NCBI GenBank assembly: GCA_950295325.1
Contig: OX485805.1
Location: forward strand, 20,757,501 to 20,821,500
DNA: 64,000 bases
Source: Polytrichum commune
Taxonomy: Eukaryota; Streptophyta; Polytrichopsida; Polytrichales; Polytrichaceae
Direction: 5' to 3'
This document shows positions 1-64,000 of this stretch, in pieces; within the stretch, counting starts at the first letter, position 1; each line of letters opens with the position of its first letter. The notes beneath the pieces are model-generated. The model did no database searches and was not told the origin of the DNA. It was given only the letters and a program-made list of their open reading frames with translations. The translations under genes were made by a program, and so were the position numbers.

Positions 1-359
1 GTTCTTTGGTTCGTTTTTCATGTTCTCCAACTTATACTAATTGGATTTACACAACAACAAAACTCATGTTGCATTACCATATCTATGATGAAACAACTAC
101 CAAACCGGAACGAAGATTAAACCTCCCAAAATTTAGTTACAGCTATCAAAAGTACATGTCTGTTGATTCTTTAATTGGATATGTAGGTCCTCCCAATCGT
201 GACCATTATTTAGTGTGGAGTAGTTATCAATATTTGAAGATGTAGTCCAACCTCTTTTGAACATGTGTTTTTATAATGTTTGTTCTTGATCCTCACTAAA
301 CCACGTACCAATTAAATATAGGGTTCCAATTAAGAAAACAAGCCACTACTTTAGGTGTA
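1..359. other. AT-rich flank, no gene recognised
   Basis: The sequence is AT-rich. It contains one 79-codon open frame (6-245, plus strand) with a biased composition and no motif I recognise. I do not call it a gene. Confidence 0.4.
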
Positions 360-900
360 TTTTTCCGCTCAGTGGTGAATCTGTCCTTGTAGGATGGTGG
401 GGTGGGTTTTAATTGGTCGATGTTTACTAAGAATATTGTGGATTATGTGTATGGTGTTTTGGAGTTGTTGTGGAGGATGTGTGTGTTGCCTCGGGGGGCT
501 TGTTTAATTGTGTATGCAAATGATGGAGGTGAAAGATGATTCAATACATTGGTAGTATGTAGTACGATGCCAACTGGAGGTAGGGTTATGCATGATTGTG
601 TGTGGTGGGATGGTTGTACTCGTGCGGACATTGGCATGGTGGGTGGGTTGGAGTTGTTGTCGGATCTAGTGTTTGTGGTTGACTATTAGGATAATCATGG
701 TTTCGGTATTCTCTTTGGCCACCATTCTAGCCCATTGTATTGCTTCAAGAGTGTTTTGGTAATTTGTGGGGATACTCTAGACAATTGCATGCCCATTAAG
801 AGGATGTGGTAGTTTTGGTGGCGCCAAATATGATGTCTCTAGTGCTGGACGGAGTTGTAGTGCGATAGTTGTATTGGGCATGTGAGGGGGAGCAAGGGGG
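360..900 (-). pseudogene. LINE fossil (copy D), methyltransferase-like segment
   Basis: The plus strand is strongly GT-rich here, so the coding strand is the AC-rich minus strand. In reverse translation an RDIIFG stretch is followed by a CN..EYP-like stretch and then by QWARMVAKENTETMIIL. The same order occurs in LINE copy C (RDAVFG, then HPHTN, then HWARLATKYDPSSTTIL, around 48.3-48.6 kb). The downstream 64-codon open frame at 443-637 lines up loosely with the later part of that domain. Frame breaks and stops separate the pieces, so this is a decayed fragment. No RT, RNase H or RLE segment can be recognised beside it. Confidence 0.5.
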
Positions 901-1869
901 GTGCATCTACACTCGATTTATGTACACACGTGTGAGAACCGCCTATCTAATGGGGGTATTTACCTTCCTTCATTGAATATTTCCCACCCTATAAGTAGCT
1001 AGATTTCTACTAGATGGTATTCTCTAACACCCTATCATTATATATAAATTTTAGAGTCGCATAATTATAATCACCCTATCTTATTTATAAGTAATAGAAA
1101 TCTTATATGAACAATTTGCACATACAATTACCTATATAATACATGATGCATACATTACACTGCGCAGATATTACTATGCACATTGCACACATACAACCAA
1201 ATATAGAAACAACATACATAAGCTTCAACTATGGCATACATAACAAATCAACACCGACATACATAAACATTTGACAACAACAAAGAACATTTCACCTTCA
1301 ACTTTAATATACACCTTGAAACATACGCTTAAGGATTGAACTTCAACATTACCAACAACGATCATGAGCGAACACAACAAGCACAGGAGTGAGCACACTG
1401 AACAGGCATAGGAACAACCACAACGAGCGAGAAATCCTAAACCGAAGCATAGCAAGCATGCACTCAATCAAGAGAGACTACGGTGGCCAACTAGAGGAGA
1501 AAACAAAAACCTAAAGATGGAAATGAGAACTTTAAGGACGGTTGTTTTCATCCAAAGGCAATCATTTTAATAAATCCACACATGTCCACATACAGTTTGC
1601 CTATTTCTCATCCAATGCCATTAATGGCAAATTATTTATATTGAACCTATTTTTTTTTTAACTTAAAATTTTAATGTTACTTTACACCTTATTAATAATA
1701 AAATATCTTAAGTTAAACCACACCATACATTATGTATAATTCCCAAATTCACATTTAGAAGACGCTATTGTATATGTTAAAAAAATGTAAAAAATATACG
1801 TCTTGAATAAAATCCACCCTACATCTTCTCGCACGTGGTTTTTATATTTTTGCCAGTGCCCACCCCTAG
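901..1869. other. AT-rich spacer without recognisable gene
   Basis: This is AT-rich non-coding sequence. A Cys/Leu-rich minus-strand frame at 1225-1467 is an artefact of AC-rich sequence on the opposite strand. I see no RNA gene or repeat boundary. Confidence 0.4.
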
Positions 1870-2568
1870 TGGGGGAGGAGTAGCACAAGTGTGTGAGTTG
1901 AAATGAATCTATGAGAAGTTGGGTTATTGTGGGGTTTTAGCACTTGGTGTTGGTTGTTGGGTTGGGTGGTTTTGGTTTTTTCTTGGGTAGGGTGGTTATG
2001 TATTTTGGGTAAGCCATATGACTTCAATGGTGAAATATTGCTTGGGTGGGTGTAGGAAGTTGGTGAGGTGGATTGAGTGGTTATGGGAATACCAGGTCTA
2101 GAACCTTGTAGTCATTCTTTGGTGATTGTTGTGTTCTACTTCCCTTTGTGGTCATAGATGTCGGCTTCAAATCCATTGATATGGATGGTGGGTTTGATTG
2201 TGATGATGTCTATGATTCGGTTACATTTTAGTGTGGAGAGTGTGACATTTGTGATGGGTATTGATGGTCTTATGCAACAAGTGTCTTTGGATTGGATGCA
2301 GTTGAAGCATTTTTCATAGGTTATAAGTATTTGTTGAGTGTGATTGTTGTTATTGAATTTGGTGATTAATTGAGGACATGGTAAAGCAATATGTTCTTTG
2401 GGTTTGTGGCCGAAGGTCGACATGCCATCGATTTCCACCAACCAAATTGCAAGAAATCAAGAATTCGGCCTCTTGACCCTTCACACTAGAGGCCAATGTC
2501 CAATGGTCGTCGCTCTCCAAAATGCCTACATGGCAACACTTTTTCTTACCAAGGCGACATACTCTCGA
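1870..2568 (-). other. GT-rich tract, possible antisense LINE fossil, with an ORF cut by a MITE
   Basis: From about 1870 to 2390 the plus strand is GT-rich, the composition seen opposite the LINE coding strands elsewhere in the window. A 101-codon minus-strand frame (2136-2441) has clustered Cys residues but no motif I can name. A plus-strand frame starting near 2360 runs to 2568, is interrupted by the MITE, and stays open for about 125 bases after the MITE when one duplication is removed. I do not recognise that product. It may be a host exon or an old element. Confidence 0.3.
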
Positions 2569-3353
2569 CTCGGGGGGTGCACCTTTCATTAAAACCTAGA
2601 ATCACGTGCGTTCACTGCATACTCTAAAAAACCCCTATATACAAGTTATTTTTTGTGAAATGAAGTAATACACATATAATTGCAACAAAAAATATACAAG
2701 TGACAATATGTATACACAAAAAAACATCCATTCATATATAGTCATTAACATAAGTATACAAATATACTTTTGAACAATAATCAACCCCTATAATATGTAT
2801 AACAAAATATCCTAGCTTTCATCAGCAAAGTCGTTGAAAACTTTTTCATCTCCCGGATGTAACTCATAAACATTTGATTCACCAATATATGTCATTGTAG
2901 CCAATGCAATTATTGTCTCTAAGTCTACCATCAAATGATCAGTAAGATCATATGTCCACTTGTTGTTAGCTCTTTTTTGATACCAACATAAACCAATCTC
3001 CTTGTTACTTTGAGCTGAACGAATCATTTCAAAACCCTAATACTGCCTCTTTCCCCGATATTACCTTGACACCTTGTACATGGTTCATACTACCCTATAA
3101 GGTTGCTAACGAAAATCGTTAATCCTAGTTAATCCTAATTTCATCCAATATGAAAACTTATGATATGTAGTATAATAACAATACCATACAAGTACAATTA
3201 TTGTATGCTTTTTAAAGGCCTTCCACATATGTACGTGACTATAAATTATAACATGTATACCATATGTATACGTAATACGGCAAGGTCCAAATCAGTACCC
3301 TTCCTGTGCATTCACGTATACTCGTACATGTTTAGTAAAGTGCACCCCCCGAG
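2569..3353. mobile_element. MITE with CTCGGGGGG ends and an 8-bp TSD
   Basis: The left end begins CTCGGGGGGTGCAC and the right end finishes GTGCACCCCCCGAG, a 14-bp perfect terminal inverted repeat followed by weaker inverted similarity. The 8-bp sequence ACTCTCGA flanks both sides (2561-2568 and 3354-3361). The 785-bp interior codes for nothing recognisable. The 8-bp duplication suggests mobilisation by a hAT- or P-like transposase. The ends resemble those of the MITEs at 48659 and 49987, including a CACGTG motif about 35-40 bases inside the end. Confidence 0.85.
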
Positions 3354-3827
3354 ACTCTCGAAGGAAGTTTGGTTTGGACATGAATGGAAACCCAAACAAG
3401 GATTTAGAGAAAAAGATGACAATAGATGCACTAGTTTCCATCCAATTCGGGGTTTTGTCCATAGTTGTCACATGGTAATAGTCCTCAATGACTACCTTTC
3501 CATTATTGTTGGTTCTAGGTTTCTACAAACTGGAGCCTCTTGGAGCACTCATGGGCTCCCTTGAATTTTGTTTTTTGGATTGTGGTTGAATTATTATGCT
3601 CTTGTCTTTGTTTGCTTGATGCAATCGTCACGTTACATGCTATGGATGACAAAATGTTCAATGGCTTTCTTGTTGGGAAGTGAATATTTTATATGTAATA
3701 AATGATTATTTGAATCTAGAATTTTATTTTGTATATGTAGTGGAGGCATTCATTACATCACACTAAAAAAACTTAGTATAAATACATGAGTCCATTTTCT
3801 AGCATGTTGTTAGTACATACACATTTG
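3354..3827. other. Spacer between MITE and CACTA element
   Basis: The first ~130 bases continue the open frame interrupted by the upstream MITE. The rest is AT-rich, with no recognisable gene. Confidence 0.4.
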
Positions 3828-4019
3828 CACTAGTAGAAAATTTTGCGTCCGGATCAACAGAAAGGCGTTGGTCATGGTTGTTACTTAGGACGTGTTGACC
3901 TGGACATGATGTAACACAATTTTGTTGATTTTTTCTGTTGATATGGTCACAAAAAGATTTTTTTTAAAGATTTTTTTTAATTATATATATATATAACATT
4001 AAAAAATAAAAAATGAATG

Positions 4020-4207
4020 GATAGCAGTTCTGCAACTCCTAATCCCTCCCAAGTAACGCTCAACCTATACCTCACCTACAAGTATAGACTACCTACCACT
4101 CACCTATATGGCAAGGCCAAGGCTGAAAGTGTCGGCCACGGGAATCGAACCTTGCACCTAGTGACACCCACACATGTGCCTTAACCACTAGGTCATCACA
4201 TCACACA
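4020..4207 (-). mobile_element. tRNA-derived SINE
   Basis: Read on the minus strand, a box A-like TGACCTAGTGGTTAAGG (4179-4195) is followed by a box B-like GGTTCGATTCCC (4140-4151). These are internal RNA polymerase III promoter elements in the usual tRNA-like spacing. A non-tRNA body and an A/T-rich 3' tail follow towards 4000. This is too extended and too poor in cloverleaf stems to be a functional tRNA. It lies inside the CACTA element. Confidence 0.6.
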
Positions 4208-4269
4208 TGATATAAATTGAGTGTTTTAAACCTTTCTAGAATAAGACCACTATTTTCTCTTTACTACCT

Positions 4270-4560
4270 ACTTGATGTATATATTTACAGTAAATATATA
4301 CTGTATATATAAAGTATATAATTATAGTAAATATATACTTTATATATTTACAGTAAATATTTACTGTATATAATTACAATAAATATTTACTGTAAATGTA
4401 TACATATTAATATATTATATATATATTATAAACATACATGTTACATATATTATAAACATACATATTACATATATTATATACATATATACATATATACATG
4501 TATACATATTAATATATTAATATATATATAATATTAACTATCAACTAATATAATATTTAT
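4270..4560. repeat. TA-rich low-complexity tract
   Basis: Runs of TATATA and repeated ACTGTAAATATATA / TTACAGTAAATA-like units fill this stretch within the CACTA element. It is prone to hairpins and carries no coding capacity. Confidence 0.8.
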
Positions 4561-4863
4561 AATATTTATACACCTTTGAATTCGTAATTATTTCCATACC
4601 CATACACTTACAAGTCCATAAATTGCAAAAAATTAAAAATATTTTACAATATTCCAATAGATCCTAGAATATTCCAAAAAGATTTCACATTTACTAAAAT
4701 TTTGTTGATTTGGTCATTGTACTATTCTAATCAACAAAAATATAGGCAGCAAACTGTTGATTTTTACAAAAAATCAAAAATCGGTGAAATCGGTCATTGC
4801 AGTGCCCATATCGACAAAGATCTGTTGATTTTTTGTTGATTTGGTCATGATTTTCTAGTAGTG

Positions 4864-5952
4864 CCCACCCACCCGTAGCATACTACATCCTCCCCCTCCC
4901 ACCTCTCTTTCACAATTCTCCTACTATAGCCTCCGATACACACAACAGAGAGCATCCTCACACACATACATAGGTACCCGAGCAGGCACTCACACTCCCA
5001 CCCAAGCACTCACACACACCTCTCACTGCCCCATCTTACCCACTAGCAGCACAACTCAACCTCTCCCTCCCAACTCTATATTGCACTCCCCCCCAACACA
5101 CCTCCACAACAACTCTCAATTCACAAAGCATACATCATCCCCACCTACCATAGACACCCCCAAATTCCACTCCACTCCATCCATCTCCACCTTCAGAACC
5201 TCCTCCCCTCCACCCTGCTACCAAGCCACACACCCCGCTGCAGAAAACCTATCGCCGGACTAGACAGTTGCCGCCGACCTCAACTGCAACTGAAGCCAGC
5301 GGACACACGACAGTTCTTCACCAACCCACGGCCCACTTGACGAGTCGCCCGCAACGCCGATGCACAAAGCTGATCATCCCCGAACGCCTCCACCAGCAGG
5401 CCCTCCCACACCCATCACATGTGCACCAACAACCATACATTAGCACCCAGGCCGAGACAAAGCCCCAGACCAGCACACATCACGACCCAGTTGCCTCAAG
5501 CCCCGAAAACAACAAGCTACACCGACAACCCAAACACCAATCCGGCAGGCAACCAGAAGCAGATACACGCAAGCAGCTCCACCAACCGCACACAGACTCG
5601 ACCACACAACACCACAACAACACACAGGAGAATACGACAAAGCTGCACCAAACCCGCCATCAACCTGCGCCCACAACAAAACCAACCAACACTTATATCC
5701 CCCATGTAACTCCATAACTAGACCCACTACCACCATGGCTAACCTCAGCCCGAATGCAGGTCCGTCACATCCATAGATAGATAGAAGATAGATAGAAACT
5801 CCGGTCCCTTTTGTCACATCCACCTGCACTCAGTACACAATACAACGAATTTTCGGCAACAAATACAAGCCCAGCCGCCCACCTCACTCCATCCACGTCC
5901 GCCCCAACAAATCACTTCAATCCATGACATAGACGCTGAAGAGGACCTTGAG
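4864..5952 (+). other. 5' region of LINE copy A, CA-rich
   Basis: This stretch is dominated by C and A on the plus strand. It contains a Thr/Gln/His/Pro-rich open frame at 5268-5717 (149 codons) and overlapping frames in other registers. The biased composition explains these frames, and no domain is visible, so I treat it as 5' UTR or the start of an eroded ORF rather than a protein gene. Confidence 0.5.
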
Positions 5953-7959
5953 ATGGATGCACAACTAAAAAATGTGTCCCCGGAACGAGGGAGCAGTTCA
6001 CTCCAACTATCCTACAACCACAACACAAGGCACGCGTCCCAAACAACACTCTCCAAGCCCACCCACACCACCGCGAGCACACCACAAACACTACAATATC
6101 GCAATCCAAGAATGGAGGACGCGTCGGAGAGCCAAACCACCAAACGAAGAAAGGCTGAAGATTACACAGCCACATCAACGCCCATAGCATCAAACAAACC
6201 AACATCAACACCCTCAAGAGGGAGAGCGAAACGGATAGCCACTCTTAGCATCAACATGCTTGGGCAAATGTGGCTAGGATTCCAAATGCAAGAGGCCCTA
6301 GCCACACAAAGGGGCATGAAGGAGTTGAAGGAGAAACGTAGCGATGAAGAATTCATCGCCATGGGCACCCCCACAAACGAAATACAAGACTTCCGAACAC
6401 TCTGTAGAACATTCCCGCGCACCAAACAAATTCTCTTTCCCACCGAGAGGCCGGATGAGGTGCCGGGATAATACCTACACTTCACACAAATTCCCATGTA
6501 CGAGAAAATCTCCCAAGACACGGGTCTCACCGAAGGCTTCCATGTGACCATACGGTTTGACGAAGAATACAAGAAGCTCAACCAGAGGGAGATCAAAACC
6601 GCTTGCATGGAAAGGTTGAAGGTCATGAATGTGCCACTAGGCACCACATACTCCAACCCCCTAGATATTGGCAACAACATGGTTATAAGAAATTGGGCCG
6701 GCTTCATCAAACTTCACCTTCAACACCCAAAGCGAGACGGCTTGGCACTACTCCGGGGCGAAAGAGCATTCGTCATGACTATGGGGGATGGAGAAAGGAT
6801 CATTGGGAAGGTGGAGAAAGGCTTCGAGCTCATCACCAAAGCAAAAAACATGAGATAACATCTCAAAGGTGAAGCGTTTCGTAACAATTTGGCCTTGGAC
6901 ATATTAAGAGCCCTCACGAGAGACTCTTACTACGATGGACGAGAAGTTGAAATCTTATCCCTCACCAAAGCAGACACTGAGAAGGACTTCGCATTCATCA
7001 CACTCACCACCAAAGAATCCAGGGATGACCTCCTCAACAACGGACTCACATACCACTCTGAGTGCCTCAAGGTAAGCAACACCGAAGGTAAGGAGTTGGG
7101 TAACCCATCGGAGCTAAGGATTAGTACCACTCTTGTCGCAAACAACCTCCCCCAACGGGAATCCCAATCAACAATCATTCAAACCCTCAAGAGACTATTC
7201 GGAGAGAACAACATCGCCGGAGTCACGTTTCGACACAACACCGACCAAGAGAATGATCGGCATGCCGGATGGTGTCACATCCAATGCTTCAATGCGGCGG
7301 TTTACACGGAATGGCTACACAAGTCCACCTACATCCTCGGGAGGCAGGTGGACTTCATACCACACAAAGGTAGCATAGACGGCACCGAACCCAACCTAAC
7401 CGCCATTCGACTAGCACAGGCACCCGTGCGGGAGGTCATCGCCCAAAAAGCCCAAGCCATGAGCAACACCGCCGCCACCTTCCCACTAGTGTCAGAGAAA
7501 ACCTTCACCAAAGCCATGAAAGAGCTTGCTGAAACAATGGATGACAAGCTCACTACGCTCACCAACAACATCAACCTCAATACGGATATGTGGATTGAAG
7601 CTTCCACGGACACACTCAAGACCCACGCAACAAACATCCACAACATCATGAGTGCAATGGCCATGGAGTTCCAACAATCGAACCACCGCATCCACAACAT
7701 TATGCAAACCCTCGCCGCCACCTCACCGGATCCCCCCACAGGCCTACCGCAAGCACCGGGACCCAACTTGGCCCACACGCACATGGGAGACAACAACATG
7801 GCCATACTAGCGCCACCGGGATTCCCCAATACCCACTATAGGGGATCTCCTTCAAACCTCCACAAAGGTCAATACCATCCACATGAACTGAACACCACTA
7901 GCATACCTATTGTCGCTATACACGTACATGTTATGTATCCCCTACATATTTATAAATAA
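5953..7959 (+). pseudogene. LINE ORF1 protein (RRM type), two in-frame stops
   Basis: Three consecutive open stretches (5953-6471, 6496-6858, 6889-7959) share one reading frame and are separated only by TAA codons at 6469-6471 and 6856-6858. Both stops can derive from CAA by C-to-T change. The joined frame is about 668 codons. The N-terminal part is basic and low-complexity (KRRKAEDY, SRGRAKR). The middle shows an RRM-like pattern: a TTLVANNLP strand, a helix, GVTFRH, then AGWCHIQCFNAAVYTEWL and GRQVDFIPH, around 7120-7370. A Met/Asn-rich, probably coiled-coil C-terminal part follows. RRM plus coiled coil is a common LINE ORF1 plan for binding element RNA. In the same frame, past the stop at 7957-7959, another 178 codons remain open to 8499. 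Confidence 0.7.
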
Positions 7960-8499
7960 ACAATGCATTACTTTATACAAGGTGGTTACCAAAGGGATTA
8001 CAACTGTTGCATACACACATACAAAAAATATTTCAAACAAATTGGTAACCCCCCCAGAACATCCAACGCCTTGAAATACCAAAACATATGGACACATCCA
8101 CCCTCAAAATACACATGCAAACTATCCCCCAAACAAAGCAAACTAACACCCAACAAGCACCCAAACCCACACATACCCACTAAAATCAAAACTTGCCACA
8201 CATATGCCACACTAGTTGCCCTAACCATAATAATACCCTATACACGTAGTAACACCTCAACCTCACATAATACACCCGTACCCACACCATACCATCACCT
8301 CACCCAACCACATTATCATAAATCTACCATCACTTCCACACACCAAGACCACATACATAAACATAACACACACAACCCCATAAAAATCCAAGTTCAAAGC
8401 AAAACAACCCCACCAATGCCGACCATACCCACCATAAACCTCATAGGTCATATACAATACATAACACACACACACACCTTAAAACCCCAAATAGAATAA
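7960..8499 (+). other. ORF1-ORF2 linker of LINE copy A
   Basis: An open frame of 178 codons (7963-8499) continues the ORF1 register after one stop. Its His/Thr/Pro/Asn-rich translation follows the AC-rich composition and shows no domain. The ORF2 register (frame of 8757) opens at 8367 after a TAA, so the two overlap by about 130 bases. No ATG is visible at the start of the ORF2 frame. Confidence 0.4.
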
Positions 8500-8531
8500 A
8501 CATACATTATTACATTTGGAATAACTCCACA

Positions 8532-8573
8532 CTCATCCTCCTAAGTGGGGATATAAAACCTAACCCGGGCCCA
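8532..8573 (+). other. 2A-like ribosome-skipping motif (LILLSGDIKPNPGP)
   Basis: In the ORF2 frame these 14 codons read LILLSGDIKPNPGP, preceded by YYIWNNST. The 2A core is D(V/I)ExNPGP. Here the acidic residue is Lys (AAA), which a single G-to-A change from GAA would explain. Hydrophobic LLLSGDI-x-x-NPGP stretches near the start of a LINE ORF are known in several animal and protist LINEs, where some have been shown to act as 2A or signal-like sequences. Here it lies about 450 codons (MITE removed) upstream of the endonuclease. Activity is not implied for this copy. Confidence 0.6.
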
Positions 8574-9116
8574 CTCTCACACATCCTAGACAACCTCCCC
8601 CGCGAATTCACACAACGCCAAAAGCAATATTTCATATTAAACACATTAACCCTTAAACCTCATTACATACACCTAGAGGAATTATTCGAACCATACCTAA
8701 TCCAACCAACACATAGCACCCAAAACCAAGAACTACCACACCTACGCAATCAAAGCTTGATACTTGCAATATACCCCATACACTTCCAAATATATGCATT
8801 TATAATAACTTATAGTCCAATCCCACAAGTATGTAACCAATTAATGGCCGAGAACACAAACCAAGGTTGCCTTACCATCCTACAAAGACTACAACAACTA
8901 CCAAGAAACACATACATAGAAAACTATCAAATCACCAACCAAACCTCTCATAACATAACCCCCATAACCATAACGCAAGCATATACACACATAAATGAGA
9001 AAATCGCCAAAGGTGAAATAATAACCATTAACAACCTACAACAAGAACTACCCCACCTCCCTCACAAAATAACCCAAGAACTAATCAAATGCACACAACC
9101 AGTAAGGGGATACTAC

Positions 9117-9823
9117 CAGGGTTGTCTATTGTGTCGTGACGGAGGCTAATCCCGACATAATGTCGTGGCGTCACGACACGTATCTATCACGACATTATGC
9201 CAGATGCCGTCTTTATCCTGACGAACTTGAATTTTACCGTATTTTTTTGTGTAATTACATTACTCCAATCAGGACACGTAGGATTTACGATGTCCACGTA
9301 TGGTGCCATGTCAGCAAAGTAGAGGTAAAGTGGGAAAAAAATTACTAGCGCCCGTCCCCCCCCCCCCCCGGTTCCCCCCGCTCCCTACGTTCCCCTCCCC
9401 CATCCGGCCCTCATCCGGCCTCCATCCGCCCCTCCCCCCCCTAATCCGAACCCCATCCGGCCCCCATCCGGCCCTCCATCCGGCGTTCCCCCCGTCCGCA
9501 TCCGTTCCCGCCCCCGTTCCCGTCCCCGTCCGCTCCCTTCCCCTCCCCCCCCACACCCTCATTTGTCATATTTTACTACTTTGATTTTAACAGAATGATA
9601 AACACAAAGGCAAAATGATTTACCTGGCAAGGGAAATATGCACATCCACGTCGGATTTTTCTGCCACATTGGATGCCACCTTGGCAAGAAGGTAAGTATT
9701 TTACCCACCCTACTAGCTTCCCCCTAGTATGATCCTACGTGGACCCTATTATGTCGTGACGGAGGGGTCCGCCCCGACACGACACGTCATGACGGTGGCA
9801 GGACGTCGCGATAGACAACCCTG
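9117..9823. mobile_element. hAT-type MITE inserted in LINE ORF2
   Basis: The ends are CAGGGTTGTCTATTGTG and its imperfect inverse ATAGACAACCCTG, flanked by the exact 8-bp duplication GATACTAC (9109-9116 and 9824-9831). This is the signature of hAT transposition. Subterminal GTCGTGACGGAGG / CACGACAT motifs are repeated in both orientations at both ends. There is no transposase. The core (about 9350-9560) is an extreme C-rich tract. Excision of the element plus one duplication restores the LINE ORF2 reading frame. Confidence 0.9.
9350..9560. repeat. C-rich minisatellite with quadruplex potential
   Basis: A run of about 14 C is followed by variants of CCATCCGGCCCTC and CCCGTTCCCGTCCCCGTCC. The complementary strand carries many G3-5 runs within short distance, a pattern that can form G-quadruplexes. 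It is internal to the hAT MITE. Predicted proteins on either strand here are low-complexity artefacts. Confidence 0.75.
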
Positions 9824-12778
9824 GATACTACCCCAACACAAACCCAGAAAACATTAACCATACCCAACCTAATAACACTAGTGGGACCAACCACCAAGCC
9901 ACCACCCTAAAAATCATCACTTGGAACACCAGATGCATAAGCTCTAGCCTGCCCGGCATCCATGAACTCACACGCACACTACACACCCACCCACACATAG
10001 TATTCATACAAGAAACTCAAATCCACAAACTCAAATTCACAACATATATAGACCGAAGGTTTCAAAATTATAAAATCATTTATAATAACTCCAACAATAC
10101 AACACACCCACACAACAAATACTCAGGCCCAACCCAAGCCCGAGGAGGGATACTGGCCATGATACCCAAAAATATCTATACAAATGAAAACATTACAAAA
10201 ATACCCACCCCTAGCCCCATATCACCATGCCTCCAAACCATAGTAATTAACAACAAACCACTCACACCAATAATTATCATGAATATGTATATGCCCACCC
10301 ACCCCCAAGACCTACACCTCATACAGGAGATCCAAAACCAAATCCAAACCCTAATAACACAATACCCTACCTACCAAATTATTATAGCTGGAGATTTTAA
10401 CCGTGACATCCTACTCAAAGGTAGAACACACAACGGGATACACCTCCCCCCCAACCAAAATGACCTTGAATGGACCCACTTCACACATAACATAGGACTC
10501 AATATAGTTAACAACCAAAATAGCCACACAAGACAAGGAGGGCTAAATTATACATCAACTAGCCACATAGACGGCTTCTACTCTAACCTCCCCCACCCCA
10601 ACCACCTAAAATGCTACACAATAGCCAACCTCAACCAAAACTCCGACCACTACCCGGTCCAACTAAACCTCCCCCCAAATAGCGTAGTCATTAAAGAACC
10701 AAACCCCCACGCAAGTAACCCACGGATCACGTACCCCATACACCCTGCCAACTTACAAAAACTCCAAACAATCTTCTTGGAAACACAAAACCTAGGAATA
10801 ACTACACTAACAACCACATTACAAACAGAGCAACTCACGCACACACAATGGGAAACCGCACAAAATAAATTCCAAGAAATCATAAATTCTCTAAGTACGT
10901 GCATTGAACAAACATGCATGACACAACCCAAACCCCAACTACCTGATAGAGCAAAAAGGCAAGGCGGATTCCTCCCTAGGACACAACAAAAACTATGGAA
11001 GCATCAACTAAAAATACACCACGGAGCCCGCAAGGCCATCCACGCTACATGACAAAACCCCCAAACATACCTCCAAAACAACCCAAACATCAAAGCTCTA
11101 CAACTTATAAAAAATATCAATATACCACCCCTCCCCATAAACCCCATAGACCTCACAAAATGGATAGTAGAAATAGCCAACGTCGGTAAAAAAAACTAAC
11201 GAAGAAGCCCACAAAATCACCACCAAACAAACCGCAATAAATTGCAAAAACGCCATCACGAAATACAGAGCACTCCTAAGTTAAAAACCCAAAGCAGTCC
11301 ACAAAAAGATATTTCACCTAAAAACCGATAACTCTCTCGACTGCCTAAAAACCCACCAAGGCCAAATCCTCACAAACCCCACAGACATAGCCAACGAAAT
11401 ACATCACACACAACAAACATCCTTCCAAAGACAAGCACCCCTATGTGAAGAAATCACGGATCATCCAGTCATATGCATGTGTGCAGTACGAAAATACCCA
11501 TGGCATACACACAATGGTATTATACTAGAAAAGAGAGGTCCTCCAAACACACAAATATACAATCACTTCACTAGAGAAATATATGACACATGCATTCAGA
11601 GACTTACACGTGGGAAAGCCCCCGGACCGGATAACATCCCCAACGACATAATTAAAACACTACCACCACAATGGCACGACCTACTTTTCGTATTCTTCAA
11701 ACAATGCTATAAACAAAAAGAAATACCAACTTATTGAAAACACAGTAAAACCATCCTACTAAACAAAAAAGATGACCCAATCTATCTCGCCAACTACATA
11801 CCAATTGCCCTAACCAACACAATATATAAACTCTACACGAGCACCATAACACATAATGGAGCCATACGCAACCTTAGCACATTCATAACAAAAGAGCATG
11901 AATCTCCTGAGACGCTAATAGCCAAACATAAATTCCCGTATGTCGACAAATGGCTATCAAACGAACAAATAAACCAAAAATTATCTAACCACTTTTGGAT
12001 AAATGACAAAATAACTGACGCACAAATCACACAAACACTATAATTCAAATACGCTCAATATATGGGCAACCACAGGAAAAACATCTTTTGGCTCCTCACA
12101 CACCAAAACCCCAACTGCACCCTATGCCACAAAAATGACAGAGACACCTAGCCCCACCTTTTATCAACATGTGAACACCCATACCTAAAAGGACTAAGAA
12201 TTGCAAGACATAACAAAGCGCTACACCTCATCACCCAAACGCTCCAAACCAACAAAAACACTCGTTACTTCACACTAACCAATGCAGGAAAACATAACAA
12301 CATATTACCAGAACAAACAATCCCCGATTGGCTTATTAAATGCTCATGCCAACAAATGCCATGCAACTGCCAAGCTAAATTAAGACCGGGCATCCTATGC
12401 ATAATCAGTGCACCCAACCATGCACAAACGCCCATATCGCCTTCCTCAACACACACAATCCAATTTATTGAATTCACATACTGTCATGACAGATTCCCAG
12501 AACAATCAATCACCCGTAAACACACGAAATATGACCCATTAATAAATACCATACAAAACAATGGATGGAAGACCAACCCCATCATTACCATCAAAGCTGG
12601 AGTTAGAGGAGCCATTCACGAACACTCCATTGGAAAACTAACCCAACTAAAAATCCCTAAGTCCAACATCAAATTCCTTATGAAACATATTCACCAAAAC
12701 GCCATCAAATACCTCACATACTTAGTTCTAAATAAAAGGAAACTAGATAACAAACAAACACCCATCTCCCCGCCTTAG

Positions 12779-12937
12779 TAAGGTTAGATATACTTAATGT
12801 TACACCAGAGCCCACCTCCCCACGGAGGCGAATCACCTTATACTGCATCACGGAACACTGTGATCAATACAAGGCTAATGGGCTCACATTCACGCTGGTA
12901 TAAAAGTACGGGCGTTAATTTTTCTTTTCTTTTCTTT
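12779..12937 (+). promoter_or_regulatory. LINE 3' UTR with conserved hairpin and TTTTC tail
   Basis: After the RLE stop, the sequence GAGCCCACCTCC..GGAGGCG is followed by ATCACGG-AACA-CTGTGAT, a 7-bp stem with a 4-base loop (12847-12864). The tail is TTTTTCTTTTCTTTTCTTT. Copy B has the same arrangement, and its stem has changed bases while keeping pairing. A conserved 3' hairpin is the expected recognition site for the element's own reverse transcriptase. The function is inferred. Confidence 0.6.
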
Positions 12938-13574
12938 GTGTGAGAGATTCAAGTTTCCTCAACCCGTCGTTCAAAAGGTGTATTAGTTTTCGATGTCGTC
13001 CGTCACATTGGAAGGCAAAAAGATAAAGAATAACAAACAACTTGTGACATGAAATGAAGGTGGACCCATCAATAAGGATTGCACGAAAATCCTCCATAAA
13101 TCGGGGCGGCAGTAAATTTGCCGTGCCTTTCGAGCCACTCCGCATCCTTATACCATAACTTAAACTAAGATATTGGGTTGGATAGTTTGCAAGTAAAGTT
13201 GAGTGTGGGAGGGAGTGAGGCTGAATGCTGATATTTTGTGCATGCCGTGCAGGCCGGGAGAGAGGGGGGGGGGGGGGGGTCTTCCTACATCACTTCTGCT
13301 GCAACAACACCCTCAAGCATGCCAATGCCAATGCTTGATAATTTGCATGCTCCATGCGGACCGTGAGCTAAATGCTACTCTCATGCAAATGAATTTAGTA
13401 AGATAATTTATGCTCCGATGTGATGGAATGAAATACATCACATAAGTGTGTAGTTTGGTACAAGATAGGAGGAGCATTTGGGTGGGGATTTGTGGTATTC
13501 AAGTAAAGTCATCCAGTATCAAAAGGAAAAAAAAGGTATACGAGTCTATGAAGAGGTTCAGATGGAGCTTACTT
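12938..13574. other. Spacer with a 16-base G run
   Basis: No gene is recognisable. A homopolymer of about 16 G lies at 13264-13279. Short open frames on both strands (12915-13145 minus, 13203-13406 plus) have no motif or homologue I can name. Confidence 0.4.
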
Positions 13575-14110
13575 TAGGGCCACTTCACACACGAGACTGA
13601 GAGCCTGTGACCGTTACGCTTCAAGCATTATGATTGGTGGAAAAGGCGGAGCTGGTTTAAGTTTGTTGCTTTAGACTATGCTGGAGGGACCAACGTACGG
13701 AGTGTGTGAATGTGAGATGGATGTAAAGTCTATGTGGATTCCTACATGGCATCGAATGGATCATGGTTCATGGTCGCTTGGACTATTTTCAAAAACCACC
13801 TCTTGGAGGTAGGCCTAACACAAGATTGGGAGACCATGGCACTCCAAACACTTACAACTGTTGATTTATTTTATTTTATCATGTGTGGGGGCCCGCATGG
13901 ATAGAAACTCATTGAACTAGCATGTAGTCGAGGGTTCGGTTACTTATGACTTCGCACTACACATGAGGGTCCATGACCACATTACATGATTTTGGAGGTG
14001 TCTTGGGACATCCTTTGGACACTTTATTGTGGGCTCTCGCAATTTCATGGTCATGGCTTTTGCCTCGTGTATGAAGTAGCCCTTAGGTGAAGCGTCCTTA
14101 AGTTGGCACG
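13575..14110. repeat. Dispersed repeat, copy 1
   Basis: Phrases such as CACACACGAGACTGAGAGCC, TGACCGTTACGCTTC and GGTGGAAAAGGC recur, with substitutions and in the same order, at 21795-21880. Both copies continue with a related TCTACATGG / TCTATGTGG phrase and with text on leading 'gagaccatggc' or 'gccttaggcaattgg'. It looks like two decayed copies of one unnamed element. I found no ends, TSD or coding capacity. Confidence 0.45.
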
Positions 14111-14458
14111 TAAGACCCCCTCGCTCCCTCTTAGCTAAATCGTTATTATGTAAATATCAATGAGTTGGCAAAGGCCATGATGTGGCTTTAGATACTCTAA
14201 GGTTATCATTCACATTCCACAAGTTGTCACCGAGGCCATGACGTGGCCTTGGATTCCACGTGGCTATTTTGATAAATGTTGGAAATTATCAACGTGTGCA
14301 ACATGTGATATGTTGCTATGATGTGTTGTCATAGCTATCTTAGTTTTTGTTTACCTACTAATTTATTTCCACAAACATGAATGCTCATATGTTCATAATA
14401 TGTTGGAACCAATAAACATCATCTTGTGATACATATAATCAACTCAAAAGACTCAATT

Positions 14459-14492
<34 letters not shown>
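14459..14492. repeat. (CTA)n microsatellite
   Basis: This is a perfect trinucleotide repeat of about 11 units. It lies just inside the end of a minus-strand 73-codon frame (14453-14674), whose terminal poly-Val tail is only this repeat. Confidence 0.95.
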
Positions 14493-17400
14493 GTCAAAGC
14501 ATATTGGTGTACAAAGTTTTTTAAGTGATATTTATTTGAAGAAAAATAAAATTCACTCTCTAAATTTAGGAATAAATAACATGTAATGATGTTAAAATGA
14601 TACAACAGTTTGCATGAGCTATTGTCATGAACTTTGAATTTTCTCGGCATACCCCATCCATAACGTAATCCCATAAGTCTATTTTTTTTTTACATGTCAC
14701 CTTTTTCTTTTTTTTATAGTGTTTGGAAGTTAAATTTATCATCTAAATATCACATATTTTTATATGGTCATATCCTTCCATATCTCTTTCACTTTGGTCA
14801 TTTTACATATACTTGCACTTATGAGCAAATCTCTTTGAGCCATTCCCTATCTAATTTATGATGATACCTTGTAATTTATGATACCTTATCATAGGGTTAT
14901 TACATAAATCATCATCCCAAGTCCTTTGACCAAATATATATAATACATTATATTATTAAAGTTATATATATATATATATATTCATTTCAATCACTTGTGA
15001 AAAATATTACTTATTCACGTCAACATTAATACCTTACCTTCTGTCACTTATTGTTTTAAATTATCACTATCATCACAAACGGGCTAGTAGTTACTATTGC
15101 AAAATTTGTATTACTAATAATCATTATATAATTTCTTCTTACAACTTCCATCTTCTTTATTGCATTGATTACAAATAATGTTGTAGAGCCTATCATGCCT
15201 TCATGATCTTCTGAATATGCTTATATATCATATAAATTGCATATTCCATAATATTTGTAATATAACTGTCGTTGTTGTACTTCTATCACAATGTAATAAT
15301 ATAGATCTTATTATGATGTTGCATTTTATTGTCATATGTTCATATTTACAAAGTCACTACCAACTTCAATATTTCCTAGGTCCATCATTAGGTTTGTAAT
15401 TAAGGTTGAATAGTCTTTTTTAGCATAAAAATAATAATACATGATATTATCTTAAACATGATGTTAAAAATAACTATTAGATTTTAGTTTATTTCATGAT
15501 GTCTTGTTAAATAATGGTATGGTAAGGTTCAACTTTGGAATTAAGATTCAAATTTCCTAAAATGTAATAGCTTCTACTAAGGTTGAAGCTAAGGTTTAGG
15601 TTTAATTTTAATCTTTTGAAAATGTGAGTAATTTTTAGGGGATAAAAGTTATCCATGTTATATAATGATAATTTAATATAACATAAGTTACTACATGTAG
15701 ATTAGTATGTGGATAAGATATATTCAAATTATTAATTATTATAATGGCATATGATATTTTTACATATATCATATAATTATGTGATATGTTAGCATTGCTC
15801 GTATGGACTATAAGACCATGGAGACAAAACGGAAATAAGACAAAAACCGTAAATGGGGATACCTTGCATGATATTGTGTCTAAATTTTGCAAAACCTACG
15901 GACATGGTAGAGATAACTTATTTTGAAGTGGAGCACACATGAAGTAACAGAACACCGACATACAATATGCAAGATTTGGATTCTTTCGCACGTTCTTCGG
16001 GACTCGCTACAAGGCGGTTGGAATCCTTGAAAACTTACATTAACAATGGATTGAAGAGATGGGCTTAATGTGAGCATCTCCTTGTGTTTCGATTGATCAC
16101 GGATGGGGTATCAAATTCGTCAAGATGATAGTTCTTTTCTAAAAGATTATAAATATCCAACATACATTTAAAAAAAAAAGTTGTAACACCACACTAACGA
16201 AGCTAACAAGTTGGATGTGTATTGTTCAAGGTGATTTTTGGCAACCACATGCTCAATTCACCAATCACTTGCAATTTTTTCACCAACTATATTTACATCT
16301 AGCAAAAATCCTTTCCAAATTGTTACAGTTGGAAGAACCTTTTCAACAACCTTTTCTCCCGTTGGAAGTGTGCATGCTTTATGCAGCAATACATTAGAAA
16401 AGGAAGCACGACGATTGGTAATTTAGTAATTTTTTTGTATTTCTTCTTTAGGCATTTTGAAAATATATAACATCATAGTTAGGAGATTGGCAACCTTTGT
16501 CGTGTTGATTCATAGATTACAACAGATTGAAACAATATTTTTGTTTTGTAAAAATTGACATGTGTAGATGGATTAAAATACCTCATTTATATTGGATTTG
16601 CAATCACCCGAGCAATCATTGTTGTGTTAGACAAATGCACAATATCATTGGATGTCACATTTGGGAACTGACGTTTGTAATTAATATCTTTATAAATGTA
16701 CTTATCATTTTTAATGTTTGTCGCAATGAATTTTTCCATCACTTGGATTCTAAGCAATAAATAAGATTGCGAGTGTCTACTTGTATTTTTAAAGTCTTTG
16801 GTGGATAAGTTGCGAGCGACTTGTCCGGAATAACATCCTTATGCCTTTATTTTTTAGGTTACAATGACGCCAAACACAATGTTTTAAGGTGGGTGTTTAT
16901 CTCATATTATTTGTCATTAATTAAAAAGTGTATTATTATATTGTAAAATATGGTCTACATTAATGCTTTATCATTTTAATGTTATTAAAAAGTATATTTA
17001 TATTTCATTTCATTATTAATATAACATATCCAAATATAGTTTGATTTAAATTTGTAAATATAGCATGTCAAAATCTATCTCTCTATATATATTTTTATTT
17101 TTAATGTTCTTCTTAGTATAGCCTATCTAAATTCATTATCATATTCACTTTCAATATCAATTTTAGTCATATTTTGTTGTTTTGCATAGAAAACGTACAT
17201 TTGGACTAAAATTTCAATTCATTCTTTTGGTTTGAGATCCATTTGTTCCATTTGTTTTGATAATATTTTCTACATTAAAATAGCAATCATGGTCTTTCTT
17301 CTTAATGTCACTATTACTCTCTTGTTTTGAAGAGATTTCTCCTCATCTTCTTCAACTTTGTCTTTGCTAACATCTTCCACCTCCTTGTTTTGAGATAAGA

Positions 17401-18926
17401 TTTAATTTCATCTTATGACATTTAATCAATTCATTTATATTTGGAATGTTTTCAAAATATCATGATACTCCATTCAATTGAATGTAACCAACATATCATT
17501 TTGTTACTCTCATGAGTAGCAAAGATGGGATTTTGGTGAAATTTTCTTTGTATGTACTTTATGAAGAACATATTAACATCACTATCCATAACCTTGATTA
17601 ATTTGGTGATCACAAGAACACTCGAATTCATATAATAAAGATGAAGGTACCATTGAAATATGCCCAATGAAAGGAATCCTAAATAAAGATTCTTATCCAC
17701 TGTATATATATAACGGTATCATCATGAAATTTGAAAGTTTTCAGTATATCATATCCATGGATGCATGATACGACCCATCATGATTTGATTCTTATGATTG
17801 TTAATGATGAAAGTATGGTGTGTATTGTAAAATACAATATGTACAAGATAAAATCATTAAATAAAAGTACTTGACAAATGAAATTTATTGCAATAAATTT
17901 AAAGGAGTACATAAACAAAATGATACATGTGTTGAAATAAGATATATTTACGATCTTTCCTCTTAATAGCACTATACTTCTCATAATTTGATGGGTTTTT
18001 TAATATTTAAAAACAATTTCATAACATTCACATACCATTATATCGAATGAGCAATGTGATCTAGCTAATGTCAAGTGGTGGTACAAATTATAATGTAGTA
18101 TAGATTGGAATCCACACAAATCTAAATAGCTATGAAACAATAGGATAAGTAGGTGGAGTTGAAAAATTAGTGTGAGCCTCGCTACTTTCTAATCAAAGTG
18201 GAATTAACGTGGGTCCAAAAACATGGATTGTCCCCCAAGTCTTCAAAGGGACTTTAGACCAATACATTGCATATTAATTATAGAAAATAGCACAAAATAA
18301 AATAATCACCCACATTAATGTGTTTAGATAAATAAATGTTGTGGGCCATGCTAATGTTCTACTTCAAATCTAGCATGGGTTGAAAATTACCATGGGTTCA
18401 ACAAAAGTTTGGTGGCCTGCAATAATAAGACTATTTAGTGTAGTTGTCCTTTTCGGGAGCGTCTTTAGTGGAAACCTTTTCGACACATTTTTTAAGCTAC
18501 CATTTCTTATCGTTCGTTTTGTTCCCCTTCACGCTAACCTTTATGTAGTATGACAAAATCAAAATCTATGTGGAGATGTGGTTGTTTGTGTGGTACTCCC
18601 TTTCTATATTTTTTGTCATTTACTTCGTAAAGAGGTGCATAGGAGTGGATGAAGCCAATATCAATAAACCGTCATCATCACAATAGGAAGAAATTTTAGT
18701 ATATATGTATACATGTGCGTGCGTGCGTGTGACATTTTATTGTTTATGAAGCTTCCAATTTGTTGAGCAGCCAAAAAGAAAGAAAGAAAAGAAAAGAAAG
18801 TAAAAGCTTTAGTTGCTACATTTATGCAACCTTCAGATCCGAGATGACCCTAAACTATCAGGTTATAGTGGAGAGGTACCCATAATCAAATGGAGTAGTT
18901 TCTCTCTACTTGACAGGAGAAAACAT

Positions 18927-18959
18927 GTAGGTAGGTAGGTAGGTAGGTAGGTAGGTAGG
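18927..18959. repeat. (GTAG)n microsatellite
   Basis: A perfect tetranucleotide repeat of about eight GTAG units, with no association with a gene. Confidence 0.95.
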
Positions 18960-20139
18960 AAGCCAAGAACCCACCCACCACAAGGTAGGCAATAAACCCC
19001 ACCTTGCACCAGAAACAATTTGAGCAAGGTAGGGCCAACGGACTCAAATCCATATCAGATTGCCCAACGTTGGTTTTATATATATGTCACCTTTGCCCCT
19101 GGGTTTGGGAAGCTTTTGACATTCCTCAACAAAATGTGATCACATTCACAAAGATTATTGCAAGATGGAGGGGAACTGAAGGATTGTTGAAATGAATTCT
19201 AATATGAGGTGCAAGGTTGTGTTTATGCATGCCCATTGATATTGGATCTACTACATTTATATTCGAACATATGTTACCATTTTCCTCATAGATTTTGTTT
19301 TTTCATGCTTCATCCTAATCTCCTCGGTGATCATGACAACATATTTTGGATATTGTGCATCACGATTGAAGTTACGGCTACAATTAATTTCTAATGGGTT
19401 GGGGATGTTTATACGAGGTTTGTATCATGATAGGTCACGATGGTAGGCAACGAGGAGAACAACTTCAAGGGTTGAATAAAACCCTAAACCCAATTTCTAA
19501 TATTACTTGTTATTAAAATGAATGAATACGAACGCGACAACATTCAAAATTTATAGTTTTTATGTTTGAGAGGTGGAGAGGTATTGTTTTTATGGGGAGG
19601 TCGTTGTCAAAGTTTTAGTAAATCACATGAGAAAAATAAGGGTTCTTTTAATTGAAGAGAAAAAAATATTATACAAATTTTGGAATCACGTCAGCTTGGA
19701 TGAAATGATTCATACAATATAGTTTCTAAAATAGGGTAAGTTAAAATATAGGTATTGTTCAGTTTTTATCAATAAATTTAGGTTTGTTAAACCTAGAGGA
19801 ACGCGAGAATGTATGCAAGGGATGAGGAATGTCGTTGGATTGGATGAAGAAGTTGCCTCAATTGGCTAAAAGTCGTGGAATTTAGATGTTGGCAAACTTA
19901 GGGTGGTCATTGAGAGTTTCGAGGCAGTGTTGCAACCATGTACCATTCAATTTCATTTGCATGCATTGTTAATGTTTTGTTGTTGTTTTGTTATGGATCA
20001 ATGTCAATTTATATCAAAAATTCCAATATTTTGATAAATGGTATAAGTTACAAACATAACATAGTCTAACAAATAAATTCATGTTAGTCTTGTGTAGGTA
20101 AGTTTGCCCACTTTGATTCCGTTGGCTATGTATGTGATT

Positions 20140-20700
20140 CTCGTAGGGGTGTGGTTGTTGTGAGGATGGAGCGGAGTCTAGGTTTATTTTTTATCCGATT
20201 CATTGTGGGCTCAAAAATGTGTATTTGTAGGAGATAAATAGTAATTTTGAATAGTATGTAGTTGGGCTCTTTAGGTTGTGGGGGAATATTTATGTTGTGA
20301 TTTGCGATTGATGGTGTGGGTTGTTTTGTTGGAGTTTTTTTGGGGAATCGGGGGTTGGTTGATAGATGGTGAATATCGTGTTTGGGGGTTGTGTTATGGG
20401 GGTGTGCATGGTCCTTTGCATGAGGTATGATTTTTAGACAAAATAAGGTTTGTATAGTTTCTAGGGCTTCTTTGAGATGTTATGTGAGTGGTTTGTATTT
20501 GTATTTGAATGCGTGTTGTGTAAGGATTCTTTCCATGATCCATCAATGATTTGTGATAGATGTAGTATTGTGTTCTCTCATAGTATTTTACTTGCATGTG
20601 GGATGCATTGGGTTTCTTTTGGGTCCATGAGCATGTTGTATGGGTTTTATGGTGGTGGGGATCAGGTGGGTTGGTGTTTCTAGTATTTTGAGTGAGATTC
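20140..20700 (-). other. GT-rich tract, possible antisense LINE fossil
   Basis: The plus strand is strongly GT-rich, as it is opposite LINE copies C and D. The reverse translation is Asn/Thr/His/Pro-rich like the LINE frames, but I could not anchor any domain motif, so the assignment rests on composition only. Confidence 0.3.
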
Positions 20701-20772
20701 TATATGGTATAGGATGGATCGTATCTTGGCGGAAGAACACTATAAATTGCTATTGCATGTCATCACCCCCCC

Positions 20773-20775
<3 letters not shown>

Positions 20776-20803
<28 letters not shown>
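20776..20803. repeat. (CA)n microsatellite
   Basis: About 14 CA units follow a run of C. Confidence 0.95.
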
Positions 20804-21784
20804 TGCATATTTATCATGTGGATTTCAAAATGCAATTGACAATTGTAGGGGTTACTAAGACTTGAGTGAGGAGGCACACTATCTTGCCATGGTTATTGCT
20901 CAATTTAAGTATCAACAATTGCCAACATATGATTCCCATGCAATTGTCCTACGTCGATGGAAGAACAACAATGATCGATTTGCAAAACTTTTAGTGACAC
21001 TCGGGGGGGGGGGGGCATCGGCAAATAATATAGGAATTACATGCAATAAAATATAGGGTATAATATATCCAATTTGGGAAAATTTTGTAAATTAATTACA
21101 TATAGTATATGGTTCTCTACTTGTGCAAAACATTATTATATGCGATGCAACATTTGACATTGCTTTGTAAAATTACCTTAGTGTTACATATATACCACCA
21201 TGGAAATGGGGGCTAGATATGAAAAAACATATACCTTGTAATTCAATTATGGATAATGGATGAATAATTGTAGATTTTTGTGAACAAATTGTGGGATGGA
21301 TGAAAATCATCACCCCCGATAGCTTCAAGATGGAGGTTACATTATTCTTGAATTTTAAAATAACTTTGGCTGAATGAATGGGGCTTAAAGTTTATTTAAA
21401 ATTTTTAAATGTATGATTAATATGGGTATTATTAAATCAATCATTCAACAATACCAAAGTGCCCCTAGGGTGCTAAAAATCACAACAATTTATCATAATT
21501 TTGAAGTTACTATGCCTTATAATCCATTGTAGTAGGTAAGTAGCCCCCCCCTCCCCCCAAAAGCAGTGATGTAGGACAAGATTTTATCGATGCATGGTAA
21601 TTGCCTATGAGTCGTATCCTTACGGTGGACAATCTTTAGCGTTTTGAGCAACACCCAAAGTCAAGTTTTTGATCTCATTATCAAGTGTGAATTGTACATG
21701 ACCCGACCTCCTAAATCTGAAGGAGATGAGCACACAAAGGAAACATTTAGGCTAGAAATGACTTTGTGGCCACAAACATTGAAA

Positions 21785-22270
21785 GTTTAAGGGTTGCTTC
21801 ACCCACAAGACTGAAGACCCCTGACCATTGCATTCTAAGATCTCTCATTGGTCGAAAAGGCCAAGACTGCCCACATTAGCTTCTCTAGAACGTGAAGACC
21901 TAAGGGCTCAAAGCAATTATCATGGATGAGAAATCTACATGGTTTTCTACATGAAAAAACTATGGATATTGTTTTATAATTTGCCGGGATCTGCGTTAGG
22001 CCCATCTCCAAGAGGCGGGTATGGCATGAATTCCAACAAATATGTCATAGTCAAGGGCCTTAGGCAATTGGTATGGCCTCTGGATGAGAGGTCAAGGGCC
22101 CTCGCAATTACACAGTCACAACCCTTGGCTAATGGCTCCAAGTAGGGTTTTCCCTAAGATTTCAATCGAGCTCCATATTCAAGTCTAGTGAAAGATCGAG
22201 TTGATGGTTGCTTTGACTAACTTAATTCAACTTAAGGTAGATTGGTCTTAAGTGGCCCGTTTCTTAATTG
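21785..22270. repeat. Dispersed repeat, copy 2
   Basis: This is the partner of 13575-14110: CTTCACCCACAAGACTGAAG, CCTGACCATTGCATTC and GGTCGAAAAGGCC appear in the same order. The short frame at 21939-22145 is not conserved between the two copies, which argues against coding. Confidence 0.45.
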
Positions 22271-24406
22271 GGTGTGGATTGGTGAGGATCAAAGAGCATG
22301 AGAGAGAGAGAGTTGTCTTTTGCAAAGCTTTTTTCAAAGCTTGATCTTCCTCTTTTCAGAGGCCCTTTCTTTTCTATTCTTCATCAAAATAAAGCAAGGG
22401 TGGGTGGGTGGGATTTTCCACAACACAAATCTATTTCCTTTCAAGTCATAGTGTCTATCATTATGGTTGTAGTACTAGGCTTTGTACAATATGGAATGGC
22501 TTGATTTTTCAAGAGTTAACTAAAAACTCTGTTTGTGTGATATGAGTAGTCAGAATGTAGAGATTTGGTGTACTCGTTACATGACTTGTATACATAAGCT
22601 TAGTCCATAACCTAAGTTCAAAACCTTAGTTCATAACAGAGTCTAACTATGCAATGTATTGTGTTTGGAAGCCATTGTAACTAATGTTACCAATGTCACC
22701 AATATCATCATCAAGTACTAGGTTGAGTATATCATATGTAAACTTGTACATATTTATCAATACTGTCTCAACTACTTTGTAGTGGTTGTGTGCTAATCAA
22801 AATACTATTTCAAAGCAATAACACTACTTTCATGCTTATCATATAATAAGGTGAAAGAGTATTCAAACTTGAACAATGTACTATTGTTGGTGTAGAAGAT
22901 ATGAAGAGCTAGCCTCACCTGCACCAGTGCCAATCCAAACAAACAAAACGTGTGTTAGGAAGGCGTGTGTCAGGTGTCTTCAGCTAAGCTCAGTTGCTAT
23001 CCATGTCACACATTAACCTCACATGTCAAGTCCATTGATGCTTTGCAAAGACAATACTCATTACAAATCAATGAGTATACAAACATGCTCTTTTGCCATG
23101 TTGTGTAACTTGATAGTGACAATCTCTAATTCACCCAATGTCAGTTTTTTCACCTTCCCTCCAACCTTGCTCTCACATTCACGTCCTTCATACATGTAAA
23201 AGAGTTTTCACATGGGAGAAAGAGAGGCTTAAGTATTGGTGTGGTCAAGCGAAGAGGTTGTTTTAGGTCACGGAAGCCCTAAAACGTGGAGTATGGTAAC
23301 TATTTTTACCATGGTAACTTAACCCATGGTTAGTTTCAACCATCTGACTATGGTGTTGATTCCCTTAGGTGTCTCAGCCCTATTGGAATGTTCATATTAG
23401 ATTGTCAGTAATATTACTTTTTAATTCAAAGGCAAATTCTATAGCAAAGCGGGAGAGAGAGAGAGAGAGAGAGACCCGTTCGACCCACACTTGGTATTAT
23501 GCTCACTGGGCATAATAACAGTAGTGTAGGACTACTAACCCCTCTCGGGTGGGCATTATAGTAACCAGGGTAACCAAGGTGACCATGGAAACTTAGTCAT
23601 TGGATGATTTTTGTATTGGCGATGTTAATGTGGTTGTGATGTTTGTAAGGGTACGTGTTTTGTGTTTCTTCGTGTGGTGGTCACCGAGTGGGCTACTCAG
23701 TGGTTCTTTAAATGTGGGGGTTATTAGCACCGGTTTAGTGGTCTAGGTTCAATTCTTGATGGCCTCTTAGAAGCATTGTATTATGATGTAAGTGACTTGG
23801 CATATCCTATGTGAGTTTACTTGGTGGAACATATGGCCATCAACCCTTGCCATGGGTTGTAACAATTCTTTGGCTCTCGTTGGCATTTATTATTTTCTTT
23901 TAATCTTAATTATTATTTTTTGGTGGGTATTCAGGGTTGTTTTGTAGGTTGTGTGTCGGTTGGTAGTGGTTCATTGTTTTCTATTCTCCTTTTTGTGTAG
24001 GATTATGGACATGGCATGTTGTATGGCAATGACGTTGATTTCCTCACAAAGACACATACTTGAAAGAGATTAGACTACGTCTCTAAATAAATAAAAACTA
24101 CTCCACACTCGACAGTGAACAAAATTGGGAGGACCTGAGTGTCCACATAAGAAATCAACAAATATGCACTTCCGATAATCGTAATCAAATCATGGGAGGT
24201 CTAAATTTTAGTCCAATTTTTACACATTTCTCATCGTAGATTTATTAATGCAACACAAGTTTTGTTGTGTGTGCACGAATTCGTCTCCAAACCAATTATA
24301 GTGTTAAACCCAATACTAAAGCTCTCATTCATAACCGGATGTTATGAAACGAGAAGGTGAAGACTGTGAAACGAGAAGGCGAGAAGTTGAGAATACAAGA
24401 GTTGTT
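22271..24406. other. Spacer with GA microsatellite, no gene seen
   Basis: No coding region is recognisable. A (GA)n microsatellite lies at 23453-23474. Around 23700-23790 a GGTTTAGTGG...GGTTCAATTC arrangement weakly resembles SINE A and B boxes, but it is too degenerate to call. Confidence 0.4.
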
Positions 24407-25932
24407 TGTCAGCCTTAAACCCCCACCCTTAAGCGTCTTAGTCCGGATGAGGATTCTTGGCTCACATGAAGTCCCCTAGCCCTTAGCATTCATCAACAGT
24501 CTTGAGTTTGTGCTACCAGTAACTCAACCATCCTTCCAAATGCCCCTCATTCCTATTCATTCTCAGTGTTCATAAACACTTAAGTTGTACATCAATCCAA
24601 TCCACACTCAAGCCCTAAGTCTAACCACTAATGGTCATACACCAATCCTATTCTAACTCTACTTACTCTAATCATGTTGCCTAATAAACTACTATTAAAT
24701 GAGTGCCATTACCGGCTAATATGGGTCACTAGCTAGCTGTTCCTTGGTCACTAGCGCAAATTCCAATGTACCATGTATGGCCCAGTGTGCCATGTTCCAA
24801 GCTTTCCTTAGTCTTGGCCGTGAGCTGAATCCCTCCATCCAGTTCCTCGGGCCCTGCCTTATAGTTGCCGGAAGTCCAGCAGCTCAAATCATACCCTGGT
24901 TGCTTAAGACCAGTGCATCAATAGCCCAGTTCTCAGCTGCCTACCCATACCTACCGAGCTCATGACCGAATTCATCAAGGCGAGCTCCCAGGCTTCTGAG
25001 CTGGAGACTCCCAACCCTTCTCGATACCAACCGGTTCCCCTTATGAGGTCTGAATTCCGTCTCTGCTTCTCATATTCTAAGCTAATCTTCGGCCCCCAAC
25101 CCGCATTGCCCACGGACACACATAGGAGGGTGTGTAATGGGTGGTTCAGCTCACCTCTTGGTGTAGCCAAAATTCCTCCCTCACTGCTGGCATTGCTCCT
25201 AGCTTGCCTAAGTGGCATAGTTTAGCGATTACTAGAAATCCTCTGCCCCTGGAGCTCATCTTCGAACTCCCTTCCTCAGCTACCTTGGCCGTCACATCGC
25301 CATCCCACTTGTGCACAAGCCCTGCCCCAACATTCTCTGAGCAACCTCTTTCTGATTCCCACTGCTCTTATCCATTCACTAGCCCGGCACTTCGGCAGCC
25401 CTCCGCCTAGCACCAGTACATCTACCGCGGATCTCAGATGCCCTTCCTCATGCAACTTCCTGCCCTGTTCTTGGCTCTCTTCCATTAGATCCCCCCTATG
25501 AGCCCATACCCAAGTCGCTTGTTGCCGCAACCCCAAAAACTTCCACGGCGGCCTCTGCCTCCCCGCCCTGCTGTGCTCTGTGTACTGTAGCACCTTGGAA
25601 CAGAGCCTCAACCGTTGCCTATCCCCTGGCCGGAAATATGTAGGGCAGACCCACCCCCCAACCTTAAACAAACAACGGCTCGTCCCATTTGAGCCACTAA
25701 ATCCCGGCTTAAAAACCAAGGTCAAGACCCACTAACCCATGGACTAATCCGTAAATGACTCAAGTCACCCTTACGAGCAACCAACACTACCATGCTAGTT
25801 TTAACTCAATTAAACTAATAACTACGAACACAACTCATTTTTATGTTTTTATTAATTGAACACCACTCAAAATGCTAGCTCTAATGATATTTTGGAAAGA
25901 AAAAGACATGTGGGCACCATATTGGGCTCACA
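24407..25932 (-). mobile_element. Degenerate solo LTR of the Tat-like Gypsy family
   Basis: The left part (cccacccttaagcgtcttagtccggatgagg) matches the inverted 3' end of the family LTR, and the right end reads GGCACCATATTGGGCTCACA, the inverse of the LTR start. Length is 1526 bp. The flanking pentamers TTGTT and CTGCT do not match, so the ends may be mutated or the copy rearranged. The GC-rich interior (about 24780-25700) yields open frames on both strands that are not genes, and it lacks the clear tandem repeat found in the other copies. Confidence 0.6.
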
Positions 25933-27859
25933 CTGCTTGGTCTGGAAGATTCATGAAACTGGTTTCACAAACTCATGAAATCGATTTGGAAGACTCATGA
26001 AGTGGCTATAGACAAAGGCCCACTGTCATGAAATTGAGGTGTGCCACGTGTGAAGTTGATTTAGAAGAACAAATGACCAACTTAATTAGAAGATTCATGG
26101 AATTGGTAGAACACTCCAATAACATGAATCGGAAAGTTCATGAAATAGCTTGGAACCTTCGTGAAATTGACTTTGCACTTCCGTGAAGTCATGTTACCCA
26201 AGGAAGGAGTAAATACTGGCAGCATTAATTGCTGCATGTTGATGCCCTTCTTCAAATGTCTTCGCGGTCGCACCCATTATTATTATTGTTATTATTGCAG
26301 TTTGTACGTAAGTAGTACCTCTAGCTACTGGCCACTTTCTTGATAGATTGCAGTGGCAGAAGACTAAGGATTCATGGCACCCGTGTTGGATATGTGCCCA
26401 CTGGTCACACTTTCACCCACCTCTATGGCCGTACTAAGCATGCATACAGAAAGGCTTCTGTAGTTAAGAATCGCTTGGATTTACACCGGAGTTTCGGTGA
26501 GGAGTTGGTTGTTTTGCATGAGATTTTTTTTTTCTTTAATATTTTGTGGGTTTTTGGTATATGCTTGGAGTGGGTGTGGAGGTTTAAAGACGTGACGTTT
26601 TATATTGATTGAGTTTGGTCCCCAATGAACTTATATATAATGTTTTTTGTTGAAACCTCCACACCCACTCCAAGCATGCACCCGTAACTTACCACATATG
26701 GAAAGTTTTGCATGCAACACAACCAATTCCCGACCAAATCTCTTTGTTATAATTAATGGATGACTTAACATATAAAATGGATTGGGGTGGATTTATGGCT
26801 TTTTGAAGTCTTACATAACATCATTCAACCTATCTTGCAAGCTTCAGGGGCCTAGGAATTTCGGGGGACATTTGCACCCTTTATTCCTAGAGGATTCCCT
26901 ACATGTTTCAAATTCAGGCTTGATATTGTGCAAATGTGTAGTAGATGACATCCAACTTAGATGACATCATGATCGTATATCATATAATGTTTCTCGTGTT
27001 CTTTTGGAAAGAGGACTTCCACTAGATGCTATGAATAATTTTATGTATATGATCATGTTCTTGACATTATTGCATAGTGACGGTACATTCTCTTTCCAAA
27101 GCCAATGATCACACCTAGTAAACCCATACTTCAATAAGCAAGTTTGATGCAGTTCCCCCACCCCCCCCCAAAAAACCAAAAAAAAAAATCAAAAATCTTT
27201 GAATATGGAAGAATAATATGATAGTATATGATGTTCATAATTGGATTATACCACGCAAATTCCTAGACTCATGAACAACCTGGATATGTTGAGGGTATAC
27301 GATGTAAATGTTCCATTGCTAGTCCTTTTCCATGATGTTAAATATTTGCTTGAAATACTCAGGAGTGCAAATAAATAAAAATTACAAGCGGATGAAATGA
27401 TTGAGAAACGATAGATTTGAACAATCTATCTATATATGGTAAATTTGAGTTGGTAGGTTATTCATGAGAACTTTCATCGAGCTCACCAAAATTGATAAGT
27501 CATCATTTGAATTGTAAGTACATTTTAGGGAAGACTTTTTGAAGTTACATTCAAAATTAATATATTATCCATTGAATTTATGGAGACTTGGAAGAGATCA
27601 TGTAAGAATATAAAATCTTTTTGTACATGAGGTGTAACAAATAAGCATGTGTGTAAGGTTGGCTATTGGACTCCATGTGAACAATGAAGTACTTGCCAAC
27701 TCCAGCTCTTATGTATGCCTTGCTCTTTTTGGATATTAGATTTATGAAGGATATTCATATTAGATTATTAACGAAATGAAGTTGGGTTGTTGTACCGCTA
27801 GAATTATTTGCAAGTTTCATTGAGCTAAAAGTGGATATCATAAATTCACTCAACCAACA
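25933..27859. other. Spacer, no gene seen
   Basis: AT-rich sequence with short unsupported frames. Its one clear structure is the inverted repeat at 26550-26690, listed separately. Confidence 0.4.
26550..26690. repeat. Inverted repeat (hairpin) around 26556-26585 / 26653-26682
   Basis: ATGCTTGGAGTGGGTGTGGA is followed about 70 bases later by its inverse, TCCACACCCACTCCAAGCAT, with AACC/GGTT extending the stem. The loop is AT-rich. No target duplication is evident, so this could be an inverted duplication or the remnant of a foldback element. Confidence 0.7.
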
Positions 27860-30434
27860 CCATTCAATAGAGAAGCACCCGTATGCAATGATCCCATGAA
27901 TGATCCCCCATCATGACATTGTGCAATTCGTAAATACCCATGGCACAACCATAACGGCTTCTTATAGAGAGAGAAAAAGTTCAATCAATTATAAAATGTT
28001 GGCAAACTTGTCTAGAGAAGTATAGAATAAATGCCTTCAAAACTCGTTAGAGGTAAAGCTCCAGGATCGGACAACATCCCAAATTAAATACTCAAAACAC
28101 TACCACCAACTTTCAAAGACATGTTCTATCTCTTCTTCCAACGATGCTACTACCACAAATACATCCCAACCTTTTGAAAACACATCAAAACAATACTATT
28201 ACACAAAATGAATGACCCATTACCAATCGCCAACTATGAACCTATTGCACTTGCTATCACAATATATAAACTAAGGTAGTCGAGGCTAATATGGACACCT
28301 CAAACTCTTCTGTACATGCATTTGTGGTAGTCATTCAATCTCACAATTTTTAGGAAAGCAATAGTCTTATAGTGAGTTCATTTGACACGGACCTTGTGCA
28401 GTGTGACAAGATAACTACAACTATTATCGATAGTGTTGCATCCAATAACCCGTTTTGTCTCTTTACCAAAGCCTAGGGCACTTTCATATGGTCAATTATC
28501 TCATGTTAATTTTTTTGTACTGTAACTTGAATTTTTAGTGCAATCACACTTGCAAGGTTTTCAATTCTCTTAATGAGAATTTTAATTATAGTGTTAGACA
28601 ATGGTCTTTTTACATGGTCTCAACCCAAGTAACTAAGTGCCATCTCAATTCCCACCATCAACCAAGACCACAAAGTTTGTTAAGGGTAATATGATTACTT
28701 AATATACCCTTTAAAACTTTGCGTATGTATATATTTATACTTTCATCATATTAAACAACCACCATTGCGAATTTTTTGAGAATATAATGTAATTCACTAA
28801 AGTGAAATAATTACTTGGATCTATGATATCCAAGTTATGTGCAACAAATGTGTAATTGGTTGGGGGGTATTATCTTGCTAACATGATATTAATGACCTAT
28901 TCAATTAGGTCATTTTTAATTAAAAATATTTTGTCGTTTTTTTCAATTACTTTGAAACTTTGGGATTAGTCATTTTCATGTACCATATGTATGTTATAAA
29001 TCAACAAGTGGTTGGTCAGAAGAATGCTATGCCCTACGATTATCCTTACAAGTGGGCAATTCTAGTTGGTTTTCTCACAAAGACCAAAATTTGGCGCATT
29101 TCAATAACCATCTCAAAAAGCATAGCCAATAATTCATTGCAATGTGGTTTAGCCTCAAAGCAATTTTACAAGTTACAATACATAATCGATACACACTCAA
29201 GAGCAACAAGAAATGCAAAAGCATAAACCTATCACACCCACACGCAAAGGATGGAAATCATACTTGCATATTTATTCATGTGAAAACCATACCATTAGTA
29301 GCCATAGTAGCCATAGTACAACATATTTACTGGACCCCATACACAATTCACTTACATAAAGTACATGCACACTCGGGAATTATAGGCAACAAAATCGCTA
29401 ACACATTAGCCAATGAAGGGACTCTTAAAGATAAACCAAATAAAACACCACACATACATACAGCTCATCCCACACCGTACTGGCTAGCTAGTTGCCCAAC
29501 CGCGACATACGACGGGGCCATCCGTAACCTCCACACAACTATAACCAAAGAACATGGAACTCGCGAAGCGGCAATAGCCAAAAGCAAATTCCCATGCGTT
29601 GATAAATGGCTATCAAATGACCAAATGAACCACAAACTCTCCAATCATTTTTGGAAAAATGAAAAAACAACATATGCACAAATATCTCAAACTCTAAAAG
29701 TCATATTCGCTCAATACATGGGTAACCATAGAAAAAACATCTTCTGGCCACACACACACCAAAACCCCAACTGCACATTGTGCTATAAAAATGATAGAGA
29801 CACATGGCCGCACCTCCTCTCAATGTGTGAAAACCCCTACCTCAAGGGCCTAAGAATTTCCAAACACGATAAAGCGGTGCATCTCATCACACAAACACTA
29901 CAAGCTAACAAGTATACCCGCTTCTTTACACTAACCAACACCTGTAAAACCAATAACAAACCCCCGGACCAAACAATCCCATAATGGTTACTCAAATGCA
30001 CATGCCCACAAGCCCTTTGCCAATGCCATGCCAAACTCAGACCAGACATCCTCTGCATAATCGGAGCCCCAAACCATATACAAACACCCATGGCACCATC
30101 CCCCACAACTACAGTCCAACTCATAGAATTCACATACTGCCATGTCAGATTCCCAGAACAAGCCATCACACAAATACACACCAAATACAACCCACTAATT
30201 AACACTATACAAAAGAATGGGTGGAAAACCAACCCCCTTATAACCATCACAGTAGGTGTAAGAGGAGAAATACACGAACATTCTATCGAGAAACTAACCA
30301 ACCTAAAAATTCCTAAAAACAATATCAAAACCCTCATGAAAAACCTACACCACAATGCCATTAAATACCTCACCTACCTAATCCTAAACAAAATAAAACT
30401 AGATAACAAACAAACACCGGTCCCCCCACCATAA
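27860..30434 (+). pseudogene. LINE ORF2 remnants: RT start, RNase H end, CCHC, RLE (copy B)
   Basis: The RT piece near 28045-28270 reads VRGKAPGSDNIPN and later NDPLPIANYEPIAL..TIYKL, with several stops. From about 29220 one frame runs to 30434 with a single TAA at 29982-29984. The RNase H C-terminus reads IHLHKVHAHSGIIGNKIANTLANEG, the usual H-x-G-x-x-x-N pattern. A linker with the KWLSNDQMNHKLSNHFW motif follows. The CCHC finger is at 29770-29830 (C-x2-C-x9-H-x4-C). The RLE has C-x-C-x5-C-x-C-H, then KLRPDILCII, VQLIEFTYC and THTKY-like KYNPLINTI, i.e. a PD-(D/E)xK-type arrangement. Confidence 0.75.
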
Positions 30435-30599
30435 TGAAATTGGATTAATATTACACCTACCAAGAGCCCACCTCCTAACAGAGGCATGAATCCCTTGCTG
30501 CATCATGGCACACCGTGATCAGCATAAGACCAACGGGCTCATATTCACGCCGGTATTTAGATACGAGCGTCATTTTTCTTTTCTTTTCTTTCTTTCTTC
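30435..30599 (+). promoter_or_regulatory. LINE copy B 3' UTR with conserved hairpin and tail
   Basis: It contains CCTC..GAGG, then ATCATGG-CACA-CCGTGAT (30502-30519), then TTTTTCTTTTCTTTTCTTTC. Compared with copy A the stem has exchanged a C-G pair for T-G and a G-T pair for G-C, so the 7-bp stem persists despite substitutions. Confidence 0.6.
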
Positions 30600-30991
30600 A
30601 TGTGAAAAAATTTACCATCACAAGTCAACTAAAAAAATGAATGTGCCAACACCGAATTGCTAGAGGTATAAAATTTGTAGATGTTAACAAGACAAGGCAA
30701 ACACGTGTGTTCACAAACACAAAGTTTTTAAAAAAACATAGGAAATGATTCTTAAAACCGTAATGTTGTCTTTATTAAAATGAAACGTCTATTCCAAATC
30801 AATGGATACAATCTTCAATAATTGAAGGATCTCTCACTAGCAACGGTGTTTATTGCAATGCACAAACATATCATATAGAATTTTTAGTAACTACTATGAA
30901 AACAAACACAAAACCTCAGTGAAATTAAAGACAATATACATCAACATACTATAAGAGTTTATGGTTAATACCTTTAAAAACCATTCGTTGC

Positions 30992-31451
30992 TTAAGTGTC
31001 ACCCACACACAAGGGCTCATCTCTTGTCCATCGCCGCAACGTACTAGGGATGGAAACCGCATGGCCAACCATCAATTTGTCCACCAGAATTGCAGGCTCA
31101 CCATCAACAAGTTCGTGCAATTGTATTGTGTGAACATTATCTAGTAATGATTCATTAATAACCCATGAAGAGTGCAAAAAATCCAAAACGACGTCAAATG
31201 CATCCACTAGACAACCAGCTTTGTCTTGCGGATTTTGCCCGTTGGCAATCTGCAAGAAACTTATCCAAGGCTACAACGTATTTTTTCTCAAGAGTATATA
31301 CATCAATCGGAAAATTAAAATGTGAGGTAACAATTGTTATGATAATATCTATGTCTACCCAAACGGAATCAATGTGAAATGAAAACCTTATACTCTTAGA
31401 ATGCAAACCATTACTCCCAGAAAGCAAAGTCCCCTCCTTGATATGCATCAA
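30992..31451 (-). other. Minus-strand open frames of unknown origin
   Basis: Two overlapping minus-strand frames, 31194-31451 (85 codons) and 30992-31255 (87 codons), cover 460 bases. The second has a balanced, protein-like composition (LVDAFDVVLDFLHSSWVINE) unlike the low-complexity frames around it. No motif is recognised, and there is no clear splice site between them. This could be a captured host-gene fragment or a transposon remnant. Confidence 0.25.
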
Positions 31452-31962
31452 AACCCACCTCGAGAGTGAAGAGAACTTACAATAATCTTGCTAGTAGGCG
31501 TGCAAGGAATGTCAAGGATCATAAACCAATCTCATTGTTTGCCTACACCAACCCTTCAAAATGCAAACCTAACACTCTAGAAATGCAAACAAATACTTTT
31601 GAATGCAAAGTCTCTTCCATGCCTAAGCATTAAACATGTCATCCAACACTCTTTAAGCATTTTTTCATTTGTCGATGTTTTTCCCACTTTGGACGGGATG
31701 GGGGAGTGTATACACTATAACCCTTTCGAGTTAGCCCAAAGCATCACCCAACTTCTTGGACATGCAGAGCCACATGTGTTGACCCTCCCCCACTCCCACC
31801 CCCCACAAAAAATAAAGAGGCTTCAAGGCCATGTGAGGAATTGCTCACCGCATTGATTTTATGAATATAACCCCATTGGTGTTGGGCTAGTAGAAGGTGA
31901 CAACAAGTGTGTAGTTAAATTGCTACTATCACTCCAAACTAACTCAAGGAAAACGACCATGG
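31452..31962. other. Spacer before nested LTR complex
   Basis: No gene recognised. The short plus-strand frame at 31599-31856 has no motif. Confidence 0.4.
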
Positions 31963-33631
31963 TACTATGTGAGGCCAAACCACCCACCCTTATGCGTCGT
32001 AGTCCGGGTGGGGGCATGGGGCTCACATCCATTGCTTACAAAATTCCATTTCCTCACGTCATCAACCTCCCCCACACTCCACATCAATATTGGCACACAG
32101 GTTTATTCCATCATAAGAGTACAAGCATTAAAAAGTGCTCTTCTCGATTATTGCTCTCCTCCTACACTTTATCACAACCCCACACACAAATTCCCCACCT
32201 AAAGTCCCCTTCCTAATGTCACTACCGTGCACTTGGTATCCCCCCCTTAATTCACTAATAGGCCAATTTCTTAGTTTAACCATTTCCCTTTAACCTAATT
32301 AACTAGCCCCCCATATAATATCTTACTAATACTACCAGCCCCCTACACTAATTAAGCTTCAGTCTCGGTAATGGCTCTGTAAATCTACGTTGTTAGGCTC
32401 GGGGCCCAGCCCGTCACTGCCCGTCAAGGGTCGTCCCTAGGCTCCGAGACCAGCCAGGCTTGGGTACCGCAATTGAAACCATAGCTCAGCTCTCCCCTGG
32501 GCCGCAATCTGCACCAGAGCTCAACTCCTCCTTGGCCGAAATCTGAATTCAAGCTTGGCTACTTATGAGCCCAAAATGAGTGCTCATCTTTGTTTTATAT
32601 TTAGAATTTAATTAGAGTTGCAATTGGAGTGTTATTGAAACAATCAAAAGTATAAAAAGAATGAGGAGTGGTGTGTATTTATGTTTAGGCCTTAAGCCAT
32701 TTTGTGTGGTGTATTAGAAGCTTAGTGACATTAGGGAGTGTTTTGATTAGCGGAGTAGTGCTTGAGGAGGCAAGGGGAAGTGCCTTTGATTTTAATTGTT
32801 TGAATTAGAATGTGTCCTTGCTGGTTTAGGAGTTGAAGGGTTAGCGGAGAGGATGAGGTCCTCCTAAGGGGGAGAAGGTTAAGGGGTTGTGATTGGATGC
32901 CTTATCTCTCCTCTTCCTCCCTTATCCTCTCTTCTCCTTAAGTTCCCTCTCTTTACCTTTTCCTTCCTCTTCTTCACAATCATTCTCTCTCATTCTCTCC
33001 CTCTCCCTCTTAAAGGTGTGAGTGTGCGTTGTAGTGTGGTAGAAAATACTTTTTATTAGGGAGGAACTTAGAAAGATAGTTGATTAAGGTAGGAACTAGT
33101 TAGTAGTTTAGTAGGATTAGTTAAGAAGATAGTTGATTAAGGTAGGAACTAGGTGGTAGTTTGGTAGAATTAGTGGGCTTGTGAGGATAATTAGTTAGAG
33201 GGTTGTTAGGGATTAATTGGGTGCGGCAGCTGGGACTGAGTCAAGTTGGAGCTGCCCAGCAGTTGGGACTGAGTTAGGTTGGAGCTGCCAGCAGCAGCTG
33301 AGACTGAGTTAAGTTGGAGCTGCCAGCAGCTGGGACTAAGGTCAGATTTGGGGCTAGTGGTTTTGAAGAAGGGGATTGAGATTACCATATTCTAAGGAAA
33401 GGGGAACTTACTAGGTTGACAATAGATTATATTATAGCTAGTTAGTAGATTTAGCACGTAATGTTAGTTAGATGCTTAGTCATTAGCATGTTGGTTGACC
33501 ACTATACATTATAAGGTGGCAATAAGAGATGGACTTGGGATTGAGTTGTATGTGATTGCACTCGAGTACGCTAATTCACTAGAAGGAAACAACGTCTCTT
33601 CGACACGAAGTTTTGACACAAAAAGCTTTTG

Positions 33632-33770
33632 TGTGGGAGTTTTAAGCTTTTGCCCGATTTTTGAGCTCCGCAACACAATTCGCACATACATGTAATTACA
33701 TGTAAGAGTTGTGTTGCGGAGCTCAAAAATCGAGCAAAAGCTTAAAACTCTTACACATATGTGTAAGAGT
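33632..33770. repeat. Foldback hairpin
   Basis: The arms 33632-33695 and 33696-33759 are inverse copies with few mismatches, sharing TTTTGAGCTCCGCAACACAA and AGTTTTAAGCTTTTG. They meet at TACATGTAATTACATGTA with almost no loop. A further small palindrome (TTACACATATGTGTAA) follows. Open frames on both strands across it share FELRNT purely because of the palindrome. Confidence 0.85.
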
Positions 33771-33782
33771 TGTTTCACTTTA

Positions 33783-35817
33783 CAGTCTAACCTTGATAAT
33801 GTCACCCTTGTTAATGGGACACCTTGATACTGTCACCTAAAAGTTTGAAACCGATTTTCTTAGTGTAAAACTCCCTCGTTATTATCCCTATCACCCTTGT
33901 TAATGTCACTATTTTTTTCCAAAATCCGTAGTGTAAATGTGATAATATCAAATATGGGTGGATTGTATGTGATGGTTGGATGGACATATTGTAGTAGCCA
34001 AAAGGGTCATGAGCCACCCCTGTGATAAATGCAATGTTATTCAAAGGGTCATGAGCCGCCTCTGTGCACCAACCCTGAACGGTGCTGTCTATACACGGCA
34101 CTCAAAGGTGTTGTCTTTGACGGCGCTGCCAAGACTTCTTGGCCTCTATGCACCCCACCTTCCGTCACATGTGTTCACCTATGTGTCTTTGAGGGTTTCA
34201 GCTTGTGTGAAGTAATTTAGGATGTTAAGTTCTACGGTTTAGCTGAGCTGGTACAGAGTAGTGTCGACTTAAGCTAAATTAGTTCAATTGGTTTGCAATG
34301 TAGAAATCTCAAGATATGTGGCACGGTCTTCACTGTTTCTATAGTCAATAGTCGCATAGGAGAATCTAGTAAGATCCTGAAGACATCTTCAATTTTGATG
34401 AGACAGGTTTGTATTATAAAGCCTCTCCTTGCAAGACTTTGAATATTGGGAAGGCAAAAGGAAATAAAAAGAAGAAGGACCGTGTGACATTGGGGCTTTG
34501 CACTAATATCTCAGGGAAGGAGCGATTGAAGCTTGTTTTCATTCACAAATCAACACGTCCCAGATGCTTTCCTCGGAAGTTTGATCCAAATAGTATAGTA
34601 CACTATTATTCTAACAATTCAGCCTGGATGAATGGTGATGCTTTTACACATTGGGTGAAGAGTGAGAACCGAAGAATGGCATTGCAAGATAGAAAAATTT
34701 GCATTATTATGGATAATGCAGGAAGCCATGATATTCATGGTGAGGTCAAAAAAGTTATAGATGGATTTAATGCTTTTGTACTCTCCCATATCACTATATT
34801 GTTTCTTCCACCAAATGTGACTTCAGTTGTTCAGCCTTTGGATCAAGGAGTGATTGCAGCATTCAAAATGTGCTATAAACGCAAGCTTGTTGCCTGGACT
34901 TTGCAACAAATTGATAACTCAAATGAAGATTTGGGGAAACTGAATGTTGATCTATTTCAAGCAATGCTATGGTGTGTGGCGGCATGGCATGAATTAGATG
35001 ATCAAACCATTAGAAATTGTTGGAGAAAGTCTGCCATATTGCCTGCAGCATGGAATGCATATATCAACAATTCTGATGAACGTATGAAGTCCAAAATGGA
35101 GGAAGCAGCTTTGGAATTGGGCAATCTCATCGCCGCATTGAATTTGGGTTTGGATGTTGAAGGCAAGCCTATAGAAAAGCTTAGTCCTTTAGAGTACATA
35201 AACATGGAAGGTGAAGATGATTTTGAGGTGGAATATTCTACTGAGGAGCTTGTGCAATTAGTGCAAGATGGCGAACATGTACTTGATTCCATGGAAGAAG
35301 ACCCATTGATTGTTAATAGCAATGATGATGAGTCTAAAGTAGTGAAGCTAAGCGATGCACAAAAATATGCTAAAGATGTTTTGAATTTTATGGCTAGCCA
35401 AGGTTCTCAGATTTTCAACACTCATGAGTTGTTAGGAATGGAAAACATCCATGACAAACTCATTAGAATTGGTGTTGGACATTTAACATCACTAAAACAA
35501 TGTGACATTAGAAGCTTCTTTGTCTCTAGTGAGAGGTCTTTACCTGATCTCAATGACACATTGTGATGTGCTCATGTTGTTATTCACAATTTTGAATTAT
35601 ATTTTACATTCAAAAACATTGAAGTCTTGTGTTTGTTTTTTTTTTTTTTTTTTTTTTTTTTACATTGTAATTTCATTTTGATTTTCTACCTTTTTTTTTT
35701 TGATAATATCACATTATGCACAAATCTTCAAAATGTGACATTATCAAATATGTCACACCTTGTTTATATCACACTTTATGGTGAAACGGATGGTGTGATA
35801 TTATCAAGGTTAGACTG
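33783..35817 (+). mobile_element. pogo/Tigger-type DNA transposon, internally deleted
   Basis: The ends are CAGTCTAACCTTGATAATGTCAC and the inverse of GTGATATTATCAAGGTTAGACTG. A TA dinucleotide flanks each side (33781-33782 and 35818-35819), the hallmark of Tc1/mariner/pogo insertion. A DDE transposase frame fills 34373-35566. Additional GATAATGTCAC / GTGACATTATC motifs occur just inside both ends. The 590 bases between the left end and the open frame do not encode the expected helix-turn-helix DNA-binding region, so the element is a deleted copy. Confidence 0.85.
34373..35566 (+). pseudogene. pogo/Tigger-like DDE transposase, N-terminus missing
   Basis: The frame is open from just after a TAA at 34370-34372 to a TGA at 35564. 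It starts directly in the catalytic domain: IFNFDETGLYYKASP carries the first Asp, ICIIMDNAGSHD the second, and LPPNVTSVVQPLDQGVI the third. These are diagnostic for the DDE_1 superfamily shared by pogo, Tigger and CENP-B-derived proteins. The C-terminal third is acidic (EGEDDFEVEYSTEELVQ). The N-terminal CENP-B/HTH DNA-binding domain is absent and there is no good start codon, so the product would be inactive as a transposase. The ~400 codons without internal stops suggest a fairly young copy. Confidence 0.8.
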
Positions 35818-35827
35818 TAATGTCATG

Positions 35828-36066
35828 CAAGAAGTCCGTGAAAGAATGTTCTATCTTTAATTAGGCAGGTGACTTCCTTCTAGGTCTAGATCTCGCTAGA
35901 AGAGAGTCACCTACCTAATTAACTACTAATTAAGGTAGAAGAGAGACATTACATGCATTCATCCAACATAAATGCACTAAAATAGCAAATACTCAATGGC
36001 AAGGAAGTCCGTGAAAGAATGTTCTATCTTTAATTAGGTAGGTGACTTCCTTCTAGATCTAGATCT
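35828..36066. repeat. Duplicated 60-bp block with internal hairpin
   Basis: GAAGTCCGTGAAAGAATGTT through CTTCCTTCTAG(G/A)TCTAGATCT occurs at about 35829-35890 and again at about 36005-36064. In the first copy, GGCAGGTGACTTCC...GAGAGTCACCTACC can fold back. This may be the subterminal repeat of the surrounding CACTA element, or the duplication left by another insertion. Confidence 0.65.
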
Positions 36067-36082
36067 AGCTAAAAGATCTACA

Positions 36083-36360
36083 AAAGTAAACAATAAATAA
36101 AAATAGTAAGTAAAAACAATAAGTAAAAACAGTTAATACAAACCATAAGTAAAAACAGTATATAAAAACAGTATATAAAAAAGTAAAGTAAATCAAAACG
36201 GTAAATAAAACGGTAAATCAAAAACAGTAAATACAAACAGTAAGTAAAAATAGTAAATAAAAGCAGTAAATAGTATGTCGTAGATAGAATACAGTAAACT
36301 ATCAATAGTAAATACTATACCGTATATAATAGACAGTATATTGTATACAGTAAATAGAAG
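36083..36360. repeat. A-rich minisatellite (AAAACAGTAAATA-type units)
   Basis: About 20 degenerate units of 12-15 bases built on AAACAGTAAATAA. The minus-strand frame at 36078-36305 (Ile/Tyr/Leu repeats) is only the translation of this repeat. Confidence 0.85.
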
Positions 36361-36420
36361 CTAAAGAGTAACTTGGGGCCTCTACATACAAATCTTTTAA
36401 ATACTCCAAATATATCATGT

Positions 36421-36640
36421 GATGAGTGGTGGCTTAGTGGCTAAGGCCTATTAGCGGGAGCCAAGAGGTTCAAGGATCAAACCCCTTGGCCCTCACTCTT
36501 GCTTTAGCCTACCTTGGTGGGTAGTTGGCTAGGCACTTGGTAGTTAGGTGCTTTTAAATGTCTAGGCTTGGGTGGTAAGAAGTGGATTTCCTAATGAGTA
36601 TCTCTTTTGAGTATATATATTATATGAGATTAAATTAATG
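36421..36640 (+). mobile_element. tRNA-derived SINE
   Basis: GTGGCTTAGTGGCTAAGG resembles RNA polymerase III box A, and GGTTCAAGGATCAAACCCC a somewhat expanded box B 30 bases later. A body with GGTGGGTAGTTGGCTAGGC follows, similar to the SINE at 4020-4207. It lies within the CACTA element. No clear poly-A tail or TSD was fixed. Confidence 0.5.
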
Positions 36641-37364
36641 TATCTCTGGAATCTTCCCATAATCATTAATTACCACGGCCGTCAAAATCATTAATTACTG
36701 TCGCAGTCAAAGGCCCTAAACCACGACACATTTCTGACACTCATGTGTTAAAAAATAGCACAGGTCCAGGATGACAGCTTTTCCACACTTGCTGCAAATT
36801 CAATGACATGTGTGCTGGTCACTTAATAATGTTAAAACACTGTCCTTTTCGTGTTCGAAAGAACCCTGTTTCCTTCTAGTGTAATAACGCCATGATAGAG
36901 AAGAGTGTTTTTTAACACTTGTGTCTTTATTATGGAATAAATTGAAGTACTAAGCTTGATGTGGAGTACCAGGGTGGGTTGTGTGGTTCCACACGCAGAG
37001 AACGGCCTTGGGTTGACAATGGGGAATTAATACATGAGAAACTTAATTGCCACATGGAGTCTACAAGCCATAACCTCATGGAGGCTAAGATCACTAATGA
37101 TGAAGCCTTGGCCAAAGCTAAGGTTTCGAGAAGAATATCCTTAAGGGCGTGTGTAGCCAAGGCCAAGGGTTGGACCCTTGAAAAGGCCAACGCTCCACCC
37201 ATTAGGGAGGCTAGGATTAATAAAATGACATGACTTTAAATAAGTTGGGTGCCCAATGAGATGGAAGTTACATTTCACGCTACCCCAAGTTCTATGGAGT
37301 GCATGTGATTCTCAAAACTATCACCCGGACTAGGACGCTTAAGGATGGTGGGTTTGGCCTCACA

Positions 37365-38298
37365 TAAATGGTGCGTCCGCCGGGAGTGAACCGGGATTAG
37401 GAAGACTTGAAGGCGATTAGAAAAGACTTGGAGGCGACATGTGGGATAGAGGAACAAACGCTAAATTCATGAAAAGTGTCTTACTTAGACTTTGTGATTT
37501 TTGTGATTTTCTAGTTTAGTTCATTTTGATTATTTCCTTGGAATGAATTGCATATTTCTTTTATGCATTTTTGTTTTGAGGAAGGAGCGCGGCGAAGGTA
37601 CGTCCTAATCATTTTTTGGGGAGTTATTAAAAAGATAAAAAGAACCTTGATCGATTAGTTCACTAAAAACTTAAAGGGGTAATTAACCTTAGGACATTAG
37701 ACTTTGACATTCACCTCGGGGTGAGTCTCCAAGTCTTGGAAGTTTTTATATTTGATGCTTAGTTTAGATTGTTACTTTAGAAAGTTTGTTCTTATTACCG
37801 CTTGAGTCACGGTCGAGGGGAGTGCTAATTTGCAGAGGGATGCGATTGCTCAAGGTATGAAATTTCTTCAAAATGAATTGGTAACAAATTAATGACTGAC
37901 TTTTGTACTCGTGGTTGTCGTTATCCGTTGTAGAGGGTAATTCCTTAGTCATAGCATAGCATTGGAGACAAGAGGGTGATGCCTCGGTCTTTAATGTGGT
38001 GCATGACGACGGTCAGCCCCTCACTCTTGGTATTGTGGCGAGTGTCAGTTGGAGGGAAGGTTTTAGAGGTGATGCTCTAGCCTGACCATAAAATTGACAT
38101 GAGCATGCCTATCCCATGTTTGGGATTGTTCATCTAAGTGGGTTAGCAGGTTCTCTTCCTCACCTCCTCAATTTTTAATTCACACCAAGAAAAGTGATAA
38201 TATTAATGAGTGAAGGTAGTGAGGAGTATGATTGGTCAAGTGAGGGTTGATCGATTATTTGGAGAAATCAAGGTAATACTCGATCCCAAAAATTATGT
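37365..38298 (+). other. Gypsy 5' leader with primer-binding site
   Basis: The LTR ends CCTCACA at 37364. The sequence TGGTGCGTCCGCCGGGAGTG at 37369-37388, followed by AACC, has the TGG start and the GGGA-x-TGAACC extension expected of a complement to a tRNA 3' end. I could not identify the tRNA. The remaining leader is non-coding. Confidence 0.6.
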
Positions 38299-41200
38299 TT
38301 GACATTAAGATTAGAAAGATCTAGACGTAGAAGGAGATCATCTAGCATTAGTGTAGGTGATGTTGCGGACGATGTTGATGTTCGATTAGAAAGTTGTTTG
38401 AATGTTGAGCCTAGTTTTAGTCCATTGTTAGAGACATTAGAAGACGAGATTAGAGTGGAGGAAGAGGTAACTCCTTCTAAATTGATTGGTGAGATAGCAT
38501 CAGATACTTGTACGTCTATGGAATAAATCCCGATATACATTGATAGAGAATTAGGAGAAAATCCACCGGTTGACATGGCACGACGAGGGGATGACGAAGG
38601 TCCTATACCGAAGGAGGATCCCATTGATCCATTGGTTAGACCGAGAAGTTTACCAATTGTGGTTCCACAAAACTTACATGCGGTGGATATGCCCTCTCAC
38701 CTCCCTAAGTTTTATGAAAACAAAGATGAGGATCTTTCTAGGCATATAGAGAGGTACATCGAGAGGTTGGCTAGTTATTTGGTGACCAATCCGGGATATT
38801 GATTGGTGTGGTTTCCCACTACCTTGGAGGGTGAGGCTTATGAGTGGTATAGAGATCATGCCGAGTGACATTTTAGAACATGGGAGCAATTACAAAGGGA
38901 GTTTTTGAATGAGTTTCGACCGGAGGTTGGTCAAAGCACGGCGTTGAGGGCATTGGCTTCAATCAAACAAGGTAGGAAAGAGGAAATTTCGGCCTACATT
39001 AGGAGATTTTATTTAGTGTGTACACGGTTTGTGGTGACCATGCTAAGTGATGACACACTAAGATAATTTTTCCTTCAAGGATTCTTTAAGTCGGGAACTA
39101 TTAGGGGAATTCTTAAGAGGCATCCTCACACATTGGCGGATGCCAAGCGAGCGGCTAGAGAGGCAGAAACCTTGGATAGCGATCATAAAAGGTTGTGAAG
39201 AAGGGAGGATGAATTGATACCATAATACATTCCCATTCGACCTAGGTTGATGACGGGAGAGCCGGTCAAGTATGAGAGTCAAGTCCCTTATAAAATTGTT
39301 GACACCGGTCCACGTCCTTTAGCGGTTAGAAAACCGGCACCACTTCTAGCACTACCGGACCCTAGAATGGACCCTCACATGGACGACGTGGACAGAAGGT
39401 TAGGTGCTAGCCAATTGGAATTTCAAGAGGCCATGATCAAACAAATACAAAGTCTTACAGACTAGATGTCTTTGATGATTAAGAGCCAACAACCGGATCC
39501 TCCTCCTTTAATTGAATCGGGTAGGCATTCGTCGGGGTTGTGGTGTGTTCAATGTGGCCAACCGGGCCATACTCGTCAGTTTTGTAGGAGTGGACAAAAC
39601 CGTGATCAAAGAGGAAACGGTGGTCCACCTCCACAAAACCAATGAGGTCAAAGACAACCTCAATATGGACAATGCAACAATAGAGGACCTCTTCCTAGAG
39701 GTTAAGATGGTCAAAACATGGAGAATAGGGAGTTTCATCCATTTTGTGGGAGGTGGCATGCACAAGGTCAATGTTGGTCCGAGGGATAAAGTCATGGTTG
39801 TAGTAATTGTAGAGGAAACCATCCTTCGGACGAGTGTCGTCAACCAGACAAGGTTATTAGTGTGAACTACCCGGTGGCCAATCCACAACAAGCGAGGGAC
39901 AACATGAGGGGAGCTAGACCACAAGGTGGAGCATCGAATGAGCTTAGGCCACCGAACTTATATTACGACCACGGTAATGCGAAACAAACTTCTCACCCAC
40001 CGGCGGGATTGCAAACGGCGAATGGTTACATTCCGGTTCAAAATAGGCAAAGAGGTTCACAAAACTTCGACAATAGGCGTCAACCTCCTCCCACGGATCC
40101 GGGTCCGTCTAATTCTCAAGATGTAAGGTTTATAGATGGTGTAGTGGAGTCACCTCGTAATGACACTCTTTCTCCTCACATGGATGGTGGAGAGGGACAA
40201 GGTCAATGGCCTCCACACACCAATGCCATCACCTATGAATTGAAGAGTCTAGGGAATGAAATTACTCATGAGGCACCGGCATTAGCGGTTACCACTAGAG
40301 CTAGGAAAGGGAAGGCACCATTAGAGGTAGAGGAAGAAGGTCAAGAGGAGTATTCTTCGGATGAGGCTCCCAACCTTTCCGAATTGGAAAGAGTAGCTAA
40401 AGTAGTTAGAAGGGCCACTAGCGAGTTAGAGGAAGAGAATGTGATTCTCCATGATAGGGAGAGGCCTAATGTCAACCATGGTTTGGACGGTAGTGAGATG
40501 GGAGAATGGGAAGGACCGGGAATTCCTTTGGATGAATTTATTGGTGTTGCCAAGGCCAAAGTGGAGAAGTCGAGTGGATACGATTTATGGGCCAATCTTA
40601 GCTCACTCAAGGCCGATATTACTTTTTGACAATTGTTGGAGATTTCACCGGTGGCTGGGAAGACTCTCAAGGAAGGAATGCCGGTGACTAGGAGGACTAG
40701 GAAGGTTAAGCCTAGGATATCAGATATTGTTCAAACGAAAGGAGCAAGACGGGATGTCAAACCAATTGAGATTGAGGTTATGGTGGTTGACAAGGTGGTT
40801 CCTAACGTGCTAGTGAATGAAGGTAGTGGCTTGAACATCTTACCGGATCATACCATGAAGAGGTTGGGTCTTAGTCTTACTGGTCCGTCACCTTTCATCA
40901 TCAATATGGCGAATCAAAATCCGGCCGTGTTTTGGGAATGATTAAAGAATGTAGGATTAGCACCGGAGGGAAGGAGTATGTGGTCACCTTTCATGTCATC
41001 AAAATACATTCTAACAAGGATACGTTTCTCATCTTGTTAGGAAGGCCTTGGTTGAGAATGGCGGATGACATGGTAAATTGGGGAGGATCCAAGCCATCCA
41101 TTATTTATGGTCCGGAGGACAATAGAGTCAAAGTTCCTATAGGATCGTTAGGTGGTTTGATTAGACAAGAGATTGTTTTATCTTCCGACCATGAACGTGA

Positions 41201-42046
41201 TGCCAAAGAGGATGGCAAGGGTGATGAGACATTGGTAGGAGCGGATCATTCGGGTAGTCTAGGTCCTAGTTTCTATAATTATGAGGATGATGGGGAGTAT
41301 GCCCAATAGTTGAGGAATTATCCGGAGTCGGAATTCGACATCATGACCATGTCCCACCATCCATGCTTGAGTGATGACATTCTTGAGTCACGGAGTGAGG
41401 AATATTCTTTGTTAGAACCATGTGAGGTGCTACCGAGGAATAATGGATTTTAGGGGGATTGACACCTTGGGTAGATATTATGGAAGAGAATGACGTGAGT
41501 TTAGTGCATATGAATGGGATTCAATATGAGGATGCTATCATGGACATCGAGAAATTGGAGGAGCCTTTACACTTCAAAACTACGTCAACGGGAATTGTGG
41601 TTGGGCACGATGTTAAGGATTATCTTCATGTACCGGCGGATTGGTATAGAAACAAAAATGAACAAGTTCATGTTACCGAAGGAGATTGGAAGTATGTAGA
41701 TGTTACTACAAAAACCGACAAGGTGAGACAAATGAAGATGAAGACTCAATTGGGAGAGGAATAAATCAAAGCATATAGCAATTTGGTGGATGAGTTTAGT
41801 GACACCTTTGCTTGGTCATACGATGAGCTTAAGGGAATCCCTAGAGAGATGATAGAGCATCGCATCCCTTTGATTCCGGGTGCTAGGCCCATTAGACAAA
41901 AGGAGAGAAGAATGAACCCGCGACTACAATTGTTGGTTAAAGAGGAGTTAGAGAGATTGTTGAATGCCGGGTTTATCAAGCCCGTCGAGATTACGGATTG
42001 GGTCTCTCCGATGGTGTTGGTGAAGAAAAAAAATGGGAAATTAAGG
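38299..42046 (+). pseudogene. Gypsy gag - protease - RT, heavily mutated and truncated
   Basis: Gag runs in one frame (38299-40930). It shows a retrotransposon Gag core (WFPTTLEGEAYEWYRDHAE.HFRTWEQLQREFLNEF) and two CCHC knuckles: CVQCGQPGHTRQFC near 39545 and CSNCRGNHPSDEC near 39810. Stops in this frame include TAA 38524, TGA near 38800, 38866, 39196 and 39642, TAA near 39064 and 39222, and TAG near 39463. Most could come from CGA, CAA or CAG by C-to-T. The protease motif reads VLVNEGSGLNIL, with the catalytic Asp replaced by Asn. A frameshift near 40930 and another near 41450 move the frame to the RT, which begins about 41783 and stops at KKKNGKLRV. Integrase and RNase H are deleted. Confidence 0.8.
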
Positions 42047-42579
42047 GTGGTGGGTTTGGCCTCACACTACTCCCTGGCCGCAATCTGAATCCAAGCTTGG
42101 CTACTCGTTGGCCACAATCTGAACTAGAGTTCGGCTCCTCCTTGGCCGAAATCTGAATTAAAGCTTAGCTTCTCCCTGGCCGCAATCTGAATCCAAGCTT
42201 GGCCCTCCTTCGGGCGCTCTCGCCTTCGCCACATTCCCCCCTCGTCTCTCCTCTCTCCTCTAGTCTGAACTCAAAGCCAACTTATCCATAAACCCTCCCC
42301 AAACCCCTAAGCTAACATGTGATGGTCCTAATTAGGACACTAAAACCATGGGTCCCTTCCCTTCAAGCTATCATTCCTAAAGCTACTTTAATCTCTCACA
42401 ACTAATCACGCTAATTCCCCAATTTAACACACACACACAAGCCTAAGCTTAAAACATAATCCCACACCACACTTCACTCTTTTTATATTTTAAATAATTA
42501 AAATCAAATAAGAATCAAATCCTAATAAACTTCAAGGATTTAGCAACACACGTGGGCACCATTTTGGGCTCACATACTA

Positions 42580-43460
42580 GCGTATGTAATAATTAATGTC
42601 ATGATGGATCAAGGTTTCTTCTATATAACAGTCTATGTCTTTTAGTCTTTCATTCCTTCTTCGTTAGGCTTAACTCACACTCTTGGGATTCATTGATGTG
42701 TTACTAATCGTGTGTGGTTCCATCGTACATGTGTGGACTCCTATCACTCTAATTCCATCCACTATGTCAGTTGTGAAGTTCAAGAGCGTAGGCATTAGTC
42801 TTTATAAGAACGGTTGTCTTTTGTATTGGCCATAGTCTTCCAAAGGACCTTCATCCATTTGGTGTTAGCAGTCCCTCCTTAATTAGAATGATATTTAATC
42901 CCATTCAAACACACATCAAATTGCTTCCTCATTTTATTTATCTTTCATTAGTTTCAATTAGAAATTTCACTTATTTCATATTCTTCATTGCTACACAACA
43001 CACAAAGGCTTGCTTAATAACTCCAAAGCAACCACATAGGTTTATAGGCTATAGTTATTTATCATAATCTAATTAACTTCATTGCTTAGCCTATCCTAAT
43101 TCCAATCATTGCATAACATTTTCTATGATCATATCAAACTATGTTCTTTGTCAACTAGACTATGTGCCAACCAAACATCATCATGATTGTGTGACCCTCC
43201 TCTCGGCTTGCCACTCACTATCCTATCACATGCAACCTATCACTTCTATCATATGCTTCACCCTAACAAAAAATTGGTAGCCTCTTCCTCATTGTCCTTC
43301 ATCTACTCCTTTCATTTTATCTTCTTCCTCTCCCAACTTGTTCTCACCACTTTTTGGCTATGTTCTATCTGTTGTTTCTCTCTTGCACCAACTTCTTGCA
43401 CGCCGTCAACTTCTAACCTTCCTTATGTGCTTATTGATTGTTAAAACTCAATGTTATTTT
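42580..43460. other. Spacer, no gene seen
   Basis: AT-rich sequence with no motif-bearing frame. The 85-codon frame at 43187-43444 is Ser/Phe-rich and unsupported. Confidence 0.4.
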
Positions 43461-43649
43461 CACTAGCTAAATGACTACATATTTTTATTTTTATTTTTTG
43501 CGACTGCAAAAAAAATTAGGGCGTGTTATATACTGTTGGAAATATATTTTTCAAGACCTTTCCAACAGTATATTACACGACCTCAAATTTGAGTCGCTAA
43601 ACCAAAAATAATGGCAGTCATTTAGCGACTGCATAGTTCTCTACTAGTG
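43461..43649. mobile_element. CACTA-derived MITE, 189 bp
   Basis: The element starts CACTAGCTAAATGACT and ends with the inverse of CACTAGTAGAGAACTATG, with TTT on both sides (43458-43460 and 43650-43652), the 3-bp duplication expected for CACTA. Internal inverted copies of GCGACTGCAAA / TTTAGCGACTGC and TACTGTTGGAAA / TTTCCAACAGTA make most of the element self-complementary. Confidence 0.8.
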
Positions 43650-43652
43650 TTT

Positions 43653-44240
43653 GTATCCTCAAGTCTCCTTCAACTTGCAATTTTTTGTGCTATGCCCATC
43701 CTTCAAATTATATTCTTAGACTATCTCATGCCCTCAAACTCTTATTTTGGGTTTTTTTTGACACGTCTCTATCATATTTAGAGTTCATTATCTTATGATT
43801 TTAACCCTCACTTCGCTTTCAATTCCACGATGTGTCATTGTTTGGGACTATTGCATGTCGATTCATTTAGGGTATAGTCAATATGTCTCTTTGGAAGTTT
43901 CCTTTCCATTCTTAATACATGTTGTGACACTTCAATCTTTGATTCCACCGTCTTCCTTTCACTAAAGGAATATGGCATGTCTCATCTTCTTTTCTCACAA
44001 GATTTCACTTACAACTTCTACACTCCGTCTAACTAGTCCTCTTGTATTCAGATCATTCCACTCACTAGAAGAAGAAGAAGAAGAAGAAGAACTCCGGTCT
44101 CCGGAGGAGGCCGGAGTGAATAAAGTGTATGTTCGTAAAACATCCTAGGCCATGCCTTATGGCAGTGGCGTCAGATGTAGAAATACTTCGCCCTTTGCAG
44201 GATGTAGACATTATAGTTAGTAACCAATATTAAATTTCGA
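43653..44240. other. Spacer with GAA microsatellite
   Basis: No gene seen. An (AGA)n microsatellite lies at 44067-44091, followed by a short GC hairpin (CCGGTCTCCGGAGGAGGCCGG). Confidence 0.5.
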
Positions 44241-44320
44241 TAGCTTGTTATTATGTGTGATCCTTGTTTTAGGGTAGTTAGTGGGGGGGGGGGGGGATTT
44301 GGGTGGGCGGTATTGTTTAT

Positions 44321-47160
44321 TCATGCGGGGTCTTCGAGATCATTAATAGTTTGTCGATTTTCTAGCCTATGTTTGTGGACTAGTATGGAGTGTGCATATT
44401 GTGTGGAGATTATGTTAATTTGTTTAAACGTGTTTTTGATTTTCGTAATGGGGATTGTGAGCGTTGATTCCAATTTTTTCATTGATGGGATATGTGTTGT
44501 GCCTCTTGCTCCTGCGACTAGTACCATGAGTGGCGCTACATTCCATCCCTTGGCTATGATGTCGTTTATGAGGGGTTGGTATGTTGTGTTTTTTCTGTCT
44601 AAGGTTTCCATGGCGAATCTATCATTGCAATATGTGAATTCGATGAACTGTAGCGTGATATCGGGTGTAGGGATTTCTGGGGGGGGGGGGGGGGGGGTTA
44701 TATGGATGGCCTATAATGCATAATAAGTTTGGCTTGAGCCTATCGTTGCAATGACATCTCTGGGTATCGCATGTACATGGGAGTAACCATGGGGGTACTA
44801 TGTTTTCTTGGGGTAGTTCTTGATGTGTTCCTGCATTCATTAATGTATAATGTCTTGATATACGGGTTGATATAATGAGTTTGCGTATTTCCCATACCGC
44901 TTTGTTATGTCTTTTTGTTATTAGTGCATGAATGTGTTGTTGTTTGCATTTAAGTAGTACATGTAGCCATGTATCCGCATCTGTTGAGTTACAAATGGGA
45001 CATGTTCTTGATGGGAAGGCTTCTCTGCCAAAGAAAAGTTGTTTCCGGGCGTTTCCCATATATTGTCATGTGCATAATTTTATTAAGCATGTTTTTTGCT
45101 TATCTGTGATGACGGGTGTGAGGCCAAACCCACCACCCTTTAGCGTCCTAGTCCGGGTGATGGTTTTGAGAATCACATTCACTTCATAACACCAAATGTA
45201 GATTGCTATGTAGCTCTCATGTCCAAGGTACTCACTTCATCTTAACTCAACTTGCTTTATTATTTTGAGCCTCTTGGCTCGTGGTGGAATTTGATTTTTC
45301 AAGGGTCCAACCCGCGGCCTTGGCCACGCATGCCCTTAAAGAGATTCTCCTTGCACCCTTGGTTTTGACTTCCTTTGTTTGGCCATCACCGGAGTCCTTA
45401 ATATTGTCCATCAACTCGTGCACTTAATTTAGTGAATAGAGAAGTCTCAAGTGTTCAAAAACACTATTCTCTCTTCCCAATGTTAGGTACACTTAGTCAC
45501 ACCCAACCACACACACAACCCTACTATAATGAGTTCAACTATTCATCTTTTTTATGTTTTACTTGAGCTATCTCCTAAATGCAACCATTAAGTGGCTCCT
45601 TTGTGTGACCAGTTTAATCCTAGCTTGATTAATGCAGCTTCCACTAGTTAAATGCTTCGGCAGTTTGAGTAGTCCAGTAAGCCTTAGCTACCGGTAATCC
45701 CAGTAACCCGGTGCAGTCCAGCCAGCCTTCGCTGCCGGCAATCCCAGTAACTCGGTGCAGTCCCAGTAAGCCTTCGTTGCTGGGCAGTTCAGTAAACCGG
45801 TGCAGTCCAGTTTGGTTCTCAGCTAGGACCTTGACCCAACTCCTTCTACTAAGTATTTAAACCCTAAGCACTCACTAATCCTAAGAATGTAAGAACAACC
45901 AAGACTAAGCTAGCTTTAGACTAAATTAACCATAAGCCTCTAGCATCTAAGAACTAATGATCAATGAACTAGTGCCCAATTGACTAAACTTCTGTGGGGT
46001 TAAAAATCCTAAACCACATGTGACCCACTAATCACACATGCTCCCCCATGTGTTCCTACACACCTTCACACTCAAGAGAGTGGAGGATGAGCAAACTTGA
46101 AGAGAGAAAAGAGAGAGGAAAAATGAAAGAGGGAAGTCTTAAGTAGCCAAGAGGGAGGGAGGGAGATTGAGGTAAGGATAGGGTGAGGGAATTAGCACCT
46201 CCAATCACAACCCCTTAACCCTTTCCTCCTAAGTAGGGACTCATCCCATCCACAAGGCCTTTCCCTTCCTAAATCAACAAGGTGGATCCTAATGTAGGCA
46301 TTTAACCCGCGGAGCTCACCTTGCCTCACCTAGCTCCATACTCACCTAGTCAAGGCATTCCCTCGTTGAACTTAAACCTTGAAACAATCACACAACACCA
46401 CCTAATGTCTAAACTTAAATCCACACCACACTTCACTCTTTTTATATTTTTGTGAACAATCATAACACTTCAAAGTCTAACTAAAATTGGTTTCAAAGAG
46501 TTAATCACCACATGTGGGCACCATTTTGGGCTCACAACGGGGTTTGTCCAAAAGTCGTTCGATAGTGTTTTGTCTATGTCGTCATTTTCTAGCCATTTAT
46601 GCAATTGGTGCGTTTGACTTGCAATAATTGTTAAGTTATGTTCATTGTCATTCTTAAAAGTGTGTTTACTAAGGTGTCTAATGGGGCCTTTGTCAGGTGT
46701 TTCTTGCATGGAATGCCACCAATCTTTTTGTAGGTATTATGGTGTGGGGTGTGCATGCTCGTGTGGGGTTGCGGCATCTCGATGATCTAATTCCCGTCCT
46801 TGTTTGTGTGTATGCTTGTTCATTTTCCCCTATGTTTGTGTGGGCCTTTATTTTGTGGAGTGTGGTGGTTTGTGTGCGAGATATTAACATTTTGATCATG
46901 TTTTCTAGGATTATTTTGTCCGGGTGACTGTTATGACTAGTGGGGTGTTTGATTTGGGTGTTCAGTAGGTATAGGATACTTAGGCAATCTGTGAATATGT
47001 GGGTTGGCTCATTTTTGTATGTTGTGGTGAGGAGTTGGAGGGTGTGGTGTATGGCCATCATTTATGCGCGTAGGATATTCTACAGTCCCGGTAATCTTAC
47101 TGCAATTTTTAGGTTCTTGAAAGGGTTATAAATACCATATCCGGTATTTTCCCGTCTTCA
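44321..47160 (-). pseudogene. LINE ORF2 C-terminal part: RNase H, CCHC, RLE (copy C)
   Basis: The RNase H region (about 47150-46760) shows GYGIYNP, VRLPGL.NILRA.MMAIHHTL, IFTDCLSILYLLNTQI and LHKIKAHTNIGENEQA, the expected E, D and H-x-x-x-x-N blocks. The final Asp is replaced by Tyr. The frame then gives HKWLENDDIDKTLSNDFW, is cut by the solo LTR, and resumes with QYMGNARKQLFFG exactly as in copies A and B. The CCHC finger is TCPICNSTDADTWLHVLLKC. The RLE shows LKPNLLCII (PD changed to PN) and, after the Pro-rich and poly-C tract near 44690, TTYQPLINDIIAKGWNVAPL. A stop and a frameshift separate the last two parts. Confidence 0.7.
45117..46536 (-). mobile_element. Solo LTR inserted in LINE copy C
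   Basis: The element starts TGTGAGGCCAAACCCACCAC and ends CACCATTTTGGGCTCACA. The 5-bp duplication ACGGG is exact (45112-45116 and 46537-46541). Length is 1420 bp with no internal coding. A tandem repeat of about 58-bp units (CCCAGTAACCCGGTGCAGTC) lies at 45657-45830. It splits the LINE between the NDFW motif and the CCHC finger, so it is younger than the LINE. Confidence 0.95.
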
Positions 47161-47188
47161 TTGTCTATTATTTGTTTATTTGGGAGGT

Positions 47189-47455
47189 TTGAATGCAACT
47201 AAGTCTAATATATTTTGATTAATCCTAATTAAACCCAATTAAATCAGAAAATATGCTTACCAAATTAATTATGCCTAATTAATCATAAATTATATTTACT
47301 GGAGTTAATTCCATTTAAATCATGACTAATTCCAGTAAGTACATTTTATAATTAATTAGGGTTAATTAATTTGGTACGCATATTTTCTGATTTAATTGGG
47401 CTTGAATACGATTCATTAGGATTAACCAGAATTTATTAGACTTAGTTGCATTCAA
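47189..47455. mobile_element. Foldback / MITE-like inverted repeat, 267 bp
   Basis: TTGAATGCAACTAAGTCTAA at the left is mirrored by TTAGACTTAGTTGCATTCAA at the right. The arms continue inward for about 125 bases (ATTAATCCTAAT, AAATCAGAAAATATG, TTTACTGGA) with mismatches, leaving little loop. No flanking duplication is clear. It is AT-rich, non-coding, and sits upstream of the RNase H of LINE copy C. Confidence 0.7.
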
Positions 47456-48013
47456 TCTTACTTTACTAGTTCAAATGCGTATGAAAACTTTGTGATTGTG
47501 GAAGGTATTAAATATATATTATAATATTAAATAGTATAGTATAGCATATACTATACTATACTATACTATATTTAAAATAAAATAAATAAATCATGAATTT
47601 TAGTTTCATTTTAGAATGACAAGGTCCCTTTCAATTGTAAGTGACAAAAATTATAACCTCGGTATTAATGAGGATTTTGTAATGTTTTTGACTTCCAAGT
47701 TAATTGCATGCTTTATTGACGGTTTCACTTTGAAAATGAAATCTAGTCAATTGCTTATTTACTCAATGGAAGTGAACGTATATATTGGATTGGAGACCTT
47801 GAAAATGAAGTGCACTCAATATGGGATTTGTGGACAAGTAGCCTTCAAAAATGCAAGTACACTAGTTTTTTCGAAATTGGGCGGGCGGGCAGCAATTTTC
47901 GGTCGGGTGCAGAAAAAATGTCGGGGGGCTTTCCCATAAAGAAGGATGACGTTTTCAGTGTCATCCGCGGGGCCTTCATCCCCCGAAGGTACGAGTGTAG
48001 GTGCTGGTTCACC

Positions 48014-49361
48014 CTAGCCGGGTTGGTTGGGGTTTGGATGGTCAACGGGGGGGGGGTAGGTGAGTTTGGTCCATTTTGTATTGTGGTTCACTGGGGTGTC
48101 TAGTGGTGTTAGTGGTGCAACTTGGCAAAATATTTCGGGGATACCTAATGTGTTGGCAATATCTTGCATTTGTTGGGTATGGGTCTCTGTTCCTATGGGA
48201 GTATTCCTATGATGTATGCATATTATTTGTATGGCTCGGTTTTCTGTTCTAGGTTCGGTTCTTAGTTCTAGAGGTATTGTTGGTTCTTCGTAGATGATGG
48301 TATCAGCTTTGAAGTGGGTGATAACATGCGAATCTGGAAAAGGACCATTATGAGGATTGGGATTATGATACCAGTTTTCGTCTGGCATTACTAGTATTGT
48401 GGTAGAGCTTGGGTCGTATTTGGTTGCTAGGCGGGCCCAATGTAGGGCTTGTTGAGTTTCGGTATTTGTGTGTGGGTGTGCGTGGTCATTGCCGTGCCAT
48501 TTATGTTGGAATGCCTTGCCTACTGATCCAAAGACTGCATCTCTAGGAAATGGGAAGTGGAATTGTCTAAGTGTAGTGGGACATGTTACAGGTGAGGAGA
48601 AGTATGAGTGTGTTATTTGGAATGTGTTTATGAGGTTTTCAAAGATGGTATTTGGGAGCACGGGGAGGTCACTCCATTGTCAAGTTGAACACCACGTGTG
48701 ACCAAAAAAAATCTTCTTTTGGTAAGTTGCACCACCAAAATGGGTCAAAATTTTATCAAATTTTTTTCATGAGTAGATATACACAATACCTATGACATAG
48801 TTGAGATTGGTAACTAAATTTGATAATTTGTTTTTTTCATAAAACATACCGTTTCTAACTAGAATGACACAGAATTGAACTAAAAAATTTACTAAAAAGA
48901 ATAAAGATGACTAAAAATTTCAAAAATATATACAAAAGATACTATCAATGGTTATGTATATGTAGAAAAAATATCATAAATTTTAAAATTATATATGGCA
49001 TGTAATATAGGGGTAGCAAACTTTGTCCGCACGTGGTGTCAACTTGACAATGAAGTGACCTCCCCGTGTTTGGGAGTGTGTATTGCAAGAGTTTGAGGGG
49101 ATCGTTTTTGGGAGTTTTGTATTTATACCTTTGGTATAGCCATGCTACTTTAGTTTCGAATGGTTGGGTGGGAGGCTCAAGGTTGTGTGGTCTATTTAGT
49201 GCTAGTTGGTATTGGGTCCATAACCATTTTAGTCTTGTTTCGGGGATGGTGATCAACTGTCGTCGAGTGTTATCATATATGTGTGCATTATCATATTGGG
49301 TTTGGATAGTATATTGTGTGCATGCGATGTCATCTTCCGGGTTGCATTCGCTGGTGTGCAC
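48014..49361 (-). pseudogene. LINE copy C, methyltransferase-fold-like domain
   Basis: Two frames (49361 down to about 49069, and 48658 down to 48014) become one when the MITE is removed. The join is marked by the LPNT duplication. Visible blocks are FETKVAWLYQRYKYKTP, then THSYFSSPVTCPTTLRQF, FPRDAVFGSVGKAFQHKWHG, HPHTN, QQALHWARLATKYDPSSTTILVMPDENWYH, and a beta-rich end (AIQIICIHHRNT). The order F.SP...FG...AF..KW.G..(NPPY)..A...A......LV.P.W recalls the DNA N6-adenine methyltransferase-like fold seen in PCIF1 and in some retroelement proteins. The NPPY/F motif is HPHT here, so catalysis would be lost in this copy. The family call is by eye. The frame ends at a stop at 48014. Confidence 0.5.
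48659..49068. mobile_element. MITE (CACGGGG family) inserted in LINE copy C
   Basis: The ends CACGGGGAGGTCACT and AGTGACCTCCCCGTG are inverse. The inverted region extends through TTGTCAAGTTGA / TCAACTTGACAA to CACGTG. The flanking 8-bp duplication TTTGGGAG is exact (48651-48658 and 49069-49076). The 410-bp interior is AT-rich and matches the copy at 49987-50394 over most of its length. Confidence 0.9.
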
Positions 49362-49368
49362 TCACTAG

Positions 49369-49986
49369 ATTCACAAACATAGACAAACTTGACAACTTTC
49401 CTAGTCATTCCAACCCCAATCATTTGTACATGGTATTCATTCATCATTACATCATTGCCGAAACTTTCTCAATCCCAATTCTATATATCCATTCCCATTC
49501 CCTTATCATGGGCATCGTCCTAATCTTTTGTTTTTTCTATCTAACTTCCGCTCTTTTGTCTATAGCATATCTCTATGTGGCTATGGCCTTAGTAGATCTA
49601 GCGAGAAGTGTCATCATGTTCATGCAATAGTCTTCTTATCCCTTAGGGGTTTCAAGTACTAATAACCTCCAAAATTGTTTTTTTAGGATGTAGCCTCATT
49701 AATTCATCCCAAGACATCTTTCATCTATAGTTTCATCAACTTTATCATCTACGAAGTATTTTCCTACTTACTACATGGTATGGCCAAAAAATCCGTACCA
49801 CATAGTGCATAATCCATCTTAGGTCTTAGTAACTATGAATATGTACCACAACTTTCACATGTTCGTGGCACAATATTGACATAAAGGATTCATTAGTTTA
49901 TGCACTTACTTTCAATATGTACTATCTTCCTTGGAAATTATCCACCAACCTTTGTTTTTATGATCCACATGGTGTTTGTTCAAATT
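49369..49986. other. Spacer between two MITEs
   Basis: No gene recognised. A 104-codon frame (49316-49630) overlaps the end of LINE copy C and has hydrophobic stretches but no motif. Confidence 0.4.
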
Positions 49987-50394
49987 CACGGGGGGTGCAC
50001 TTCATTGTCAAGTTGAACACCACGTGCGATAAAACAAAATCTACTTTTACATAAAAGCATCACCAAAATGGTTCAAAAGTTTATGATTTTTTTTCATGAG
50101 TAGATATACATAGTATCTATTACATAGTAAAAATTGGTAACCAAATTTGATGATTTGTTTTTTTATAAAACATACCGTTTCTAACTAGAATGACGCAACA
50201 TTGAACTAAACAAATTACTACAAAAAATGAAGATGACTAAAAATTTCAAAAAAATATACAAAAGATATTATCAATGGTTATGTGTATGTAGAAAAAATAT
50301 CATAATTTTAAAAATTATCTATGGCATGTAATATAGGGTAGCAAACTTTTATCGCACGTGGTTATGAAATGTAAGGAGGTGTGATCCCCCCGTG
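49987..50394. mobile_element. MITE, second copy of the CACGGGG family
   Basis: It starts CACGGGGGGTGCACTTCATT and ends CCCCCCGTG, with the duplication TTCAAATT on both sides (49979-49986 and 50395-50402). The interior shares long stretches with the MITE at 48659 (AAACATACCGTTTCTAACTAG and others). At 408 bp it is nearly the same length. Confidence 0.9.
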
Positions 50395-50402
50395 TTCAAA
50401 TT

Positions 50403-53400
50403 CTTTCTTGTTGTTGTTCTTAATTGTTCTTTTTCTTTATGCTATGTGGTGTCAAAGGATTTTGATAATCACAATTTCTATGGATTTTTTTTTGGTAATC
50501 ATATTAAGTCCATTGCCATTTGCTTCGTACTTATTGGATTTCATATGGTATGATTCATTGCTATCAATGTGGCCACTTGCTTGTTGAGTGTTGTCACAAT
50601 GCATTTCATGTCTTTGGTTTATGGTCTCTATCGGTTACCTATTTTGGGTGGCATATGTTTTTATTCTATCCGGACATTGAGCACCTTAGAGGTATGTGTT
50701 CCAAACACATTTGACTACATTCTTTACCTTTTATTAACATTGCATACATATAGTACATGCATCCTTGAATGTTCTTTTCTTTGGCTTACCATGTTCCATT
50801 GAATAACATCACAAGAAAACATAACATCATAAAGAATCATTTTCATATTTGCATTGTTTGCCCCCCAACTCTCACCATTACAAGAAACAATAACTCTAGT
50901 GCATCAACCAGAATTGATATCCAAGCCATAAGAACGGTCAAAATCATTTCGAACTTGTATATTGATTTTTATTTTTATTTTGGATAAATATTTACAGGCT
51001 TGTATTTTGTACATGTACCCCCCGCCCAATGTTGATTTGGTTTTAGTGACCCTTGGATGTGTGCATTTTTTTTGCACATTTTACAATCTTTATCAATTAT
51101 GCAGTTGTTGTATGGCCCTTTTCCCAACTTCGCAAAATATGAAGGAATAAATATTTATGTGCCCAATTGAGGTGTGAAATTGAATTGGGCACTTTTCCCT
51201 TCACATAGGTGGGGTTTAGGGTGGGATATATATAGTCATTTTCTTGCATGAAGTAGGGTTTCATTTTTTTTATCATTGGTTGATTATGGTTTCCTACACA
51301 AATCAATGATGATTGTATGCGTGGATAATGTAGTCTTCTCATTCCTCTCGTAATAATTACGTGTGCCATGACATGGTAGGCCAACCACTATGAGGTTTTC
51401 TTATGCAATGCTTGTAGTCTACTCTTTTTGTTTTATTTTCCACCAATTACATGTTACAATTACATATATGTGCAATAATGTTGTTTTGTCCTTGTTCGAG
51501 TAAATGGGACACATTGCTTTGCAGAGTTTTTCAATCTTTCAAACATGGACATTGCAGTCCAAAATATGGTTTTTGGTGTTGACAGCCCTATGTTTAGTAA
51601 AAGTTGGATCTACATATTTGCATTACATGCTTTTTTCAATTTGTCATGCATTAAAATGAGTATTGTCTTGTGGAACTATAACGTGGGTTTCAAGAACGTT
51701 GAATGGCGTGTATTTTTCCCATTTTGCTTGCAAATTTTTGGTTTCCATATAACATGGTTCGTCTATGTATTGACCCAAAAGAATTCCACTAAAAATATAA
51801 TAATTAGAACGCAACATACATAAAATGGTCAGATTATGTGACAATCTTAAACAATGTGCAAACCATCAAATATAATAAGTCCACATAGCATTAAAAATAT
51901 CGTTGATGAAATGATTTAATGTACCTATCCGCCCTAGTTCTAATGGCATTAGACATCAATTCCAAGCTTGAAGTAGATAACATTTGACAAAGTGGACACC
52001 GACATGTGCTCTTACAACTCAACCATACAAGAAGCTCAATTTGAAACGGATTTTACTTAGAAACCGAATGTAACACCGTGTTTGCGTTCCCAATAAAGAC
52101 TATCTTAAATTGCATCTTTGTAGAATGCCTTCAAACCCCAAAAATAACAGTAGTTAACAAGGTAGCAATTCCCATGTTGACCACAAACATACACAATACA
52201 TTCCACAATAACCAAGACATGGCAAAATGGAACCCATAAAATCTTTTGGAAAATGGGGAGTTGTTTTCCATTACGGAACAAATGAACCTAGACCCTAAAA
52301 CTACAAACCATAACATCACACATGCACTCCAATAGGGAGGTTGCACATGTTTCACCCCCGCAGAGGAAAAAATGGCATTAAATCGACCAAAAAGAAGACA
52401 ACACCAAACATTAACATCATTGGGGGCCAAAATTGTACACATGAATGCATTTGGATACGTGTGCAAATGTTTGCACTCATGATGCCATTGATGATTTCAA
52501 ACATGTCAATAGATTTCAATGCGTGTATTGCCTTGTGTGTAATACCGATGTCCATCATAAGGTGTGTGAACACCTTGCATGTAAAGTGTGCGCAAACATG
52601 CCACAACAAAGAGTCCTTTGCGTCGCTCTAAATGAATTACAATATAGACCCACCGTGTATTGCCCGGTCTAAGTGCAAGCCCATGCTCCGCTCTGAGATG
52701 CTCCCTTGCATCGGATGGATTCAAAAACATCAGTAGTTCTGACATGTTCTAAGATGCCCCATCGTACTTGATGAGTTCAAAAACATCATAAATTGTGACC
52801 TATTGGAACGGCGTCCCTATAATAACATTGGCTACAAAACAAATGCTCCACCATCATTGTCATTTATGTTTTGGGATGTTCACCCATGTGACAACTTGTT
52901 GATATGAACTCGTTGGCAAATGAAGCCCACCGATGGGCTATCATCCACGTATGTGTTGGATGTGTACCATTTGAAAAAATCGCTCACTCCATCCATCACG
53001 TTATGCTCAAATCCAAATCTTTTGATGCATGGGGAGGCCCTCCATAGACCGATGTGGAGCATGACTAGATAGTCCCACCACAAAATTGGAACACCTCCAT
53101 TAAGATACATTGAAATTGGGTCTCTCAAAGAGGTGTCATTGGGTGGACAAGTATGACCATCATGAAATATTGACAAAGTGTCCAATCCCACTGGAAGTTG
53201 AACTCCAAGCAATGCAAAGGATTGGGGCACATGATCAACAAGGCCAGCCAACTCCAATTCAAGATCGATAGCATGTGGGGGAGCTTGGGGAGAATGTGTC
53301 ACCCAAAGAACCCGGTCCAGACATGCATGTGCACTCTGTACGGTAATTTTTTTTTGGGGGGGGGGGGGGGTCAAGTGGAGGCCAAGGTGATGAGGAAGAT

Positions 53401-53868
53401 CACCATAGGTAGGGGCACAACCAACACCAAAGGGTGTGTTTTTGCTAAGATGCGGTCCATTGGTGAATGTTAAAGTCCCAGTTCAAGGGGGAAGTGGGAC
53501 GGGATGCTCATTAAGTGTTTGGGGTCGTGAAATAGGAAGGTCGATTGAAGGAGCCATTATGAAACGTTGTTCAAAGATGACCTGCTTGTGGATGCCTAAA
53601 AATCCACAATATAAATAACTTAATATTAAGTTAAAACTGAACGTCAAACCCATGCACAATGGCCAACTATGCGTGGAATGGTAGTAACCAAAACATGTCA
53701 ATGTGCAAAAAAAATGAATGAGACATAGGATGTAGAGAAAATATCCCCTACTTATAAGTATTAAACTCGCCAAAGGGAGAGTGTACTCACCTACACATGA
53801 ACATGGAACATTGGAACGCAATCCCCTTGTAACACACACAATTGTAGTCCCACAAAAGGAAAAAACAA
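50403..53868. other. Spacer with unsupported open frames
   Basis: Several frames of 60-165 codons occur on both strands. The longest is 52880-53374 (minus, 164 codons), with a fairly balanced composition (DDSPSVGFICQRVHINK, PISMYLNGGVPILWWDYL) but no domain I recognise. Its N-terminal Pro-run comes from the G-run at 53356-53370. It could be a fragment of a host or transposon gene. Nothing else in the region is recognisable. Confidence 0.35.
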
Positions 53869-54260
53869 CACTAAGTATGATATTTAGTATCACCAATTCT
53901 ATTTGTCTTGCTCAATACTAATTGTAAACTGTGGTATAGTGTCACCAACACTAAATGTCAGCCAACATTAGTTGTCATTCCTTGTGATATTTATTTTTTT
54001 ATTTTTTTATTTTTTTTAAAGATCATAGATTTACAATGTTGATAAAATTGTTACTTATCAAGTAATTTTGCATCCAAATTTCAATCATCCTTGACCATAT
54101 TTCGTGACAAGTTGATGACAAGAGAAGATAGCGTTAGGCGAATGGATGAATTCATCCATCATCCATGACACTACTTGTTCACTTATTCATAAGAAGTGTC
54201 ATCCAAAAAATTACCATAGTGATATTAAATACCATATGACACTTAATATCATATTTAGTG
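53869..54260. mobile_element. Short TIR element, CACTA-like ends
   Basis: The left end CACTAAGTATGATATTTAG is matched by the inverse of the right end, CACTAAATATGATATTAAG. The flanking triplets (CAA, TAC) do not match, so either the duplication has decayed or the ends are slightly misplaced. It is 392 bp, AT-rich and non-coding, with a T-rich stretch in the middle. Confidence 0.5.
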
Positions 54261-54262
54261 TA

Positions 54263-54907
54263 CACTATGCCTACCTTGGTGGGGAGGTTGGGGGGGGACC
54301 ACATTTACCATGAATATGGGCACACAGAGGGTAACACCACAACTAACCAACATGGTGGTAATAGTTCCATATGGGTGGTATTTGAGTCAACAACACTATG
54401 TGGCCATATAAGATAACTCATATGAAGACAATAAAACCAATAAAGATTGCCAATGAAGAGAAGGATGGTGAAATGCACTCACGTAAACAACCAAACTGCA
54501 AGAAATTTCACATGAATCTCAAGGAATAATAAACTTTGGAGTACAAAGAGTGTTTATGTGATTGTAGCACGACAAATATGTCTATGAGTGTGACTGGAGA
54601 ATAGGTAGGAGTGTGCCAACCCTAAAACCCCCTCTCCCCACCACCCACCACCCGCCACCGCATTGCATAGCCAATAAGGGGTAAGCATGTAATGAAAAAG
54701 AGGAGGGAAGGGGGAGGGTTAGGGGACCCATTGCATGGTCTACATGACCATTTAACATTGGAGAAGGAAAAATTAGACCATGAATGCCATTTGAATGTAA
54801 ATCCCAAAATATATATGTCCATGAACACAATACAATTACATGTGTGGATTGCATATTATACATAGACATCAAACAATATCTTGCAATTGAATGCCACATA
54901 GCATGGT
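54263..54907. other. Spacer before the hAT element
   Basis: No gene is recognised in this stretch. The minus-strand frame 54582-55145 crosses the hAT boundary, so it cannot be an old gene. Confidence 0.4.
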
Positions 54908-55914
54908 ATATACACCAGCCTTTTTTGTGGTGGCTAAATATAGCCACATGACGAAAAATTATGAGGGGTGACGAAAAGCCATAAGGGTTTAAGGCCGCCT
55001 TCTGGTGTCTCAGTCGCCACTCTGTCCACTCGCCACTCTGCGCCATGATAACCCCGCCCACCTGGATGTCTCGCCCTGCCAACTCACTTCGCCGCGAACC
55101 TGCTCGCTGAGGTGGCGCCACATCGCGCCCTAAACCTCTCCCCACTTCGACTCCCTCGCCAGCTATTCAATCTGTCTCTCCAGTAATTCGCCCAGTAATT
55201 CTGCCACTCTCCAGTAATTCGCCTGTTTTGCGGCACTAAGTACAGCCTTCTTCGCCAGTAACTTATGCCCTCCTTACTGCTTTCATCGCCATCCTTTGTG
55301 TTTTGGGTGGAGCCTGCAATTTGTCATTGGCTAATGGAAACATTCCATTCACTGCACATTCACCCTGCTTCTTGAATCTTGGGAGGGTGTTGTGAACTTG
55401 TGACTGTTGTCGCAATCTGTTGACTGTTGAGGGTTTCATTCATGAGAGGGAGGAGTGGGAGGAGTGGTGGTCCTGGTGGAGTGAGAGCAAGGCGGAAGGA
55501 GTGTTGCTAGCTTGCTAAGAACTTTGATTGTGTGCAATCTGTACCTGGCATTGTGCAACCTGCTTGACGGCAACTGCAATGGAGACCTGCATTTTCTGTG
55601 AACTTATTAGAAGGGAGACTCAAAACCCTCCATCCCCCAAGTTTTTGTATGATTTCAGTTTGCATTGTCCATTCTTGTGTCAAGACTCAATGCGATATGT
55701 TTGGTGATTATGTTTGTTCCTGTTGAGTATGTTTGGAGCTTATTATCTTGGTGATTGAGTTTGTGCAATATTGGTGATTATGTTAAATCTTGCTGATTGT
55801 GTTTGTGAATTCTTGGTGATTGTTTGTGAGCATCTTCGATTCTTGGTGACTCAATCTTGCTCACTCAATCTTGGTGACTCAATGTTGGTCACTCAATCTT
55901 GGTGACTCACTCAA

Positions 55915-56075
55915 TCTGGGGGTTGGGTTGCTGGGTTTCCTGCTCGCCCCCTTGCTGATCGATCTGGGTGTTGGGTTGCTGGTCTTCGTGCTCGCCCCCT
56001 TGCTGATCGATATGGGTGTGGGGTTGCTGGTCTTCGTGTTCGCCCCCTTGCTGCTCGATCTGGGTGTTGGGTGGT
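55915..56075. repeat. 54-bp tandem repeat, three units
   Basis: Three copies of a CTGGGTGTTGGGTTGCTGGT..CTCGCCCCCTTGCTGATCGAT unit lie upstream of the likely start codon of the hAT gene. It is open in both strands, which inflates the first open frame and creates antisense shadows. It may be part of the 5' leader. Confidence 0.8.
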
Positions 56076-56128
56076 CGCGACTCGCCACGGGCAGCTTGTG
56101 CACAACACGTCGCAAGGTGAATAACGGG

Positions 56129-59100
56129 ATGGAGCGGATCGCCAGGGCAAAGCGCAACTCTGTGCTTGAGCTCTACTTTGCGTCTTCTCGGAACGGTAAT
56201 GACCCTGGTCCGTTGGAAATGCCCTCTGCCCGCAAATGTGCCAGGTTTGCCCGTGATGCAGAGGCATCCTCATCCGGCAGCAAGGTAAGTAGCAATCTCT
56301 TGATTACTCCGCCCCGTGCCAATGCCGCAGTCAAGCTCATTTGCCCTGGTGGCCTCCCTGAGCCTGCCATCTCCTCAATTGCATCAGATGTCGTTGAAAT
56401 AATTGATGTGACATCTGATGCTCCAGTTGCTACACCCTGTAAGACCAAAAAAAAAACAAATGAGGTATCCCAAAAGTGTCAGGATGCATGGGCCATCGCC
56501 CATCCTTGGGCTGAAATGCTTCGAGGTGGTGATGGAATTGTGGATAGAGTGAAATGCATAGTATGCAGTCATGTCAAAGGTCGTGTGGTGACCATGGGAG
56601 CCAAATCCGACACGTTGGAAAAACATGCTGGTAAGAGACAAGCAAAATCAGATTTGCCACATATTAATGTAAAAAAAGATGAGTTTTATGTCAACAAAAA
56701 ATGCGGTCACCTGAGGGCTGCGGCATCTTATAGTTCTCAGAGCCAGGGCCACCCCAGTGTGTTGCAACAAGTAAGACAATTGCATTTTCTTTATGCGCTT
56801 GCAAGTTGCCCTTATTGCTGCATTTATTGCCACCATTCTTTGCTAACCCTTTTTGTAGTTTCTATTGTTGCCTACATGTTTGGTTGTGTTTTGTAAGGAC
56901 TAACTTGGTGGGTGTATGGCAGGTGCAAAAGGAATTCAAGGGTGATAGAGCTCGGAAGATCAACCAGTTTGCAACCGTGTTTCACCTCTTGCAAACTGGG
57001 CGTCCGATGCTCGAGTATGAGAGCATAAAGAGACTTTATCAATTTCTGAAGATGCCACATTTGAGCATCAAGCATTGGTCGGACAATAGTGGTTGGATGA
57101 TCGCCGACTACTTGCATGCTCAAATCCAGAGGCGAGCAAAGGAGGTTCTAGCATCTGCACAGTACATTGCGGTCACCTGCGATGAGGTGACAACAGTGGA
57201 CAATCAGTCATGGATTTCTATCCATGCCTACTATGTCCATGACTTCTACAGGCAGCCGATGCTTGTGTCCCTTGAGCGGCTAACTGAAGGCGCATCCGCA
57301 CCTCGATTGGCAACAACAATTGTTGATGCACTCGCCACCCATGGTGGTCTTGATAAGGATGACCTTCGCAAGAAGTTCACGTCCTTCGGGGCAGACGGAG
57401 CTTCTGTGTTTCAGGTAAACCCCTTAAACCTTTCCTTCTACTATTTTTTTCCAATTATGTGAATTTCTGATTGCATTTGTGAATTCAGCCTATGTGTTTG
57501 TGTTTGTGAATTCAGATTTGTGTTTGTGAACTCAAATTTGTGTTTGTGAATTCATGCTGCATTTGTGAATTCAGATTGTGAATTCAGAATTGCATTTGTG
57601 AATTCATCAAGCATTTGTGAATTCAGATTCCCTTTGTGAATTCAGATTGTATTTGTGAATTTCACATTGCTCATGCTCATTCAGATTGTATTTGCGAATA
57701 CAGGGTATGTGAATCTCAATAGGTCATGTGAACTCAGATTTGTGTTTGTGAATTCAGATTGCATTTGTGAATTCATCAAGCATTTGTGAATTCAAATTGC
57801 TCATGTCAATTTCAGGTAATGTGAATTTCAGGTATGCTCATGTGAATTTCAGGTTGCTCATAAGATTCAGATTTCAGGTATGCTCATGTGATTCAGATTG
57901 CTCATGTGATTCAGATTTCAGGTATGCTCATGTGATTCAGATTGCTCATGTGAATTTCAGGTAATGTGAATTCATCTCTGAATTCAGCCTAATGTGAATT
58001 TCAGGTAATGTGAATTTCAGGTATGTGAATTCATCTGATGTATGTGTGGGATGGATGCAGGGGTCCAGGGGGGGTGTGACCAAGCTCCAACAGGATACCA
58101 TAGCTCCTCACATGCATGGGGTCCACTGTGTAAGCCACAGGACTAACCTTGCTGTGAAGGAGTTGTCCCATTTGCCAGTCATTCAAAAAATTGAGAACAT
58201 GCTCCATGTTTTGCACAAGTACTTCGCTCGGAGCCCAAAACGACATATTGAGTTCACAAAGCTCGCAGAGGTTATGGAGACTAAGGGTCTCAAGATTCTC
58301 AGAGATGTAAAAACAAGGTGGCTAAGCATGGTTTCACCTCTGAAACGTGTCATGAGCGAATATCGGACCTTAATTCAAAAAATGCAAGAAGATAGTAAGG
58401 ATGCCACCACCCCGCATGCATCGCGGGAATAGGCAAAGACTAACTTCTCTTTGCTTGTGGATGTGTCAGTTCCCATTGCACTTACTTGCTTTCTGCCATT
58501 GCTTGAGACAGTGCATTACTTGGTGAAATTTTCCCAGCAGCGGGATATATTCATCTGTGACTACCTTGGAGCAGTCAAGGTGTGCCAAGCACAATTGTAT
58601 ACGTTGTATTCTGACCCTCAAACTTCTTTTCGATCCGACTCTTTTAGAGAGATGACCGACCTTTTAGGGTGTCGGCATGGCACCATCTCCATGGTTTGGG
58701 AGACCTCATTGTTGGACTTGAATGAGTCTGGGGAGCATCTTGCATTCAATTGCGGCCAGCACACATACCCTGCTACAATCTTGGACACCCTCGGCAGACC
58801 CCAACAAGTCTCACGTGAGGCTCTGACAACAGTTGTAGATGAGGTGAAATCCCTCTGCCAAGGTAAACACTTCACCCCTTCTTTCTGCATTTTTGTGTTT
58901 GAATGTTGCCGACTTTGTTAGATATTGGTTTTTTTGATTGAAAGTTTGCCGACTGCTGCCAGCACTTGTTCCCTGATTGCAGTGATCGAATGTTATTGCA
59001 GGGGCTGCCGCAAGTCTAATTGCGGAGTTGTCAAGCCGATTTCCGGCATCAAGTCTAATGGATGCACTGGGAGTGGTGTACCCCCAGTACTGGCTGCAGC

Positions 59101-59579
59101 CCCATGCAGAGGAGCTTTTTGAGGGTCATTTTGCCATTCTGAAAAACCATTATTGCTATGAGAGAAGAGTAGGTGATGTATATTCGCCTCCTGTACTAGA
59201 CCTCTCAGCCTTGAATCACGAATGTAGCCAGTTCAAAGGGGCTATGAAAGCGGCTGATGCCCTTCAGAAACCCATCACTTTGAACCCTCTGATAAAATTG
59301 TGGCGGACATTGTCTATGAGCATGGTCCTGAAGAAACATTTCAAGGAATGGTTCAAGGTGGCGGAACTTGCCGCCGTCCAAGTTCTTGGTTCAGTGGAGG
59401 ATGAAAGAACCTTCTCCACAGTCGCATTCTCTAAATCGAGGCTTCGCAACCGCTTGAGTGAGCATCTTCCCGCATGTGTGGGTATCTACAGCCAAAATTT
59501 CTACCAATTGGAGGATTTCCCATTTGACAAAGTTTATGATGAGTGGCATGCAGATAGAAGGAGGCAACCAGACTGTTAA
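56129..59579 (+). CDS. hAT transposase, four exons, one in-frame stop
   Basis: The exons fit as 56129-56770, 56923-57414, 58061-58862 and 59002-59579, all introns with GT-AG borders and matching phase, giving about 837 residues. I chose ATG 56129 because upstream codons are only tandem repeat. Residues ~110-170 hold a BED-like finger (VKCIVCSHVKGRVVTMG..TLEKHAGKR). The RNase H-like core has CDEVTTVD (first Asp), FGADGASVFQG (second Asp) and VHCVSHRTNLAVK. The C-terminus has the hAT dimerisation and catalytic Glu region (LAAVQVLGSVEDERTFSTVAFSKSRLRNRL). A TAG at 58430-58432 interrupts exon 3. The neighbouring frame is otherwise intact, so it could be a recent CAG-to-TAG change. The protein resembles the widespread BED-finger hAT proteins related to ZNF862/KIAA1586 rather than Ac. 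Confidence 0.85.
57470..58050. repeat. Repetitive intron 2 of the hAT gene
   Basis: Intron 2 (57415-58060) is made of degenerate units of about 15-25 bases based on TTTGTGAATTCAGATTG and CTCATGTGAATTTCAGG. The unit itself contains pyrimidine-TTCAG|G, so the intron offers many near-perfect 3' splice sites before the one used. Repeat expansion appears to have lengthened the intron. Confidence 0.85.
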
Positions 59580-59879
59580 CATTGTGATGCATGCCTCCAT
59601 GTAGAACTGCAATTTAGATTATGCAGTTTGTGTAGCCATGTTCTCAAATTCCCTAGGATGAACTACCGCAGCTTTGTGATGTTGCGTCGTTGTAGATGTT
59701 TACCTCCAGGATTAGGTCTTCTGCCGATTTTGTTGTATTGGTATTGTGGTTGCATTATGGTTTGATGTTTGGGTATTGGTTGGTCTTTCTATTGGGTCAT
59801 CTATTGGGTCATCTATGAGTGAATTCAGCCTATGTGAAGTCAGGTCTTGATGCGGCCCCTTATACCATTTCGTTATGAG

Positions 59880-60200
59880 GGTCATTTTGAAGTTGCAAGT
59901 GTTTGATGTTTGAAGTGCAAGTGTTTGATGTTTGAAGTGCAATTTCCTTGAAGTTGCAAGTGTGTAATGTTCAATGTTTGAAGTCTCAAGTGTTCAATGT
60001 TTGAAGTGCAATTTCCTTGATGTCTTGGTTGTCTTGATGTCTTGATTCACATAGTTTGAATTCACAAATGCAATCTGAAATTCACATAGTCTGAATTGAC
60101 ATAGTTTGCCACAAGTTCAGTGCTTATGCAGTGTGAGTTGTATTGATGTCTTAATGTTTTGATGTCTTAATGTGTTGATGTGTTGATGTCTTCAATTTTT
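59880..60200. repeat. Tandem repeats in hAT 3' region
   Basis: Units of GAAGTGCAA(TTTCCTTGAAGTTGCAA)GTGTTTGATGTTT are followed by TGATGTCTTGATGT repeats. They lie after the transposase stop and before the subterminal region. Confidence 0.75.
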
Positions 60201-60593
60201 ATGTTAGAACTTAGTGTATCCTGGAGGTTTTCATCTACGACTAATGACAAATGCGGCAGAGAGCTGGACTGAGGGAAATTTAGTTTTTAGAAAAATTTAG
60301 TTCTTAGAAAAGCAACTTCGCCAATGTGCTACACTATTTTTTGAGATATAGCCAAAATTTACACTCTATTATTTCAATTATCGCCCAACTTTACTATATT
60401 TTGAATGTCATTTTTGCCACATATGGTGAAATAAAAAACTCAATTGTAGCCACTTCAAACTAAAATATTATTAGTTAAAATTGAAAATAACTCCTTTATG
60501 AATGTATTTGTAGCCAACTTCTCAACAAAAATACCCAACTTGTAGCCTTCCTCTCTACAAATGGAAAAAACCAAAAAAAAGGCTGATATACAC

Positions 60594-61960
60594 CCAATAC
60601 TATCCAACCTATGAAGATGGCCACATGTTCCGGCTATGCTTAGTAAGTGAACAATGACTTAGAGAGTCACTTATGGCCTTGTCAACCTACTACTGTACCT
60701 GCATGGCCAATTCGGCACTTAAGTGCCGAATAATTATTTTAATTACTGCAAGGTCATTCTGCATTTACAAAAATATTTTAATCATTTTCGACACCCATGA
60801 ACAATACCCATTAACAGTACCCAATAAGTATCCATGAACATTACCCATAAACAATACCCAATAAGTACCCATGAATAGTGTCCATGAACAATACCCAATA
60901 AGTATATTATCTTTGGGCAGTGAAGCCTTGTATTTATCACATATTTCGGCACCTCACAAAATTACTTATTTTCTGGTGAACTGGCCATGCAGGTACGGTA
61001 GTAAGTAAACGTCAAAGTCCCCCAATCGCCGCCTCCAATATTAGTGAGGCCACATGTGTTGGGTAGTACCATCGAGCCCAAAGTTGGGTTTGGCAAGCAA
61101 GTAAGGCATTGGCCGTTTGTAGCCAGTAAACTCGGCGGGGTCGCCCTCCTGTGCAACATGTACATAACTTCGCAAGCAAACGACATTATTAAACCCTATG
61201 CCAAATTTTATAACCAGTGACGGTTGACAAGCGGGCCTGCTACCAATCGATGAGCAATGGTTGATCTTATTCGTCTTGTGACATCAATGTTATCCAAGCT
61301 AAATTTAGAGGTTAAGTAACACGCAAGGTATGATTCAAGGACTTCAACTCAAGTATTCTTGGCCCTACCCAACGAAGATGTTTAACTAGATTGTATTATG
61401 AGGGAATCACTTTTCTCTTGAGCAACATTAATTTCTCGAGTCCTAGACAAGGTGCAAGGTAGACAACCCTTAACCCTTAAGGGCCAATGTTGATGTTTTT
61501 GTTTGGGCAATCGCCACTATCCAACGATACCACCATACACATTTACGCTATAAACTTTTGATGTTGGACACATGAACATGTGATTGTTTTTTGGAACATA
61601 CAAATTTTCCATCTGTATGATCATATTTCCCATAAGAGGTGCCGATTTTCTTTAGCAAGCATTTGAAGAGCATTGAATTGTTTTAGGCAATTTTGGGATG
61701 ATTTTGCTTTGGTAATAGAGGTTAAATGGTTGTTTTACATGACAAACCGGCTTTCTTTTAGGATATGAAATGCATGATTGGTACAAGTTGGTGAGAAAAA
61801 TCTAAATGAAGAGCATGTCCACTTTTCTAATTGATTCTTAGAGCTCATATGAGTATCTTATTTAGTATCAAAGTGAAGATTTTTATTCTCATTAAATGAT
61901 TATATAACCCTTTCCTCCCCCCCCCCCTTTTATGAGTGGTCTAGTTATGGTTGTTAAGAC
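60594..61960. other. Spacer with tandem CCCAT(G)AACA units
   Basis: At about 60795-60905, repeats of AATACCCAATAAGTACCCATGAACA occur. Otherwise the sequence is AT-rich with no gene recognised. Confidence 0.5.

Positions 61961-61962
<2 letters not shown>

Positions 61963-62003
<41 letters not shown>
61963..62003. repeat. (CT)n microsatellite
   Basis: About 20 perfect CT units. It produces an Arg-Glu repeat in a meaningless minus-strand frame. Confidence 0.95.
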
Positions 62004-62006
<3 letters not shown>

Positions 62007-62656
62007 TGAGCACCATATTTTGAGTAAATGGTAAAGATGCGTGGATATTGGTTGCTCAATAACAATCTTCAGTATCATACTAATATTCAATGAGCTTTTC
62101 GTAAAATGCCATAATAAAGGATTATGATATTGGGTGGTTGACACTTATTACAAAAGCCACGATTTACACACATGGTCCAAACTTATCTCACATCAAGAGG
62201 AAAACCCTAAGATGCCTTCTTTAGCTCACCCTCAAACAAGAGATGGAGAGTGGTACTTCTCCACCTACACTTGAGGATACTTGGCTTTACCTCGGTCCAT
62301 TATTATTGCCTAGTAGTTTTGAAATACAATCTTTTGAAGATGATTATATGACAACAACTTATGTTTGTTGGTGTGCTAAATTTTCTATGCATTCTCTTTT
62401 AGTGACATAGATAACAATTTTGTGGATTGGGTAATCATGTTGTACATAAAGTAACACTTTGGTGTTTAAGGTGTATGGACATTGGTGAGGTCTACCCTTC
62501 TCATAGGGTTTGCATTGGATGATGTATGCAACACTATAAAAGCAACAAATGTTCATGAAGCTACATGACTCTTCTTGTTTTCTTGCTTGTAACATTGATG
62601 TTTGCAAGCAGTTTGGCATTTTGCCATGATTTTGATGTAGCTTAGGATCCTAGTCA
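62004..62656. other. Spacer before solo LTR
   Basis: No gene, RNA or repeat boundary recognised. Confidence 0.4.
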
Positions 62657-62661
62657 CCCCA

Positions 62662-63958
62662 TGTGAGGCCAAACCACCCACCCTTATGCGTCCTAGTCCG
62701 GGTGAGGGCATGGGGATCACATTCATGTTCACATAACTCCAATTCTTTTTACGTCATTAAACTCCCTTACATTCCACGATAAGATTACAAGCGTTGACAA
62801 ACGCTCTTCTCTATTATCACAATCCTAACAACCCCTATCGCGATCCACAATCACTCACATAATAGTTCACCCCCTAATCCCACTATCTAATGCCTCGTGG
62901 TCCCATAACTTGCTAATGAACCAATTGTCTAAGTTAATATCATGTAATAACCTAATTAACTAAACTATAACATAATCTAGTGTAACACTATTGGTTCCCC
63001 CCCTTATATCACCTCGGTCTCAACCCCTTAGGCATCTACTTAAATCCCTCGAGGCCCAGCCTTCTCAACTTCGGCAGTTGCCACCAAGGCCCAGCATTGA
63101 TCTCAACTTCGGGAGCTGCCTCCAGGTCCAGCACACACAATTTCGGCAAAGCCTCAAGGTCCAACACCTCAACTTCGGCAGCTGCCTCCAGGTCCAGCAC
63201 ACACAATTTCGGCAAAGCCTCAAGGTCCAACACCTCAACTTCGGCAGCTGCCTCCAGGTCCAGCACACACAATTTCGGCAAAGCCTCAAGGTCCAACACC
63301 TCAACTTCGGCAGCTGCCTCCAGGTCCAACACACACAATTTCGGCAGAGCCTCGAGGTCTAGCACCTCAACTTCGGCATCTGCCCCCATGTCCAGCACTC
63401 ACATTTTCGGCAGATGCTTCAAGGTCCAACACCTCAACTTCGGCAGCTAGCTGCCCCCAGGTCCAGCACTCACATTTTCGGCAGATGCTTCAAGGTCCAG
63501 CACCTCAACTTCGGCAGCTGCCCCCATGTCCAGCACTCACATTTTCGGCAGACGCCTCAAGGTCCAACACTCATCAGAGAGGGAGCAAGGGGGGGGAGAG
63601 AGAGAGAGAGACCCAAAGCCACACACCCCTTAAACCTTCCCCAACTAAAAATAGATCAAGCCTATCCACTAAACCCTCAACCCCTAAAGCAACACGGGAA
63701 GGCCTCAATTCAAACAATTAAACCCCAAGGCCCTTCCCCTGCTTTCTCAACACACACACTCTCAACTTAATTCAACCAACCCACTAATGCCACTCATCCT
63801 TTAATTAACCACACTAAATAAGCCTAAGGCCTAAAACATAAATCCACACCAAGCCTCACTATTTTTAATCCTTTTTGTTGTTTCAATAACGATGTCAAAT
63901 GCAACTTTGAGTAAATCCTAAGCATAAAACAAATACGAGCAACCATTTTGGGCTCATA
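62662..63958 (-). mobile_element. Solo LTR of the Tat-like Gypsy family
   Basis: It starts TGTGAGGCCAAACCACCCAC and ends CAACCATTTTGGGCTCATA. The duplication CCCCA is exact on both sides (62657-62661 and 63959-63963). The right terminus is TA rather than CA, and the 5' LTR of the Gypsy element at 32564 also begins TATGAG. The 1297-bp LTR contains a 66-bp tandem repeat at 63060-63560 and no genuine coding region. Confidence 0.92.
63060..63560. repeat. 66-bp minisatellite in the LTR
   Basis: TCCAGGTCCAGCACACACAA recurs at 63121, 63187 and 63253, and as a variant at 63319, an exact 66-bp period. Each unit is itself two related 33-bp halves (TC.AGGTCCA.CAC...TTCGGCA). Because 66 is divisible by three, long open frames appear on both strands. 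They are artefacts. Confidence 0.95.
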
Positions 63959-64000
63959 CCCCACCCAAAGGTTTTGTTGAACAAGTACTAAATGCCTAAA

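Follow-up and report, generated by a model that had tools for sequence, protein, structure and literature searches.

The window analysed here is a stretch of 64,000 nucleotides from Polytrichum commune (contig OX485805.1, positions 20757501-20821500); the genome comprises 408 Mb in 64 contigs, of which seven make up nearly the whole of it. Similarity to full copies of a LINE from the same genome spans 5.92-12.94 kb of the window on the plus strand. This copy, termed copy A, is a decayed non-LTR retrotransposon that carries an APE endonuclease, a CCHC knuckle and an R2-type restriction-like endonuclease (RLE). Its features are as follows:

5923-7957, plus strand: remains of ORF1 (frames 5785-6471 and 6859-7959; 76% nucleotide identity to ORF1 of genome copies E2 and E5)
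8126-9113, plus strand: final part of the ORF2 leader, then the 2A-like motif and the N-terminal domain that precedes APE (81.8% nucleotide identity to E1 5403-6389)
8547-8573, plus strand: 2A-like motif GDIKPNPGP, by motif reading
9118-9822, no strand assigned: terminal-inverted-repeat element nested inside ORF2, with termini AGGGTTGTCTAT and ATAGACAACCCT
9832-10680, plus strand: APE endonuclease domain (Pfam Exo_endo_phos_2 and Exo_endo_phos over cut-off; motifs)
11285-11851, plus strand: start of the reverse transcriptase (RT), with KAPGPDN at 11615 (E1 6384-8411 aligns to 9823-11851)
12116-12172, plus strand: CCHC knuckle, with a stop codon inside it in this copy
12152-12778, plus strand: RLE domain (genome matches at E <= 3.9e-103; KX2KY, RHNK and GW present)
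12779-12941, plus strand: 3' UTR with a hairpin and a T-rich tail that contains CTTTT repeats (similarity to E5 ends at 12941)

The APE domain that a first-pass annotation had read in copy A was recovered by Pfam in window positions 9832-11052, with scores of 37.9 bits for Exo_endo_phos_2 (cut-off 27.4) and 26.3 bits for Exo_endo_phos (cut-off 24.5), and all four of its motifs were located (IITWN at 9913, QETQ at 10009, GDFN at 10390 and SDHYP at 10642). The CCHC and RLE-type module expected downstream of the RT start is likewise present, with LRPG at 12380, IEFTYC at 12467 and KHTKY at 12518; the catalytic PD has become PG by a change of D to G. When the RLE of copy A was used as a query, the best 150 of 6071 genome candidates were scored, and every one of them reached E <= 3.9e-103. 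The module follows the RT start directly in this copy because a 3.4-kb deletion at about 11850 has taken away most of RT through RNase H; on its far side, E1 11820-12898 aligns to copy A 11849-12927. The nested element is bordered by two direct repeats GGATACTACC (9108-9117 and 9823-9832), around which similarity to E1 breaks off at 9113 and picks up at 9823. The frame is further broken by a stop at 11050-11052, by frameshifts and by the stop within the CCHC knuckle. Both nuclease domains belong to one element, as had been proposed, but copy A has no intact ORF2 that would hold them.

Further copies and fragments lie elsewhere in the window:

455-2368, minus strand: pieces of the stretch that joins RT to RNase H in a kindred element (similarity to full copies)
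27840-28288, plus strand: RT fragment of a kindred element, possibly part of copy B (similarity to full copies)
29303-30597, plus strand: copy B, with the end of RNase H, CCHC (29772), RLE (LRPD at 30036, IEFTYC at 30123) and 3' tail (similarity and motifs)
44330-49361, minus strand: copy C, a fragmented member of a second family (L013/L011 type), its pieces showing 62-76% identity (tblastn of the L013 ORF2)
44579-45002, minus strand: CCHC and RLE of copy C, with CPIC at 45002, IEFTYC at 44644 and KNTTY at 44593 (motifs)
48017-48679, minus strand: PCIF1-like methyltransferase domain of copy C (Pfam PCIF1_WW, E 1.1e-6)

In copy B, RNase H (its end) precedes the CCHC-RLE module at 29.3-30.6 kb, in agreement with the first-pass annotation. 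Copy C is, as that annotation held, an element of the same kind, but its extent is larger than had been given: it runs in pieces from 49.36 to 44.33 kb on the minus strand, and tblastn with the L013 ORF2 as query leaves a stretch of about 46523-45138 and other gaps unmatched. Its PCIF1_WW score of 28.8 bits is slightly under the cut-off of 31.1; the domain aligns with 17 rows from 16 other loci.

Seventeen copies outside the window were studied (E1-E5, L011-L020, L037 and L038). F1 designates the whole ORF2 frame of L011 with its upstream pieces (2919 aa) and F2 the same for L038 (2924 aa). A single uninterrupted frame of 2123-2924 aa holds APE, RT, RNase H and RLE in eight of the 17 copies (E1, E2, E3, E5, L011, L013, L037 and L038; part of RT is missing in E2, in frame), whereas stops or shifts separate the parts in the remaining nine. 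ORF2 is ordered as leader, 2A-like motif, N-terminal domain, APE, RT, linker, PCIF1-like domain, RNase H, CCHC and RLE, which bears out the consistent APE-RT-RNase H-CCHC-RLE order suggested from the window. Across ORF2, L011 and L013 show 42-43% identity to E1, and therefore at least two old families with a common layout exist.

The spacing of the two nucleases was analyzed genome-wide with the best 150 of 402 candidates for the APE family (PF14529) and the best 150 of the 6071 RLE candidates. At least 50 of the 150 listed APE matches have a listed RLE match 1.5-9 kb downstream on the same strand, a number which is a lower bound because each list contains the best 150 matches; the other 100 are without a partner among the listed RLE matches. 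The spacing is 5,048-5,919 bases in 47 of these 50 pairs, and the two controls (RLE upstream, RLE on the opposite strand) gave 0 and 0 pairs. In this genome APE and RLE share single reading frames and are regularly spaced, more than chance would give, and the proposal that the two reside in the same ORF2 stands. The elements also depart from the R2 type, which has a single ORF and no APE.

ORF1 is a probable RNA-binding protein. The RRM that had been proposed for it was not recovered, either in Pfam or in the PDB, by sequence or by profile. The stop of ORF1 and the start of ORF2 overlap as ATGNNTAG in five of six copies (E1, E2, E3, E5 and F2, F1 being the exception), and E4 carries the same octamer. 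As the ORF2 ATG overlaps the ORF1 stop, termination-reinitiation is probable.

The consensus of 2A-like sequences is D(V/I)ExNPGP. The motif found in ORF2, GD(I/V)xxNPGP, agrees with it, although some copies have K, H or Q in place of E. It is intact in 14 of 17 copies (E1-E5, L011-L016, L018, F2 and window copy A), a count which leaves out L037 because its locus starts downstream of the motif; the last P is lost in L019 and L020, and the motif was not found in L017. Counted from the ATG overlap, it lies about 430 aa (E1) to about 560 aa (F2) into ORF2, and six copies (E3, E4, L012, L013, L015 and L018) have two such motifs in tandem. E1, E5 and L013 have a shift or stop on the way from the motif to APE. 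In E2, the sequence that follows the closest upstream stop has no in-frame Met before the motif, so that its leader must have decayed or its translation must start elsewhere. The 2A-like motif, the ORF1/ORF2 overlap and the PCIF1-like domain are features beyond those of the first-pass annotation. For sea urchin APE-type LINEs, PMC4981915 describes 2A-like ribosome-skipping sequences in the N-terminal part of the element; the motif of the present elements differs by its position some 430-560 aa into ORF2 and by the tandem pair of six copies.

Among the genome copies, Exo_endo_phos is narrowly over the cut-off in L011 (25.7 vs 24.5) and Exo_endo_phos_2 is over it in E1 (31.2 vs 27.4). The APE of the family-B copies L037 and L038 gave no Pfam match at E 0.5; L038 retains the motifs IITWN, QETKL, GDFN and SDHYP, and an APE in these two copies is suggested by motifs and homology. 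An alignment of nine RLE copies shows no variation in the CCHC (C61, C64, H74, C79), R-H-N, P-x-I, the E of QFIEFTY, K-x-x-K-Y or G-W, and eight of the nine retain the D of PD. The marks of LINE RLEs given in PMC5678591 include KX2KY, whose first K is catalytic, the RH pair at the first helix of R2Bm and a CCHC of the form CX2-3CX7-8HX4C. The present elements share the RH at the first helix, KX2KY and the CCHC; they differ in the spacing of the CCHC (CX2CX9HX4C, X9 being one longer than X7-8) and in having G-W for G-X-W. The best PDB match of the RLE profile, a weak one (E 0.41), falls in the C-terminal portion of R2Bm. None of the nine members matched a Pfam RLE family. Weak DUF2043 matches lie immediately upstream of and over the CCHC in four of nine (best E 4.2e-5; under the cut-off in the member shown), and one of nine has a zf-RVT match (E 0.31). 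A search for RLE relatives in viral contigs confirmed 0 of 96 pattern matches. The C-terminal domain has the sequence marks of a LINE RLE, as the first-pass annotation had supposed; the PD-(D/E)xK fold that it had also supposed was not confirmed, the AlphaFold model being poor (window copies, five rows, pLDDT 47.6).

RVT_1 and RNase_H were over the Pfam cut-off in all five copies scanned, RNase_H with E values of 1e-16 to 2.4e-12. The closest PDB match of the L011 RT is R2 (7.6e-34), and chains named LINE-1 ORF2 reach 1.9e-19. RT trees were built with 12 copies and then with 10 (E4 and L012 also dropped); E2 and L020 were excluded because their RT matches were short, and no row came from L018. 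The copies fall outside a fully supported group of three plant L1 elements from the same genome (L024-L026) and apart from two R2 sequences. The RT is thus placed outside the three own-genome L1 that were compared with it; as APE and RLE also occur together, neither of the conditions that would have overturned the first-pass reading has come about in full. In the best 10-copy tree the copies come together with support of 80/98, and R2 joins L1 with 98/95. Forcing the copies with R2 or with L1 gave AU p values of 0.037 and 0.030, in weak tests sharing one long group II intron outgroup. A stretch between RT and the PCIF1-like domain might at a guess be chromodomain-like; it had no Pfam match in the five copies scanned.

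PCIF1_WW was over the cut-off in three of the five copies scanned (L011, L037 and L038) and under it in E1 (25.7 bits) and E2 (27.1 bits), the cut-off being 31.1. Genome-wide, the best 150 of 697 candidates were scored and all 150 exceeded the cut-off, so that the number of matches is at least 150. NPPF has a catalytic role in PCIF1. The alignment of the PCIF1-like domain comprised 18 rows from 17 loci (F1 and L011 being one locus; window copy C is included and L037 left out). All 18 rows keep SSP-x-TC, RD-x-x-FGS-x-G and HWAR, and in all of them (18 of 18, 17 loci) NPPF is replaced by the letters HPPN, HPHx, HPKD, FPTD or YPTD. The elements thus share with PCIF1, the cap-adjacent m6Am methyltransferase, the PCIF1_WW region with its SSP-x-TC and FGS-x-G stretches, and differ from it in lacking NPPF, which is named as a PCIF1 motif in PMC8868631. 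To judge by these residues, the domain is a methyltransferase domain which is probably catalytically dead and is maintained by selection. Its AlphaFold model, from a single row, was unusable (pLDDT 34.0). Among the matches listed from the open-licence literature, we found no description of a PCIF1-like domain in a LINE.

Selection was estimated from unfiltered pN/pS, preferred over dN/dS because a dS filter left few RT pairs (4). The sample consisted of 10 of 15 copies; E4, L012 and L016 were left out as near-duplicates and L011 and L013 as members of the other family, and some close kin (L015/L018, E5/L020) were retained. Over 45 pairs from these 10 copies, median pN/pS was 0.269 for APE, 0.188 for CCHC-RLE, 0.228 for the PCIF1-like domain and 0.130 for RNase H, with 0.574 for the linker stretch gap3 and 0.512 for the N-terminal domain; the RT median was 0.129 (21 pairs). 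In the second family, the comparison of L011 with L013 gave a dN/dS of 0.15 for APE (0.245/1.641) and for RLE (0.243/1.573), at a dS of about 1.6 which is near saturation. APE and RLE are both under purifying selection, looser than that on RT and RNase H, and from their low pN/pS it follows that both nucleases are maintained.

Over 11,892 bases E3 and E4 share 98.58% identity, and L012 shares 99.15% with E3 over 7,619 bases; such near-identical copies point to recent movement. At the 3' end, a stretch resembling a hairpin leads into a T-rich tail containing CTTTT-type repeats. Window copies A and B and the 11 genome copies shown all have this tail, which is short in E1. The elements are flanked by direct repeats, 14 bases long in E1, 12 in E3, 8 in E4 and 11 in L012. 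The repeat of E1 beats 200 of 200 shuffles and that of E3 100 of 100; the word shared at E4 reaches 12 bases only if four letters of the tail are counted, and the repeat of L012, whose flank is repetitive, was read by eye. From the 5' repeat to the ORF1 ATG there are 59, 60, 54 and 16 bases (E1, E3, E4 and L012, respectively), a stretch that differs among E3, E4 and L012 despite their 98.6-99% identity elsewhere. A high-copy sequence makes up the final 35 bases of the E3 leader (39 of 40 matches lie elsewhere, the best 40 of 578 candidates being scored), and the E4 leader has no other match in the genome. No common target sequence was seen by eye in 13 3' flanks.

The LEAFY and RALF families are markers of land plants or their near kin. 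The genome gave four LEAFY matches over the cut-off among six candidates, and RALF gave five among 10, a small set that might suit a bryophyte. With both kinds of genes present, the host is a land plant, as the first-pass annotation had surmised of the lineage carrying the element.

Copy A by itself, in which the parts are disrupted, rearranged and separated by a deletion and a nested insertion, would allow that an APE LINE and an RLE LINE had become nested or fused by chance. This is barely conceivable in view of the rest of the genome, where both domains occupy single frames of 2123-2924 aa in eight of 17 copies and in at least two families, are regularly spaced with empty controls, and are both under selection; the open frames holding both domains led us to reject it. 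An ordinary plant L1 whose C-terminal CCHC region merely resembles an RLE is very unlikely, if less so. The lack of a Pfam RLE match, the weak DUF2043 and zf-RVT matches and the poor model all fit it, and the plant L1 of this genome likewise end in a zinc region (zf-RVT). Against it stand the R2Bm hit of the RLE profile, weak as it is, the greater nearness of the L011 RT to R2 than to LINE-1 in the PDB, and the invariant RHN, E and KX2KY with PD in eight of nine copies, which match the LINE-RLE marks set out in PMC5678591. An L1 origin was rejected on the placement of the RT apart from the L1 of the same genome.

One endonuclease alone might cut the target and the other have another job, for instance with APE as the sole first-strand nickase and RLE as a structure-specific or branch-resolving enzyme. 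The 13 flanks without a common target, unlike R2, agree with such an arrangement, and so does the relation of the R2 endonuclease to Holliday-junction resolvases by HMM comparison (PMC3636483); nothing speaks directly against it, selection on both nucleases fitting either reading, and we regard it as rather doubtful. As to origin, we lean somewhat towards true membership of the Dualen/RandI clade, inherited from a shared ancestor of green algae and land plants, over an independent assembly of APE and RLE. The same pair of endonucleases together with RNase H (PMC4640811) and a 3' repeat that is not poly(A), a trait also of green-algal RandI (PMC3747384), argue for it; on the other side, the tests of the RT position are weak, and the comparison is with Dualen as described in publications.

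Those descriptions (PMC4640811, PMC3636483, PMC3747384 and PMC8226300) concern Dualen/RandI of Chlamydomonas and other green algae, with which the present elements share APE and RLE in one element, RNase H (PMC4640811) and a 3' simple repeat other than poly(A), given as (ATT)n or (CTATTT)n for algal RandI (PMC3747384). They differ in the land-plant host and the CTTTT-type tail, and may differ in the 2A-like motif and the PCIF1-like domain. The published examples found are from green algae (PMC3747384) and from repeat annotations of cryptophytes, where LINE/Dualen is listed (PMC12747079); no report of Dualen in a land plant was found among the matches listed from the open-licence literature. 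R2 and other RLE LINEs share with the present elements the RT similarity (nearest in the PDB), the CCHC knuckle and KX2KY with RHN, and are set apart by the two ORFs, the APE upstream of RT and the absence of a common target by eye seen here. The plant L1 L024-L026 share an APE-like N-terminus upstream of RT (by eye); they form a separate RT branch and have a zf-RVT C-terminus, with no RLE by eye in the three.

We consider it probable, at roughly 75%, that the family consists of autonomous, recently moved land-plant non-LTR retrotransposons built like Dualen/RandI and working as outlined below. The observations behind this reading are the order of the genes, the open frames, the selection acting on both endonucleases, the near-identity of some copies and the terminal direct repeats; from these we infer that the domains are enzymatically active, that the 2A-like motif causes skipping, that ORF2 is translated by reinitiation and that the two endonucleases divide the labour. 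An RNA of about 12 kb would encode ORF1, the probable RNA-binding protein, and ORF2, the latter probably translated by termination-reinitiation at ATGNNTAG. At the 2A-like motif a ribosome skip would probably separate the leader (about 430-560 aa) from a polyprotein some 2,300 aa long. Insertion would proceed by target-primed reverse transcription: one endonuclease would nick the first strand, RT would copy the RNA starting at the 3' hairpin and CTTTT-type tail, RNase H would remove the RNA, and the other endonuclease would probably nick the second strand. The target duplications are 8-14 bp long. More tentatively, the elements could represent a new clade of land-plant dual-endonuclease LINEs with a 2A-split polyprotein, in which a captured PCIF1-type cap methyltransferase domain, catalytically dead, might be retained under selection as a cap or RNA recognition module tying the protein to its own mRNA, and APE and RLE might nick the two strands of the target.

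The elements are thus a Dualen-like dual-endonuclease LINE in a land plant, with a 2A-like motif and an NPPF-less PCIF1-like domain for which we found no description in such a LINE in the open-licence literature; these two would be new parts for a two-endonuclease LINE. Dualen has been cited as evidence that APE LINEs arose through replacement of RLE by APE (PMC4640811). Near-identical copies together with selection on both endonucleases suggest that the dual state can be stable and more than a fleeting intermediate, and a family of this kind in a land plant allows direct tests of how the two nucleases share the work.

The decayed dual-endonuclease LINE of the window (copy A, 5.9-12.9 kb) looks mosaic when its sequence is compared with the copies of the same kind elsewhere in the genome, as its ORF1 is nearest to E2 and E5 (76%), whereas its ORF2 is nearest to E1 (82-88%). 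Its ORF2 is moreover interrupted by a nested element with terminal inverted repeats (TIRs), listed here with two further transposon-like features of the window, both recognized by eye only.

Window 9108-9832, including flanking repeats: nested TIR element of 705 bases within ORF2 of copy A, TIRs AGGGTTGTCTAT / ATAGACAACCCT
Window 34373-35566: one ORF, similar to DDE transposases of the Tigger/pogo type
Window 55850-59579: several broken ORFs, similar to transposases of the hAT type

The nested element is flanked on each side by the direct repeat GGATACTACC, whose length of 10 bases suggests a Mutator-like MITE. Alongside the dual-endonuclease LINEs, the genome also contains ordinary LINEs of the L1 type that end in zf-RVT (L024-L026), and zf-RVT gave at least 141 matches among the best 150 of 322 candidates.

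Within ORF2 of E1, a stretch resembling a chromodomain (KWGAQAIRRTYLCQWQ..., about aa 1413-1445) follows RT and precedes the PCIF1-like domain, without Pfam support. Two NPGP motifs per copy are found in E3, E4, L012, L013, L015 and L018; this pairing stems from a duplication of the 2A region, the two stretches being 71% alike in E3. Upstream of the 2A-like motif, the first part of the ORF2 leader is by eye hydrophobic and looks like a signal or membrane segment (e.g., E1 from 4553; F2, the whole frame of L038, from 3173); such a segment could direct the leader to membranes once it is released.

At the 5′ ends of E1, E3, L012 and E4 (loci L001, L029, L030 and L031, respectively), 16-60 bases separate the direct repeat from the ORF1 ATG. 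These leaders are unlike among E3, E4 and L012 despite 98.6-99% identity elsewhere, and that of E3 ends in a high-copy 35-base sequence. The differing leaders could have arisen through the use of heterologous promoters or through template switching.
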